A program made the position numbers and the translations under genes. DNA of 64,000 bases from Sipunculus nudus. Lineage: Eukaryota > Annelida > Sipuncula > Golfingiida > Sipunculidae. Numbering within the stretch: the first letter of the stretch is position 1; each line of letters begins with the position of its first letter. The stretch covers positions 57,522,300-57,586,299 of the forward strand of contig CM049314.1 of NCBI GenBank assembly GCA_026874595.1, in the 5' to 3' direction. Shown here one piece after another: positions 1 to 64,000 of this stretch. The notes below the pieces were generated by a model. That model worked only from the letters and a program-made list of their open reading frames with translations, was not told where the DNA came from and did no database searches.

Positions 1-283
1 TGACAGTTCTAATTATTACCATTTGGACCAAAGTTGATGAAGCTTCTCATAATACAACAAACTGGAAGGAATACAGTCGTGCAGGATACTCTGATGTTAT
101 GTATAATATATGCTTTATGTATCATTAATCTCAATATCTGGAGTAAAACTTTAAAGCGGATGCTTATGTTTCTTCTTATAATGTTCCACTACACCATAAA
201 GATAGATCGGTTTTGAAGTATTGAGTTGGTATCCCAAAAGTATGCCAGTTATTGTCTGGTATGTATCGCATGTGTTCCTTTGT

Positions 284-620
284 TCAGTATGAGAAAAACA
301 TTTTTTGGAGACGTGTGATCGATGGCGCTCTTTGAATGTTATATTCTGAGGAACCTACATATCTATTGACAATAACAAACATTGCCAATATAAATCCTAA
401 GATATCGAGACAGTAATATACGCCGTACAAATATATTTCCACAGGCATTCCTTTAACTGAAATGGCTGAAATGAGACTGGCGACCAAAGAGGCGGCTACA
501 GGGAACACCCCCCGTTTTCCTGTTTCTCATTAGGTATTACAAAGTGTTGTTTCCGCATTTATTTCGGATTGCATGGTAAATTCTATGACGGCGGTAATAG
601 CCAATGCTAAACCCAATACT
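284..620 (-). pseudogene. SLC5 sodium:solute symporter N-terminal exon remnant (in R1 copy a)
   Basis: Read on the minus strand, this resembles the first two or three membrane helices of SLC5-family sodium-coupled transporters. There is a helix-1 segment near 620-560 (D-W-L-V-L-G then A-I-S-A). It is followed by a second-helix segment containing FPVAASLVASLISAIS, then a G-M-P-V-E-I-Y-L-Y-G stretch, which corresponds to the family's PVA-S...SA...G-P-E-Y-G pattern. Relative to copy b, one extra C in the C-run near 510 shifts the frame. A stop lies between the helix-1 part and the helix-2 part. The rest of the roughly 600-residue family protein is absent, so this is a dead fragment. Confidence 0.7.
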
Positions 621-1568
621 AACCAGTCAACGCAGTGAAAGCCACGATGCCCATTCAAAGCCATTCTTAACCCTGTGAATAACCCACGCTCGACATATAC
701 TGACTGACAAAATCTAACATACCAGAGGCTATTGATGCATAGGTAGATAAAAAAGGCGAATATAAATGTTCGAGAATGGGAGCGAGGCGTATAATTAATG
801 ACAAGTATTCTAAAAACTGTCTTTACTCTGGTAAAATGTGTCTTGTTTCACACCTGCGTTACTTCCAGCTAGATCTAGATAAGTAAAAAGAATACTTTGG
901 TGATAGGTGTTTCACTCAGTTATGATTTATTGGTACATTTCTACAATTATTGCAACGAACTTGACTTTTGCAAACTGACCAAGGGCAGGTATGAATCGGA
1001 GAAAAAACCGTTCCTGAGCAACGCTTTTCAGCCAAGACAACATTATGAAGATTTAAGAGAGCTAGGTGGTAGAGTAAGCCAAAGACATAGCGATGCATGT
1101 AATGGATCTTTCTGATTATAGTAACTTATTATTAATATATATACTAGCTGCTCCCGTAGAAAATTCACGGCCTTATCTGGTGCATATTTTTGTAATGAGC
1201 TGATAGGAACTAAACGACGCATATTTTAATCCCAGGTTTTTGCAGGAACTTTTGTCATGTGTTTCACTTTTACGATATAAAGATTAATTCTGCTGGAATT
1301 CTTCAGGAACACCCTTCCGCAAAATATCAACACAGAAAGAAAAATTATTCTATTCCAGAAATCACACAAAAATAATTTTTTTTCCGATAAACAACAAAGG
1401 TCCGACAGCTTCATAGCTCGGGAAATATCGTAGATATAACGATCGTATAAAGAAGCATTCTACCGTGAAATAACATGAAAGATGCTTTGTATTAGTTGAA
1501 GCTCAGGCGATATGGTAAAACACGATGTTTATTCAGCGTAGTAAGTTGAGGGTATAGTCTAAGGCATG

Positions 1569-1799
1569 TTAACAGACACATGCGTTATTTGTATACACAC
1601 GCATATTTCGTTGAAGTCTCTTGTACGCAAAAGGTATAGCTGCCAATTTGAAAAAGATAGGCCAAGAAAAATATATTCCAACAGTATTCAATTTTTTATT
1701 TATGTACTGTAAATTGTCATGGAATAAGCAGGTCTGATGCAAAACTGACAACTCTCCCAGATAAAAAGAAAGCAGGTTGATATATTTTGATGAAGGCAT
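1569..1799 (-). other. Conserved unrecognised ORF in R1 copy a
   Basis: An ORF of 76 residues that is kept open in three R1 copies (here, 53,126-53,356 and 29,983-30,291). It has one hydrophobic stretch containing I-Y-F-S-W-P-I-F-F. I do not recognise the family. It could be an exon carried along with the SLC5-like remnant or chance conservation within a recent repeat. Confidence 0.3.
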
Positions 1800-3908
1800 T
1801 TAGCATAGAAACCACTTCAGCCTTGGTTCGTTTCATTGACTTTCAGCAAATTAACGCAAAATGTAATGTACAGATTTTGCTAAAAATTTGTAGAGGGGTA
1901 GAGTAAAACTGCATCCGTAATCCATTACATTTTTGGAGGTAATCGGAATCACCATAATAATTTTTTTCTTCAGTGCCATAATCATAATTCCATAAAGGAA
2001 TAATTATAAGGGGCTATTTCTTTGTCCCCGAGTAGAAGCCGCCCATTCGTTTGCAGTTGTTCTGTCATTCGCCTGTTTCTAAACCATGACAATGTTTTAC
2101 ATAATACGTGCACATATGAACGAACGACTAATTAGTAGATCTCTAATTAGAGATTGAGGACCCTTAGACGTGTGTGCAATCCGCCGCCCTCCTCTCCTTT
2201 CCAGGTCATCCTTTTAAAACTTTTTTCAAACAACCCATAAACCCGCCGAACTAAAAAAAACAATGGTTATCATGGAAAGATACTTCTGAATGTATAAAAA
2301 TCAACATACCTGTAAACCTATTAAAGGGTGATCGTGTAAAGGGGCCACTCAACGGAAAAATGCTCCCTATAAAAAGATTCATGTGGACATGAGTTCCGCG
2401 CTTGAATTTAAAAACTTTACTTCCTTTTGACAGAGTATAATTCCTTAACAGGCGATATAATGGACATGGGGTCAGTAGGGATTACAGGTCGCCTCCAGAA
2501 AAAGCGTGACAGGCGACAAATGTTTTGCTGAACATTTGTGGAGGGTAAGGGTAAAGACATATCAATAGTCCATTTCATTTTGAGGTAATAAGAATCACCA
2601 CAATATATATTTTCTTATAAACCGTTATAACAGGACCATTCCTTTTTCCCCGTGTGGAAGCCACCCATTCGTATTTATTTATTCTGCCACGCGCAAGGTG
2701 ATCTCGTGTTACTAAGCATGGCAGTGTTCACTCATGAAACGCATACACGTGAACACATGAATGATATTAAAGAAGATTCTGATGGAGGTCTGTACGCCCT
2801 GACTAGAGATTCTAGTTTGTTATCAATTTAAAGATGTACTGGTGATATTTCTTCATGTTTCACCGTCCCTGCAGACAACGGATCTTAACAAATATATGTG
2901 ACCCCCCCCCCACCCGATTGATAATTAAGTTGTGGGGCTTCTTTTAAAAAAAAAAAAACTTCATAAAACACATGACATGGTCGAACATTTGAAACCATGG
3001 TTATCATGGAAAGATATTTCTGAATGAATAAAAACAACATACCTGTAACCCATAAAAATTTGTCAAACGGTGGTCGTCACCTCACTGGACTCAGTGTTAA
3101 GTGTTGACCAAACTAAAAAGCCCTCGAATTGAAAGCAGAGTCATGTGGTCTTTGGATTAAACACCTTTTCTACCTTTTGAGAGAGACAATGGACTTGGGC
3201 GATCATTGGGGATTATGGTCGACCCGCGTGACCGCGCATTGCACGAAATGCCTTTTGGGCAGGACATGCGCTGTGGCCCCGGTCTTAACAGGCCAGTGAA
3301 AATCCCCGAGGCGCCTCCTGAAAAAGCGTCACAGGCGTGGAGGGCCTTGCAGCACAAAAGAAACAGGGGCATCTAATGGGGAAATATGAAATTTATAAAT
3401 ATTTAGCTTAATAGGACAATCCCACAAAATAAAACAAACTTGTCCTAGAAGAGCACACCACCGATACGTCTGCCGAATTTGGAGAGTCAAATCAGAACGG
3501 TAGCAAGTAAACCGTGGTCTAGAAAAATCCGAACTCCGTATTAATTATATAGGTAATACCTATTATTAAGGAATTTAGACCGGTATGTTATGCAGCGACT
3601 TTAGACCTGGGTGCTATGCACTGATTTTATACAAAACTATTATGTAGTGACTTTATACCAGACCTTTTACATCTGAGGCCAGATGAAGGATTATCGTACA
3701 TGTGGCTGCTATTATCACTGACACAGATCCGTAGCAGGATACGATGTCAGTAATGACGTATAACGTTAACAAGAGCTTACATTGCTGTTCAGTAATGGTT
3801 ATTAAACCATGTGTTCACAAACTTAATCATTAAATAACCACGATAATATGAAGTAATGCTCTACTACTTGACATGTATTGTACTTGGCGTGAACACAAAA
3901 CCTTCGTT

Positions 3909-4180
3909 TGCCTGACGTTGCACGTCAAACTAGTCAGAAAATTAGAATAGTAATGTGTGGAAATAACAACATCAAATATTTTTTAGGTGTAAGTCAAAGG
4001 CCGGTGGGACTAATAAACCCTCAGCGTTGAACACACAACATAGTTAAGTTTATTCAAAGCTACAGTTCGCCATGTCGGCACATTTACAAGTTATTTGCTA
4101 ACATATTCACCAACCTGGTGATAAGTTACTATAATCAGACAGATCAAGTACATGCATCGCTATGTGTTTGGCCTACTTAT
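3909..4180. other. Unassigned spacer
   Basis: This spacer sits between the broken end of R1 copy a and the inverted cytokine-exon block. I see no coding, RNA or repeat signal in it. Confidence 0.4.
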
Positions 4181-4287
4181 ATTAGTTACGTATTATGTTA
4201 TCACTATTTAATTCTTCAGTGTACTCTTATGTGTATTTTAAATAGTATCCATTTAGTTGTTTTACAAATTGACAAGGAAAACATCAC

Positions 4288-4396
4288 CTGGATCTTCATG
4301 ACATGCCAGAGCAATGCCACCTTCCGACCTCTGTAACAAAAACACTCGTCAATCTGCCATTTCCAGCTTTCCTAAAATGTCCGGATTCCTCTCTTC
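4288..4396 (-). pseudogene. C' pseudo-exon of cytokine-like gene
   Basis: This is the inverted copy of exon 19,822-19,930. It has the same 109-base length, the same CAG acceptor and the same GTGATG donor. It contains an in-frame TGA where the + strand copy has a glycine codon, in the segment after L-E-M-A-D. Several other residues differ (for example S-E-G-G for S-E-D-S), so the copy has drifted and is not functional. Confidence 0.85.
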
Positions 4397-4564
4397 CTGT
4401 CAAGTACACATATATGAGCAGCCTTGATTATCTAGACTTTTACAGTTGTTTAAAAGTCTTCCTTTAGGGGTTACACATACAACCTACAATTTAAATGTGA
4501 TATCACATGCCATTTTTTCTACTAAATGAACTAAGACTATTGCATTATAGTAGTTTACCATCAA

Positions 4565-4566
<2 letters not shown>

Positions 4567-4626
<60 letters not shown>
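4567..4626. repeat. (AT)n microsatellite
   Basis: About 30 uninterrupted AT units. It occupies the same place in the inverted block as the array at 19,572-19,621. Confidence 0.95.
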
Positions 4627-4628
<2 letters not shown>

Positions 4629-4775
4629 CAATATGCATGTAATACGTTTGATTGAATTGAGAAAGATTCTGAGTGAATAGCATATATCCTATAATTTGTG
4701 TAATCCGTTCAATATTATACATGGAAAAAAAGACGCGATAAAGGAGCGATAACAAAAACCAAAACCAATTCTTAC

Positions 4776-4918
4776 CTCTGTTACGATACCGGTATTCCTG
4801 AGCGAATCCTTAGAGACATTTGCCCGTATAACACGCCCACTAGCGACGTGATAAAGAACTACAGCTTGCCAGGTGCCGTCCCCAACCCGGTAGTCATAAT
4901 GATATATCTTGAAATTAT
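4776..4918 (-). pseudogene. B2' exon copy (beta-trefoil middle exon), inverted block
   Basis: It has the same 143-base length and phases as exon 19,280-19,422, with a CTTTCAG acceptor and an AG|GTAAGA donor. The frame is open and nearly identical: changes include N-F-K for N-F-Q and S-K-D for F-T-Y. The exon itself is intact, but it sits in a block whose next exon has a stop and whose last exon is missing. It is therefore classed with the pseudogene copy. Confidence 0.75.
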
Positions 4919-5422
4919 CTGAAAGATACATATAATGTTTTGCCCTTGAAACCAAGGGATTTTTTTCAGAGATTACTTGTCATTACTTAAAATGAATTTA
5001 CTTGATACAAATTATAAACATTTAGAAAGGTAATGAATGAATTGCACGGGTAGATGATGGGTTTTAGGGGATTTATATTGCTGCAATCCGCTATAGGTTA
5101 AAAGGCATTTTGAAACATTTAATAGGCCGAGAAGAGGGCAAGGAAATCCAATTAAATCCTCCCCCGAGTGTAAGGTCTATTTGTACTCCCAAGGCTGTGC
5201 CAAAACCTTATCGATATTATTAAAAGCTTATTATACATATGACTGCTGACTATTGTTATGAAGGAAATGCAACTTTACTGCAGGAACCTGTTGTAACCGG
5301 GGTTTTACTCAGGCACAGGAAAGTTTTAGCATACGAAATGCTCAACAACACAGATTACATTTCTAGCATACGAAAGAGTTCTTCTCCCACTAACACTTCA
5401 CGTAAACAAATTATAAAGACAC

Positions 5423-5676
5423 ATCAAAAACTGTCAACAGACCAGATCCTTCTGACCAAATAACGAAATGGTAATTGCCTTCGCTGCTCGGGTTTTTGTC
5501 TTCAGCAACTAGCTTGTTTTCCCGGACATTTAGAACCAATGGCTGTCCGTTTCTCCCTGAACAGGTAAGTGTCGCCATCTCGCGACCGGAAACACCTATC
5601 ATCGGCCACACGTTAAACTAGTGCGAGAAATTTTCAACACAGATCCTATGCCTGCTGTCAAGAGTAATGAACGTGT
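5423..5676 (-). pseudogene. B1' exon copy, inverted block
   Basis: This is the inverted copy of 18,528-18,781, with the same TTTTTGCAG acceptor. The part from M-I-G-V-S-G onward is almost identical, with one change (E-G for E-R) near the end. The upstream part has TAG where the + strand copy has a tryptophan codon. Either the upstream part is untranslated in both copies or this copy is dead. Confidence 0.7.
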
Positions 5677-6627
5677 CTGCAAAAAGTTAATTTAAATAAT
5701 GATATAGGGACTATTTTCTGGTGCCCTCAAAAACTAGATTAAACATAAGGCTATCTTGTCATCACCCAGATACATTAACTGCTTGTATATTTCTCCAAAG
5801 CAGTTATATTTCCAAATACTATTATCTAATTACAAGTGTTTTACACATGTGTTGATGACCTTCATGTGGTTAATACATCTGCAATGTTACAGTTTATTGT
5901 GAAGTGACATTAATTTGTTGGTTAGCTGGTCAGATATTCTTTCCAATCCTAGTAGCTCAGCTGCATGGTAATCATTAATACCATTATATTGCATTATATG
6001 TACTCACCGGGCCGGGCAACAAGTTCCAATTTGACGTCACTTCCGCTTCTTCTGAAGAAGTAGAGTAAATTCTTGGGCTGAACACTCCACGTTCTATGCA
6101 AGTCGTGGCAACCGACTTTTACGGGAATACATTAAAACTACTCTCGACAGCCATTCATATATTACAAAAAAAGTGAAAAAAAAAACTTTTTCATGATGCT
6201 AAGTTATCTGAAGTTCGATTAATAACAATATATAGGTGTATTAAGATAGGTTAAGAAGAATGTTCACAGAGAGTTTATATTTTGAGGGAATAGCTAATTC
6301 GGAACAAATATGTCTCTGTTCCAAAGTGCACCTTTCAAAGTAATATCATTGATGCCAACTGTGGTATCGGTATTGGCCAACATATTAAGATGAATGGCGG
6401 GATCTAGGAACATGCTGTTACCGAATAAAGACTTACTTACACTTTGCATTACAAATTATACAGAAATTATCATCAAATTAAAGATCTATGAACGACCTAT
6501 AAAGACCTGAAACCTATAAACGTGTTTTGAATAATTCACATTTTGTCGCCTGAGTACGAATACTGTCCTGTCACATACTGCACAAGAATCGATAATGATC
6601 GATAATAATTGGACATCACTTCATAAT

Positions 6628-6631
<4 letters not shown>

Positions 6632-6662
<31 letters not shown>
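6632..6662. repeat. (AT)n microsatellite
   Basis: A short AT array at the end of the inverted R1 3' segment. Confidence 0.9.
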
Positions 6663-6666
<4 letters not shown>

Positions 6667-6870
6667 TCTGCTCTCAATCAAACGCAAATACACAGTTTCG
6701 TATGCACACAACTGATATGATCTATATAAGGTTACTCAAAGCAAATCTGGTACATATTTGTGGGAAAAGAAGGTTTTGTGTTCACGCCAAGTACAATACA
6801 TGTCAAGTAGTAGAGCATTACTTCATATTATCGTGGTTATTTAATGATTAAGTTTGTGAACACATGGTTT
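6640..6870 (-). repeat. R1 3'-end fragment, inverted
   Basis: Reverse complement of R1 3' sequence also seen at 9,690-9,900 and 55,350-55,575. The last ~100 bases are also the reverse complement of 3,800-3,908. It is the part missing from copy a, now on the far side of the inverted cytokine-exon block. Confidence 0.8.
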
Positions 6871-6901
6871 AATGATTGATTGTGCAATCTATAAAACGAT
6901 G

Positions 6902-7090
6902 AATGAAGTGGTCCTTTGTGGCTCATCGGTCTTTTCCAGTGTTTTAACTGTCATTATTATTCAAATCATGACGCAGGATGACGTCCAATGGAAGGGCATC
7001 GCCTTTATCACTACCGTTTATTCTGATCAGATGACACATATATTATGTATATCCAATGAAGAAAGTCTTGATTTGTGTAAAACTAGTTGA
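6902..7090 (+). CDS. Hypothetical small ORF
   Basis: A reading frame starting at ATG in the sequence encoding M-N-E-V-V-L-C-G. It opens with a hydrophobic run of about 20 residues that could be a signal peptide or membrane segment, followed by about 40 polar residues. No homologue is recognised, no splice sites are evident and there is no second copy in the window. It may be chance. Confidence 0.15.
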   Translation, partial: NEVVLCGSSVFSSVLTVIIIQIMTQDDVQWKGIAFITTVYSDQMTHILCISNEESLDLCKTS

Positions 7091-7256
7091 GGTCACACAT
7101 TTCCAAGAGCCTATTCCATGCCGACTGAAGAGTATTTATAGCCCAGGCGGCGTTCGCAATTGGATTACAATTCAATTAATAAATTGAATGCTGATCGCAT
7201 GTTGTTGTCAGGGCACCATTTATTGTCATATATATTTTGCTAAGTGGAATATTACG

Positions 7257-7400
7257 CAACACCCTCTATAACTATATGGAATGGCAAACCTCGATCATAC
7301 ACTATTACTATGCTGATTAAAAAAACAACAACCTGCACCATGACCCAGTGGCATTCCGTTCAATTACATTCATGGAATTTTTCTGGGCAGTAGTTTTAGC
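7257..7400 (+). repeat. Upstream copy of a ~140-base direct repeat
   Basis: It matches 7,881-8,022 over about 140 bases with few differences, at a spacing of 624 bases. The downstream copy forms the end of an open reading frame. This upstream copy carries a stop (GATTAA for GTTAAA) where the ORF is open. Confidence 0.85.
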
Positions 7401-7630
7401 TATGTAATATGATATGTAATGAAATATCCAGTGTTCGGTGTGTTATGAATCTGAAACTTCCGGCGCAATACTTTCCTCTCTTCTTTTTTTACAATCACAG
7501 TTGTTTTAATGAAGACAGTTTAAGTAGAATTAAAACCTTATAGATTGTCTTAAATCTATGAATTGAAAAAAAAATAAATGATGGATAAAAATGAATCGAT
7601 TGCTGAAATATATGAAACGACTCATTTCAG

Positions 7631-8014
7631 ATGTATGCTCTCATGATCATGAAAACATACTTGGAGCTGAAGAGTCTCATGTCAGGTAGGTGCTCTTATG
7701 ATTATGCTAATAGACATCTCAGACCCTACAAATATGTATGTCAATATGGGTTATATCAAGAGGTCTGGGATCTAAGAGGTCATTTCATGGTAAACAATTT
7801 AAAGTACGACCCTGACAGCTCTCAATGTGCAGCTTCTTCATCACCCAAATATTTGACCCGGGGCAATGGAATACTAGGCAACACCCTCTATAACTATATG
7901 GAATGGCAAACCTCGATCATACACTATTACTATGCTGTTAAAAAAACAACAACCTGGACCATGACCCAGTGGCATTCCGTTCACTTACATTCATGGAATT
8001 TTTCTGGGCAGTAG
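7631..8014 (+). CDS. Orphan ORF, possible terminal exon
   Basis: A 127-residue frame open from directly behind a CATTTCAG acceptor-like site to a TAG stop. It is rich in Tyr, Trp, His and Ser, with a Cys-containing first half (S-G-R-C-S-Y-D-Y, Y-V-C-Q-Y-G) and an aromatic tail (W-T-M-T-Q-W-H-S). No membrane segment or known domain is recognised. The last ~45 codons lie in a directly repeated segment (first copy at 7,257). Length and composition argue weakly for real coding. An upstream exon has not been identified. It could be a lineage-specific gene or part of a repeat. Confidence 0.3.
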   Translation: MYALMIMKTYLELKSLMSGRCSYDYANRHLRPYKYVCQYGLYQEVWDLRGHFMVNNLKYDPDSSQCAASSSPKYLTRGNGILGNTLYNYMEWQTSIIHYYYAVKKTTTWTMTQWHSVHLHSWNFSGQ

Positions 8015-8022
8015 TTTTAGCC
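7881..8022 (+). repeat. Downstream copy of the ~140-base direct repeat
   Basis: Second copy of the segment at 7,257-7,400. It contains the last codons and stop of the orphan ORF. Confidence 0.85.
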
Positions 8023-8084
8023 TGATGTTAGTCCGGGGTTGGTCCGGATCACAAAATACCAGAACTTGATGAAGAGGAAGAGAC

Positions 8085-8115
<31 letters not shown>

Positions 8116-8145
8116 ACACATACACATACATATATATATATATGT
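8085..8145. repeat. (CA)n/(TA)n microsatellite
   Basis: A run of CA units merges into CATA and TA units. Confidence 0.9.
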
Positions 8146-8159
8146 ATATGTATTTATGT

Positions 8160-9190
8160 ATAAAGAATAAGTAGACAGGAGATACATTTCAATTTTCGGG
8201 CGTGGGTTACTCAGGGTTCCTCTGAATGGAGGGGGTATTTGTGGACATGGTGGTAATCTCAGAATATCACGTAGGAATTACACAGTAATTCTCTTTAAGT
8301 ATTGTCACATCTTGAAAGACCATGGACGTGCTCAAATTGTCTTAATAATAACAAGCTAATCATTAGGGGAAAAACACAATAATACATTTACCGTATGTAA
8401 AAGCAATGCACGATTTAAAGGCAATTGTAGTTTAACCATAAAAGTGTTTGATCGAAATAGAGAAAATGAAACTGATTGGGTTAATTTATGACGCTAGACA
8501 TGCCTCCATGAAGGTAGTTTTGCATGTGTGATGTTAATTATTTTGGGGAGCTTGAGATGACTCTTGTGATCTGTTGTTTCTGCTGTGAATATACCATCTA
8601 CAACGATAATTCTAAAAAGATACCAGAGTAAAAAATGTGTTTAGGTTTAAGAGTAAATATGGTTTGGTTCGGGGTGATAGATTAATTTTAAAACAAATAT
8701 ACTGATCCCTTGCAAGCAATATAATAGCATATTTATTTAGACGTTTGATCTAAGTGTTACAATTATGAATATTTAAAGTGATTATTACATGTCAAGATCA
8801 TTTGAACTTCTTAAAACACTGTTTATATTATAATTAACTGAATAAATTTCTCTATTATACAGATTTTGAAAACATCAAAGGCTGATAGATATATCTATAA
8901 ATATCGCTTATTGATTCTGCCAAAGGTGGTGGACCCGGGTTATAATCATACTGTTTCCTCACGTAATTTGTGGTTTGTAACGTGATTATGTATTTTCTGG
9001 TTTTCTATTCGACTAGTTACCTGATCTACCCCTAGAGGGAACATGAAGAAGAAATAGTTTAATTGAAAAAAATAAATGAATAAACCATTGGGAAAAAAAA
9101 AATGCAGATATACCCTGTGGTTACAGGAAGTGTGTTAGCTTAAATGACAATCCATCACTAATCTGATCGTGCGGGTGAGTTATTTTTGGA
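8160..9190. other. No gene recognised
   Basis: AT-rich sequence with no long frame, no recognised repeat and no RNA signal. Confidence 0.5.
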
Positions 9191-9225
9191 AACTGAACGC
9201 TGATTGGCACGCTGATGATATCCGG

Positions 9226-9307
9226 ATGTTGCTACCACAGCTTGCCTCCGCACGGCTGTTAGAGCTGTCATTGAAAGCATCTGACGTCTATGTCAACAGC
9301 AAGGACT
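9226..9307 (+). CDS. Candidate upstream coding exon
   Basis: The sequence is clearly less AT-rich than its surroundings. It reads from an ATG through 27 codons (M-L-L-P-Q-L-A-S-A-R-L-L-E-L-S then V-Y-V-N-S-K-D) to a strong T|GTAAGTG donor in phase 1. The frame is also open upstream of the ATG to about 9,140. It could be a leader or pro-region exon of the cytokine-like gene 1.3 kb downstream. However, the next clear exon (10,948) needs a phase 2 partner, so an additional exon would be required. The function is unknown. Confidence 0.35.
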
Positions 9308-9395
9308 GTAAGTGTTAATATGAAATTTTGTTAATGGCTTCTTATTTGTTATCCATTTAATCATTTGTCATGATATATGATGTTCAATATATGAT

Positions 9396-9401
<6 letters not shown>

Positions 9402-9462
<61 letters not shown>
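9402..9462. repeat. (AT)n microsatellite
   Basis: About 30 AT units at the left edge of the R1 3' fragment. Confidence 0.95.
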
Positions 9463-9465
<3 letters not shown>

Positions 9466-9906
9466 CCTGTTATTCAGGAATTTAGCCCGGTGTGTTATGC
9501 AGCGACTTTAGACCTTGGTTCTATGCACTGATTTTATACAAAACTAATATGTAGTGACGACTTTAAACCTGAGGCAAGATGAAGGATTATCGTACATGCG
9601 GCTTCTTGTACACTGACACAGACCCGTAGCAGGATGTCAGTAATGACGTATTACGTTTACAAGAGCTTACAGTGCTGTTCAGTAATGGTTATTTAATCAT
9701 GTGTTCACAAACTTAATCATTAAATAACCACGATAATATGAATTAATGCTTTAGTACTTGACATGTATTGTACTTGGCGTAATCAGATAAAGTTCTTTTC
9801 CCACAAATATGTACCAGATTTGCTTTGAGTTACTTATATAGATCATATCAGTTGTGTGCATACTTAACTGTGTATTTGCGTTTGACTGAGAGCAGAATTT
9901 ATATAT

Positions 9907-9974
<68 letters not shown>

Positions 9975-9990
9975 GCATATAAAGGGCGAT
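9463..9990 (+). repeat. R1 3'-end fragment, direct
   Basis: Matches 3,555-3,900 and 55,115-55,640. It includes the terminal (AT)n array and about 15 bases beyond it (A-rich then GGGCGATTTA), which are also present after the array in copy b. R1 3' ends therefore exist as separate copies. Confidence 0.85.
9899..9971. repeat. (AT)n microsatellite in R1 3' end
   Basis: AT array with one interruption. It is equivalent to the array at 55,572-55,615. Confidence 0.95.
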
Positions 9991-10490
9991 TTAGGAAAAT
10001 ACGTCCCGAACTTTAGGGGTCAATAATTTTATTAATACTGCATGTAAATTATTGATTGTAGGTGTGTGGAAAGTTTTCTATATTTGAGATATGTTTCTAA
10101 AATTTCATAGGTCCAAGTTTTCAATTTACAGATTAATGGAAGGAATAATTTTACATAACTGCATCAGTTTATAATATAGAAAATATTATATACAAAATAT
10201 TACGTTGTTAATACTGCTGTGCTTTACCTTCATGTAAATTTAAACGAGAGGCAGAGTGAACTCAACATATGCTATCGCGAAGCAATTTTGACTTCAGCTT
10301 TTAGATCTATCGGCCTAAGAAATATCCAAAATCCGCATTAAAGGGAAACTTCCCAGTATAACTAAGTCTTCACAAATTTTGCCTGTGAGGCTGTCTGCAT
10401 CGTAGTCAAACGCATCATAGGCTGCGTCCGACCCTGAAAATCCTTAAACCTTCACCTTTGCCATGTTACATGACCTCTGGGCCTGTAAGC
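9991..10490. other. Probable upstream flank of the cytokine-like gene
   Basis: No gene or known repeat is recognised. It becomes less AT-rich towards 10,480, ahead of a TATA-like box. Confidence 0.35.
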
Positions 10491-10492
10491 TC

Positions 10493-10500
10493 TATATATT
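10493..10500 (+). promoter_or_regulatory. TATA-like box
   Basis: TATATATT within a locally GC-richer stretch, about 85 bases before a plausible initiating ATG at 10,582. The position fits a core promoter with transcription starting near 10,520-10,525. AT-rich DNA makes chance matches common. Confidence 0.3.
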
Positions 10501-10581
10501 ACGTGGCGTCTGAGGCAGACAGAGAGGTGAACTACACAACACATTCAATTTGGGAGGGTAAGCTGACTGTCGGCCAGAAAG

Positions 10582-10636
10582 ATGGATGTGTTCCCTGAAA
10601 TGTGTGACAAAGTCACGTGCATGTGCTACCTGGCAG
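10582..10636 (+). CDS. Candidate first coding exon of the cytokine-like gene
   Basis: ATG followed by an open Cys-rich peptide (M-D-V-F-P-E-M-C-D-K-V-T-C-M-C) to a CAG|GTAGTA donor in phase 1. The local context (TATA-like box upstream, GC-richer DNA) supports a 5' exon. The next exon, as modelled from 10,948, needs phase 2, so this link is not proved. An acceptor at 10,952 would fit in phase, but it enters a different frame that stops after about 45 codons. It could instead be a short upstream ORF. Confidence 0.3.
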
Positions 10637-10947
10637 GTAGTATAAAAATAACTTATTCTTAATGATAAGTTATGACTTCAGCAATAATCATAACCCCATG
10701 CATATAAAACCTGAGATAAAGAAGGCTTATCAATAACATATTCTTATCAAATGGATACTCTCACTCTCATTTAATAGATAGTGCCACCAACAGGTAGTGG
10801 ACCTATCCTTAAAAAATCTGCAGCATCGCTTCTGATTCAAGGCTTTAACCTTTGGCCTTGTTCAGTTTCTTTTAATGCACATTAGCAGTTTTTTTTGTCA
10901 ACATCAAAAGATGGATTACAATCCTTCTACTGTTTTAGGTTTCTCAG

Positions 10948-11121
10948 TCAGATAATACCATTGCCAAGTGCTTCTGTACAGTGTTTGATCAAGCCGTTAC
11001 AACAAAAAATGCAAGTCTGTCGATCGGTTACTTCTGTGATTCATGGAGCCATGAAATGTGGGAAGGATTTTATCAAGAGCCCTGACGACGATGATGTTGA
11101 AATGATTGTGCCGACGGAGAA
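10948..11121 (+). CDS. Cytokine-like gene, exon A1 (acidic pro-region)
   Basis: This exon has a pyrimidine-rich acceptor (TTTCTCAG) and an AA|GTAATT donor in phase 2. The partner base of the next exon restores a lysine codon. It encodes about 57 residues with four Cys and an acidic patch, S-P-D-D-D-D-V-E, just before the start of the trefoil core. IL-1-family cytokines usually carry a pro-region that is removed by protease cleavage, often after Asp. The Asp cluster here is a possible cleavage region, but that is inference. The start is uncertain, because the frame is open back to 10,889 and acceptors at 10,939 and 10,952 also exist. A second frame is open across much of the exon. Confidence 0.5.
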
Positions 11122-11465
11122 GTAATTTTCACTGATTCTGCGAAAATTTTTAATAAATATTTTATCTTGATTCGCACAATATTTAATGTTAGCGTAAAAA
11201 TCTGAAGCATATTTTTCACGTTTGTACTCTCGTACACATGCGTTTAAGAAAAAAATGAAACAAACGTGCAGCAAGTAACATTAGAATTCCTTTGTTATTG
11301 AAATTACTTATAAAAGATTTATAACGTTGTCATTGTTGTAAATTAAACAAAAAGGGAGAGAATATAGTTTAAGCATACGATCTTGAGATGTAAGGTAGTC
11401 CATGATTTAGATATTATTTCATACAAGTGTATTTAATATGTAATAAACAAACCTTTCAACTGCAG

Positions 11466-11599
11466 GATTGAAGCTCCACGTGATTGTTTGGAGAGGTACA
11501 CGGTGTATATGCAAGACAAGGAATCTCATCTTTACTGGGAAGCGGACGGCAATGGACAGATATTAATGACATCCCTCGACTTCGCAAACATTAAAAAGT
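11466..11599 (+). CDS. Cytokine-like gene, exon A2 (beta-trefoil strands 1-3)
   Basis: The acceptor is ACTGCAG and the donor AAGT|GTGAGT. The entry phase is 2, matching exon A1, and the exit phase is 1. It encodes 44 whole codons containing Y-T-V-Y-M-Q-D, then H-L-Y-W-E-A-D-G-N-G and I-L-M-T-S-L. This is a beta-hairpin pattern like the first strands of IL-18 and IL-1 (short strand, 'x-L-x-x-x-x-G-x' turn, strand). The exit phase fits all three candidate middle exons (12,365, 18,528 and 19,280), giving a tyrosine at each junction. There is no second copy of this exon in the window. Protein identity is inferred from pattern, not from a search. Confidence 0.6.
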
Positions 11600-12364
11600 G
11601 TGAGTAAACGGTATAATCAATTCTATAAAAAGCTAACTGTATATGAATTTTGACTTTCCTGAGAAATGGTAATATTATATGTCTTCAGATGTGACTGATT
11701 TACCCAATGTCTGTCCTCTTTCCTTTCAATAGAGCAGTTTCTGGGACCGATCCTTCCTCATTAAGATTAAATGACGAAAATGGGTAAACTTGTTTTAATA
11801 TTTCTTGTCCTGATTAAAATATTCACAAAACGTTTAACCCGTTGAGACCGATGTTCACTATATCAAATGGGTAAGTCAAATATATAGAAATTTTGAAACT
11901 GAAAATATAGCATTTTAAGCGAGTGTAGGAGTACACAATGATAGAGTGATAGTGTAAGCATAAGTTGCACTTACATTGCAACATATCATTAGTTGTCCAT
12001 ATTGTGAATTAATTATAATTAATGTAAAATAGTGTTCCGATAATCATCATAAACATTGGCATAACCATAATATGCGAATCCAACTTGTGTAATGGAATTT
12101 GCAACTTCTCATTTAAATGAGACGGTAAGAACTAGTTTTCAGTTGTTTTATAATGATTGTTTGTATGACACGATATCTAATGGAGCATTAATAGTTGGCA
12201 TCCGTTAGAAAGCACTGGAGGTGACTTCTTTGACTAACTTAATGACATTCTCGATCAATTTCACTTTCAAGGCATTTTTAATTTATACTATTGATACTAT
12301 GGTTGTTTATAAAAAGTGATAAACCTATTACGTGAACTACTGACTGAACGTCGTAATATTTCAG

Positions 12365-12492
12365 ACCGTTTTCGGCTGTTTGTCTATCGTTACAACAAAG
12401 GTAAACATCCAGCAGTGGTGGTTATATCTACAACTGACGGGAGCAATCAGTATGTAGACATACCGAACTCACATCATAATCTTAAGTTAAAG
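12365..12492 (+). CDS. Cytokine-like gene, exon A3 (alternative middle exon)
   Basis: The acceptor is AATATTTCAG and the donor TTAAAG|GTAAGG; it enters in phase 1 and leaves in phase 0. It encodes 42 codons (F-R-L-F-V-Y-R-Y-N-K-G then P-A-V-V-V-I-S-T-T-D-G). The pattern corresponds to trefoil strands 4-6 and aligns residue for residue with exon 19,280-19,422, for example F-R-L-F-V-Y-R-Y with F-Q-I-Y-H-Y-D-Y and P-A-V-V-V with Q-A-V-V-L. The two are diverged paralogues with the same phases, as expected of mutually exclusive alternative exons. Alternatively, this may be the relic of a neighbouring gene copy whose last exons were lost. Confidence 0.6.
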
Positions 12493-12662
12493 GTAAGGCT
12501 GTCGCATTCTGTCCAAATAAACAGGTAAAAATATATGCTAAAAGATAATTTTTGGAGAGCAGTAGAATGCACCAAATTCGTACCTGGTCGTGACCAGTAA
12601 GTCGGAGATGTTTATTAAAATGTATCGACATACACCTATATTCTTTTCAATGGGTTCTTGTC

Positions 12663-12905
12663 ACAATTATGAAGTGATGTCCAATCATTATCGATCATTA
12701 TCGATTCTTGAGCAGTATGTGACAGGAGATGTATGCGTACTAAGGCGACAAAATGTGAATTTTTCAAAACAGGTTTATAGGTTTAAGGTCTTTATAGGTC
12801 TTAATAGGTCTTTAATTTGATGATAATTTCTGTCATATTTGTAATGCAAAGTGTAAATAAGACCTTATTCGGTAACATCAGGTTCCTAGATCCCGCCATT
12901 AATCT
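12663..12905 (+). repeat. Left part of the duplicated block, split by a transposon
   Basis: Reverse complement of about 6,395-6,620. It continues at 17,736 on the other side of the inserted element. Confidence 0.85.
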
Positions 12906-12908
12906 TAA
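12905..12908. other. TTAA target site, left copy
   Basis: TTAA immediately precedes the terminal inverted repeat. The second copy is at 17,732-17,735. The inverted duplicate at about 6,395 has a single TTAA at this position. Confidence 0.85.
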
Positions 12909-13218
12909 AGTCCAAGTCTCAGCACGGAGGTCGATTAGTGTCATATGCCCGATTTCTATGTATCAAAACACGATGTTATGTCCATTTAACATTAATCTAG
13001 CAATTGAATCAATTAATACGACAATTTGAAACTGGCGCGCCGAATACACTCCGGAAACTGCCGAAAGCCAAGGGGGAAACCGTGACGTCACGTGTGGAAG
13101 TCGTCTCACACAAGCATCATGGCGGTGATGCAAAGTAAACAATCCGATGAAACTTCCTATGCGTAAGTAACAACCAAGCGTCCACCGACTATGGTTCAAA
13201 ATAAGTTATTTCGGAAGT

Positions 13219-13414
13219 ATGTCAGAAAGTGATTGTAGTGATGTAGAATTTGAAAATCCTTGAGATATTGAACCATTTCGATCTGAGCCATTGGCTCGAC
13301 GAGGCGAGATCGAAGGAGGGTGTACCGAGTCTGACAGTGACAGCCGTGTCAACAAAGAATCCGATGAACCGTCTCGGGCGTCTATGGGAGCAGGCACCAA
13401 TGACTGGTAATTAT
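13219..13414 (+). pseudogene. Acidic N-terminal part of a P2X7-tail-like gene remnant
   Basis: The frame begins M-S-E-S-D-C-S-D-V-E and continues with Ser/Asp/Glu-rich sequence (E-S-D-S-D-S-R) to A-G-T-N-D-W at a TG|GTAATT donor-like site. One in-frame TGA breaks it near 13,261. In many invertebrate proteins an acidic start followed by N-D-W-C precedes a Cys-rich domain like the P2X7 receptor C-terminus. The Cys-rich middle is not recognisable downstream. Confidence 0.4.
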
Positions 13415-13962
13415 TTTATTTTACTCTTACACTGAGTACATCTCAAGTTTCTGTAATTGGGGCAGGTTGATTATTACACTGAAATAAATATCGCTCAACC
13501 AACGCATGTAGCACTGAATGATTTATATGACAGTCATAGGTTTTCCTGGAAAGATGGGTCCCAGCTAGCCCGTTCCTGTGATTTATAAAAATGCCATTAC
13601 TTATCAGTCAGTGGTCATATCTTGTTGATTTAAGAACCATATTGAATAAGATCCTGGAGCAAAAACCAATCTTGCAGTGTATTTATTATCTGAAAATCTT
13701 TATTTTGAAAAAATACTGATGTACCAAATATTAAAGTTGTCGTTTGACAAGTGACTAAATGTGAATTCTCAACCTGGATGCTATTAAAATTGTAAAATTA
13801 TTTTTACAATACTAATAATGATAACATTATAAAATTTATACTTTTTATTAAAAAATTAAATTTTCACTTTTATTTTTGCACATGTTACATGCACATATAT
13901 ATAATTATTAAATATTTAAAAAAGAATAATTTTGCAAATACTAGATATATACTAGTAATATT

Positions 13963-14180
13963 CAGGGGCGGATCCAGGATTTAGAAAAAGGGGGCATCTC
14001 CAGGATTTAGAAAAAAAGGGGGGGGGTCCAACCCAGGAGGACAAATGAAAACCCTAAAAAAATGGTCCTCAGGTCTGAAAAAGGGGGGGCCAGGCAGCAA
14101 TTTTAGGTCTGAAGCCTTTTAAAAAAACGTTGTTTCTGATGAAAAAGGGGGGGGGTCCGGACCCCCTGGTTCCGCTTCTG
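13963..14180. mobile_element. Short inverted-repeat element (MITE-like) nested in the transposon
   Basis: Begins CAGGGGCGGATCCAGGA and ends with the near reverse complement (reads CAGAAGCGGAACCAGG inward). A 5-base ATATT flanks both sides as a possible target duplication. The interior is G-run rich with no ORF. It is non-autonomous; the CAGGGGCGGA-type end resembles hAT-like MITEs of marine invertebrates. Confidence 0.6.
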
Positions 14181-14570
14181 ATATTTACAGATCTTTTATG
14201 CATTCCAATAGCCTTGCAAGGGTTATTGTTTTCACTCAATTCTCCGTGTGTGCAGGGGTGTCAATATAGGTAGGAGTGGGGGGGGGGGGGCAGGGATATA
14301 TATCCCCCACTCTTTTTGGCAAGAAGGAAAAGAATGGTCAGTGTAATCACCCCCCCCCCACCACCACACACACACTTTTCTGAGAATATATTAAATTTTA
14401 CAAATGAAATATATTAATTAATTGAATAGTAAACTTTTGTTCAATTTACGATCTTATATATGCCTTTTTTCTAACTTTGATTATCCTCCCATGCCTGTCA
14501 TCCCCCCTCCAACCTTGCGTATCATATCAACACCCTGCAAATCACCCCTCCCCCCATCCTTGAAGCCAGT

Positions 14571-14593
14571 GTGTGTGTGTGTGTGTGTGTGTG
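14571..14593. repeat. (GT)n microsatellite
   Basis: About eleven GT units within the transposon. Confidence 0.9.
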
Positions 14594-14792
14594 CAAGGTA
14601 TCTTAATAATTGCATTACAGATGTTATTGCAGTTTTACATATAGATCAGTTAAGTGAAAATCTCAGGTGATTTCATTTTGGTGTAAATTCAACTCTGGGG
14701 TTAATGGTTTATGGAGTTTTATAGCTTATTTGTTTACACCTAAGGACATATGTAACCAGATGAACCTATATATGGCCATCTTTGGAGTGTAG

Positions 14793-15060
14793 TCATGATG
14801 TCACTCCACATGCCAATCCCCTCAAAGGTGTCAGTAAATCTTCATACAGCAAGGCAGACCAAGTTTGTTGTTCATTGTGTTTATAGCCAAGGGCAGCTAT
14901 ATCCCAATGTCCAGGGGTGATTTTCAAAATAATCTGAGTGGAAAAAAAGTTCCCAGGAATAACACAGGTTAATTTACATTTCAGAACACTACCTCTGAAC
15001 ATAATCTTCCACTCAGGACATGCATCCCCAATCAGACACTTTTTAATTTTTCTTTAATCA
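14793..15060 (-). pseudogene. Unrecognised coding-like remnant within the transposon
   Basis: The minus strand reads without a stop for about 90 codons. It starts K-K-C-L-I-G-D-A-C-P-E-W-K and continues through V-I-P-G-N-F-F-S-T. The composition is protein-like, with several Cys and Trp. It may belong to the transposase gene whose THAP-like start lies further along the minus strand at 17,410. I cannot place it in a family. Confidence 0.3.
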
Positions 15061-15111
15061 TCCTTTGAGATATTGACATTACTTATGATACACAGCATGA
15101 CTTTTTGTAGG

Positions 15112-15290
15112 AAATACAGATACACCACATTCAGGCAGCAGGTTTGATGGAACTGGGGATTCCTTGGAAGACACATCAGGATACCACTACCAGCATGTGC
15201 AGTGAAAAGGATTGAGCAGGCATTTATGTCACATGATGGGACATAACTTTATAAAGGGTTCAGATGCCCTAGATGGAACTGATGGGTGTT
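15112..15290 (+). pseudogene. P2X7-receptor C-terminal-domain-like remnant
   Basis: The + strand reads R-K-Y-R-Y-T-T-F-R-Q-Q-V, stop, W-N-W-G-F-L-G-R, then R-I-P-L-P-A-C-A-V-K-R-I and, after another stop, Y-K-G-F. This is the order R-Y-x-x-Y/F-R-Q...W-x-x-G-x-L-G...R-x-x-x-P-x-C-x-V-x-x-I-R...Y-x-G-F. It is typical of the cytosolic P2X7-like domain found in many invertebrate genes unrelated to channels. Two stops show it is dead. Together with 13,219-13,414 it is probably one decayed gene carried by, or caught in, the transposon. Confidence 0.6.
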
Positions 15291-16189
15291 CATCCTTGAG
15301 CACATTGATGATATCTTAGTTGATAAGATGTAACAATGAACTTCATTATTTCAGTGCACAAGATCTTACACCACAATTATTAGAGCATATTAAATCAATT
15401 CTTGCAGTCAAATGCACACATATCCTGTATAATAGCAGTAATCAAGTTTTTACAATTACAAGATGCAGAAATGGAGCCTTCAAGTCCATGTGCACAATGT
15501 TGTGTTTGAGCTCAAGTTTACCAGCAGGCATCTGGCGAATATAAGTTTGATTCCGCCACTTCTTGTGCAGGTTACAGTTGTTGCATATCTCGCTTACCTG
15601 GACTGCTGTTCCTTAACAAGAATCACCCGATCGTGTGTACAAGATGTGCTGTTTGGACAGATGCTAAACAACTCCATCAGTTGTGAGTGGAATAAAATAA
15701 ATTTGGCACTTGATCTCGGTGTATTTCTTCATATAAGCTAATGCTTTTGGACCATAAAGGTCCTTAAATAGGGCCACGCAGTCAAAAATATCCTCAAATC
15801 CAAACCCTGATGCCATATTGGATATCACATTGGCCTGAAACTTATCACCCCAAATAACCTGAATGGGATCTATATTCAGAAAATTTCTAAAAGATTACTT
15901 AGATGAGGCATTAAGAGGTTCTTAAGGTACATGTATGTGCTTGGAAGCTGCATTGGATTTGGATTTATAGGAATGATGGATGGACCAAGGACTGATGGAC
16001 AGACATCAAGGCAATTATTCTTGAGCGGAGCCTGAATAAAGTCAGTCAGCATGAACAGATTGAATAAACTTATCTCATTTTCTTTACTTCATATTTATAT
16101 ACTGATATAAGAAAAATCTATAATAAATATCAAATTTATAAAGATTAAATATTTAACAATAAGTTCATTGAAGGATGAATCGGTATCAT

Positions 16190-16310
16190 AATCTTCATCA
16201 TCAGAAGGGAAGTATTCATCATCTTTATAAACTGGTGGTGCTTCATCATCATCATCATCATTATCATCTGCTTCTTCTTCTTCACTGAAGATCTGCTATC
16301 TTCTGTATTT
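16190..16310 (-). pseudogene. Acidic low-complexity segment of the transposon's minus-strand gene
   Basis: The minus strand reads S-E-E-E-E-A-D-D-N-D-D-D-D-D-E-A-P-P and then Y-F-P-S-D-D-E-D-Y-D in one open frame. The DNA is a run of ATC/TTC triplets, so simple-repeat expansion is an alternative. It lies downstream of the THAP-like start on the same strand. Confidence 0.35.
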
Positions 16311-16453
16311 TGGCCGACCAGAGCTTCACCAATCAGTGAGCACTGGACACCAGCATTTTTTGTGGATACATTCACTGGGCAACCTGAATTTGAAACAATA
16401 TGCCATTTTCATTGATTTCCAGGACAACTGAAAGATAACTTTTTCATTTGTAA

Positions 16454-16455
<2 letters not shown>

Positions 16456-16524
<69 letters not shown>
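16456..16524. repeat. (AT)n microsatellite
   Basis: About 34 AT units inside the transposon. Confidence 0.95.
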
Positions 16525-16525
<1 letters not shown>

Positions 16526-16974
16526 TAACATAACTTTTCATAAGATCTGTTCACACAATATTCATAGTATTTATGCTTTATTAAAATAAAATTGTGCATG
16601 TGAAATAATATAGGGTAAATAAGGCAAAACGTCACAACTGTAAGCATTAAATGATTATTTAAATCAGAGTGGCCACTGTAATTTGTTAACAAACAATGGG
16701 GGTTATGTACACACCCCTTGACGCACCCCTAATTTGCTGGCTGACTGCCAGGCGATTTGGCAGGAGTGGTGGGTGTTCACAGGTTTCCCTGGAACAAAAG
16801 GGCATAATCCCAGCTTAAAAAAATGCAACAACTTTGCACTAGGCCTCGGAGTAGATTAAGCACAAAAACCGTGTTTACATGGGCGATAATAAGATATATT
16901 CAAATCACGTAATAATTGCTCAAAATTTAAAATATATAAATAACTTTCCCTTTTAGCAGTCAATTTACTCACAG

Positions 16975-17410
16975 TTATCAGGTGGAGCCCTTTTCTTGTG
17001 ACCTAGCAGGCTTCACACCTTTTCCCAGCGAGTACCTCGGGCGCTTGGCGGCGTTATATTGTCCCGGCCCTTGACTGAAGTTGAAGCAAGGCTGGATCCA
17101 CTCTCAGTCGGCCTTGCAGCGGGTTCTTGTGGATTTATACTCGGAATTGCCCCTTGTATCAGATCTAGTTGTTTTCTTAAATATCCGGCTTACCATTGCT
17201 GATAGTTTTTAAAATCGTCAGGAATCCGGAATTGTGCCCCATACATGACACTGGAAAGTTTTGCAAGGAGTTCCCGACCTACAATCGGCTCGTCCCTGTC
17301 TGACAGGTCCCACTTTTTTTCCTTAAACGTACGTCTTTCGGCCAATTGTGGACGTTCACACTATCCTTGTTGGTATTATTGCATCCACTAAGAACATCTC
17401 GCTTCGTCAT
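16975..17410 (-). pseudogene. THAP-like N-terminus of transposase remnant
   Basis: From the ATG at 17,410 on the minus strand the frame reads M-T-K-R-D-V-L-S-G-C-N-N-T-N-K-D-S, then V-H-N-W-P-K-D-V-R-L-R-K-K. This follows the THAP zinc-finger start (C-x-x-x-G-C-x-N...h-x-F/W-P-x-D...R-x-x-W), except that the first zinc-binding Cys is Asp. A frame change then leads into W-D-L-S-D-R-D-E-P and about 90 further residues with a stop. The missing Cys and the broken frame argue for a non-functional gene. THAP domains occur in Kolobok and P-element transposases. Confidence 0.55.
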
Positions 17411-17731
17411 TTTGATACTGTGTAAGATCTACAGTGTTTGTCGAGGGGAAAAAACACGGCAGTCAAGGATGCAGACCGGCAAGACGCGGCATGTTGACCC
17501 ATGTGATGTTTACCCAGCGGTGCCACACGTGACGTCACTGAAGCCACGCCCACCGCGTATCACCGAGTGCACCTTTACACTCAGGAGCGTGATCACCGTG
17601 ATGTTTCACGGATAAAATGGAGCATAAATTCGATCTCGTTCAGCTTGAAACTGTGTTGTAAGCACTGTATTAACTTATTAAAAGGGTACATGACGCTTTT
17701 TTAACTTATAAAAGTGCATGAAACTTGGACT

Positions 17732-17735
17732 TTAA
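17732..17735. other. TTAA target site, right copy
   Basis: The second TTAA lies directly after the right inverted repeat, and block homology to 6,390 resumes here. Confidence 0.85.
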
Positions 17736-18527
17736 TATTTTGGCCAATACCGAAACCACAGTTGGCATCAATGATATTACTTTGAAAGGTGCACTTTGGA
17801 AAAGAGACATATATGTTCCGAATAAGTTATTCCCTTCAAATATAAACTCTCTGTGAACATTCTTCTTAACCAATCTTAATACACCTATAAATTGTTATTA
17901 ATCGAACCTCAGATAACTTAGCATCCTGACAAAGTTTTTTTTTTGCTTTCTGTTGGTAATTTTTTAAATGATAATAAATTTCTATTAAATCTAATCAATC
18001 AATAAGACCTCGGCTAATGTTTTCAAAATAACAAAACATTGGTTATTATATGAATAGCTGTCGAGAGTAGTTTTAATGAATTCCCGTAAAGGTCGGTTGC
18101 CGCGACTTGCATAGAACGTGGAGTGTTCAACCCAAAAATTTACTCTACTTCTTCAGAAGAAGCGGAAGTGACGTCAAATTTGAACTTGTTGCCCGGCCCG
18201 GTGAGTACATATAATGCAGTATAATGGTATTATTGTTCACCATACAGCTAAGCCACTATGATTGAAGAGAATATCTGACCTGCTAACCAAAAAATTAATG
18301 TCATAATAATCTGTAACATTGCAAATGTGTTAACCACATGAAGGTCATCAACACATGTGTAAAACTCTTGTAATTAGATAATAGTATTTGGAAATATTAA
18401 CTGCTTTGGATAAATATACAAGCAGTTAATGTATCTGGGTTATGACAAGATAGCCTTATTTTTAATCTAGTTTTTGAGGGTACCAGAAAATAGTCCCTAT
18501 ATCATTATTTAAATTAACTTTTTGCAG

Positions 18528-18793
18528 ACACGTTCATTACTCTTGACAGCAGGCATAGGATCTGTGTTAAAAATTTCCCGCACTGGTTTAACGTGTGGCC
18601 GATGATAGGTGTTTCCGGTCGCGAGATGGCGACACTTACCTGTTCAGGGAGAAACGGTCAGCCATTGGTTCTAAATGTCCGGGAAAACAAGCTAGTTGCT
18701 GAAGACAAAAACCCGAGCAGCGAAGGCAATTACCATTTCGTTATTTGGTCAGAAAGATCTGGTCTGTTGACAGTTTTTGATGTATCTTTATAA
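18528..18793 (+). CDS. Cytokine-like locus, exon B1 (alternative or first exon)
   Basis: The acceptor is CTTTTTGCAG with phase 1 entry. The frame is open to a TAA at 18,791, with a weak GAT|GTATCT donor (phase 0) 10 bases before it. The sequence M-A-T-L-T-C-S-G-R-N-G-Q-P-L-V-L-N then K-L-V-A-E-D and H-F-V-I-W-S-E looks like trefoil strands 1-4 of an IL-1/IL-18-like protein. Three readings are possible: a third phase-compatible alternative exon between A2 and C; a 5' exon starting at M-I-G-V-S-G with an untranslated upstream part; or a terminal exon ending in F-D-V-S-L. The stop in the inverted copy's upstream part favours the second. Confidence 0.5.
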
Positions 18794-19279
18794 TTTGCTT
18801 ACGTGAAGTGTTAGTGGGAGAAGAACTCCTTCGTATGCTAGAAATGTAATCTTTGTTGTTAAGCATTTCGTATGCTAAAACTTTCCTGTGCCTGAGTAAA
18901 ACCCCGGTTACAACAGGTTCCTGCAGTAAAGTTGCATTTCCTTCATAACAATAGTCAACAGACATATGTATAATAAGCTTTTAATAATATCGATAGGCAC
19001 AGCCTTGGAATTACATATAGACCTTACACTAGGGGGAGGATTTAGTTGGTTTCCTTGCCCCCTTCTCGGCCTATTAAATGTTTTAAAATGCCTTTTAAAC
19101 TATAGCGGATTGCAGCAATATAAATCCCCTAAAACCCATCATCTACCCGTGTAATATGACATTCATTACCTTTTTAAATGTATATAATTTTTATCAAGTA
19201 AATTCATTTTAAGTAATGACAAGTAATCTCTAAAAAAATCCCTTGGTTTCAAGGGCAAAACGTTATATGTATCTTTCAG

Positions 19280-19422
19280 ATAACTTCCAGATATATCATT
19301 ATGACTACCGGGTTGGGGATGGCACCTGGCAAGCTGTAGTTCTTTATCACGTCGCTAGTGGGCGTGTTATACGGGCAAATGTCTTTACGTATTCGCTCAG
19401 GAATACCGGTATCGTAACAGAG
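19280..19422 (+). CDS. Cytokine-like gene, exon B2 (alternative middle exon)
   Basis: The acceptor is TATCTTTCAG and the donor CAGAG|GTAGGA; it enters in phase 1 and leaves in phase 0, exactly as exon 12,365-12,492 does. It encodes 47 codons (F-Q-I-Y-H-Y-D-Y-R-V-G-D-G-T-W then A-V-V-L-Y-H-V-A-S-G-R-V-I). The pattern fits trefoil strands 4-6. Joined to A2 it gives the same junction tyrosine as A3 does. Its 3' phase fits the next exon at 19,822. The inverted copy at 4,776-4,918 keeps the frame. This is the strongest evidence that the region codes for protein. Confidence 0.65.
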
Positions 19423-19570
19423 GTAGGAATTGGTTTGGTTTTTGTTATCGCTCCTTTATCGCAAGTCTTTTTTTCCATGTATAATATTGAACGGATAACA
19501 CAAATTATAGGATATATGCTATTCACTCAGAATCTTTCTCAATTCAATCAAACGTATGACATGCATATTG

Positions 19571-19571
<1 letters not shown>

Positions 19572-19621
<50 letters not shown>
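19572..19621. repeat. (AT)n microsatellite
   Basis: About 25 AT units in the intron after exon B2, also present in the inverted copy. Confidence 0.95.
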
Positions 19622-19623
<2 letters not shown>

Positions 19624-19821
19624 GCTTCCTTGATGGTTAACTACTATAATGCAATAGTCTTAGACAATTCATTTTGGTAGAAAAAATGGCATGTGATATC
19701 ACATTTAAATTGTAGGTTGTATGTGTAACCCCTAAAGGTGGACACGTAAACAACTATTACAGTCTTGTTTCATTAAAACATTTAAGATAATCAAGGGTGC
19801 TCATATATGTGTACTTGGCAG

Positions 19822-19930
19822 GAAGAGAGTAATCCGGACGCTTTAGGAAAGCTTGAAATGGCAGATGGACGCGTGTTTTTGTTACAGAGGTCAGAAGATA
19901 GCATTACTCTGGCATGTCATGAAGATCCAG
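19822..19930 (+). CDS. Cytokine-like gene, exon C (trefoil strands 8-10)
   Basis: The acceptor is CTTGGCAG and the donor CCAG|GTGATG; it enters in phase 0 and leaves in phase 1. It encodes 36 codons ending in V-F-L-L-Q-R-S-E-D-S-I-T-L-A-C-H-E-D-P. In IL-18 the corresponding region contains a strand with F-F-Q-R-S, followed by a strand and a turn, and the layout here matches. The open frame contrasts with the TGA-bearing inverted copy at 4,288-4,396, so this copy is the functional candidate. Confidence 0.6.
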
Positions 19931-20230
19931 GTGATGTTTTCCTTGTCAAATTGTAAAACAACTAAATGGATATTATGTAAAATACAAATAAGAGTACACT
20001 GAAGAATTAAATAGTGATAACATATTGCGTAATAAATACACAACACTGAATTAGTTTTGTAAATTATTATTAAATCGATACTCAATATTTAGATAATAAA
20101 AATGTAAGATTGCAATAAAAGATAGAAAACACTGTTGGACATTGAAACTTTCAAGACATTTATATTAGTATTATTTTAGATTTTTTCAAGAGATATGTTC
20201 ATAAAAGCTCTTATTGAATATTTATTTCAG

Positions 20231-20568
20231 ATATGTGGCTCGCCGTTCAATTGCAGTTACAGTCCGGCGTTCACCCGGTCATTGTGACATCAAGAACCTC
20301 ACGAAACCAAAAAGCTCACTTTCAATTTACAAAGCTTCAGAGATCCAAGAGTAAGAAAAAGCGAAGGTTTCTTCAAAGAAGACACTGTGTCAGAAGATCA
20401 CAACGTATGTATGGTCATGGCTCAGTTATAAACCCATCTATTCAGGATAAGGCGCCGGTACGGTCCCAGGATTTGTTAGAAAATGTCAAAATCTCACAAC
20501 AGCCGCAATGGTGTCATGGCTATTCCTCTTTAACTCCCCGCCGTGGGGCACTTTTAGTTCGGAGTTAA
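20231..20568 (+). CDS. Cytokine-like gene, last exon D with basic C-terminal extension
   Basis: The acceptor is TTATTTCAG, with phase 1 entry matching exon C and TAA at 20,566-20,568. The first 35 residues (W-L-A-V-Q-L, H-P-V-I-V-T-S-R, H-F-Q-F-T-K-L) follow the end signature of IL-1-family trefoils: Trp-hydrophobic pair, P-V-x-L-T, then F-x-F. A 76-residue tail follows, starting with the strongly basic K-S-K-K-K-R-R-F-L-Q-R-R. It resembles a nuclear-localisation or glycosaminoglycan-binding patch and is not part of a usual IL-1 fold. The core A2+A3/B2+C+D is about 159-164 residues, the usual mature size for the family. A divergent FGF-like trefoil is the main alternative. Confidence 0.6.
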
Positions 20569-21290
20569 ACTAAGAACTATGAACCAAGAGTAGGACATTT
20601 ATAGCTACTGATATTCATTCAATTGTCCGACACCGAGAGCAAGAAACGTGTTTAAATTTTAAATGTCACTTAAAACTGATAACATTTATGAATGGAGGCA
20701 AAATTGCAATTGTTGCTGTAAAGCATAGCCCTTCACCACGAGGACATCCTTATAATTTTGTAGAATGTACGATTGTAATGGATCCGCCTTGATAATCGGA
20801 GACAAAGATAGTAAGACTATAAGATATTACTGAAAATTAATGATATCACCTAGAAAAGAAAAATGATTTAAAAAATTCGGAAATATGTCTAGACAACAGT
20901 TGGGCTGATTACGTTTTACTTGTTAGGAAATTCCCTTTTTTTAATTTTCGGACTATTACAACTACGTAACCAAGTTATTTAATTGGAATTGTGATGTGTG
21001 CTATTCGCTTCTCTGTTTATAAAATATGGTCACTCTGCTTACTTTTGGATATGATAATAAGCTCTTTAGCAAAAAATGACAAACAATAAAGTGGCGTTAG
21101 GTTGTCCCATTAATTACTTAAACTGGCAATTGTAAGTAAATACATACTGTCTGCCTTGTAAAAAAACAGCCAGGAAATAAGGGATGGACTTGTTTACTTA
21201 CAATATACGTGTTAGTACTGCTGTGGATGCCAATTATTCACAAGATTAGAAAAGATAAAAATGAAGTTTGTGAATATTATCTCCGTACAC
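20569..21290. other. No gene recognised (3' flank of cytokine-like gene)
   Basis: It probably contains the 3' untranslated region of the gene. No clear repeat or RNA signal is seen. Confidence 0.4.
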
Positions 21291-21294
21291 TAGG

Positions 21295-22320
21295 CTTTGA
21301 CCTTAGAACCAGGGTAAACTTTCATTGAAATGGCACTTTTACTGAATGGTCTGAAATTTTATCTTAAGAATTACTACTAGGTACCATAATGACAAACCCC
21401 TAAGTATTCAACATTTCACCTAAAAACAATCCCGTAGACGTCCTGTGCAAATGGAACTTTTCTTCTAGGACGGAACTTTTAGTCCTGACCGACACTAACA
21501 TCCGTGACGATGAAGCAAGCATTAAATGTTTGAAAGGCTTAAAGTGGCTCCTGATGTGTCACAATGAAATCAAGATAAGTTATTTTGAGGAATAAAACTG
21601 CTGCTTTTAATTGAGAGAACATTCCTTTAAATCCAGAGAACAATCCTTGAAGGCAAAACACTTTTGAATTTACGTGATCTGCATACCCTGATATATTTGA
21701 TATTGCGGAACAACCATATAAGTGAGTGTATTACGTCAGGTAGTACTGGTTGGATCCACGAGGTTCTGTATTTAGACTTGAGTTATAACCGCCTGGTCCT
21801 TCATCTGGATTTTGAATATTTTCCGAAAAATCATTCTGTTCTTCATAATCCGCTCTTTTGTGGCTTTAGAGTCAGATCATTAGAGAAAAGATTAAGCAGG
21901 CATGTATCAGCGGCCTGCAAAATACCACGAGAAAAGGCTAATGGCAAATCGGACATGTGTTCATATACGTTTCAAAATAAATTGAGAGCCAAAATACCGC
22001 TAAGGTGTGATCTACCTGAAAATGAACCATTAAATGAGTTATACAATCTGTATAACAACGGAACCATTGTGGTATTTGCCGTTATCGGTGGACCAGATAT
22101 TCAAATAAATATGACGACACCGGACAATAACTTAGATATTTATCAGCATCCCTTTTCGAAAAAGGTGTTTTTAATTGTCACTATACCAGGGTTAAATATT
22201 TATCAGCATCCCTTTTCGAAAAAGGTGTTTTTAATTGTCACTATACCAGGGTACCATGAAGACGAGTATATATGTTCTGAGCGGACTCAATTTAGCCGAG
22301 AAGAGGTGACCAGCAAGTGA
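21295..22320 (+). pseudogene. Leucine-rich-repeat receptor-like pseudogene, copy 1
   Basis: The upstream part (21,455-21,595) still reads L-V-L-T-D-T-N-I and L-K-W-L-L as in the copy at 58,643, but it is broken by a frameshift and stops. From 21,664 a 218-residue frame is open. It holds one LRR (L-I-Y-L-I-L-R-N-N-H-I), a second (L-Y-L-D-L-S-Y-N-R-L), then a Cys-containing capping region (N-P-L-F-C-G; further Cys near residues 85, 98 and 115) as in extracellular LRR proteins. An N-glycosylation-type N-G-T follows. The frame ends after a 20-residue tandem duplication, with no membrane segment. The missing first half and the damage indicate a pseudogene. Confidence 0.7.
22132..22251 (+). repeat. 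In-frame 60-base tandem duplication
   Basis: Two 60-base units at 22,132-22,191 and 22,192-22,251 differ at one base (L-D-I-Y versus L-N-I-Y). The duplication adds 20 residues to the LRR frame without breaking it. Confidence 0.95.
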
Positions 22321-23600
22321 ACACATGGGATTGATGCTTCTAGCTCATTTATCTCAAAGTTTAAAGAAGGGAGATTTAACGGCACCGACTGTCTGCAGGA
22401 GAAAATACTGCTCGGTATACTTTGATTAAGTGCCTTGTGAATATTGTGCCTCTGTGCAAAGGTTTTTTTTTTAAATAAAATCCTACAACAGAAAACTATG
22501 TCCAGTTAATAAGCCTGACCAATGCTTCAACAGTTATGAATATTTTGTAATAGTTGTCATGAGTCTGGCTGTATCATCTCCATGTATGTATGATATATGA
22601 TGGTGTTGTTTTCCCCGATATAAATGATCAGGCATGGAACACCAGAATCGTTTACCAGCAGTAGATCAAAAGGCACAACAGGACTCCAGGAAGTGATTCT
22701 GGTGTGGTTATTAAATGAAACCTTGGACACTGGAGGCAGTGAATGGCCTTATATGTTGGTTAATTAAGGAAGGTCTTCATAAATTCCAAGGAAAGTGTCA
22801 CATAATTTTTCATTTTTTTAGATACATTTGCAAAAATGGTCTCCCTAATTAAAGGATGTCCTGGTTGTTCTGTCTCTCTATAGTTAGATAGAGAGAAGGT
22901 TATTGACAATGTTGATCATTATCTTCATATTTCATTGCAGAGTGATTATGGTTTTAGTGGTGCGAAGATTTCTTTTGTTGAGAACGTTGTATAATCGTAT
23001 GTCAAATTATCATCTTTAACACAGAAATATATTTAAGCAAAACCTAATCCTATCCTGATTTAAGCGTACAAAAGACTCACTAATATTTAATTACAGTGTA
23101 ATTGGTGCGATGAATTACACAACATGTATATTTGTTTTGACTCGCGATATAGATCAGCTTTGTTGAACAAATTTAGTCTGTCTCCTTGAAGCTTCCATTT
23201 GTCCACACCTGGAAACAATGAGAGCAAGAGCGTTCCTGTATCGTGTAAGCTAGTTTGCCTGTCAATCAATGTCACAGATTATCGTGTATTTGTATTACAG
23301 TGAAAGGGTATGTCATGTGATGTCGGTATGTGTGACCTTTTCAGTTTAGTGTAAAGTAGATTCAATTTTTCTAATGCAACAACTCTTGAATATTTATGTA
23401 CACAAGAGCAGACATTTCATAGTCTCTTTATATACAATCAACAAACATGTATCAGGAAAGGTATCGGACGCGATTTTTTTATCTATGTTTGAGATAATGG
23501 CTTATCTTATGATAAGGATTAAGGTAATGAATTCAAGATACCTTAACGATATAAACACTATGCGTCAAGGGCGCTCATTTCCCTGGCGCTAATTAAGTTA
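22321..23600. other. No gene recognised
   Basis: 3' flank of the LRR pseudogene. It lies within the segmental duplication, but no coding or RNA signal is visible. Confidence 0.4.
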
Positions 23601-23604
23601 AATG

Positions 23605-23865
23605 GCTTCTGTGGCTCAGGGGTAGAGCGCAGGAGGTCATGAGTTCGAATCTCAGTCGAGGCGGTGAGGTTTTTCACGGTTGGCCCCTACCCAGGGTAAG
23701 CGCTCTGCAGGCTTAATGGGAAGGCCGTGCCCCACTGCCGTGTATCACTCACATACGAGTGGACCTTTTGGGGGGTTCCTCGGTTTGATCACCCAGCAAT
23801 GGGGATAATTACACACCCAGGACCCGCAGGTGCGGGTTTCACCAGGACACAAAATAAGTAAACTG
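23605..23865 (+). mobile_element. tRNA-derived SINE
   Basis: The head has polymerase III promoter boxes: box A as TGGCTCAGGGGTAGAGCGC and box B as GAGTTCGAATCTC. There is no proper anticodon arm between them. The body (CCTACCCAGGGTAAGCGC, GGTTCCTCGG, CAGGACCCGCAGG) is shared with the minus-strand element at 28,885-29,128. It is absent from the paralogous region near 60 kb, so it inserted after the segmental duplication or was lost there. Confidence 0.8.
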
Positions 23866-24509
23866 ATAGAAAGCGAGTGCTACCGCCCTGTAAAGTAGTC
23901 CCAAACGAAAATGGAAACTCTGCAGATGTACATACTTAGGTTTAGAATTAGATAAGTCAGCATTAAAAAATGAAGGCAGTTACCTCCACAAAAAAAATAA
24001 AATAATTAAGTGACACAATGGTTATTAATATAACCCTGTTTTAATCTTTTAATCTTTTCGGTCTTTATATAACAAATCGCATATTCTCTCTGGTCTTCGG
24101 ATGAAACAGACTGGCCACACATTATTTGCAATGCCCACATATTTCGGTTTATACTTTTGTATGGTTTTACACTGATACAGAATTGTAACGATTTAAACGC
24201 TCAAAAATATGATCATGATTATTGTCATTTGTTCGACAAATAAAAATGGAGAATGTGCGGTTATAGCTGAGCTTATCCAAAAATGATTAAAAGATATAAC
24301 AATGCATTTTGAAATATAGATGCCTATTCAGTAATGATTAAATATACTGTCATGTCAGAAAGATAATAAATTGACCCTGGTGCCTGCTCGATAGGAAGAA
24401 TATAGGCTCTGTTACGTTTGTCAAATAAACGTAACGACGATTTTTTTTATAACTTAAGTCACAAAGGTGTAAGTTTTACATTTTTATTTTGAAAAAGCTT
24501 TTGTACGGG

Positions 24510-24600
24510 TCCAGACTGAGCTGAGGCACAAATTTGCTCTCTGTATCCTGATCAAGTTCTAGATGATGGATCATTCCGGTATGTTTGACAGGGTGTGCCC
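24510..24600 (-). pseudogene. Fragment homologous to the ORF at 61,399-61,617
   Basis: The minus strand reads M-I-H-H-L-E-L-D-Q-D-T-E-S-K then P-Q-L-S-L-D. It parallels the start of the 72-residue ORF near 61.6 kb and then diverges and stops. The family is unknown. Confidence 0.4.
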
Positions 24601-24950
24601 ATGATTTCATATAATACAAGACCGCGGGAATTTGAAGTAATGAATAATTCATTATGTTGGTTGTTCATTCGGATATAACTGGACATTTTTAGAGGCACAA
24701 TTTTCAGACGACAGACTGGCTTTATTTTCACTCTGATTATTAATTACTCATCCCTAACAGTCACCTAAGTATGTCTACACTCCCTAAACATATATATATA
24801 CAGTGAAATCTCGCTAAAAGGACAACTGCTGGACCAGCCAAAGCGGTCATGTTAGCCGGATTGTCGTATTAGGATGAGGTTTTTATGGTCCAAAACGCGT
24901 CGTCTTTGCCGAGGTGGTCGCGATTGTTGTGGGTCTTCTGACCAGATGTA

Positions 24951-24954
<4 letters not shown>

Positions 24955-24999
<45 letters not shown>
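24955..24999. repeat. (AT)n microsatellite
   Basis: About 22 AT units. Confidence 0.95.
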
Positions 25000-25001
<2 letters not shown>

Positions 25002-25349
25002 AAATATATAAAGACTATTACAATGTCTAGATTCAGGTAAAAATATCTATTATAACCCCGTAAATCTGCTAGGTATGATATTGCGAGATATTTACATCTA
25101 AGGACCGTTTGGTCTTTATACAACCATGTTTATTCATGTTTGTACCAATTAACTGAAATAATTTCTCTATTATTTAGATGAGATAGCATTAAAAAGATGA
25201 TATCAACATCTATTAACATGCCTTTTTGACGAGGTTGAGCATATTTGTTACAATTCTTCCTTTCTGAACATGGAAATATATAAAAGATAAAGCTAGGTTT
25301 GATGTTATTTGATTCATGCCTTCCCACAGTTATCTTGTTTTAGTGAATC

Positions 25350-27430
25350 TAATTGCTCTATAGACCAATGCAAAGGGTGAATTTATTGAAGGGTCATTGT
25401 TGTCCCTCACAAAGCTGTGGATCTATATGTGTTGTCAGCCATAACTTTAAAACAAAAGGGCGACAATAAATTATTGTTAAAAAAATGAATCTGCGTATAA
25501 GAATTTGATTTTTGTTTCATTAGAGGGTCCAGGATAATGGAGTATATTGTCACACATATTATTTTAAAAGTCGATGCAACTGGCTGAACTCATACATACT
25601 TACACTAAAAAAAGACATGGGTTGAAAAAAAACCTATCAATATATTAAGAAAGAAGTAACGTACGTTCTCTGGAGAGGCGCTCCATTTGTACAAACACTG
25701 ATGATAAACAGAAATAAGCAGAGAGTCCGTTAACTGCACTACACTGGTATCTTATTTACACTTAGTCGTCCTGAATCCTGAAGAGACATGGAGCTCCTAT
25801 TACCAACAGTGCCCCGCTAGAGTAGACTTGTTTCCCATTCGTGATACAGGTCACGCACCACGCACAGACTTTTATTTCAGGGCGTAATCTTTCACAGCTG
25901 ATGCCTCCTGAAATCATCTAGTTGTAAGTGGCAAAATATGCATCCACACAGCAATATATACCTCTACAGTTACGCGTTACGTGGTCTGTTCCTGGAAGCG
26001 TTACAATAGGTAATAAAACGCCAGGTTACCAGTCCGTCGGGAAAATGCGATACTCGCTCTGAAGTTCGTTACAGGGAAACCACTTTGGCCTTCCTCAGGC
26101 ACAGATTATCATCGCTTTATAGACATCATAAGCTGTTTCAACTTATACACGCAGTCCTGCCCCTGGACTGCTGCATATATCGCAAGGCTATACCTAACCT
26201 GTACGCTGTTCGGGCCCTTCTTTCGAATATCGTTCTCCACACGTCTTATGTGTGCTTGCTGACGTCACAAATCCTGATCGTATTCTGGCCAGTCACCACT
26301 CTCAATTATGCCGACCGTCAATTACAAAATTAATTTTAAAATGGATACGCCCACAAGAAAAAAATTCCTGCAAAAACTAAACAGGTGCATTTCCTTTGAA
26401 ATCTACAAAAAACACTTTTACTATAGAGACCGCCAAATGGAATTAAACTGTACGAAAATTGATTTTAAACAAGACGCGCGCTCTCTAACCAGTGATCTCA
26501 CACTAAATTTCTGATCATGATACTCCATATAAATCTACAATAAATTATCAAAACAATCATCTGGACATATTTCCTACTAGAGTATGCAATACCACTCCCG
26601 AGTCACAGTCCTCAAGTGACACGTATAAACGACAGAATTCATAGCCCTGAAAAAGCGATTCTTAACAAGACGTTACACCTTGGATTGTCCCTTATACCTG
26701 CGGCAGTAAAGCTTCCGTTTCCATAAACCATCGCCTCGACAGTACAGGTTTAGCCTGACAAAGACCTCTATACTGCAACTGTGTTCACCCAGGGGTGTAT
26801 TTTCTTTAACATGTTACAGTTCGTGGAATACCAAACTGTAACAAGCCGTTCCGACTGATTGAACTTTATGTGTGTTTATGTATCTTTCGGTAGTTGGTAA
26901 TTTTCTGTTTAATCACAATTAAAACGACCTGAACACTGCAACAACATTCACCTAGGGTGAATCAGGTTTGATTTAACTCTGCATTACCTGTTACCTTACG
27001 AGATCACAGATGATTGCGATACCTGAAAATATGAGCACAAATGTATTTTTTTCTGAATAAAATAGCTAGTGTGATATTCAGAGTCTTTTAGGCTTATATA
27101 ATGAAAGTAATGTTCAATTAATTTTCCATCGTCATTTAAACTTTATACAAGTGTCTGTCAACCACTTCGCGCGTACTAAATGTGATTTATTTGAAAAAAT
27201 ATATATATTTTTTTAATATTAAGCGTGCATGCGTCAATACATGCTCCCGCAGCAGCAAAGGGATTTTGTTTATAGTGATATTCTTATCGGAATTTCTCAG
27301 CACGGGATGCCTCGGGACAATATAGAATGTGCTTCATATGGATATTGAAAAATATTCAGGGATGCACTGCTTAACAACTTAAGAAACACTACGAAATACA
27401 TGGTAGTAGCATCATCAAGTAGAAAAAGTA
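25350..27430. other. No gene recognised
   Basis: Short frames only (for example 26,308-26,514) without recognisable features. Composition varies without a clear repeat. Confidence 0.4.
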
Positions 27431-27434
27431 AACA

Positions 27435-28310
27435 CCTTTGCACAACTGGGACAACATCTGAATGATAGGATGAACTGGGCAGAACACATTGATTAAACAA
27501 TTAACAAGGCGAACAAAAAACTTGGTCTGATTTGGAAGCTAAAATGAGAGGTCCCACGCCACACAGTTGAAAACATTTACACGGCCTTCATGAGGCCAAA
27601 ACATGAATATGCATGCATACTGTACAATAACTGCACCAAAGAACAAAGTAATCGACCAGGAGATTCCAAAGAAGAGTGGCCATTGCCTGCACTGGGGCTT
27701 TCAACAGAACAAATACAGAGGTTCCCCTTGCAGAGTTAGGATGGCCGATCCTTGAGAAGAGAAGAAAATACGTCAGCCTTGTACATATGCATAAAATCAT
27801 TCATGGAGAAATACCACAGTATTTACAAAATCTCCTTCCACCAAGACATGGGTCGCAAAGTCGAAATACCAGCAGGAGAGAAGACAACTTTGCACCGATA
27901 CAAACAAACAAAGAGCCATACAACAAATCATACATACCAGCAACAATAAGACTCTGGAACCAACTCGAGGATCATATAAAAAAAAACTTTCCATACTGGG
28001 ACACTTAAAAAATGCATTAAAGCATGCATTATTCCCACTGAAAAAAATACATTACAGCACAGGCAAGGGATCAGCTGTAACAAATCATACGAGAATGAGA
28101 ATGGGACTCCGCCATCTACAATATCATTTATATCTACATCACATTACTGAAAACGGATATTGTATAAATAACTATTGTTATAATCAAAATGAAGACCCTG
28201 AACATTATTTTCTAAAATATCCGAAATACAGTGTTGAAAGGCAGAAGATGTTGAAAAACATCATACCTTACACGAGAAGACTCAACTTAAACATATTGAC
28301 ATAGATATTA
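27435..28310 (+). mobile_element. Non-LTR retrotransposon (LINE) 3' fragment
   Basis: Broken frames show the thumb and C-terminal part of a LINE reverse transcriptase. They read H-L-G-Q-H-L-N-D, then N-K-A-N-K-K-L-G-L-I-W, I-Y-T-A-F-M-R-P and E-Y-A, followed by an A-C-T-G-A-F-N-R-T segment. The E-L-G-W-P-I-L-E-K-R-R-K and I-R-L-W-N-Q-L motifs come next. Further on, a Cys-rich tail segment reads M-G-L-R-H-L-Q-Y-H-L and E-D-P-E-H-Y-F-L. The order and motifs match C-terminal parts of Jockey/CR1/RTE-like elements abundant in molluscs. Stops and frameshifts show it is inactive, and the catalytic F/Y-x-D-D region is not present. Confidence 0.8.
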
Positions 28311-28884
28311 TACTAAATCATCCAGAGATTTACATTATATATACATTTTATTACACATCTTACATCACTTGCAGTAACACTTTTATATACAGACTGTTAC
28401 TCTACTATTGTACTAGTGCAAACCCTGACAAATGCCTTGCGCGCTTGGGTATGCATTTAAAAGATATGTATAAAAAAAGATACACTAATCCAATAAAGCC
28501 TTTGAATCTGAATAATCTTCAGGTTTTCACAAGAAATTGTAGTCTTTGAAGGCGCCAATAAAATCATGTGGACACTCAAATATATATGCTCGCATGGTTA
28601 GGTTTGGATGGAGATGAAAATACACTCTCCTATAATGTCAGGTTTTCTGATACATGTTCTGTCAAATGCTAAACTTGGCTTTATGTTCTTCTCTGAAAGA
28701 CCTTCCTTATCAATTAACATCATTGTCTTGGGGGAGGGGAGGGGAGAGGTGGTGGATATAAATATGGCGAAGGAACAGTATAATTTATTTATTATATTTT
28801 TTTATGGAGGTTACAGCCTCCAATTTGTTATGCTTACTTAGATATTATAATGTTTATCTGCAGAGTTCCATTCGCGTTTCGAAC

Positions 28885-29128
28885 TACGTGACAGGGGCTT
28901 ATGCTAGGTTATCCTGGTCTCAACCAGGCGCGGTGTACCACTCCTGCGGGTCCTGAGTGCGTCATCCCCACTGGTGGGTCATTACATCGAGGAACCCCAA
29001 AAGGCGCGCTCATGAAACATGACTGTGGGGGCAAAGTCCCCCCATTAAGCCGGAATGGCGCTCACCCTGGGTAGGTGCCGACTCCGGACTTTGAGTTCTG
29101 TGCTCTACCCCTTAGCCACAGAGGTACC
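28885..29128 (-). mobile_element. tRNA-derived SINE, second copy
   Basis: On the minus strand it begins TCTGTGGCTAAGGGGTAGAGC (box A). It continues with CCTACCCAGGGTGAGCGCC, GGGGTTCCTCGA and CAGGACCCGCAGG, the same body as the element at 23,605. Box B has decayed. Confidence 0.75.
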
Positions 29129-29794
29129 AGTACTATCTGCCAAAATCAGACACTAGGCATTGAGTGGGGTTATATACTGTAGTTTAAATAATTTTATCAT
29201 TCTTACCCTGGTAACAAGGTATAGTTCACGATGAGAAAAAATGGCTTTAGAATATCCTTTTAGGCAATGTTTACGTTTGTGGAGCACGAGAAAGGTTGTG
29301 ATGGTGTTCTAGGTACAATCTTCAGACGGGGAGGCGGATAGTGGCAAAGTCGGAACTATGTTTTTTCCCATTTAATTGTCCCTGAAGTTCCTGTTTTAAA
29401 CGTATCTCTCAGTAGGTAATTAATGGTAGTACAAGATTGCACTGAAAGAAACAAATTGGACTTTTTTCACTGTATTAATATTTTATAGAATGAGATCCTA
29501 TGATTTGAAGGTTTATTCTGATATAAACTAATTCATCTAAAAAATCACTGGTCCTTCTTCCATTGACATTTCTGACATGTACCATGTCGAAGGAAAATCT
29601 GTTAAATTTTGATTTGAGCATTGTTCATAATTTTTTTCTTAAATCCGCCTGATGGAGGGTATATTTCTCCTAGCATATCCAGGTTAAATGTTATAAATAA
29701 GTCATTGGCCTTACCATGGAAAGATCAGGACGTGAGCCTTTGTAAGGCAAATATGGCGAATAAATATATTTATCTGGTTTGGGTTGTTTACATA

Positions 29795-30642
29795 GCCCCA
29801 CTACTTAATTATCATTCGGGTTGGGGATGGGGGTGGGGGGTTCACATTTATTCGTTAAGATCCATCGTCTGTAGGGACGGTGAAACATGAAAAAAAGTAT
29901 GACAAGTACATCTTAAATTGATAACAAACTAGAATTTGTAGTCGGGGCGTACACAACAAGGCTGAAATGGTTTCTTTGCTAAATGCTTTCATCGAAATAT
30001 ATCAGCCTGCTTTCTTTTTATCTGGGAGAATTGTCAATTTGGCATAAGACCTGCTTATTCAATGACAATTTACAGTACTTAAACCAAACATTTAATACTG
30101 TTGGTATATATTTTTCTTGGCCTATCTTTTTTACCTTGGCAGCTATACGTTTCGCGTACAAGAGTCTTAAACGACATATTCCTGTGTATGCAAATAACGC
30201 ATGTGTCTGTAAACATGCCTTAGACTATAACCCTGAACTGACTACACTGAAAAAACATCGTGTTTTACGATGTCGCCTTAGCTTTAACTAATACAAAGCA
30301 TCTTTCATATACCTTCACGGTAGAATGCTTTTTTATACAATTGTTATATCTACGATATTTCCCAAGCAATGAAGCTGTCGGACCTATGTTGTTTATCGGG
30401 AGAAAAATTGTTTTTTTTTGTGTGATTTCTGGAATAGAATAATTTTTCTTTCTATGTTGATATTTTTTTTTTTTGGGGGGGGGGAGGGTATTCCTGAAGA
30501 ATTTTAGCAGAAGTAATCTTTATATCATATATATGAAACACATGACAAAAGTTCCTGCAAAAACCGTCGTTTAATTCCTATCAGCTCATTACAAATATGC
30601 ATCAGACAGGGCCGTGGATTTTCCAGGGGAGCAGCTAGGAAT
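29795..30642 (-). repeat. R1 fragment, copy c (inverted, internally shorter)
   Basis: Reverse complement of 1,143-2,940, but it lacks 1,824-2,786. The extra ~960 bases in copies a and b are therefore a later insertion or expansion, or were deleted here. The 76-residue ORF of R1 is kept open and extended here (29,983-30,291, + strand, about 102 residues). Confidence 0.8.
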
Positions 30643-30644
30643 AA

Positions 30645-32050
30645 TTATTATTGTTATTAGTATTATTATTAATCTATCATGGAATGAGGAATTATTGCTG
30701 AAATATAAGATATAACCTATGACTCGATTATCGTCTGGTGACAGTTTCCTATTGCTTTTGCTTGTGCCAGCCTTGGCATACTCACCCTAAGTAACTGCAC
30801 GCGACACTTTAACTTATATTAGATACTTGATAATCCTGAAGAAAGTTAGACTGATCTTACTTACGATCTGTTGAAGAAACATGTTGTCAGTCGATACCTA
30901 TATTGAATAAGCCATGTGAATCCCATTGTTAAAAACAAAACATGACCCGCAGATTCATCCGTTGCTATCTATTAATTCATCAAGGCCGTCAAAATACAGT
31001 AAAATTATTGTAGATGGATAATCCATATGTTCAGCTATGTTCATCTATATGTTTATCCATAAGCTGTGGTTCTGGCACTAGTAACTCACTAGACATGAAC
31101 GTCCAGCTTCGGGTTTAAGATGTAATTTTATCATTTCTTTCCGTTGACATGTAATTTTTTCATAAATCTAAAACATTCATGATAAACTCGTGTTGTCTGT
31201 TACACTGGTACCTGCATTGCGTGCGCCACTTTCATTGCTTTAGATAAATCACAGTTAAATTAAACGTGTTTCGGTTAAAACCGCATTATCACGATACATT
31301 TAAGGTATCATGATGCATCACTGTAAAGTAACGCAAGGTATTTGTGGGGTAACGACAGCTCACGTGTAACGCTCTAGATCCTTCGCTGTACAGACTGGCT
31401 GCTGTAGTAAACCGGAGGAGTCCTCCTTATATGGGATTAATCCATGCAGTGTGCAAAGTAGTGTATGCACAAAAATACGGTTATCAAGTTGTACAAATGT
31501 ATAAGAAAGTTAATGTTTGTGAATTCATTAAAACTTAATGAACACAAGAGAAAATTTCCCCACTTTGGATCCCGCCATTGTATCTGATTTTACGGAAAAA
31601 CTTCAGTTAGAAATCTCGTAGTTAAAATTTTCTTCACTTAGTATGGAACGTTGAATATATTATCTGTGGAAGACCATGTATTACCATTTTTAAGTACATG
31701 CTACTTAACGCATGCCACTTTATTGTGTCCTGGTTACACTCTTCAGTTGGCATATACCCGAATTTTTTTAATAATGATTGTAAAATTTTAATATGCCAGG
31801 TTAAAGTGACGTATGTTACACAGATCTTTCATATTGTCCACATAGACCAACGGTTTCATTATATGTACCCTGAAACTTTGCTATGTAATGAAATAAACAG
31901 TATACATTCTTGTAATATATTTGGAGCTTCATGATATACTTCTAGCAACAATTAGTCAAAATCACCTTTCTTTGTACAATTACATTTGCTTTAAATAGTA
32001 TATTTTGTACTGTCTATTGTGTTATCTATCATTGTGATGAAATCATCTTC
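30645..32050. other. No gene recognised
   Basis: AT-rich sequence with short frames only. Confidence 0.45.
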
Positions 32051-32052
32051 TT

Positions 32053-32465
32053 TTAATAGAGATATATTAAATTTCTGGAACGATGGCCTCTTGTCTCCGT
32101 GTTTATATGTATTGGGACGATAGTGCCTCTCTTATCAGTACATGGAAAATAATTTATTGAGCTGTTAATATCTTTATCCATATATGCTTCGTTAGCGAAA
32201 ACGTAGTCTGTTCTCCAGGCAGGAAAAGGATTACTCCGACTCCATGTAAAAGCGCTTTCATATCCATTCATTACACGCCATTATTAGCAGGGAATTTCGC
32301 ACCATGTCATTAAGAGGCCCTGTCCTCTGGTTTAAACTTCTCGTTCATTGTTATCTTTGCCTGATACAATGTCCAGAGAGTTTGCCATTACTGAATTAAA
32401 ATATCCTAACACTGGTATATAATCAGAGTCAGAGTCCTGAGATGCCATTGTATCCTGTATTCTAC
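32053..32465 (-). mobile_element. LINE apurinic-endonuclease-domain fragment
   Basis: The minus strand reads V-L-G-Y-F-N-S-V-M-A-N-S-L-D (family G-D-F-N), then E-S-A-F-T-W-S-R-S-N-P-F-P-A-W-R-T-D-Y-V-F. P-C-T-D-K-R-G and E-T-R-G follow. This is the order of the endonuclease domain of non-LTR elements (GDFN, TW, R-x-D-Y/W, TDH). The Asp of GDFN is Tyr and the TDH His is Lys, and a frameshift separates the parts, so it is inactive. Confidence 0.75.
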
Positions 32466-32639
32466 TGAAGAAAATGTACATTTTCTATATTTGCACAGGG
32501 CGCATATATATTAAATATTTCTCTCATCTGCCTATGTATCTTGTAAGCATGAGATATTAATTTTTTGTGTTTAATTTCGTTAATAATTGTGTTTCATTTT
32601 ATTTTGTTTTACCTCAAACAATGACAATTTAAACTTACA

Positions 32640-33865
32640 ATTTTACAACTGAAGTCCACGTGTTAAACAGGTCCGTGCAACTTCAAGGCAAAGTCCGTTG
32701 ACATTCCATACCAATAGGCAAAGTCAGAGAAACGAAGCGTCCCTCTGCTAGGCTGGCGAATCCTACATCACATTTCGTTTCTGTTCTTATATAATTAATG
32801 AAACTGGTAATGTTGACTTTAAGTCCAATAGCTGTAATCTGTCTTTTCAACCTGCAGGGACGTAAATTGTCCAGATGTTGTTGGCCTCCAGACACTTGTG
32901 GACTTTTTCTTTCTGGTTGGCCTAGGAAACATCACAAATCACCAGAGCTGTCTGTTCTGATTCCCCCGGCATTTAGCGTTGATGCGTGTTTACGGCACGA
33001 GGATTTCCTCGACATATTCCGCCATGGTGTCAAAAGTGCTCCAGTGATCGGGTGAGCATGTTACGTTTCAGTTAAAAGGGAATGGGCTGTAGGTAAACAT
33101 TGGATTGTTTTGCCGGCGTAGATGAGCTGGGGCGTTAAAATGCGCCCGATTTCGTCACGGACAAGAGGAGGGGGATCTGCCGTGTGCCATCTTCCCCGCT
33201 ATGGTCACCGCTATGCAGCCTTTCTGGTCAAAGTTGATGATAAGCTCTTCAGGAATATCGCCATCCTTTGTCGCCTTATCAATGCGCTGGAGGTACTCTG
33301 CCTTGATGGAGTCGAAATCGCTTGGTAGGTGTTTGACGTCCTTAGTTGCCTTCCGCTGAAGAAATCCCATACGGCGCAGCAGCGTGCGGGCCCAGCTCTT
33401 TGTGATGACAATCGGGCCTCCGTTACAAGCCAGTTGGGATGGATGTTGCTTGCGGACTATTCCATCTGCTGCGGCCATAACCATTCTCGATGTGACGGCA
33501 GAACCATTCTCACGACATGCATTGATGTAACGTTGCACTTTAACATTCAAGCATCCGAGCATCAAGGGTCATCCTCGCAGGCTGCGTTGAAGGGTAGTTG
33601 GCTAACTGTAGAGCTGTTTTTTTCACCTTGACGTAGCGGTCACGAATGCTGCGTACGGTAGTCTCTGACAGCCTTTCCCCCAATAATATATGAACATATT
33701 TTTCGTAGTTTTTGCCACACCGATCTCGACTGCAGACCGGACAATTTTGACTCTGTCACCGGCAGAGTAGTGTCCGTACTCACCACGACGACGCTTGCTG
33801 GTATGTGTGACAAACTCACTGGACTCGGCAGCGTTGTTTGCAGCCTCGAACAAGAGAGCATCCTC
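32640..33865 (-). pseudogene. pogo/Tigger-like DDE transposase pseudogene
   Basis: From the high-coordinate end the minus strand shows a helix-turn-helix start (K-R-R-R-G-E-Y-G-H-Y-S-A-G-D-R-V-K-I then G-V-A-K-T-T-K). The best-preserved part (33,565-33,155) contains S-W-A-R-T-L-L-R-R-M-G-F and I-I-N-F-D-Q-K-G, the first catalytic Asp region of DDE transposases of the pogo group. Further on, Q-L-I-Y-A-G-K-T, A-E-Y-V-E-E-I-L and A-N-N-I-W-T-I-Y-V-P-A-G appear in shifting frames. Frameshifts and stops show it is dead. It has no detectable target duplication. Confidence 0.75.
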
Positions 33866-35310
33866 TTTTGTGTCGCAGTCCTGTGGATTTGGTAGGGTGG
33901 CGAACTTGGTCGACTGGCTTTGGTGATTTCAGCAAATTCAGGAGAGACATCGTAGGTTATCTTGCAGAGATTTAGGCTGTAAAGAAATGACGTAGTACAA
34001 AGATGAGGTGATCGAAGTATGACTGACCAGGGCTATCAGAGGGGTGTATTTATATTAAAAGGGCCGCGCAAGTAGTCTCTGGTACAAGTGATTGTGACAA
34101 AGCACACCGAAAAGAGCACATCCATGCAGTGACTGCAGGTGGGTTTCATAGTTGAGCTTCGTTTATTTTCATCGTTTTAATGTTGTGGGTTACTCGGGAT
34201 GCACGAGAGGTCCGATCAACAGTAAAGCACTGGACTTCCTTTGGGCTTCACTGGGTTTCTTCGACCTGTTTATCCATCCGTGCATAGCTTAGGGTGCATA
34301 TGTCTCTAACAAATTAATCACTAGGCCAAACACGGGATGAAAAGGTAGGTTTTGTGTTGGCGATATTATGAACTTAAAAGGAGCTGTCGACATAAAATCA
34401 TAATAATGTCATAAATATTTGAGGTACTTCTGATTAATTTACATCCTCATTCCTGTTATTCATTAACTGTTGTTATCAATTATTTATCGTAAAGTACAAT
34501 AAAAGAATAAGGAAACGATTAGCTTAGGAAGATAAATGGATTAGCGCCCATCACGGCTAATTAATCTCCGTATAGAAGGCACTGAGGGAGCATGCTCTCC
34601 TTGTTTGTACAACACTTATGATTGCGCGGGTAGCACATAGTGTAATCTGGTAATACGTAACTAAATTGAGTTACCGATGTATATGCCGATAATAAGCTCT
34701 TTTCTATAGTATGTACTTGAAGATTTATTAACCACAATTTATAAAAATTCCAGTCTCTTTCCGCGAAGTCAATTACCCCACGATATGCTTTTAGCAAAAA
34801 ACCACGAAATTTTTAGCTCAGGAAAATATCTGAATCTACAGTATATATATATATTATGATTCTCCTTATTATTTACTTTTGTTTATCAAATATACATATC
34901 TTCGTATTATTAAACGTTTATATATATATTACTTTTTGTACTATGTTTTTTTAATTTTTCAAATATTTACTACATTTCTTATTCTTGCCTTATGTATTTC
35001 TTATTGCCTTCCACGTTTCTCTTGTACAAATATATGTAAGTACATCACTCATCTCTCCATCATTCATGCTTTACTACCCTTAACTGCAACTACAATGTTG
35101 AGTTTATCCTCCTTTACATCCTTTTGTTTCTCTCTACCGGTACTCGCTGTCTGTTATACTTTTTTCCTTGTCACCTCTAACCTCATTGTATGCACATCTT
35201 TCTGTATTTTGGAAAGGTCGTTTGAAGACACTCCGTTCACTTCAACAGATCTCATCCGACCTTAGTCCGAACATAGTTCTCTGTTATTAATATTTTTCTT
35301 AATTCTTCTT
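33866..35310. other. No gene recognised
   Basis: Contains short frames on both strands (for example 34,561-34,797 minus and 34,879-35,265 plus, the latter hydrophobic) without recognisable domains. Confidence 0.4.
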
Positions 35311-35319
35311 CATAATAAC

Positions 35320-38300
35320 ATTGTTATTGCTTGCCGGAAATCTCCGATTTCGGCAAGTTGACTGGTCAGTCGCGGATGTCTGTTTGTCTGTATGTCTGTC
35401 TGTCTGTTTGTTGCTTGCCGGAAAACTTCGATTTCGGCAAACAGGTTAGCCGGTCGAGGATGTCTGTTTGTTTGTTTGTTCCCTCTCTTCAGGTGGCCAT
35501 TTTGCGGCAATCGCTTTCAAACTTACAAAGTCGATGGAAAATTTAAAATGACAGGAGCCTATTGTTTTTGGTCAATATAGGTCAATGGTCAAGGACATCA
35601 AAAGTATACAAAACGTTTCTTCCTCATATCTTTGTCACTATGAGTCGTATCTACTTCAACAGTAGCTCATTTTAATCGTCATTCAAAGGTCTGTCTTCTG
35701 TTGTGTAGCTGACTCAATTTGCGTTACCATGGTAACGTATTTTTGGGAAAAAGTGCTGATATTTGAAAAAAAGGGGTCAGTTTTAAAGCTACAAAGGTTA
35801 GTATTTTTTTTCATCAGGGAGCATACAAGTAGTGTTATTTGATTATATTACAAGTCTCGCAATATTTCGTGTAATATCTCGTCAAGCGAGATATTTCGAG
35901 ATATCACTTTATGATAGCCTAGAGTCCACATGTGTTCTGGAATCATTTTGAAACTGATATATCTTAAGTTTGACATAAATATCTAGAAAAGAATTTTGCA
36001 TTTTTTCCGGATATGGCTGCTAGTGGGCGCTGCACTTGAACCTCCTGAACATATCCCCAAAATTACAAACCTCAGTTACAGAAACTATAGCTTGGTTTCT
36101 TCATCTAGGTCTTCTACATAACCTGGGAAAGTCATCTGGTGTAAATTTTTTGTCACTTTGTCAGTATGTCTATCTGTTTGTCAGTTCTCCTTAAATTAGC
36201 CTGCTTGCTGGTTCTTCGCCTATATATCATTCTACAGGCCACAGTTTGGAAGGAATCCTTTTCAAAATGGTACATGTTATGTCTTTCACTAAAATCTCGA
36301 AACAAATTTTTCATTTTTCGAATATGGCCGCTAGTGGGCGCTGCACATGACTCTCCCAAACATATAAAATTTTTTTATCCATATCTCCATAATTATAATT
36401 CTCAATTACAGAAACTTTGGCTAATTTCTTCCTCCGGGTCTTCTTCATAAATTGGTTATTTCATCTTGTCTAGAGCTTGTGTCACCTTGTCAGTATGTCT
36501 GTCTGTTTGTCAGTTGTCCTCAAAGTCGCCTGCTTGCTGATTCTTACGTCTCACATATATCATTTTACAAGCCACAGTTTTGAAAGAATCCTTTTGAAAC
36601 TGTTATATCTTATGTCATACACTAATATCTCAAAAATACTTTTTCATTTTACCGATATGGCCTCTGGGGGGCGCTGAACACGACCCTAACGCTTATATCA
36701 TTATATTGGCCGTATCTCCAAAACTCAAAGCCTCAATTACATAAACTATAGCTTATTTTCTTCCTCCGATATAATCTGGTGTAGTCATTTGGACACAATC
36801 TTGAGTTACTTTTTCAGTGTGTCCGTCTGTTTGTCAGTTGTCTTCAAATTCGCCTGCTTGCTGGTTTTTGCGTGTCACATATACCATTGTACAGACCACA
36901 GTTTTACAGGAATCCTTTTGAAACTGGTACAACTGATGTCATACACTAATATCTCGACAGTGTTTTTTTTTTTTTAATTTTCGGGATATGGTTGCTAGGG
37001 GCGCTGCACTCGTACTACTGCAACATATCAGTGCTTGGCCTTTCCTCTAAAACTGTGAACTTTATCTGCACTAACTATAACTCATTTTGTTTCTATATAT
37101 CTTCCCCATATGTTTATCTAATCATATGTTAACTAAAATGTGCCAGTGTGTCAGGATGTTTTTTTCAGTTTGTGAGTTGTCAGCTTTGTATGCTTTCATG
37201 TTATTTTGTGTGATATATGTCATTCTAGAGTCCCTACTTCCTCGGCATTCACTCTGAATGTCACTCAATTGATGGAAAACCGACACTTTGTATCGTCTGT
37301 CCGTCTGTCAGTCATTTCAACTTCCGGCAAGCGTTCGACCTCTAGTCTACAGGTCGCAATTTTGCAGCAATCGCTTTCAAATTACACAGTTGATGAAAAA
37401 TCTAAAATGACAGGAGTCTGTTGTTTTTGGTCAATATAGGTCAAAGGTCAAGGTCAAGGTAAGCACAAGTTTGCAAAACGGTTTTTATTCATATCTTTGT
37501 CACCATTAGTCGCATCTACTTCAACTGTAGCTCATTTTAATCGTCATACCAAGGCCTTTCTTCTCGTGTGTAGCTGAGTCAAATTGGCCGCAACCATGGT
37601 TATGTATTTTCGGGTATTGTCATGATATTCGAAAATAAAGGTCTTATTTTTCTAACTTTGTCAGTTTTAAAGCTAGAGAGGCCTAGTTTTTTGCATCAGC
37701 TGGTATTCAATTGGTGTTATTTGATCATTTTAAACGTCTCGCAATATCTCGTACATTATCTCGCTCAACGAGATATTTAGAGATATCACTTAATGATAGA
37801 CTAGAGTCCACAATTATGCAGAAATCATTTTAAAACTGATATATCTTATGTCTGACATTAATATCTAGAAAAAGATTTTCCATTTTTCGGATATGGCTGT
37901 TAGGGGGCGCTGCACTTGAACTTCCCGAACATATCAATTTTTTGACATATCTCCAAAATTATATACCTCAGTTACAGAAACTATAGGTTGGTTTCTTCCT
38001 CTGGGTCTTCTCCATAACCTGAGAACATCATCTGATCTAAATCTTGTGTCAATTTGTCAGTATGTCTCTCTGTTTGTCAGTTGTCCTCAAATTCGCCTGC
38101 TGGCTGGTTTTCGCCTATATAGCATTCTACAGGCCACAGTTTTGAAGGAATTCTTTTGAAAATGGTACGTGTTATTACTTTCACTAAAATCTCGAAACAA
38201 GTTTTTCATTTTCCGAATATGGCCGCTAGGGGGTGCTGCACCTGACTCTCCCCAACATATCATTTTTTTGGCCGTATCTCCATAACTATAATTCTCAATT

Positions 38301-38900
38301 ACAGAAACTATGGCTTATCTTATTTCTCTTGTTCTTCCCCATGATCTGAGTAAGTCATGTGGTCTCATTCTTGTTTTACTTTGGTAGTTTGTCTGTCTGT
38401 TTGTCAGTTGTCCTGAAATTCGCCTGCTTGCTGATTCTTGTGTCTTACATAAAGCATTCTACAGGCCACAGTTTTAAAGGAATCCTTCTGAAAGTAGTAC
38501 ATGTTATGTCTTACACTAATATCTCAAAACAGATATTTCAATTTCCGAATATGGCCGCTAGAGGGCGCTGCACTTGACACTCCCCAACATATTACTTTTT
38601 TTGGCCATATCTTGGGCATATATTTTCTTCCTCTGAGTCTTATCCATAACCTGGTTAAGTCATCTGGTCTAAAGCTTGTGTCTCTTTGTCAGTATGTATG
38701 TCGGTTTGTCATTTGTTGTCAGCTATGTCTGCTTTCATGTTCTTTTGTGTTATATATGTCGTTCAACAGGCCTAAGTTTTCACCAGTCGCTCTGAAAGTC
38801 ACTCAATTGTTAGAAAACCGACAGGTTGTTCTGTCTGTCCGTCTGTTTGTCATTTCAACTTCCGGCAAGCGTTCGACCTATGGTCGTCTAGTTTTTTTTC
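35320..38900 (+). repeat. Higher-order tandem repeat with ~300-base subunits
   Basis: A subunit containing GTCAGTATGTCTGTCTGTTTGT, then TTCGCCTGCTTGCTG, ATATCTC and ATATGGCCGCTAGTGGGCGC recurs about every 300-320 bases (near 36,150, 36,490, 36,815, 38,060 and 38,380). A larger unit that begins TTCCGGCAAGCGTTCG and includes GACAGGAG and GGTCAATATAGGTCAA recurs with spacings of about 1.5-1.9 kb (35,470, 37,320 and 38,850). Copies are diverged and mixed with deletions, as in an old satellite or duplicated repeat. Confidence 0.85.
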
Positions 38901-39197
38901 ATTCAGCACTACAGTGTTTTTCCCATTATCTTCCTATCATTATCACTCCCTCGTCCCTCGTCTTTACACGTTTCTTTCCAAACTAACCTTTCCAAATCGA
39001 AAGATCTTAACCCCGATGTCACCCACGACTCTCACGGGAGAATCCGCCCCTCCCGTGTTACACAAAATAAGTACCTATAAAGTCCAATAAGGGTCGCTAC
39101 CGGTTCTTACAATGTCAACATTCCCAATGTGCTTTCACATGGGATTTCACTGACAATAGAGTTGACTACCCTACTTTTCGCTTGCTTGCAATTTGCC

Positions 39198-39270
39198 TTC
39201 GTGGCACAGTTGGTTACGCAGACGGCTTCTCGGCATACGGTCGGTGGTTCGAGTCTACTTCTGTCTTGAT
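39198..39270 (+). tRNA. tRNA-like sequence, probably pseudogene or SINE head
   Basis: GTGGCACAGTTGGTTACGC resembles box A, and GGTGGTTCGAGTCTACT resembles the T-arm with box B, at roughly normal spacing. The acceptor stem does not pair (GCCTTCG against the 3' end), and the T-stem has mismatches. A functional tRNA is therefore unlikely. Confidence 0.3.
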
Positions 39271-40166
39271 ATCATTGCACGTTATTCTCTATATACTAAT
39301 GATTCATGTCTCTATTTAATTCCAGATTAGCAGCTTCAGGATTACGCTAACAACGGTGATCGGGGAGTTTAGAAATGACATAGATATATACGTCTTTATC
39401 AAAATGTACGTTTGCCCCGAAAAAACTAAACCCAAGTTTTACTCTATCCCCATCAAATATATCGCCCTCTTTAGCTAGTTCCTTGAACCATGATGAAGCC
39501 CGAGTTCTATAGTCCCTCCCAAATCAGATATAACGTAACCTCATCACGCCAGGAAATCCCTTATATTTACACCAGTATGTCATTTAGGATCATTCTAGTG
39601 GCTCGGACATTTATTTTAAATAATATACATCCTTTTAATTTCAGTTTAGATTCATATTCAGATTAACCTTCAGCTGGATTTTCCCCAAGCCATAAGTTTT
39701 ACAATACACATATGAACTGTTAATATTTATATGAATTTACCTTACATATCACATCATCTTTTATTATGCGGGCATTAAGCAAAATGATAAAAAATCACAA
39801 ACAGGCATATCCAGTATTATAGTATTAATATATTTCCTTTAACAAATGACTTTTATACATTATGCAGTAATTCTGAATAAATCATTAATGATAAAAAGGA
39901 CACTCAGCTTCAAATTCAAGAGTCCCTTTGAATTTGAATAATGGAAGGTGATCAGGTGATTAACTTCCAGTACTATGTGTCAATGTGCGTGGTATCAATA
40001 ATTATGTGAGAAGCAGGAAACTCTTAAGTTTGTTAACAAAACATGACATGGCTTGAGTTGCAAGTTTCATACAGGAAACTCATTCAGTAGAAAAGAGATT
40101 CATTGTTTCAACAGACCATACTATCAATTTTTTTATTTTTTTTTCTTTAGGATGTCACTCAGATAA

Positions 40167-40607
40167 ATGCGTAGCGATGATATTCAGAGGACGACGTCAC
40201 CTCACGGTTGGTATGCCACAGGCGACATGGCCTCGAAGAACGACATTGGTCATATCAAGATCGAAGTCAGATATGTTGATATAATAAAACGGGCCACGAT
40301 AACGATATCTCCAGCAGAAGTTGAAAATATAATTTGTGAACATCCTGATATTTCTGCCATTCAAGCAATTGGCGTCCCCAGGGAACGACTAGGAGAAGAG
40401 CTTTACGCGTGCGTGATTCCGAAGCAGAGCAGCACGGTGAAGGAAGCAGACTTGTTGGATTGGTTTGCTGGAAGATTCGGAGATTCCAAAGTTGGACATT
40501 ACAGAGCCCCGAAGTATGTGGAAATATTTGAAGATTCTCCACGTCTCCCCACTGGAAAGATGTCGAGAAAAGAATTGAAAGCAAATGTTCTTGCTAGTTT
40601 TAAATGA
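40167..40607 (+). pseudogene. C-terminal fragment of acyl-CoA synthetase-like gene
   Basis: A 146-residue frame matches residues ~418-550 of the intact gene at 49,299 at high identity. It includes G-W-Y-A-T-G-D-M-A-S, I-K-R-A-T-I-T-I-S-P-A-E-V-E and R-L-P-T-G-K-M-S-R-K with the catalytic lysine. Just upstream is a stop, and the whole AMP-binding N-domain is missing. A CTTTAG acceptor-like site lies 17 bases before the ATG, so an exon of a distant gene cannot be excluded. The G-R-K motif is changed to V-R-Y. Most likely it is a truncated duplicate. Confidence 0.75.
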
Positions 40608-43600
40608 AAATTGATTTCATGTTGGGATCATGTGGATTCATCTTATACATATTAGTTTCTACATTTATGGCAAAAAAAAGTTATAATTTGTTTCCATGCA
40701 ATATTTTCCAGTGTGCCGTCAGAGATACAATGTATATCCTTTTTTTCCAAGAAATTCCCTTTCGTTAAAAAGAAATAGGTGTTCATAAATTTACATGATA
40801 TGAGCCCACTTTTTGATATACTGACGCAAAAGATAATTCAGAATCAGTTTTAGGTTTATTTCTTTTTGATTTTCAAATTTATGATTGAAATAGAAAAACG
40901 AACAAAAATAGATGTGAAAAAAAGGATCTATAACAAACATGTATTCATTGTTCCACTGCTTCAGCAGAGTTTGTAATAAAATATTTTCTGTCAAATGTCT
41001 GCTATTATAAAAAAATTATGAAGGCAGAGAGCTATAGCGGACCGCCTAAAATTGAATGAAAGTCATATGGGAAATTATAAAGATTGAACTGCCTAATTGA
41101 TATATGAAAATTGAATGAAAATCATAACACGTAGGCTAATGTTCCTATTCAAAATGTGCTGAGGTGGTGTAATCAAATTTGTATAAATATCTGCTTGCAT
41201 ATATACAGAGACTCACCATATGGCGTTTTAACCCTAGTCCCCATATTAGCTCATTTTGTTTAGGTGATATATACGTCAGCTAAATGACTCGTCACACGGA
41301 GGTGTGCCGCATTACATACGGCAGATCTAGGTGAACGTTGGTTTATCCTGTAAATTTGTTATTTTAATATACATCATCTTTGTTTGTAGCGTCACTAGAC
41401 AAAGGTCTCCTAAATAATGACAGTTGTTTCATTTAATTGGTGAACCAACGGTTGATATTATAATGCGCGTTTTTTCACATTATCTGAATATAATTGACAG
41501 GAAATTCAATTTCTTTGTTCCATCGGATCCTCCTCATGTTACTTTTTGGCGCATATTAAATAATTCATACAAGATAATGGAAATAATATTTAAACTTAAC
41601 TCAGCTTATTAGCCTACTGTACACTGAGATACCCTAAATGTAGCCTTTGCCCACATTTGAACAATGACAGAATGAAAACCGCGGATAATTAACCCCGCGA
41701 AACATGAAGCCAACCAGATTTTACATATTAACCTAAATTAATTACTGGATTAATGTTTTATTATAAGGCTAAATGATCTCTAATGATTCCTTTACGTGGT
41801 GCTACATGAAATAATGTCGTAGGAGAATGTTCCACTGATTATTAGCCAGGCTACCTAGATAAATATTCATATGTGATGCATGTGAACAGACTCCCTAACT
41901 AAAATGTTTCGGAATTATAACAAATACACAGGGAATATACATTTAAAGAAATGTGAAAAGAATGTTAGAAATTAAATATTATAAACAATACACAAAGGAA
42001 TTCTTATTTAAGAAACCAACCAATAGTCAACTATACAAAGGGTAGTTAGTTGATACTTACCGATGTTCTTATTGCTTCACTTCATAAAGACTAAGGAACA
42101 CATTTTTATGAATGTTTTATAAAAAAAAAATATGTATTTTCGAATTGTGGGTTGGATGAAATCAATTGGAGAGATAATGCCACCATTGCCCTTGAACACA
42201 GTTTTGTATGGAATATTTCCAATTAAGAATAACCCCTTAATAAATCAGGTGCTCCTTACATTTAAAATGTGTGTATATCAAAGTAGAAAAGAGTATAATC
42301 AGAAAAAAGTAATTTATTGTCACATTTTTAATGAGACTGAAATATATAGAGAAAATCGAAAATATAAAAACAAAACAGAAATATAAGATTACTACACATT
42401 TATTAAAAATCGGAAATTAAGGAAAAAATTATAACATACAGTAGCATTGTAGCTTTAGCATTGAAAGAAAAAGCAAGGAGAAAATGTATTCTGTTAAGAC
42501 CATTAGAATATATGTATATACTGCATATGCAAATAACAAGGATTGAAAATTTGAAGTATAATTGGAATAATATCCAGGCAGTATGCTTTGTATAAATTGT
42601 ATACATAGTATATGTTGTATTTGACGTGCTTGCTTACAATTATGTGTGAAATGTGTATTGTACAGTTTTTCGCAATGAAATTTATTATAAAAAATAAACA
42701 CTACACTACGTGGTTTTAAAATACTGAATGAATATTCATATCATGCAGCCGGGAATCTTGATTTCTTCGGGTACAATATTTGCGAATGGAAGCCAGCCTA
42801 CCTTAAGCACATGAATATACCTGGAGGTAAACATAAGCAATGAAGGAACAACTAAATGGCTTTAACAACGTACAAGATACTGGTAAATAAGCTTAGATAA
42901 TGCAACCAGGCATGTGTAGAAACACACTGTGCAGAACAGACAAAGTGCAATGGACCATAACGTGCAGCCCAGAGTTAGATTTGACACCAGGTCATTTTCT
43001 TGTACTCCTCAGGTAGTAGGGACAAAAAGGCTAATAGTCAAACGTAGGCTTACCGTGTCAATGATCATGCTCTATATGACGCTAAGCCACTCTTCCTAGC
43101 ATCATATTCTTGTATTTTATATCAGAGAACTTCATTAAAAAATTCTTTCCTTGACCCCGAGGTAACAATCGTAGTTAAAGTCCGGTGGTCGGTTTCATGT
43201 TCGTAGTGTTATAATTTTGCGTTTTCAATCTGTCCCGTGTTTCGCAGAGGTTCCATTTTCGCGATATCACCATAATAAAATCCTACACAAAGTTATCATT
43301 TATTGTGATTATATGAATTAATTTTATCGAATAATATGTGCGCAAATGGATAATAATTGGACGGGGACCCAAAGTACCATCAAACGAAATTGTTCATTAA
43401 TATCATACCATTTGAAAGATCTGATATAATTGAAATAGCAATCTGAACATACAAGGTGTATTAGTATTTTTCCTAAATGTCAATGACTTGACTTGCACGA
43501 TGGGGTCTCTTATTCAAGGTTTTAGTTTTGCGATAATTCGCCTTTCAAGATTATCGCTAATCTGAAACCCTCGCGAAATGAAGGCAACCGCAGTATTCTG

Positions 43601-44400
43601 ATACAAAAACGATTGTTTTTTTTAATGTAACCTTGGTAACAGTTTTCTTCCTGATTTGGTTACGCTCATGCGGCAGATCGATTCTAAATATATTCAAGTT
43701 TCTGCATCTACAGTTATGCAAAGAGGTTTAAATATGCTGTAACCTTTGTAGGCATGTTGATACAATTTAGCTGAATTAAGCTTTAGAATCATTTTCGGAA
43801 ATGTGAATTCAAAGCTAGAAATTCTTTTAGGAAAAAAAATGAATGGTGAGAGGCTGATGTCTCTATAATGTTATTGACTTGTCCTATGTGTATATATTAC
43901 TACAGATCTTGTATGTTACACTCACAACACCTGTTGGCGAAGACTGACGATAAGTGCCCAATACATCAACAAGCATCGGTCGCATTTCTCAAAGATAAAA
44001 AGTGAAAACAGCTCCCTTGTTCTTTAGGATAAGGTTGCTGACATGTCAATTCCCCTGTACCACAAAGTACAGTCAATAATGACTGTTACCAGTTGTGACG
44101 GATGTACCTCTCGGCTATTTGTTGCTATATTCTAGAGCTGTGTGCAGTAGTAAGGTACCCTATGGTCTTCTTAAATCACAATACTGAAAATAATGTCTTC
44201 AATTGAAACATAGTATTTTGCTACTTTAGATAGATGTATTTAATTTGATTTTCAAGGAGGGGAAATGCTGGGAAGTGTTTAAATACAAGAATGATCGCGA
44301 TCACCGATACAATTTATTACTTCATGTTAATAAAATTCATCCAGCACAGACGGTTGTTTGTTATGAAAACAAATGTTCATACCTAAGGTGTATTGAATAT
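40608..44400. other. No gene recognised
   Basis: AT-rich with only short frames. The stretch 43,130-43,590 contains palindromic GCGATAATTCGC/ATTATCGC motifs of unknown meaning. Confidence 0.4.
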
Positions 44401-44406
44401 GTACGT

Positions 44407-44533
44407 GTTACCTATCAGGTGTATGGGTATTTGTTGATATACTAATGCTTGTTTGGATGGGTGAGTTACCTATCAGGTGTATGGGTATTTGCTTATGTAC
44501 TAATGCCCATCTGGATGACTCAGTTACCTATCG
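44407..44533 (+). repeat. 58-base tandem repeat
   Basis: Units at 44,407 and 44,465 (GTTACCTATCAGGTGTATGG) and a partial third at 44,523. Confidence 0.9.
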
Positions 44534-45140
44534 CAAAACAAACCGAATAGTTAATAATAAATTTAATACGAACATGTAGATCAAATAAACAGGCGATATG
44601 GATTCTATCATGAAAAAACTACCATTTTGTCATCTCTCTGTGTTTTCAATATATAAATCTACTAATATCTCTAGGATGTCAAATTGGTCTTGATGAATAT
44701 CAATATTTCCTGTTGGTGATTCATTGTTTGGGATAATATGGAGCAGAATCCTGATGAAGTTGCAGGCATTGGCGAAGAAATGTTCTCCCCGAGTCTTTTC
44801 TTTGTATCTGTATCTTTTCCTGTGAGCATATCCTTCACGAATCCAAACCAGGTGTGGTACCAAAACAATATACATCGGTCCCGTTTAATTGAATATCGTA
44901 TTTATCAACCGATTATATTCATTTATGCGGGCTAGTCAAATAAACGGGGTGTTAATATTCAAGGTTGTAGCCGTCAGTATAATACTGTGAATTGATATCG
45001 GATGGCTTTGTTGTTTCTCGTATTATTCAGAGGGTTCTGAATTATCTGTTTTGGAATTTTTCATTTAATGCTGTTTCAATTCATTAGTTTATATAGGTTA
45101 TTGATCACCTGTTAACATTTTTTATTGATAAAAACGATCT
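44534..45140. other. No gene recognised
   Basis: A stretch at 44,640-44,875 is open on both strands and has codon-like composition, but it matches no family I recognise. Confidence 0.35.
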
Positions 45141-45148
45141 TATTGCCA

Positions 45149-45585
45149 ATGGCTGACAGCTTATCGATCACGTGAATATTTCAAATGTTGTCAAATGTTT
45201 AATACATTTCCTCAAGGATTCTGATTTATCATAAAACATTTCATTTGAAATAACTGTGCATTCACCTGTTCTTGTATATAATCAATAAAAAGCGGTACTA
45301 CAAAATGGCTGACAGCTTAGAGATCACGTGAATGTGTCAAAGGTCACGATGTTTAGCAAGATTCCTAAAAGATTTTGTTTTTTTATAACACATGTTGTCT
45401 TCTTTTTTAACTTTAAAAAAATTACTTTCTGTACGATTATCTGTTCGTGTGTGGTCTTAAAAAATTGTCGTTTCCGGAAAACATCATCCTACACCCAGAG
45501 ATCGTTTCTAATCAAAACCATTGTGAGTACGATCCTATCCAGTGTGCATACCGATCACGTGAATATGTCAAAGGTCAATAAGGTG
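45149..45585 (+). repeat. Three dispersed copies of a CACGTG-containing motif
   Basis: GATCACGTGAATATTTCAAATG (45,167), GATCACGTGAATGTGTCAAAGG (45,320) and GATCACGTGAATATGTCAAAGG (45,554) recur; the first two are preceded by ATGGCTGACAGCTTA. Two copies end in AAGGTCA. The motif combines an E-box with a nuclear-receptor-type half site. Confidence 0.7.
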
Positions 45586-45819
45586 AGAGGCCACATAAGA
45601 CCAGCAAAATACAGATTCGTACTTCGTATCAAGTATAAAAAAACAAACCGATACTGTTTCTCTTAGGGATTTTATTATGAATTTTAAAACATATTCACCG
45701 ATTGACCGTACAGGTAATACTCTCAAATAGAATACCATGGTTACAGCGTATCCCGTCTTTATAATGAAACCTACCCTGTGACAGTTTGTCCGGGGAGCAC
45801 GTGTAGAGTTAACGCATCA

Positions 45820-46040
45820 ACACACATTTAATTAAGCAGGTAATCAAAGAGGAAAACCATTTGGGCTGGTGGCTCGAGTCATATCAAAGGCTTATTAGAA
45901 GAAAGAGGGGTCAATGGTCCATGAGGTAAGCCTTCAAACCTGTCGGGCGTGCAATATGAAAGGCTAAAAGCGCCCCGGGCGGTCATTAGTCCGTGAGGCC
46001 GTTGTCGCACATGAATATTCGGGATTGTCGTTCATGATGG
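45820..46040. promoter_or_regulatory. GC-richer ORF-free segment, candidate regulatory element
   Basis: It is markedly GC-richer than its surroundings and contains no ORF. It has AATCAAAGAGG and TATCAAAGGC (TCF/LEF-type sites), AGGGGTCA and GCGCCCCGGGCGG. It looks like conserved non-coding sequence, but conservation cannot be tested here. Confidence 0.3.
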
Positions 46041-46361
46041 ACGGATTTTACTACACATTTACCCGATATATACATTTATCAGATATTCATAAAAACGGAG
46101 AATTTTATTAAGAAGACATAGGAACTGGTTTTGGTTTTTATTAATTTATACAATTAAACGAGATATACAATTATACAATATACAGTTAAGCAGGACCGAC
46201 TGTATATGATATTTGTGTGTTACAACACGGTAAAATACAATGCGAAGGCCCTGTTTAAGTACACAGACGTGTGTAGAAGCAGGAGACCTTGAAACAATAT
46301 AAAACACTCAGGAAGACGTGATATTATACATCATGTGGTATCATGACTCGAGCTCAGTGAC

Positions 46362-46757
46362 AAAAAACTGCTCCGCTTTCAACCTGTCTGTGACGTACTG
46401 TGCATATACACACGGCCAAACCACCAAGTTACATGAATACATCTTAAGCAAGAACAACCGAATATAGCCTTCCTGAACGTGCTGTGGTAACGGATCCGCC
46501 GGACGGCACCTTCCTAATAAACAAAACAAGAAGAAATCTACGTAAGTTCTGCAGGAAATATATTGTATTAATAACATTACCTTATATTTCTCATGTGCTG
46601 CACGCTTCAATGTTTTCCTTCCCCTTATTACTTCCCGATGTGCCCATTATCATTCTGATTCAGTATCAGTTAAGCTGTCCCAACCTTTACCTTCTGAGTC
46701 AATACGATATTTCGAGCATTTGTATGTACATCTCTGCTTTATCTGAATGGAAATAAT
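46362..46757 (+). repeat. Duplicated LRR-gene 5' segment, copy 1
   Basis: Matches 58,187-58,583 directly at high identity. A shared frame (M-V-T-D-P-P-D-G-T-F-L) runs to a CTAC|GTAAGTTC donor-like site. In the second copy, LRR coding sequence follows ~60 bases after the repeat. This segment may therefore be the 5' exon and first intron of the LRR gene, here without its body. Confidence 0.75.
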
Positions 46758-46899
46758 ACAAAAACCATCTTTATTTTTTAAACACTTTTCCTATTTTAAG
46801 AACTTTACATGGAGCAGGTTAGACGTTATCATGACACAAACTGTAACCGAAAACACCCAGATAGTTATACCAAGGAGTTTACAGGGATGGAGTATCAAG

Positions 46900-47060
46900 T
46901 GAGAGTCTGGCCATGTCGGATGTTGCTGACGGGGGTCATAAAACTCGCTGCTCAATGGCACACAGAGATGCCGCTGATAAGCCCGGCGCTAATTGATTCA
47001 GCGCGAGAGACCACCCTTCGGCGTGACTTCGGAACAGCTCGTTAGTTCCCGGAGACCACC
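46900..47060. promoter_or_regulatory. GC-richer segment, candidate regulatory element
   Basis: Contains the near-palindrome GGCGCTAATTGATTCAGCGC around a homeodomain-type TAATTG core. A short frame crosses it, but no protein feature is recognised. Confidence 0.25.
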
Positions 47061-47589
47061 AATGTGAACTAACGCGAAATTTATCTCCGGTAGTACTTAA
47101 TATAAATATTTAAACAATCATAAGTTTGAACACCATATTTCCATATGTGTGGGAAACGTGTGTGAAGGTTTCGTTGCTAATGACGCCTGAGCTATAGCTT
47201 GGCTGCGGTACATATGGGCGATAATACGAGAACAACGCCGTCAGTGACAGAGCGGACAATGGCTCGCTGTTATCCATCAAAATGAAAGTCATCCGAGCAT
47301 AAGCTAAAATTTTTTTTTTATCGTCGGAATACTATAATACATGGCCAATTATTAATATAAGTCAGAAGTGTGGGAACTGATGGAATTTTTTATAATTCCG
47401 AAGTTATTCAGGGAAAGTAAGGTTTACACTTACCAGTCGTCCGTCATGAATCACGGCATAAGTTGATGTAGAGTGTCCGCATCTATCCAAAAATTGGTCA
47501 AGTGATTACTCAACACGAGACCTCTCTAGATATATTTGTTGCGCATAATTCTTGACAAAACAAACCATTTGCGCATTCATAATTCCGGT

Positions 47590-47830
47590 CAATGTTATTC
47601 CAGTGATTTACTGCTCAGTTACTGGATATATCGCTCTCCGCTTCAGCGAGCTACAGCGGACCGCAGAAGTAACATCTAGCAGGCTCGCTTTATCAAAGGC
47701 CGTGCCGCCGCTGCGCCTGACACCGCGGCACAATAGGCGTACAATAGAGTTAATGGGCTTATCATGTCTTAATTGCAATTAGCGCACGACTGACACTCGC
47801 GACCTGGCAGGGCTTCTGACAGTTGTTACT
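47590..47830. promoter_or_regulatory. GC-richer segment, candidate regulatory element
   Basis: Holds TATCAAAGGCC, matching the site at 45,882, and the inverted homeodomain-type pair TAATTGCAATTAG. It also contains several GC-rich stretches within AT-rich DNA. Confidence 0.3.
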
Positions 47831-47879
47831 CCAGTCCTGTAAACTCCTTGGTTATACGAGGCACATATTGTGTACATTG

Positions 47880-49030
47880 GCCTTAAATTTTCTTATGTAA
47901 CATTCAGTGAGGACATCGGTAAATATGGTCTTGAAAACATGAAATTAGGTCACCCTGACCTTATTTTCTGCGAGCTATTGGAATAAGCATTATTTGAGCA
48001 CTCGGAAGTCAGATGCGTTCAATTTGTATCCCTGATACCAAGAATCTTCTAACGCAACATCCCGGGAAGTTCTGGGCAAATTTCCTTGGAAACTTGAAAT
48101 TAGGTCATGATAACCTATATTCTGCGCGCGCCTGGCCTAAAATATGATTTTAAGCACCTTGACAGCCCATCATTTCACAACTTGTATCTGTAAGCCGTGG
48201 AATCTTCTAACACGATTTCCATGTAGGTTTTTACAAATCTTCTCAGAAACCTGAACAAAGATCAAAGTAACCATTTTCTGTGAGCTGTGGTTGAAAACAT
48301 TAATTGCGGCGTCCAGGGAGTCAAATAGGGCAAACATTGTATCTGTTCGCTCTTGAATTTTTTTCTTTATTTTCGGGACGATCCTAGGAAAATCTCATTC
48401 GAAAGCTATAATTAGGTTATGTTGACCAATATGCTCCAAATTCATAAATTCGCCAAAGACATAAATTGGAGCAATTAGACAGCATACAATAGTTAACAGT
48501 TAGGTCGAGGTTCTGGACAAATGTTCTTGGAAACCTGAAACTAGGTTAAGGTAATCTATATTCAGCAAGCGACTAGTGATTTATATGATGATAAGCACCC
48601 AGACAGTTTCGCAGGGGAAACAAATTTCCTGTTAGACCTAGAACCTTGTAATATAATATCCATTGAGGTCGTTGGCAAGTCTCCTTTGGTTGTTTAATGT
48701 GACCTATATTCTGTAAGCTACGAGCAGAAAACCCAATTTTGAACACCCAGAAAGGCAGATCGACAATATTCGTAGCACTTCAAGTAGAAACTTATAACTT
48801 TACGTTTAGGGAGTTCCTGATAAAACCCTCTTGGGAACCTTATATATGGTAGCTGTTACCTATTTTTTAGGGACTTTGTTAAAGAATGTTATTTTGAGCA
48901 CTCTGGATGTCATTCTACCCATTATTCAAGGTTCCTCAGTAAATATTTTTCACCAGATCATCAATAATTAATACATGATTCATCTAAATGACAAATTAAG
49001 CAGAGCATCATGGCCCGTGGGCCACTAGTT
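47880..49030 (+). repeat. Degenerate ~158-base satellite array
   Basis: The motif GAAACTTGAAATTAGGTCA followed by CCTATATTCTG recurs near 47,934, 48,092, 48,250, 48,398, 48,531 and 48,687. The period is about 158 bases, shortened by deletions in later units. The array ends around CATGGCCCGTGGGCCACTAG, about 270 bases before the ligase gene's coding start. Confidence 0.85.
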
Positions 49031-49284
49031 TAGATCGCAACACGTTATAATGCTTGAATCACCATTAGATCACTTCTTACAGCTTCTAACTTCCACCTTT
49101 CACAAGCAACCAATCAGTCATCGTAACAAAGTAGTGCTGGCCAAACCAAATTATGGTGATTGTAGATTTTTTCTAACCAATTTTAGCATTTCTGCATTCA
49201 GTTATAGTTTGAACGTAACTAATTAATCTTTATCTTTTACTTATTTTAAATGAATAGATTGTCATTGAATTTCCTTTTTTTCAG

Positions 49285-50951
49285 AGTGAGGATTAACAAT
49301 GAAGAAGAAAAGCTACACCAGTTGCCCATCATATTTTCCTTTAATCTACAAATCATGTCCTGAACTTTTAGAGGACCGATTTAGAGCAAATCCAGAGAAA
49401 GTAGCGATAAAGATATACAAGAAAAATTTGAAAGCAAGCACGCTCAGCTATGCAGAACTGTTCCAGTGGTCTCTGGAAGTTGCTGCGGCACTCCGACGAC
49501 TGATTCCTGATCTCAAATGTGGTGACAAGATTGGAATCATCGGATCTAACACCACCGATCTCCACCTGAGCATACATGCTATATTCTCACTGGGAGCCGT
49601 AGTGGTGCTCATTCCACAACATGCCAAAACTGGAAAGGAATTGCTTACTTTTCTACATACAACACATTGCAAGTGCTTGGTATTTCAGCAGGATGTTGTA
49701 GATAATTCAATTCTTGAGCCACTGCTAACACAAGGAATTAAACTTGTCGGTTATGGTGCAGGTACTGATAAAAAGAACCTAACAGGAATAAGCCTATTAG
49801 AGGAATCGCGAGAGACTTTGATTTCATCTGAAATAAACGAAACTAAGAAGATCAAGGACGAACTTCTTCCAGACTCGGCAGCTGCTGTGTTTTTTACATC
49901 AGGTAGCACTGGAATCCCAAAGGCGGTTATTTATTTGCATTTCCAGCTGATTAACAACGTCAGTGTTTACGGCAAACAGTTGTCATTGACTGAAAAAGAC
50001 ATCTTCTTCACCGACAGGGCCACCATCCACGTGGCTTCATTCTTTGCGTCACTGCGGTTCCTGGTGTCAGACCTATTATACGTTTCATTGGATACACATG
50101 TCACCAAAACCGATATTGAAACAATCCTTGCCATTGTGAAAAAAGAAAGGTGTACAGCAGCAATGTTATTTGGTTATTTGATCTTTGATATATTGAAAGT
50201 AGGAGAACGGGCAAAGCCATACCTTAATTCGTTACGGGTTCTCATCACAGGCGGTCAAACCTTGAACGTTCAGACTGCAATCAACATCCACCGGATCTTG
50301 CCAGATACACATTTTGCGAATGGATATGGGGCAACAGAGATCGGAACTGCTGCGGTCAACATGCAACCACTGGAAGACCAGGAATTGAGTTTCATCGGAC
50401 CACCGTTGCCAAACTATGAAATGAAAATTGTAGGAGATCATGGGGAGACTTTACCCTTAGGTGAGATCGGCGAACTTCATTTAAGAAGCCTTTTGATGGC
50501 TCTCGGGTACGTGCACGGAAAGGGTTGTCAGAATATGACGTCACCAGAGGGATGGTATGCCACCGGTGACATGGCTTCAATGAACGACAGTGGTCATATC
50601 AAGATTGTTGGCAGAAAGGTTGATTTTATAAAACGTGCCACGATAAAGATATTTCCTGCGGAGATTGAAAATATTATCTCTGAACATCCTGAAATCATCG
50701 GTGTACAGGTGATTGGCATCCCCGACCAACGACTGGGAGAAGAGCTTTATGCATGCGTGATCCTAAAGCAGGGCAGCACAATGAAGGAGGCGGATCTGTT
50801 GGAATGGTTTGCTGGAAAATTCAAAGATTCCAAAGTTGGTGATAACAGAGCACCTAAGTTTGTAGAAATATTTGAAGACTTTCCACGTCTTCCCTCTGGA
50901 AAGATTTCGAGAAAGGAACTGAAAGCAAAAGTCAATGGACGTTTTAACTGA
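49285..50951 (+). CDS. AMP-dependent acyl-CoA synthetase / 4-coumarate-CoA-ligase-like protein (CDS from 49,299)
   Basis: A single 550-codon exon opens 14 bases after a pyrimidine-rich CAG acceptor (49,282-49,284), so an intron in the 5' untranslated region is likely. Adenylate-forming motifs are in order: F-F-T-S-G-S-T-G-I-P-K-A-V (residues 198-210), L-I-T-G-G-Q (325-330), N-G-Y-G-A-T-E-I-G (341-349), G-W-Y-A-T-G-D (428-434), G-R-K-V-D-F-I-K (448-455) and P-S-G-K with the catalytic lysine at 535. The family activates a carboxylate to acyl-AMP and then transfers it to CoA; luciferases are relatives. The hinge reads K-R-A-T-I-K-I where the family usually has K/R-G-G or K-x-G. There is no peroxisomal SKL-type end and no signal peptide, so a cytosolic enzyme is likely. 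The substrate is unknown. Confidence 0.92.
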
Positions 50952-51293
50952 TTTTTTTTGGGTATTTTCGTGGATACCTGAATCAAGGGTTTTTTTTATT
51001 GATTTGTCTGTTGCATGTTTATAACATATTTTGAAATTTATAAGAAAAAAAATGATTCTGTTTAAATGAAACAGGTGTAATCGTTTATGTTATATTGCAT
51101 ACACCTAAATGACAAACTAAATCATCTGTTATTTTATATAATCTGACAAATGCGTAGTTTCTGTATTTGCCTTTACAAAATGGATACAATTTTTGCTGAA
51201 TAAGTGTAAAGAAGGCAAATTGTGTTTGCACAAATTGATAATTATATAATTCTCATATCAAAAACGCATTATATCAAGGATACGTTATCTAAA

Positions 51294-51634
51294 CAGATTA
51301 GATAGGTACTCGGTACTTTAAGCGTATATTGAATTCCCTTATCGTTTACTTAGCAAAAAGGAGAAATAAGATACAAAAATATTATATATGTTCTGAAAAT
51401 ATAATTTATTTGATCTATTTTATCAAAACTGGATTTGTTCAGCTCTAGGATTTAGAGACAGATTAGATAGGTATTCGATACTTTAAGCGTATACTGAGTT
51501 ACCTTATCGGTTACATAACAAAAGGAGAAATACGATACAAATCATATAGATGTTCTTAAGATAAAATTTGATTTATTTTATATTATACCAATAAATTAAT
51601 TACACTTGATTTGTTCAGCTCTAGGATTAAGAGA
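51294..51634 (+). repeat. ~170-base tandem duplication downstream of the ligase
   Basis: Units 51,294-51,458 and 51,459-51,634 share CAGATTAGATAGGTA, TTTAAGCGTATA and GATTTGTTCAGCTCTAGGAT. The second unit runs directly into R1 copy b. Confidence 0.85.
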
Positions 51635-51909
51635 CAGTTCTGATTATTACCATATAGACCAAAGTTGATGAAGCTTCTCATAATACAACAAACTGGAAGG
51701 AATACAGTCGGGCAGGATACTCTGATGTAATGTATAATATATGCTTTATGTATCATTAATCTCAATAACTGGAGTAAAACTTTAAAGCGGAAGCTTATGT
51801 TTCTTCTTATAATGTTCTACTACACCATAAAGATAGATCGGTTTTGAAGTATTGAGTTGGTATCCCAAAAGTATGCCAATTATTGTCTGGTATGTATCGC
51901 ATGTGTTCC

Positions 51910-52285
51910 TTTGTTCAGTATGAGAAAAACATTTTTTGGAGACGAGTGATCGATGGCGCTCTTTGAATGTTATATTCTGAGGAACCTACATATCTATTGG
52001 CAATAACAAACATTGCCAATATAAATCCTAAGATATCGAGACAGTAATATACGCCGTACAAATATATTTCCACAGGCATTCCTTTAACTGAAATGGCTGA
52101 AATGAGACTGGCGACCAAAGAGGCGGCTACAGGGAACACCCCCGTTTTCCTGTTTCCCATTAGGTATTACGAAGTGTTGTTTCCGGATTTATTTCGGATT
52201 ACATGGTAAATTCTATGACGGCGCTAATAGCCAATGCTGAACCCAATACTAACCAGTCAACGCAGTGAAAGCCACGATGCTCATT
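51910..52285 (-). pseudogene. SLC5 sodium:solute symporter N-terminal exon remnant (in R1 copy b)
   Basis: The minus strand reads a helix-1 segment (V-D-W-L-V-L-G-S-A-L-A-I-S-A), a broken linker, then Y-L-M-G-N-R-K-T-G-V-F-P-V-A-A-S-L and I-S-A-I-S. G-M-P-V-E-I-Y-L-Y-G follows, then a third helix ending I-A-N-R-Y-V-G at a donor-like TAG|GTTCCT. SLC5A8/A12-like transporters have D-Y-V-V-F...S-A-x-I-G, E-Y/F-L-M-G-G-R, P-V-A-x-S and G-T-P-x-E-V-Y in this order. A stop replaces the residue before Y-L-M-G. No other SLC5 exon is found, so it is a gene fragment spread by the R1 duplication. Confidence 0.75.
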
Positions 52286-53125
52286 CCAAGCCATTCTTAA
52301 CCCTGTGAATAACTCACGCTCGACAAATACTGACTGACAAAATCTAACATACCAGAGGCTATTGATGCATAGGTAGATACAAAAGGCGAATATTAATGTT
52401 CGAGAATGGGAGCGAGGCGTGTAATTAATGACGAGTATTCTAAAAACTGTCTTTACTCTGGTAAAATGTGTCTTGTTTCACACATGCGTTACTTGCATCT
52501 AGATCGAGATCAGTAAAAAGAATACTTTGGTGATAGGTGTTTCACTCAGTTATGATTTATTGCCACACTTGTACTATTATTGCAAGGAACTTGACTTTTG
52601 CAAACTGAGCATGGGCAGGTATGAATCAGAGAAAAAAAATCGTTCCTGAGCAACGCTTTTCAGCCAAGACAACATTATGAAGATTTAAGAGAGCTAGGTG
52701 ATAGAATAAGCCAAAGACATAGCGATGCATGTAATGGATCTTTCTGATTATAGTAACTTAATATCAATATATATACTAGCTGCTCCCGTGGAAAATCCAC
52801 GGCCTTATCTGGTGCATATTTTGGTAATGAGCTGATAGGAACTAAACGACGCATATTTTAATCCCAGGGTTTTTGCAGGAACTTTTGTCATGTGTTTCAT
52901 ATATATGATATAAAGATTACTTCTGCTAGAATTCCCCAGGAATACCCTCAACATAGGTCCCACAGCTTCATAGCTCGGGAAATATCGTAGATATAACGAT
53001 CGTATAAAGAAGCATTCTACCGTGAAATTACATGAAAGATGCTTTGTATTAGTTGAAGCTCAGGCGATATGGTAAAACACGATGTTTATTCAGCGTAGTA
53101 AGTTGAGGGTATAGTCTAAGGCATG

Positions 53126-53356
53126 TTAACAGACACATGCGTTATTTGTATACACACGCATATTTAGTTGAAGTCTCTTGTACGCAAAACGTATAGCTGC
53201 CAATGTGAAAAAGATAGGCCAAGAAAAATATATTCCAACAGTATTCAGTTTTTTATTTATGTACTGTAAATTGTCATGGAATAAGCAGGTCTGATGCAAA
53301 ACTGACAACTCTCCCAGATAAAAAGAAAGCAGGTTGATATATTTTGATGAAAGCAT
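53126..53356 (-). other. Conserved unrecognised ORF in R1 copy b
   Basis: A 76-residue frame, nearly identical to the copy at 1,569-1,799 and similar to the one at 29,983. No family is recognised. Confidence 0.3.
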
Positions 53357-55569
53357 TTAGGAAAGAAATCACTTCAGCCTTGGTTCGTTGCATTGACTTT
53401 CAGCAAATTAACGCAAAATGTAATGTACAGATTTTGCTAAAAATTTGTAGAGGGGTAAAGTAAAACTGCATCCGTAATCCATTACATTTTGGAGGTAATC
53501 GGAATCACCATAATAATTTTTTTCTTCATTGCCATAATCATAATTCCACAAAGGAATAATTATAAGGGGCTATTCCTTTGTCCCCGAGTAGAAGCCGCCC
53601 ACTCGTTTGCAGTTGTTCTGTCACTCGCCTGTTTCTAAACCATGACAATGTTTTACATAATACGTGCATATATGAACGAACGACTAATTAGTAGATCTCT
53701 AATTAGAGATTGAGGACCCTTAGACGTGTGTGCAATCCGCCGCCCTCCCCCCCTTTCCAGGTCATCCTTTTAAAACTTTTTTCAAACAACCCATAAACCC
53801 GCCGAACTAATGAAACCATGGTTATCATGGAAAGATACTTCTGAATGTATAAAAATCAACATACCTGTAAACCTATTAAAGGGTGATCGTGTAAAGGGTC
53901 CACTCAACGGAAAAATGCTCCCTATAAAAAGATTCATGTGGACATGAGTTCCGCGCTTGAATTTAAAAACTTTACTTCCTTTTGACAGAGTAAAATTCCT
54001 TAACAGGCGATATAATGGACATGGGGTTCAGTAGGGATTACAGGTCGCCTCCAGAAAAAGCGTGACAGGCGAAAAATGTTTTGCTGAACATTTGTGGAGG
54101 GTAAGGGTAAAGACATATCAATAGTCCATTTCATTTTGAGGTAATAAGAATCACCACAATATATATTTTCTTATAAACCATTATAACAGGACCATTCCTT
54201 CTTCCCCGTCTGGAAGCCACCCATTCGTATTTATTTATTCTGCCACGCGCAAGGTGATCTCGTGTTACTAAGCATGGCAGTGTTCACACATGAAACGGAT
54301 ACACGTGAACACATGATTGATATTAAAGGAGATTCTGATGGAGGTCTGTACGCCCTGACTACAGATTCTAGTTTGTTATCAATTTAAAGATGTACTGGTG
54401 ATATTTCTTCATGTCATGTTTCACCGTCCCTGCAGACAACGGATCTCAATAAATATATGTGACCCCCCCCCCCCACCCGATTGATATTTAAGTTGTGGGG
54501 CTTCTTTTAAAAAAATAAAACTTCATAAAACACATGACATGGTCGAACTTTTGAAACCATGGTTATCATGGAAAGATATATCTGAATGAATTAAAATCAA
54601 CATACCTGTAACCCATAAAAATTTGTCAAACGGTGGTCATCACATCACTGGACTCAGTGCCAAGTGTTGACCAAACTGAAAAGCCCTCGCATTGAAAGCG
54701 GAGTCATGTGGTCTTTGGATTAAACACCTTTTCTACCTTTTGAGAGAGACAATAGACTTGGGCAATCAATGGGGATTATGGTCGACCCGCGTGACCGCGC
54801 ATTGCACGAAATGCCTTTTGGGCAGGCATGCGCTCTGGCCCCGGTCTTAACAGGCCAGTGAAAATTCCCGAGGCGCCTCCTGAAAAAGCGTCACAGGCGT
54901 GGAGGGCTTTGCAGCACAAAAGAAACAGGGACACCTAATGGGGAAATATTAAAATTATTAAATATTCAGCTTAACAGGACATAATCCCACAAAATAAAAC
55001 AAACTTGTCCTAGAAGAGCACACCACCGATACGTCTGCCGAATTTGGAGTCAAATCAGAACGGAAACAAGTAAACCGTGGTCATAAAAATCCGAACTCCG
55101 TATTAATTATATAGATAATACCTATTATTAAGGAATTTAGACCGGCATGTTATGCAGTGACTTTAGACCTGGGTGCTGTGCACTGATTTTATACAAAACT
55201 ATTATGTAGTGACTTTATACCAGACCTTTTACATCTGAGGCCAGATGAAGGATTATCGTACATGTGGCTGCTATTATCACTGACACAGATCCGTAGCAGG
55301 ATACGATGTCAGTAATGACGTATAACGTTAACAAGAGCTTACATTGCTGTTCAGTAATGGTTATTAAACCATGTGTCCACAGACTTAATCATTAAATAAC
55401 CACGATTATATGAAGTAATGCTCTACTACTTGACATGTATTGTATGTGACATGTGAACAAAAAACCTTCTTTTCCCACAAATATGTACCAGATTTGCTTT
55501 GAGTTACCTTATATAGATCATATCAGTTGTGTGCAAACGAAACTGTCTATTTGCGTTTGATTGAGAGCA

Positions 55570-55571
<2 letters not shown>

Positions 55572-55615
<44 letters not shown>
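55572..55615. repeat. (AT)n microsatellite at R1 3' end
   Basis: About 22 AT units before GAGGGCGATTTA. Confidence 0.95.
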
Positions 55616-55619
<4 letters not shown>

Positions 55620-56346
55620 GGCGATTTAAGGAAATACAAGTCATTAGGTAAAGGTGTGATGGCTTTATCGGTAAGACTTTGTCATTAAGTCTGTAAATTA
55701 TAGTTTGTCATTAAGAGATTTGCCTTTTCTCAATCTGTGCTTTGATGTTTGTGTAAACCCCAAGTTACTCTGAATTTTCCTCATAGACTCATGTTTATAC
55801 GCATTGTCCTCGCGAGAAAGAACGTTATCTTCAGTGTAATTCTTGTTCGCCTTAGTTCTTGCAGTCCGTAGCTTGCCGATCAACAGAAACTGTTCTTTTA
55901 AAACGATTGATGACCCTATTCACATAACGTAGAAAACAGTCTTTCCCTGAAAAAGCTGTTACAATGAGTGCCCCTCCCCTCGCCCTCCACGAAAGAACAC
56001 TTGATCAATTCCTTATCAGCAGAGCTAAAATCAGATCTGTGCACAGTAAGGAATCGAACTCAACAGAAAGAATGTTATTTTGATTTTGCCATGAAAAGAA
56101 TACAACTAGTCATCCTCGAGGATAATAAAAATCACACCTGTACCGAATGTCCTGTAGTCAGATGACACTTAGCACTGACTGCCGGGTATATCATGCAGTA
56201 CCCAGCGATCGATATCACAAAAGTTATTCTTGCTGTAAATCAATAAATTGAACTCCTAGACCAATGACATTTACAGACATATTTAAAAAATAAATAAATT
56301 GTTATATGCAATAACATTAATCACCTTAAAAAAGTAATAAAAAATC

Positions 56347-56349
<3 letters not shown>

Positions 56350-56398
<49 letters not shown>
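56350..56398. repeat. (AT)n microsatellite
   Basis: About 24 AT units. Confidence 0.95.
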
Positions 56399-56402
<4 letters not shown>

Positions 56403-56802
56403 GGTTTCAGAAAAGCGGAATGAAGCGTCTGTGATGCTCAAAATGTAACTCGGAAGCTCGGATCTGGGTGTTTAAGCGGAAGCGCTAATTTCTGGCTGTT
56501 GGAGTGAGAGGATCAAAGTTGGCCTTTTAGCAGTCACTGACCATTGCCGATTACCTCAGGAAATTGCCTCATTAATTGTATAACCACCTGGCTGAGAACT
56601 GAGTTTTAGATTTCACTCTAATCAAATTATCATAAAATGACACAATATTTAATCATGCAATGGTATGAAAATGACGAAAAATAAAAAAAAAAACACGAAT
56701 TTACACACTGCACACACATATCGCCTGCCAGGTCGAAAGGCACTAGACGCAGTACAATTTTGGCCTGAACGCCCAGGACTCTTCACCTTTTCCTTCCTAC
56801 TG

Positions 56803-56804
<2 letters not shown>

Positions 56805-56863
<59 letters not shown>
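56805..56863. repeat. (AT)n microsatellite
   Basis: About 29 AT units. Confidence 0.95.
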
Positions 56864-56867
<4 letters not shown>

Positions 56868-57529
56868 CAAATACAAATCCACTCTGAAATATTTTAAAAC
56901 CTAGCATTCCTACTAATATTCAGCGTGACCCCATCAATCCCCCCCAAACGAGGATCCGCTGGGCAGACTTACCTGTTCAGATAGTTCTTCTCTCACTGCT
57001 TTGCTGTGTTGAGGGACTAGCGTTACCACTACAGCATGGTGAGTTTACTGAGTGGATTCCACTTGGTATGAGTATAGTATGGTATATTTAAATTGCCTTA
57101 TATATTGTATATTTGCCTTGTATATTGTGTATCTTCATAGTATATGTGTATTTAAATCATATGTATACTACTGATATGTTCACTGCTTCCAAGACCCTAT
57201 TACAAATCAGTTTAATATGCTCATTGAGCATCCTGGTATATCTTTGTATTATATATAAACATTAAAACAACAAATAACCTCTTTGCCCTGTTATGTTCCA
57301 GTATCGCACGTGTACCCCGAACAATACTATTGTGCCCCCGAGGACAATAGGATCAGTGTCAGTCTTTCACATGTCCCCCCCCCCCGCCCCGTATCGCACA
57401 AAGCATAATCTCGTAATCTCGAAAGTTCTCGGCTTTTCGAACCACGCCTTAGCTTCATTATAACCACATTCACCTGATGATCAGGTTGCATCCCGTGAAA
57501 CAGAATTTACAGTGTTGTTTTCTTCAGAG

Positions 57530-57530
<1 letters not shown>

Positions 57531-57571
<41 letters not shown>
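57531..57571. repeat. (AT)n microsatellite
   Basis: About 20 AT units beside the minus-strand Penelope-like tail. Confidence 0.95.
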
Positions 57572-57574
<3 letters not shown>

Positions 57575-57865
57575 GACTTAAACACGCTAACTTGTGTTCG
57601 ACAGTTCTGTTTCGTAAGGGCCCCAACGGGCCCTCATTCGTCAGGAACACTGAGTGGTCTTGTGGGGGCTCCTTATACTTGATCCAGGGGATTTGTATTT
57701 GATCAGCAGGTGCTTTGACCTGTGCCTGCATGTCGCTGCAATCAATTTCGTTTCTTTTGTTGAGAGTGCATAATAGGGGGCGATGAATAATAAAGTACTT
57801 TTCTTCCAATCTTGCCCATAAGAGGGTAACTGTTTTATAAAATGTCACTGTAGACACAAACAATC
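57575..57865 (-). mobile_element. Penelope-like element 3' tail fragment
   Basis: The minus strand reads L-E-E-K-Y-F-I-I-H-R-P-L-L-C-T-L-N-K-R-N-E. This is the end of the GIY-YIG nuclease region of Penelope-like elements (C-L-W/E-E-K-Y-F-I), followed by a non-coding-like tail ending at an (AT)n array. It is in opposite orientation to the adjacent fragment at 57,901. Confidence 0.65.
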
Positions 57866-57900
57866 TTGCCCATTAGAGGGTAACTGTTTAACAACAAACA

Positions 57901-58185
57901 TTGTGTACCAAGCCACCGTAACACGTCTAGACAATCTGAGACAAGAAACCTACATCGGCCTAACAGAAAACACATTCAAAACACGCTACACGGCCCACAA
58001 ATCTAGCTTCAAGAACGAGAAGAGACAAAATTCCACCACACTAAGCGAATACATTTGGAAAATAAGGGACTTATATGTGCAATATACCATACAATGGAAG
58101 ATAATCAACAAAGCCAGAGCGTACTCAACATCATCTAAATCATGTAACCTTTGTTTGGAAGAAAATTACTTTATTATTTATCGCC
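57901..58185 (+). mobile_element. Penelope-like element GIY-YIG endonuclease fragment
   Basis: The frame contains E-T-Y-I-G-L-T-E-N-T-F-K-T-R-Y-T-A-H and K-N-S-T-T-L-S-E-Y-I-W type motifs (here R-Q-N-S-T-T-L-S-E-Y-I-W). It also has W-K-I-I-N-K-A and S-C-N-L-C-L-E-E. This is the order of the GIY-YIG nuclease at the C-terminus of Penelope-like retroelements. The reverse transcriptase is absent. The fragment ends abruptly at the start of the duplicated LRR 5' segment (58,187), which marks a breakpoint. Confidence 0.75.
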
Positions 58186-58186
58186 C

Positions 58187-58583
58187 CCATGCTCCGCTTT
58201 CAACCTGTCTGCGACGTACTGTGCATATACACACTGCCAAACCACCAAGTTACATGAACACATCTTAAGCAAGAACAACCGAATATAGCCTTCCTTAACG
58301 TGCTGTGGTAACGGATCCGCCGGACGGCACCTTCCTAACAAACAAAAAAAGAAGAATTCTACGTAAGTTCTGCAGGAAATATATTGTATTAATAGTATTA
58401 CCTTATATTTCTCATGTGCTGCACGCTTCAATGTTTTCCTTCCCCTTATTACCTCACGATGTGCCCATTATCATTCTGATTCAGTATCAGTTAAGCTGTC
58501 ACGACCTTTACCTTCTGAGTCATTACGATATTTCAAGCATTTTATGTACATCTCTGCTTTATCTGAATGGAAATAATACAAAG
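58187..58583 (+). repeat. Duplicated LRR-gene 5' segment, copy 2
   Basis: Direct copy of 46,362-46,757. It keeps the frame and the CTAC|GTAAGTTC donor-like site, and LRR coding sequence follows. Confidence 0.75.
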
Positions 58584-58642
58584 ACAATTAATGCAGTAAC
58601 TCGTTATACGGGGTTTTCTCGCGAATTAAACCCTGATGCCAA

Positions 58643-59227
58643 GTGGCTTTGGCCTTAGAACCGAGGTCGCTTTGTCACAGAAAGGACATTTCTCTTGGCC
58701 CTACTGGAAACAGATCACAGGATAAACCGATTCGTAACGTTATGATAAACCAACGAGTACTGAACTTTTCACATTACAACCTTTCCGCTCACGGCCTGTG
58801 GAAATGGAACTTCTCTTCAGAGATTGAAGAATTAGACCTGACCGGCACTAACATCAGTGACGATGAAGCAAACTTTCAATATTTGAAAGGCTTAAAGTGG
58901 CTCCTGATTGGTCAAAACGATATTTCCGAAATCAAGGAGAACTCACTTCGTGGATTAAAACATCTGCAAGGCCTGAATGCAGAGAACAGCTTCCTGGAAA
59001 CAATCAACTTTTCACATTTCCGTGATCTGCACGCCCTGAGATATCTGATATTGCGTAAAAACCGGATCACTGAGTGCGTTACATCAGAAGGTGCGGGTTG
59101 GATGGACCAACTTTTGTTTTTAGACTTGAACGTCCTTTTTTGTAGAAATAAAGTATTTTTTTCAAATGTATGTTTAGGAGTGGTGCAGAGGGAACCCTTT
59201 CCTCTTCATCATACCTGTTCAAAGTAA
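58643..59227 (+). pseudogene. Leucine-rich-repeat receptor-like pseudogene, copy 2
   Basis: The frame holds at least four LRRs: I-E-E-L-D-L-T-G-T-N-I, L-K-W-L-L-I-G-Q-N-D-I, L-Q-G-L-N-A-E-N and L-R-Y-L-I-L-R-K-N-R-I. It then reaches L-F-L-D-L-N, where sequence corresponding to the capping region of copy 1 (21,790-21,850) is deleted and an unrelated ending follows. LRR ectodomains of this kind bind ligands in innate immunity or adhesion. The upstream part lacks an ATG in frame, and a TGA lies just before 58,643, so the start is in another exon or lost. Copies 1 and 2 keep complementary halves of the ancestral gene. Confidence 0.7.
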
Positions 59228-61398
59228 CTCAGGTTTGATTCCTGCTTGTGCATTCTAGTACTTTTAGGAATTTGATCTGGTGACAAAAACGATGTAGGAG
59301 TAAGGAAGTACGAAAGTTAAACTGCCGACTCTATATAACAGTAGAATATGATAATTTTTGCATAGGTTTCCTGGCGGATATTTTATGGGCATAAATGTTA
59401 CTACCATTTCATATTTACATAACATAGAAATCTTACTTATTGTTTGGATTATCGCACCAGTTAATATTATTCTGCAACCGTTTTCATAATGTTCGTTCTG
59501 TTATATTGTTTTATGTATATCCTTATTATTTTTCTTGAATGACACATTTTTTACTTGTGTACAGATAATAAGATAATGTTTGAATGCATGCGTCTGATTT
59601 ATTAATGTATGTAATAAAATATCTTGGTGTACATTTCCATCTATATATGATATATGAATGTTGATCAGGCCTTATGGACACTAAATTCCAGAGTGTCCTC
59701 TTTCTCTCTTATTCTCTCTCTCTCAATAGATAAATAGACATAGAGTTATAAAGATACATTGAGTGAATAAAGAAATATTCTGTTTTACATAAATGGTATT
59801 TCTATCATATTTTAGTTGTGTATGTTAGTCTAAAAGATGCAAATATACATGAAAACAATAAAAATTTGACTTTATTATCGCCGTTACCCTAAATATGTGC
59901 ACCTTTTGTGATTCCTTTATTCATGAGCTATGTCCGTGTTAAATTTATTCTTGTATTTGTAAAATAGGTTTATACTGTTAGATCTTCCTAAGAGGCTTGT
60001 AGTTAATGATATTTTTATTCAGTCAACAAAGGCTGTGAAGGTGCGTTCTTTCAAATTTATAATCATTTATCTTAAAAATATAAATCTATCAAATTGTGTT
60101 GGGCAGTTCTGTACAAAGCAGTAACAGTAAGATTATATCACTTTGGTGACTGTTGCGAACATAAAAAAAAATATGTTCAATCCTTCATTTTGCAATGATA
60201 AGTTCAACACATTCACAACGAAGTCCCTAAAGTCAACCTAAATCTTTCAGCTTTAAACCAAGCCTGAACTGCTGAGGAACATGATCTTACAGTCAAATGA
60301 TATACTTGCGGCTTGAAAGGCTTATGATTTCAGCTGTGAAACGTCAATTTATATTCCAAACAGAATGATTGGAAAGACTTATTTTCTTTTCAAGACGCAT
60401 ATTAAATATTTAGTGTATATTTGTCAACAAGAACTCAACCAATATTAACAAAGAATGCCCCGTTCACGCTGCAGCAAAAGGGCGTAACTTGAAGGGAATT
60501 GCCTTATAATATTAAATTCATGGTACCAAAATTTATTTTTATCCTGGACACACATTGACTTTAAATGCCAATTACATATCCAAAACATAAGTGAAAATAT
60601 AGATATTACATGAAATATCCATATGTACCCCTTATATACAACCAACGGACTCAAAGAAGGCTAGATATAGAGGTAAATATTATATAATAAATCACATATT
60701 GATCCTGGCCTTCGAATGAAACAAATTGGCAACAGCCGATTTATAATTTATGTCCATATATATTTATTAATGCTTATGCATGGTTTTGAAGTGACAATGA
60801 CGATTTGTTCCTGTTAAAACGCCAAAAAAAAAAAATGATGTAACCATGACTATTGTAAATTGTTGGACAAACAAATGTAAATGTGAGGTTATAGGTTACC
60901 GAGGTTATAGCTACCTACTTAAGAATGATTATGTGATAATATGCAACTGACAGGTCAGAAACATAATTATTCGGTCACGGTATGTGATCGATATGGAGAA
61001 AGTTGAAAGTACATTTGTTACATAAACATAACTACAATGCTTTTTAATAAGCACTTGCAGTTTGGTCACAAAGGTTAAGTCGAACTGTGGAAAGATAAAA
61101 ACTTATTCACGAGTTAATTAAATATATCATAAACGCTTGACTGCAGGCCATATCGCATTTGTATTTCAAATGAATTGAAGGATATTTAGATATCTATTGG
61201 AAACTAACAATTCATGTAAAATATTTATCTGCTTTGCCATCACACATCTTCAAAGAAGTGTACTACGTCCAAACTCTTCATTTCTAACACGAACCTTCCG
61301 CCTCCTGAATACAAATTTCATGTGATTTCATGATATGACATTATTGGGAACAACCTTACCCCGCCTTTGTTCTCACGTTTATTGATTCCAATTAGACA
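59228..61398. repeat. LRR-gene flank in the segmental duplication
   Basis: No gene is recognised. From about 60,650 it matches the region near 24 kb. Confidence 0.5.
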
Positions 61399-61617
61399 TC
61401 ACTCTCTATAGTTACAGGCGCAGCTTGCGAATATCTGTTCATCCCGATCTGGATGTGGAACCGGATACATTTTGGACTGTTTGTCTGGATCCAGATCCTG
61501 ATGCCCGGTCATTTTAATATACATCAATAGATATGGATCTCCTCGGTACTGGTTCAGAGTGAGCTGAGGCATTAATTTGGTCTCTGTATCCTCATCCAGA
61601 ACTAGATGATGGATCAT
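61399..61617 (-). CDS. Unrecognised ORF with a conserved start in the duplication
   Basis: A 72-residue frame starting M-I-H-H-L-V-L-D-E-D-T-E-T-K and ending F-A-S-C-A-C-N-Y-R-E. It is polar, with a C-x-C near the end. The first third is recognisable in the paralogous region (24,510-24,600), with several changes that keep residue character. This hints at former coding. It may be the last exon of a gene whose other exons are not visible. Confidence 0.3.
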   Translation of the reverse strand: MIHHLVLDEDTETKLMPQLTLNQYRGDPYLLMYIKMTGHQDLDPDKQSKMYPVPHPDRDEQIFASCACNYRE

Positions 61618-61619
61618 TC

Positions 61620-62500
61620 CGGTATGTGTGACATGGTGTGTCCATGGGTTCTTGTATTATACAAGACTGCGGAAATTTAAAGTAACGAATAATTTATTAT
61701 GTTGGTTGTTCATTTGGATAAAACCGGCCTTTCTCAGAAGCACGATTATCATACCAAAGAGTAGCTGTTTTTCACTCTGCTTATTAGATTCACATTCCCA
61801 CTACTCATCCAAGTAAGCCTACCCCAATATTTATCAACACCGTGAATTTCGGTAGCTCACAACGTATTGTCGGATTGTCGTATTAGCATGAGGTTTTTAT
61901 GATGATTCACAGTAATCCGAACACACCAAAACTGGAGTCGTCTTTAGGTCGTCTTTTCGGGTAAAAATATAGGATTTAGGTTAAATTGGAATGACTCGGG
62001 TGCTATAAATTAATTGCTTACATATTCACATAGCCCTTTTTGGCAATGCCATCATCTTTTTGACAATTTCCTGGTATTTATGGTTTTATCCAATTATTAT
62101 AATTATGAAAGTTAAAGAGGTAATTACGCATAATGATCATTTGGTTCTTGATACAACCATGTGTTGAGACTAATTATCTGTGCTAATCTCACCATTATTA
62201 GCGTAGATAAAAGCTGAGAAAAAAACACATCTAAAAAAACTGTTATATTCACAGAACGATTTTGTTAACATGGCCGGATCATACTGTTTACAACCAGCAA
62301 GTATAAAGAAAATAAACATATGTGCCATATGCAAGTACATGCATTCCCATCTGTATGTTTGTTCACAACATAACCCAGGCAGATATGGACGAAATCATTT
62401 GAAATTTGTGATGAACCAATAAACCAATGACCCCAATGGCATTTTGAGAGTAAGTGTAAAATCTAGGATTATTTTGAGTTAATAAATATGTCATAAGTTT
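61620..62500. other. No gene recognised
   Basis: The end of the segmental duplication (to about 62,200), then AT-rich DNA. Confidence 0.4.
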
Positions 62501-62507
62501 GCAAATG

Positions 62508-62510
<3 letters not shown>

Positions 62511-62560
<50 letters not shown>
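62511..62560. repeat. (AT)n microsatellite
   Basis: About 25 AT units. Confidence 0.95.
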
Positions 62561-62562
<2 letters not shown>

Positions 62563-63122
62563 GTTTTGAATCTTAAGTATAAATATATATGGATATGGTC
62601 ATAACATGTTCATATCTATGAGATATATGATCAGGGCAAACGTACATTGGATATATGTGATTATACTTGCGCATGTCAAAATTACGAATTTATGTAAGTG
62701 AGACACGCTCGTATTTTGTTTAAATAATTGCCTGTTATGCCAATGATGAAAAGAACACCATAAAAAACAATTACCGATGAAACATTCTGAGGCAGAACAA
62801 AATAGGATGAAAAAATATAAAGAGACATGTCTGGGATTTTTTTTCACGTGTGCTTTGTCTGTGAATCAAAAGCTATCACTTAGGTTAGTTATCTGGTCTC
62901 TCGCTAGAGGGCGCATCACTCATCTTTAAACAGCATAAAAATAAATTCGGAGATAAATCAAAGAACAGAAAAAAAACTTAACAGAACTAAAATCTGGATA
63001 TAAACCACTGATGTAGGAAGAGTGTTATATTGAATGATAAGTTACTATTAACTCTCTGTGCTTGAGAAATAGCTGGAAGCGGAATCTATATGTTACACAA
63101 ATATCCTAGTGGATATTAAGCC

Positions 63123-63197
63123 GGGGTTACACTACACGACAATCGCTTGTCACTCACAATTTTCAGCATTTCTGTGAGACTGTCGTGTAGTGTAAAC
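63123..63197. repeat. Long inverted repeat (hairpin), MITE-like end
   Basis: GTTACACTACACGACA (63,126-63,141) pairs with TGTCGTGTAGTGTAAAC (63,181-63,197), with one mismatch. The loop holds a further CTCACA/TGTGAG stem. It is preceded by CCGGGG. It may be the end of a transposable element or a hairpin RNA-forming sequence. Confidence 0.7.
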
Positions 63198-63459
63198 AGC
63201 ATTTTTCAGCGATAATCGCGTGTCGCAACAAATTATCGGCCTACAAAAAAAGTCTGATGACATGTCAAACTTTTTTCCTTACGATTATCGTTGGCTCGTG
63301 GAGAGTAAACAGAATTACGGCATTCGCAAGGGCGGGTCTTGTGGTTCATCCAATAGGACAAAGCCTCTCAGGTCATGTGGCACTTGTATAAATCAAATCA
63401 CTGGGAATGCTAAGTGAAAATCCTTTAATAGTCAATTTTAGATCCAAGGATTCCTTGAA

Positions 63460-63462
<3 letters not shown>

Positions 63463-63502
<40 letters not shown>
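63463..63502. repeat. (CT)n microsatellite
   Basis: About 20 CT units, leading into AT repeats. Confidence 0.95.
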
Positions 63503-63525
<23 letters not shown>

Positions 63526-63672
63526 AATATATATATATATCTATATATATATATTAACATATATATATATATATCGATATATATATGTGTGTGTGTGTGA
63601 TAGTGTGTTAGAGTAGAAATAAAATTTGAAATAGACTATATAATTAACATATATAAATAGATAAATATTCTT

Positions 63673-63726
<54 letters not shown>

Positions 63727-64000
63727 TATATACATAAACACACATATATACATAAACATAGTTTGTAAATATATATTATAAAATTAATAAATAGTAATTA
63801 CATGTATTATTAAGTATATATACATATTAATTATATATAGTCTATATTTATATAGAAGTGCTATATTTTTTTACATAAGTAGATGCATTTGCTTGCTTTT
63901 GTATATATAATACATATATTTATATAAAATGTTTATATTGTATATTAATAAAGATATATATTTATATATACACTAATATATAAAAAATACTGGTGATATA
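63503..64000. repeat. AT-rich simple-sequence region
   Basis: Extended (AT)n and degenerate TATA-type repeats with no gene, to the window end. Confidence 0.9.

Follow-up and report, generated by a model that had tools for sequence, protein, structure and literature searches.

We propose that the window (the whole 64,000-nucleotide stretch of Sipunculus nudus DNA analysed here, to which all positions refer) carries one of seven tandem copies of a gene with eight exons, which would encode a probably leaderless protein of two head-to-tail, likely IL-1-like beta-trefoils; we regard this reading, taken whole, as about as apt to be right as wrong. On profile and database searches the product is likely IL-1-like, and membership in the IL-1 family is not established. 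The preliminary description of this locus had envisaged a single trefoil core of about 160 residues encoded by five exons, a model not supported by the exon set of the seven copies, which back a two-domain product instead.

The exons lie on the forward strand and run A1-A2-A3-C1-D1-B2-C2-D2, in identical order and with compatible phases in 7/7 tandem copies. Exon A1 (11009..11121) encodes the start codon and an acidic N-terminal region and exits in phase 2; its first in-frame ATG is at 11,009, not at the 10,948 given earlier as the start, and an in-frame stop lies 123 nt 5' of this ATG. It is followed by A2 (11466..11599; phase 2 in, 1 out), A3 (12365..12492; phase 1 in, 0 out), C1 (18092..18200; 109 nt, LLYFFRRSGSDVKFELVARP; phase 0 in, 1 out), which has an acceptor without a good pyrimidine tract, and D1 (18528..18725; 198 nt; phase 1 in, 1 out). 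The remaining exons are B2 (19280..19422; phase 1 in, 0 out), C2 (19822..19930; 109 nt, the same as C1; phase 0 in, 1 out), and D2 (20231..20568), which ends with a basic C-terminal tail and the stop codon. A1, A2, and B2 are each present in all seven copies, with some variation in length: A1 is longer in copies 4-7 than in the others, the D2 tail of copies 4-7 is shorter, and B2 of copy 5 is 24 nt shorter. The predicted product has 423 residues in the window copy and 385-423 over the seven.

From alignment, which gives the strand positions of both domains, we infer that A2 (strands 1-3), A3 (strands 4-7), C1 (strands 8-9), and the first part of D1 (strands 10-12) make up trefoil 1, and that the second part of D1 (strands 1-3), B2 (strands 4-7), C2 (strands 8-9), and D2 (strands 10-12) make up trefoil 2. 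The two trefoils likely arose by duplication of a phase-matched exon block.

Splicing the seven copies in silico gives AG at 49/49 acceptors, with 42 GT and 7 GC donors (the A1 donor in copies 4-7 was picked so as to hold the frame). The GC donor is that of the D1-B2 intron (GCAATT, 18726..18731, forward strand; GCAAGT in copy 5); it occurs in 7/7 copies and keeps the frame into B2 in each of them, and identity to copy 4 falls from 83% to 27% at this exon end. Since D1 ends at the GC donor and joins B2, the gene predicts one two-domain, head-to-tail protein and not a 160-residue trefoil. When the frame is read past the donor, a stop is reached at 18,791-18,793. Two partial models were dropped as the D1 exon end was seen in seven copies: g1, which reads through D1 and comprises domain 1 with the entire D1 frame, and g2, which takes A1-A2-B2-C2-D2 to give a second product. 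These models or their parts were the queries in the first PDB, Pfam, and protein searches, the ORF tests with 5- and 11-member profiles, and the intron-position alignment. The exons reported earlier are real, and in the sequence the junctions 11,121/11,466 (phase 2), 11,599/12,365 (phase 1), and 19,930/20,231 (phase 1) are GT-AG with matching phases, but the five-exon set lacked C1 and D1, and A3 and B2, once read as alternatives for one core, each sit in their own domain in the present gene model.

The 1.43-Gb genome holds at least seven tandem gene copies (searched with g1 only). All seven are open when spliced, and dN/dS between the two groups of copies is 0.32-0.34 in 3/3 comparisons (copy 3 versus 4, 6, and 7); purifying selection therefore acts between the groups, and this is a constrained gene family. 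Taken exon by exon, copy 3 versus copy 6 gives 0.08-0.52 in 8/8 exons, with A3 at 0.08, and three comparisons among copies 4-7 give 0.23-0.29. The values among copies 1-3 (0.41, 1.10, and 1.37) are uninformative because each comparison contains only 5-6 changes.

A decayed, inverted copy of C1-D1-B2-C2 lies on the reverse strand at 4288..6116 (parts 6008-6116, 5411-5676, 4776-4918, and 4288-4396) and has stops within its D1 and C2 parts; A1-A3 and D2 were not found there. A similar stop-bearing D1 copy adjoins copies 1 and 2. The neighbouring gene encodes an acyl-CoA ligase; among its relatives that carry an animal name, two from Nematostella score best (29% and 27% identity), and the best 120 of its 142 matches, most of which are without any name, include none labelled as vertebrate. 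On these relatives, a reading of the tandem genes as very divergent vertebrate members of the known IL-1 family is very unlikely.

The predicted protein is probably leaderless. A simple scan of hydropathy in copies 3, 4, and 6, as distinct from signal-peptide prediction, gave a highest 11-residue mean of about 1.0 in the first 60 residues, and none of the three contains a strongly hydrophobic segment.

The likeness to IL-1 is clearest in searches with domain 1. When g1 was compared with 177,635 distinct PDB sequences, the top places went to three chains of IL-1 alpha (E 0.014-0.016, query residues 76-179), and a shorter domain 1 query returned IL-1 alpha at 0.015-0.017 and IL-36 alpha at 0.73 among 8 matches. 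With a three-copy domain 1 profile (19 matches) IL-1 alpha was again on top (0.082-0.099), closely followed by a nanobody (0.19) and 3C proteases (0.22-0.29), and IL-36 alpha stood at 0.27. The D1 open frame alone had no PDB match. As a yardstick, an IL-1 alpha fragment finds IL-1 beta chains at 0.004-0.2, another at 0.82, and IL-36RN at 0.55.

With an 11-member IL-1 profile, g1 scored 22.7 bits and domain 1 by itself 15.5 bits, neither score being reached by any of 2,000 shuffles. When IL-18 was removed from this profile, IL-18 itself scored 22.7 bits and g1 20.8; when IL-33 was removed, the scores were 8.8 and 17.6, respectively. Removal of IL-1 alpha brought g1 down to 5.8 bits with a 5-member profile (2/1,000 shuffles), while with the 11-member profile g1 kept 17.6. 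Run over the 1,635 ORFs of the window, the IL-1 profile placed C1, D1, and their inverted copies at ranks 1-4 (E 0.014-0.065), C1 being the top ORF, and rank 5 had an E of 1.7; A2, A3, B2, C2, and D2 were absent from the best 11.

The segments WLAV, HPVIVT, FQF, and FLLQRS, named in the preliminary description, are all found in the sequence; FLLQRS is too short to support the parallel drawn with FFQRS of IL-18, and nothing points to IL-18 specifically. A nine-position IL-1 signature is matched at 6/9 positions in copy 3 (the same as IL-18) and at 5/9, elsewhere, in copy 4; it does not discriminate, since six or more positions are matched in 28 of the 1,635 ORFs of the window. In the region of the FES..PGWF signature, copy 3 reads FELVARPDTFI and copies 4-7 LELVARPGTFI.

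Scored against the IL-1 profile, the full window protein reaches 33.2 bits, which in a set the size of the PDB corresponds to E 3.7e-7 (0/1,000 shuffles), and its C1-D1 and C2-D2 stretches both match at the corresponding part of the profile. The D1-B2 stretch (residues 187-235) falls on profile positions 61-107 instead of the first strands, where the gene model places it. Copies 4-7 score lower: full copy 6 has 12.8 bits, and its domain 2 has 5.2, which was equalled by 1/1,000 shuffles. The B2-C2-D2 region is the weaker half for IL-1 likeness, as neither it (with or without A1-A2) nor a second-domain profile found an IL-1 chain in the PDB; a match of that profile to eL13 (E 0.0017) is short and repeated and was taken as spurious. 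Domains 1 and 2 have no mutual sequence match. The IL-1-like reading thus keeps the backing of the domain 1 PDB matches, the 11-member profile, and the IL-1 beta intron phases (see below), but does not extend to an IL-1 chain for the B2-C2-D2 half.

Curated models and wider searches added no relatives. The profile check suggested earlier came out negative for Pfam IL1 (PF00340), which was unmatched at E up to 10 in 5/5 proteins, under filters that drop weak matches, and Pfam FGF had no match in the proteins scanned. Searching the genome with the Pfam IL1 profile returned nothing, and control genomes were equally silent. Against 5.8 billion proteins, in a search that detects only relatives with short words in common, g1 and g2 gave no homologue (471 and 167 candidates; E limits of 1 and 10), a search of viral contigs was without result, and Rfam yielded 0 matches.

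We think it unlikely that both halves are instead beta-trefoils from a different family, known or novel (FGF-like, lectin-like, or intracellular), whose resemblance to IL-1 is a general trefoil likeness. FGFs themselves score with the IL-1 profile (FGF2 13.6, FGF8 7.3, FGF1 2.0, FGF10 -1.3, and FGF19 -2.0 bits), and by hhalign the FGF and IL-1 profiles resemble each other (probability 25%) on a par with domain 1 and IL-1 (28%). For domain 2 of copy 6, a 2-member FGF profile gives 5.8 bits, just above its score with the IL-1 profile. Against this, the six domains of copies 3, 4, and 6 all score higher with the IL-1 profile (5.2-19.6 bits) than with an 8-member FGF profile (-1.6 to 3.6), and searches of the PDB with these proteins, run to an E of 10, listed no FGF chain.

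Introns bear on the same choice. Those of IL-1 beta have the phases II,0,I,I,0, and its twelve strands are encoded by the last three exons (PMC4880838). In both domains of the present gene the intra-domain introns have phase 1 (A2/A3 and D1/B2) and then phase 0 (A3/C1 and B2/C2), the published IL-1 beta order inside the trefoil region, and intron A1/A2 has phase 2 versus phase 1 for the IL-1 beta intron ahead of the trefoil. By alignment, with the IL1B positions derived from human IL1B exon sizes, the domain 1 introns lie 2 and 4 columns off the IL1B positions, and those of domain 2, which is poorly aligned, 2 and 10 columns off. In FGF genes, too, a middle exon (104 nt) occupies this place and the phase pattern is the same; the introns, therefore, need not favour IL-1.

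That the protein is beta-rich without being a trefoil, and its IL-1 alpha match due to chance, we consider improbable: unbiased searches reach E 0.014-0.1, the second domain finds no IL-1 chain, Pfam gives no match, and of the three stretches aligned to the profile one is misplaced, but the match is colinear over about 100 residues, IL-36 alpha is matched as well, C1-D1 and C2-D2 each match the IL-1 profile at the corresponding part, and the intron phases agree.

Under the reading of two IL-1-like trefoils, the protein would be synthesised without a signal peptide and kept intracellular behind its acidic N-terminal region, and cell damage or protease cutting might release it. Each trefoil of one molecule could then bind its own IL-1R-like receptor of the Ig/TIR type, so that two receptors are engaged and NF-kB-type signalling is evoked. 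If the GC donor of D1 is read through, a shorter form consisting of trefoil 1 and a short tail would result. The stronger claim, that this is a true IL-1 superfamily ligand outside vertebrates (a tandem-duplicated, double-headed cytokine with two IL-1 trefoils able to bridge two IL-1R-type receptors), is a possibility that we hold more doubtfully, as somewhat more apt to fail than to stand.

According to reviews, genes for IL-1 ligands have been found in vertebrates only, yet many invertebrates possess IL-1R-like receptors, and the receptors are for this reason thought to be far older than the ligands (PMC9020223, PMC9382457). Only IL-1-like activities, with no gene, are described there for invertebrates (PMC9020223), and antibody- or activity-based IL-1-like signals are mentioned (PMC9756803, PMC9020223). 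Among the matches listed, including PMC7144542, PMC12108812, and PMC5861070, none reports an invertebrate IL-1 ligand gene. The question of where the IL-1 family originated would be reopened by a gene that is under constraint, expanded in tandem, and carries two IL-1-like trefoils; such a gene would also supply a concrete candidate ligand for the invertebrate IL-1R-like receptors. If it is a true superfamily ligand, the ligand predates vertebrates and these long-orphan receptors gain a partner. It would also show a two-domain architecture, which is not known to us from the IL-1 family.

Compared with known systems, the product would share with fibroblast growth factors the beta-trefoil fold of those growth factors, and differs from them in its low FGF-profile scores and in matching no FGF chain in the PDB. 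IL-18 has no specific tie to this gene; IL-18 (22.7 bits) and IL-33 (8.8 bits), each left out of the profile, stand at a level similar to that of g1 (22.7) and domain 1 (15.5) with the full profile. The closest resemblance is to IL-1 alpha, IL-1 beta, and IL-36: IL-1 alpha (the best) and IL-36 alpha are among the PDB matches of domain 1, no signal peptide is evident, and a region precedes the trefoil. Unlike these cytokines, the protein leaves Pfam IL1 unmatched, with similarity below family level, and the gene has an extra phase-1 intron (C/D) per domain and another A1/A2 phase. According to the gene model, moreover, all seven copies carry two domains in tandem, not one trefoil per protein.

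The preliminary description had derived a single IL-1/IL-18-like trefoil of about 160 residues from five exons. The splice junctions it quoted do occur there, each bounded by GT-AG and with phases that fit together, but its exon set was not a complete model, as two exons found on re-reading the region, C1 (18,092-18,200) and the long open frame D1, lie between its A3 and B2. The gene has eight exons in the order A1-A2-A3-C1-D1-B2-C2-D2, which is identical in all seven tandem copies (the window holds copy 3; the six others were fetched and compared).

In a first model, g1, comprising domain 1 and the whole D1 open frame, D1 was a terminal exon with a stop; this was set aside, since D1 is conserved between the two groups of copies up to ...GAAG but no further, and a GC donor at this point would join it to B2. 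Copies 3 and 4 are 83% identical over the final 60 bases of the exon and 27% identical over the 60 that follow. The donor, a phase 1, GC-type 5' splice site at 18726-18731 in the window copy, is kept in 7/7 copies, the bases after GAAG being GCAATT (copies 1-3), GCAGGT (copies 4, 6, and 7), or the full GCAAGT form (copy 5 only). B2 likewise begins in phase 1, and joining the two exons in silico gives open frames of 385-423 residues in all seven copies; D1 would therefore finish domain 1 and begin domain 2. The blocks A3-C1-D1 and B2-C2-D2 match in phase where they begin and at their internal ends (1-0, 0-1, 1-), and C1 has the same length as C2, 109 nt, an agreement that would be expected from duplication of one exon block, which sequence alone does not reveal.

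Searching the genome (1,426,538,692 bases in 153 contigs, with the window at 57,522,300-57,586,299 of contig 9) with g1 gave at least 37 matches between 57.42 and 57.93 Mb, corresponding to at least seven gene places and at least three inverted pieces, both counts being lower bounds. Copies 1-3 are almost identical (dS 0.004-0.007) and spaced 53-54 kb apart, the later copies being 59-137 kb apart; copies 4, 6, and 7 differ from copy 3 by a dS of about 0.6. Copies 1-3 could partly be an assembly effect, which could not explain the two groups. The start of the window (1-3909) repeats 51.6 kb downstream at 51633-55473, with 95-96% identity.

Over 378 codons, dN/dS between copy 3 and copies 4, 6, and 7 is 0.34, 0.32, and 0.34, and exon by exon it ranges from 0.08 to 0.52 across all eight exons (copy 3 versus copy 6). 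An inverted copy of C1-D1-B2-C2 at 4,288-6,116 (-) is decayed: stops interrupt its D1 and C2 parts, and a search of it for A1-A3 and D2 came up empty. A similar stop-bearing D1 copy also adjoins gene copies 1 and 2, and copies of one repeat element (3546-3912, 6623-6873, and 9453-9940) lie on both flanks of the inverted copy and upstream of the gene. In the window copy, about 4.8 kb of intron A3-C1 (12909-17731, +) has no counterpart between the matching ends of the inverted copy; in copies 4-7 this intron measures only about 0.9 kb, and the extra sequence is probably inserted mobile DNA.

The window also holds an intronless AMP-binding acyl-CoA ligase gene at 49299-50951 (+; Pfam E 5e-52), whose animal-named relatives among the matches listed were Nematostella proteins (27-29% identity), and a separate piece with only the ligase C-terminal domain (40167-40607, +; Pfam). 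Two leucine-rich-repeat gene pieces, at 21404-22320 (+) and 58637-59227 (+), look related by eye; only the latter has a Pfam match, and the former contains a 60-nt tandem duplication (22132-22252) within an open frame.

Without any family assumption, g1 was compared with 177,635 distinct PDB sequences. The top three matches were IL-1 alpha chains (E 0.014-0.016; residues 76-179, within domain 1), which are the same protein and so a single weak match. Trimmed g1 gave eight matches, including IL-1 alpha (0.015-0.017) and IL-36 alpha (0.73), and a three-copy profile gave 19, in which IL-1 alpha (0.08-0.10) is separated from IL-36 alpha (0.27) by a nanobody (0.19) and by 3C proteases (from 0.22). 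For calibration, a fragment of IL-1 alpha retrieves IL-1 beta chains at E 0.004-0.2 and another at 0.82. Domain 2 found no IL-1 chain in the PDB, whether as sequence or profile.

With an 11-member IL-1 family profile, g1 reached 22.7 bits, and domain 1 by itself 15.5 (0/2,000 shuffles each). When IL-18 was left out of the profile, it scored 22.7 bits and g1 20.8; when IL-33 was left out, it scored 8.8 and g1 17.6. Among 1,635 stop-to-stop window frames, the top four were C1, D1, and their inverted copies (E 0.014-0.065), the fifth reaching E 1.7; A2, A3, B2, C2, and D2 were not among the best 11. The full window protein scored 33.2 bits (E 3.7e-7, scaled to a set the size of the PDB) in three stretches, of which C1-D1 and C2-D2 align with the final part of the profile, as they should (positions 90-137 and 85-153, respectively). 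Between them, D1-B2 aligns with positions 61-107 instead of the first strands, to which the model assigns it, a slip that the pseudo-threefold symmetry of trefoils allows, yet one that counts against the IL-1 reading. Full copy 6 scored only 12.8 bits (E 0.7), and Pfam IL1 gave no match.

All six domains tested (from copies 3, 4, and 6) score higher with the IL-1 profile (5.2-19.6 bits) than with an 8-member FGF profile (-1.6 to 3.6), although domain 2 of copy 6 reaches 5.8 bits with a 2-member FGF profile. FGF2 itself scores 13.6 bits with the IL-1 profile, and in profile-profile comparison FGF and domain 1 are about equally distant from IL-1 (25% and 28%). Therefore, of the preliminary call, the likeness is supported and membership of the IL-1 family is unproved; the sequence favours an IL-1-like trefoil. 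PMC9020223 and PMC9382457 describe IL-1 ligand genes as absent outside (jawed) vertebrates, and among the literature matches listed no gene report contradicts this.

The predicted protein opens with an aspartate-rich region, and a hydropathy scan of three copies found no strongly hydrophobic leader. By analogy with IL-1, damage or cutting may release it, and it may bind Ig/TIR receptors; two predicted trefoils per chain would suit the bridging of two receptors.

The introns inside each domain are in phase 1 and then 0, in both domains. FGF genes have an intron phase pattern like that of IL-1 beta, so the introns point to a cytokine-type trefoil gene without deciding between IL-1 and FGF. According to PMC4880838, the introns of IL-1 beta genes follow the phase series II,0,I,I,0, and the twelve strands are encoded by the three final exons, which places two introns, of phase 1 and 0, inside the trefoil. 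The gene differs from IL-1 beta in its extra C/D intron and in the phase 2 intron before domain 1, where IL-1 beta has phase 1; in one alignment, with human IL1B intron positions derived from its exon sizes, the domain 1 introns are offset from their IL1B counterparts by 2 and 4 columns.
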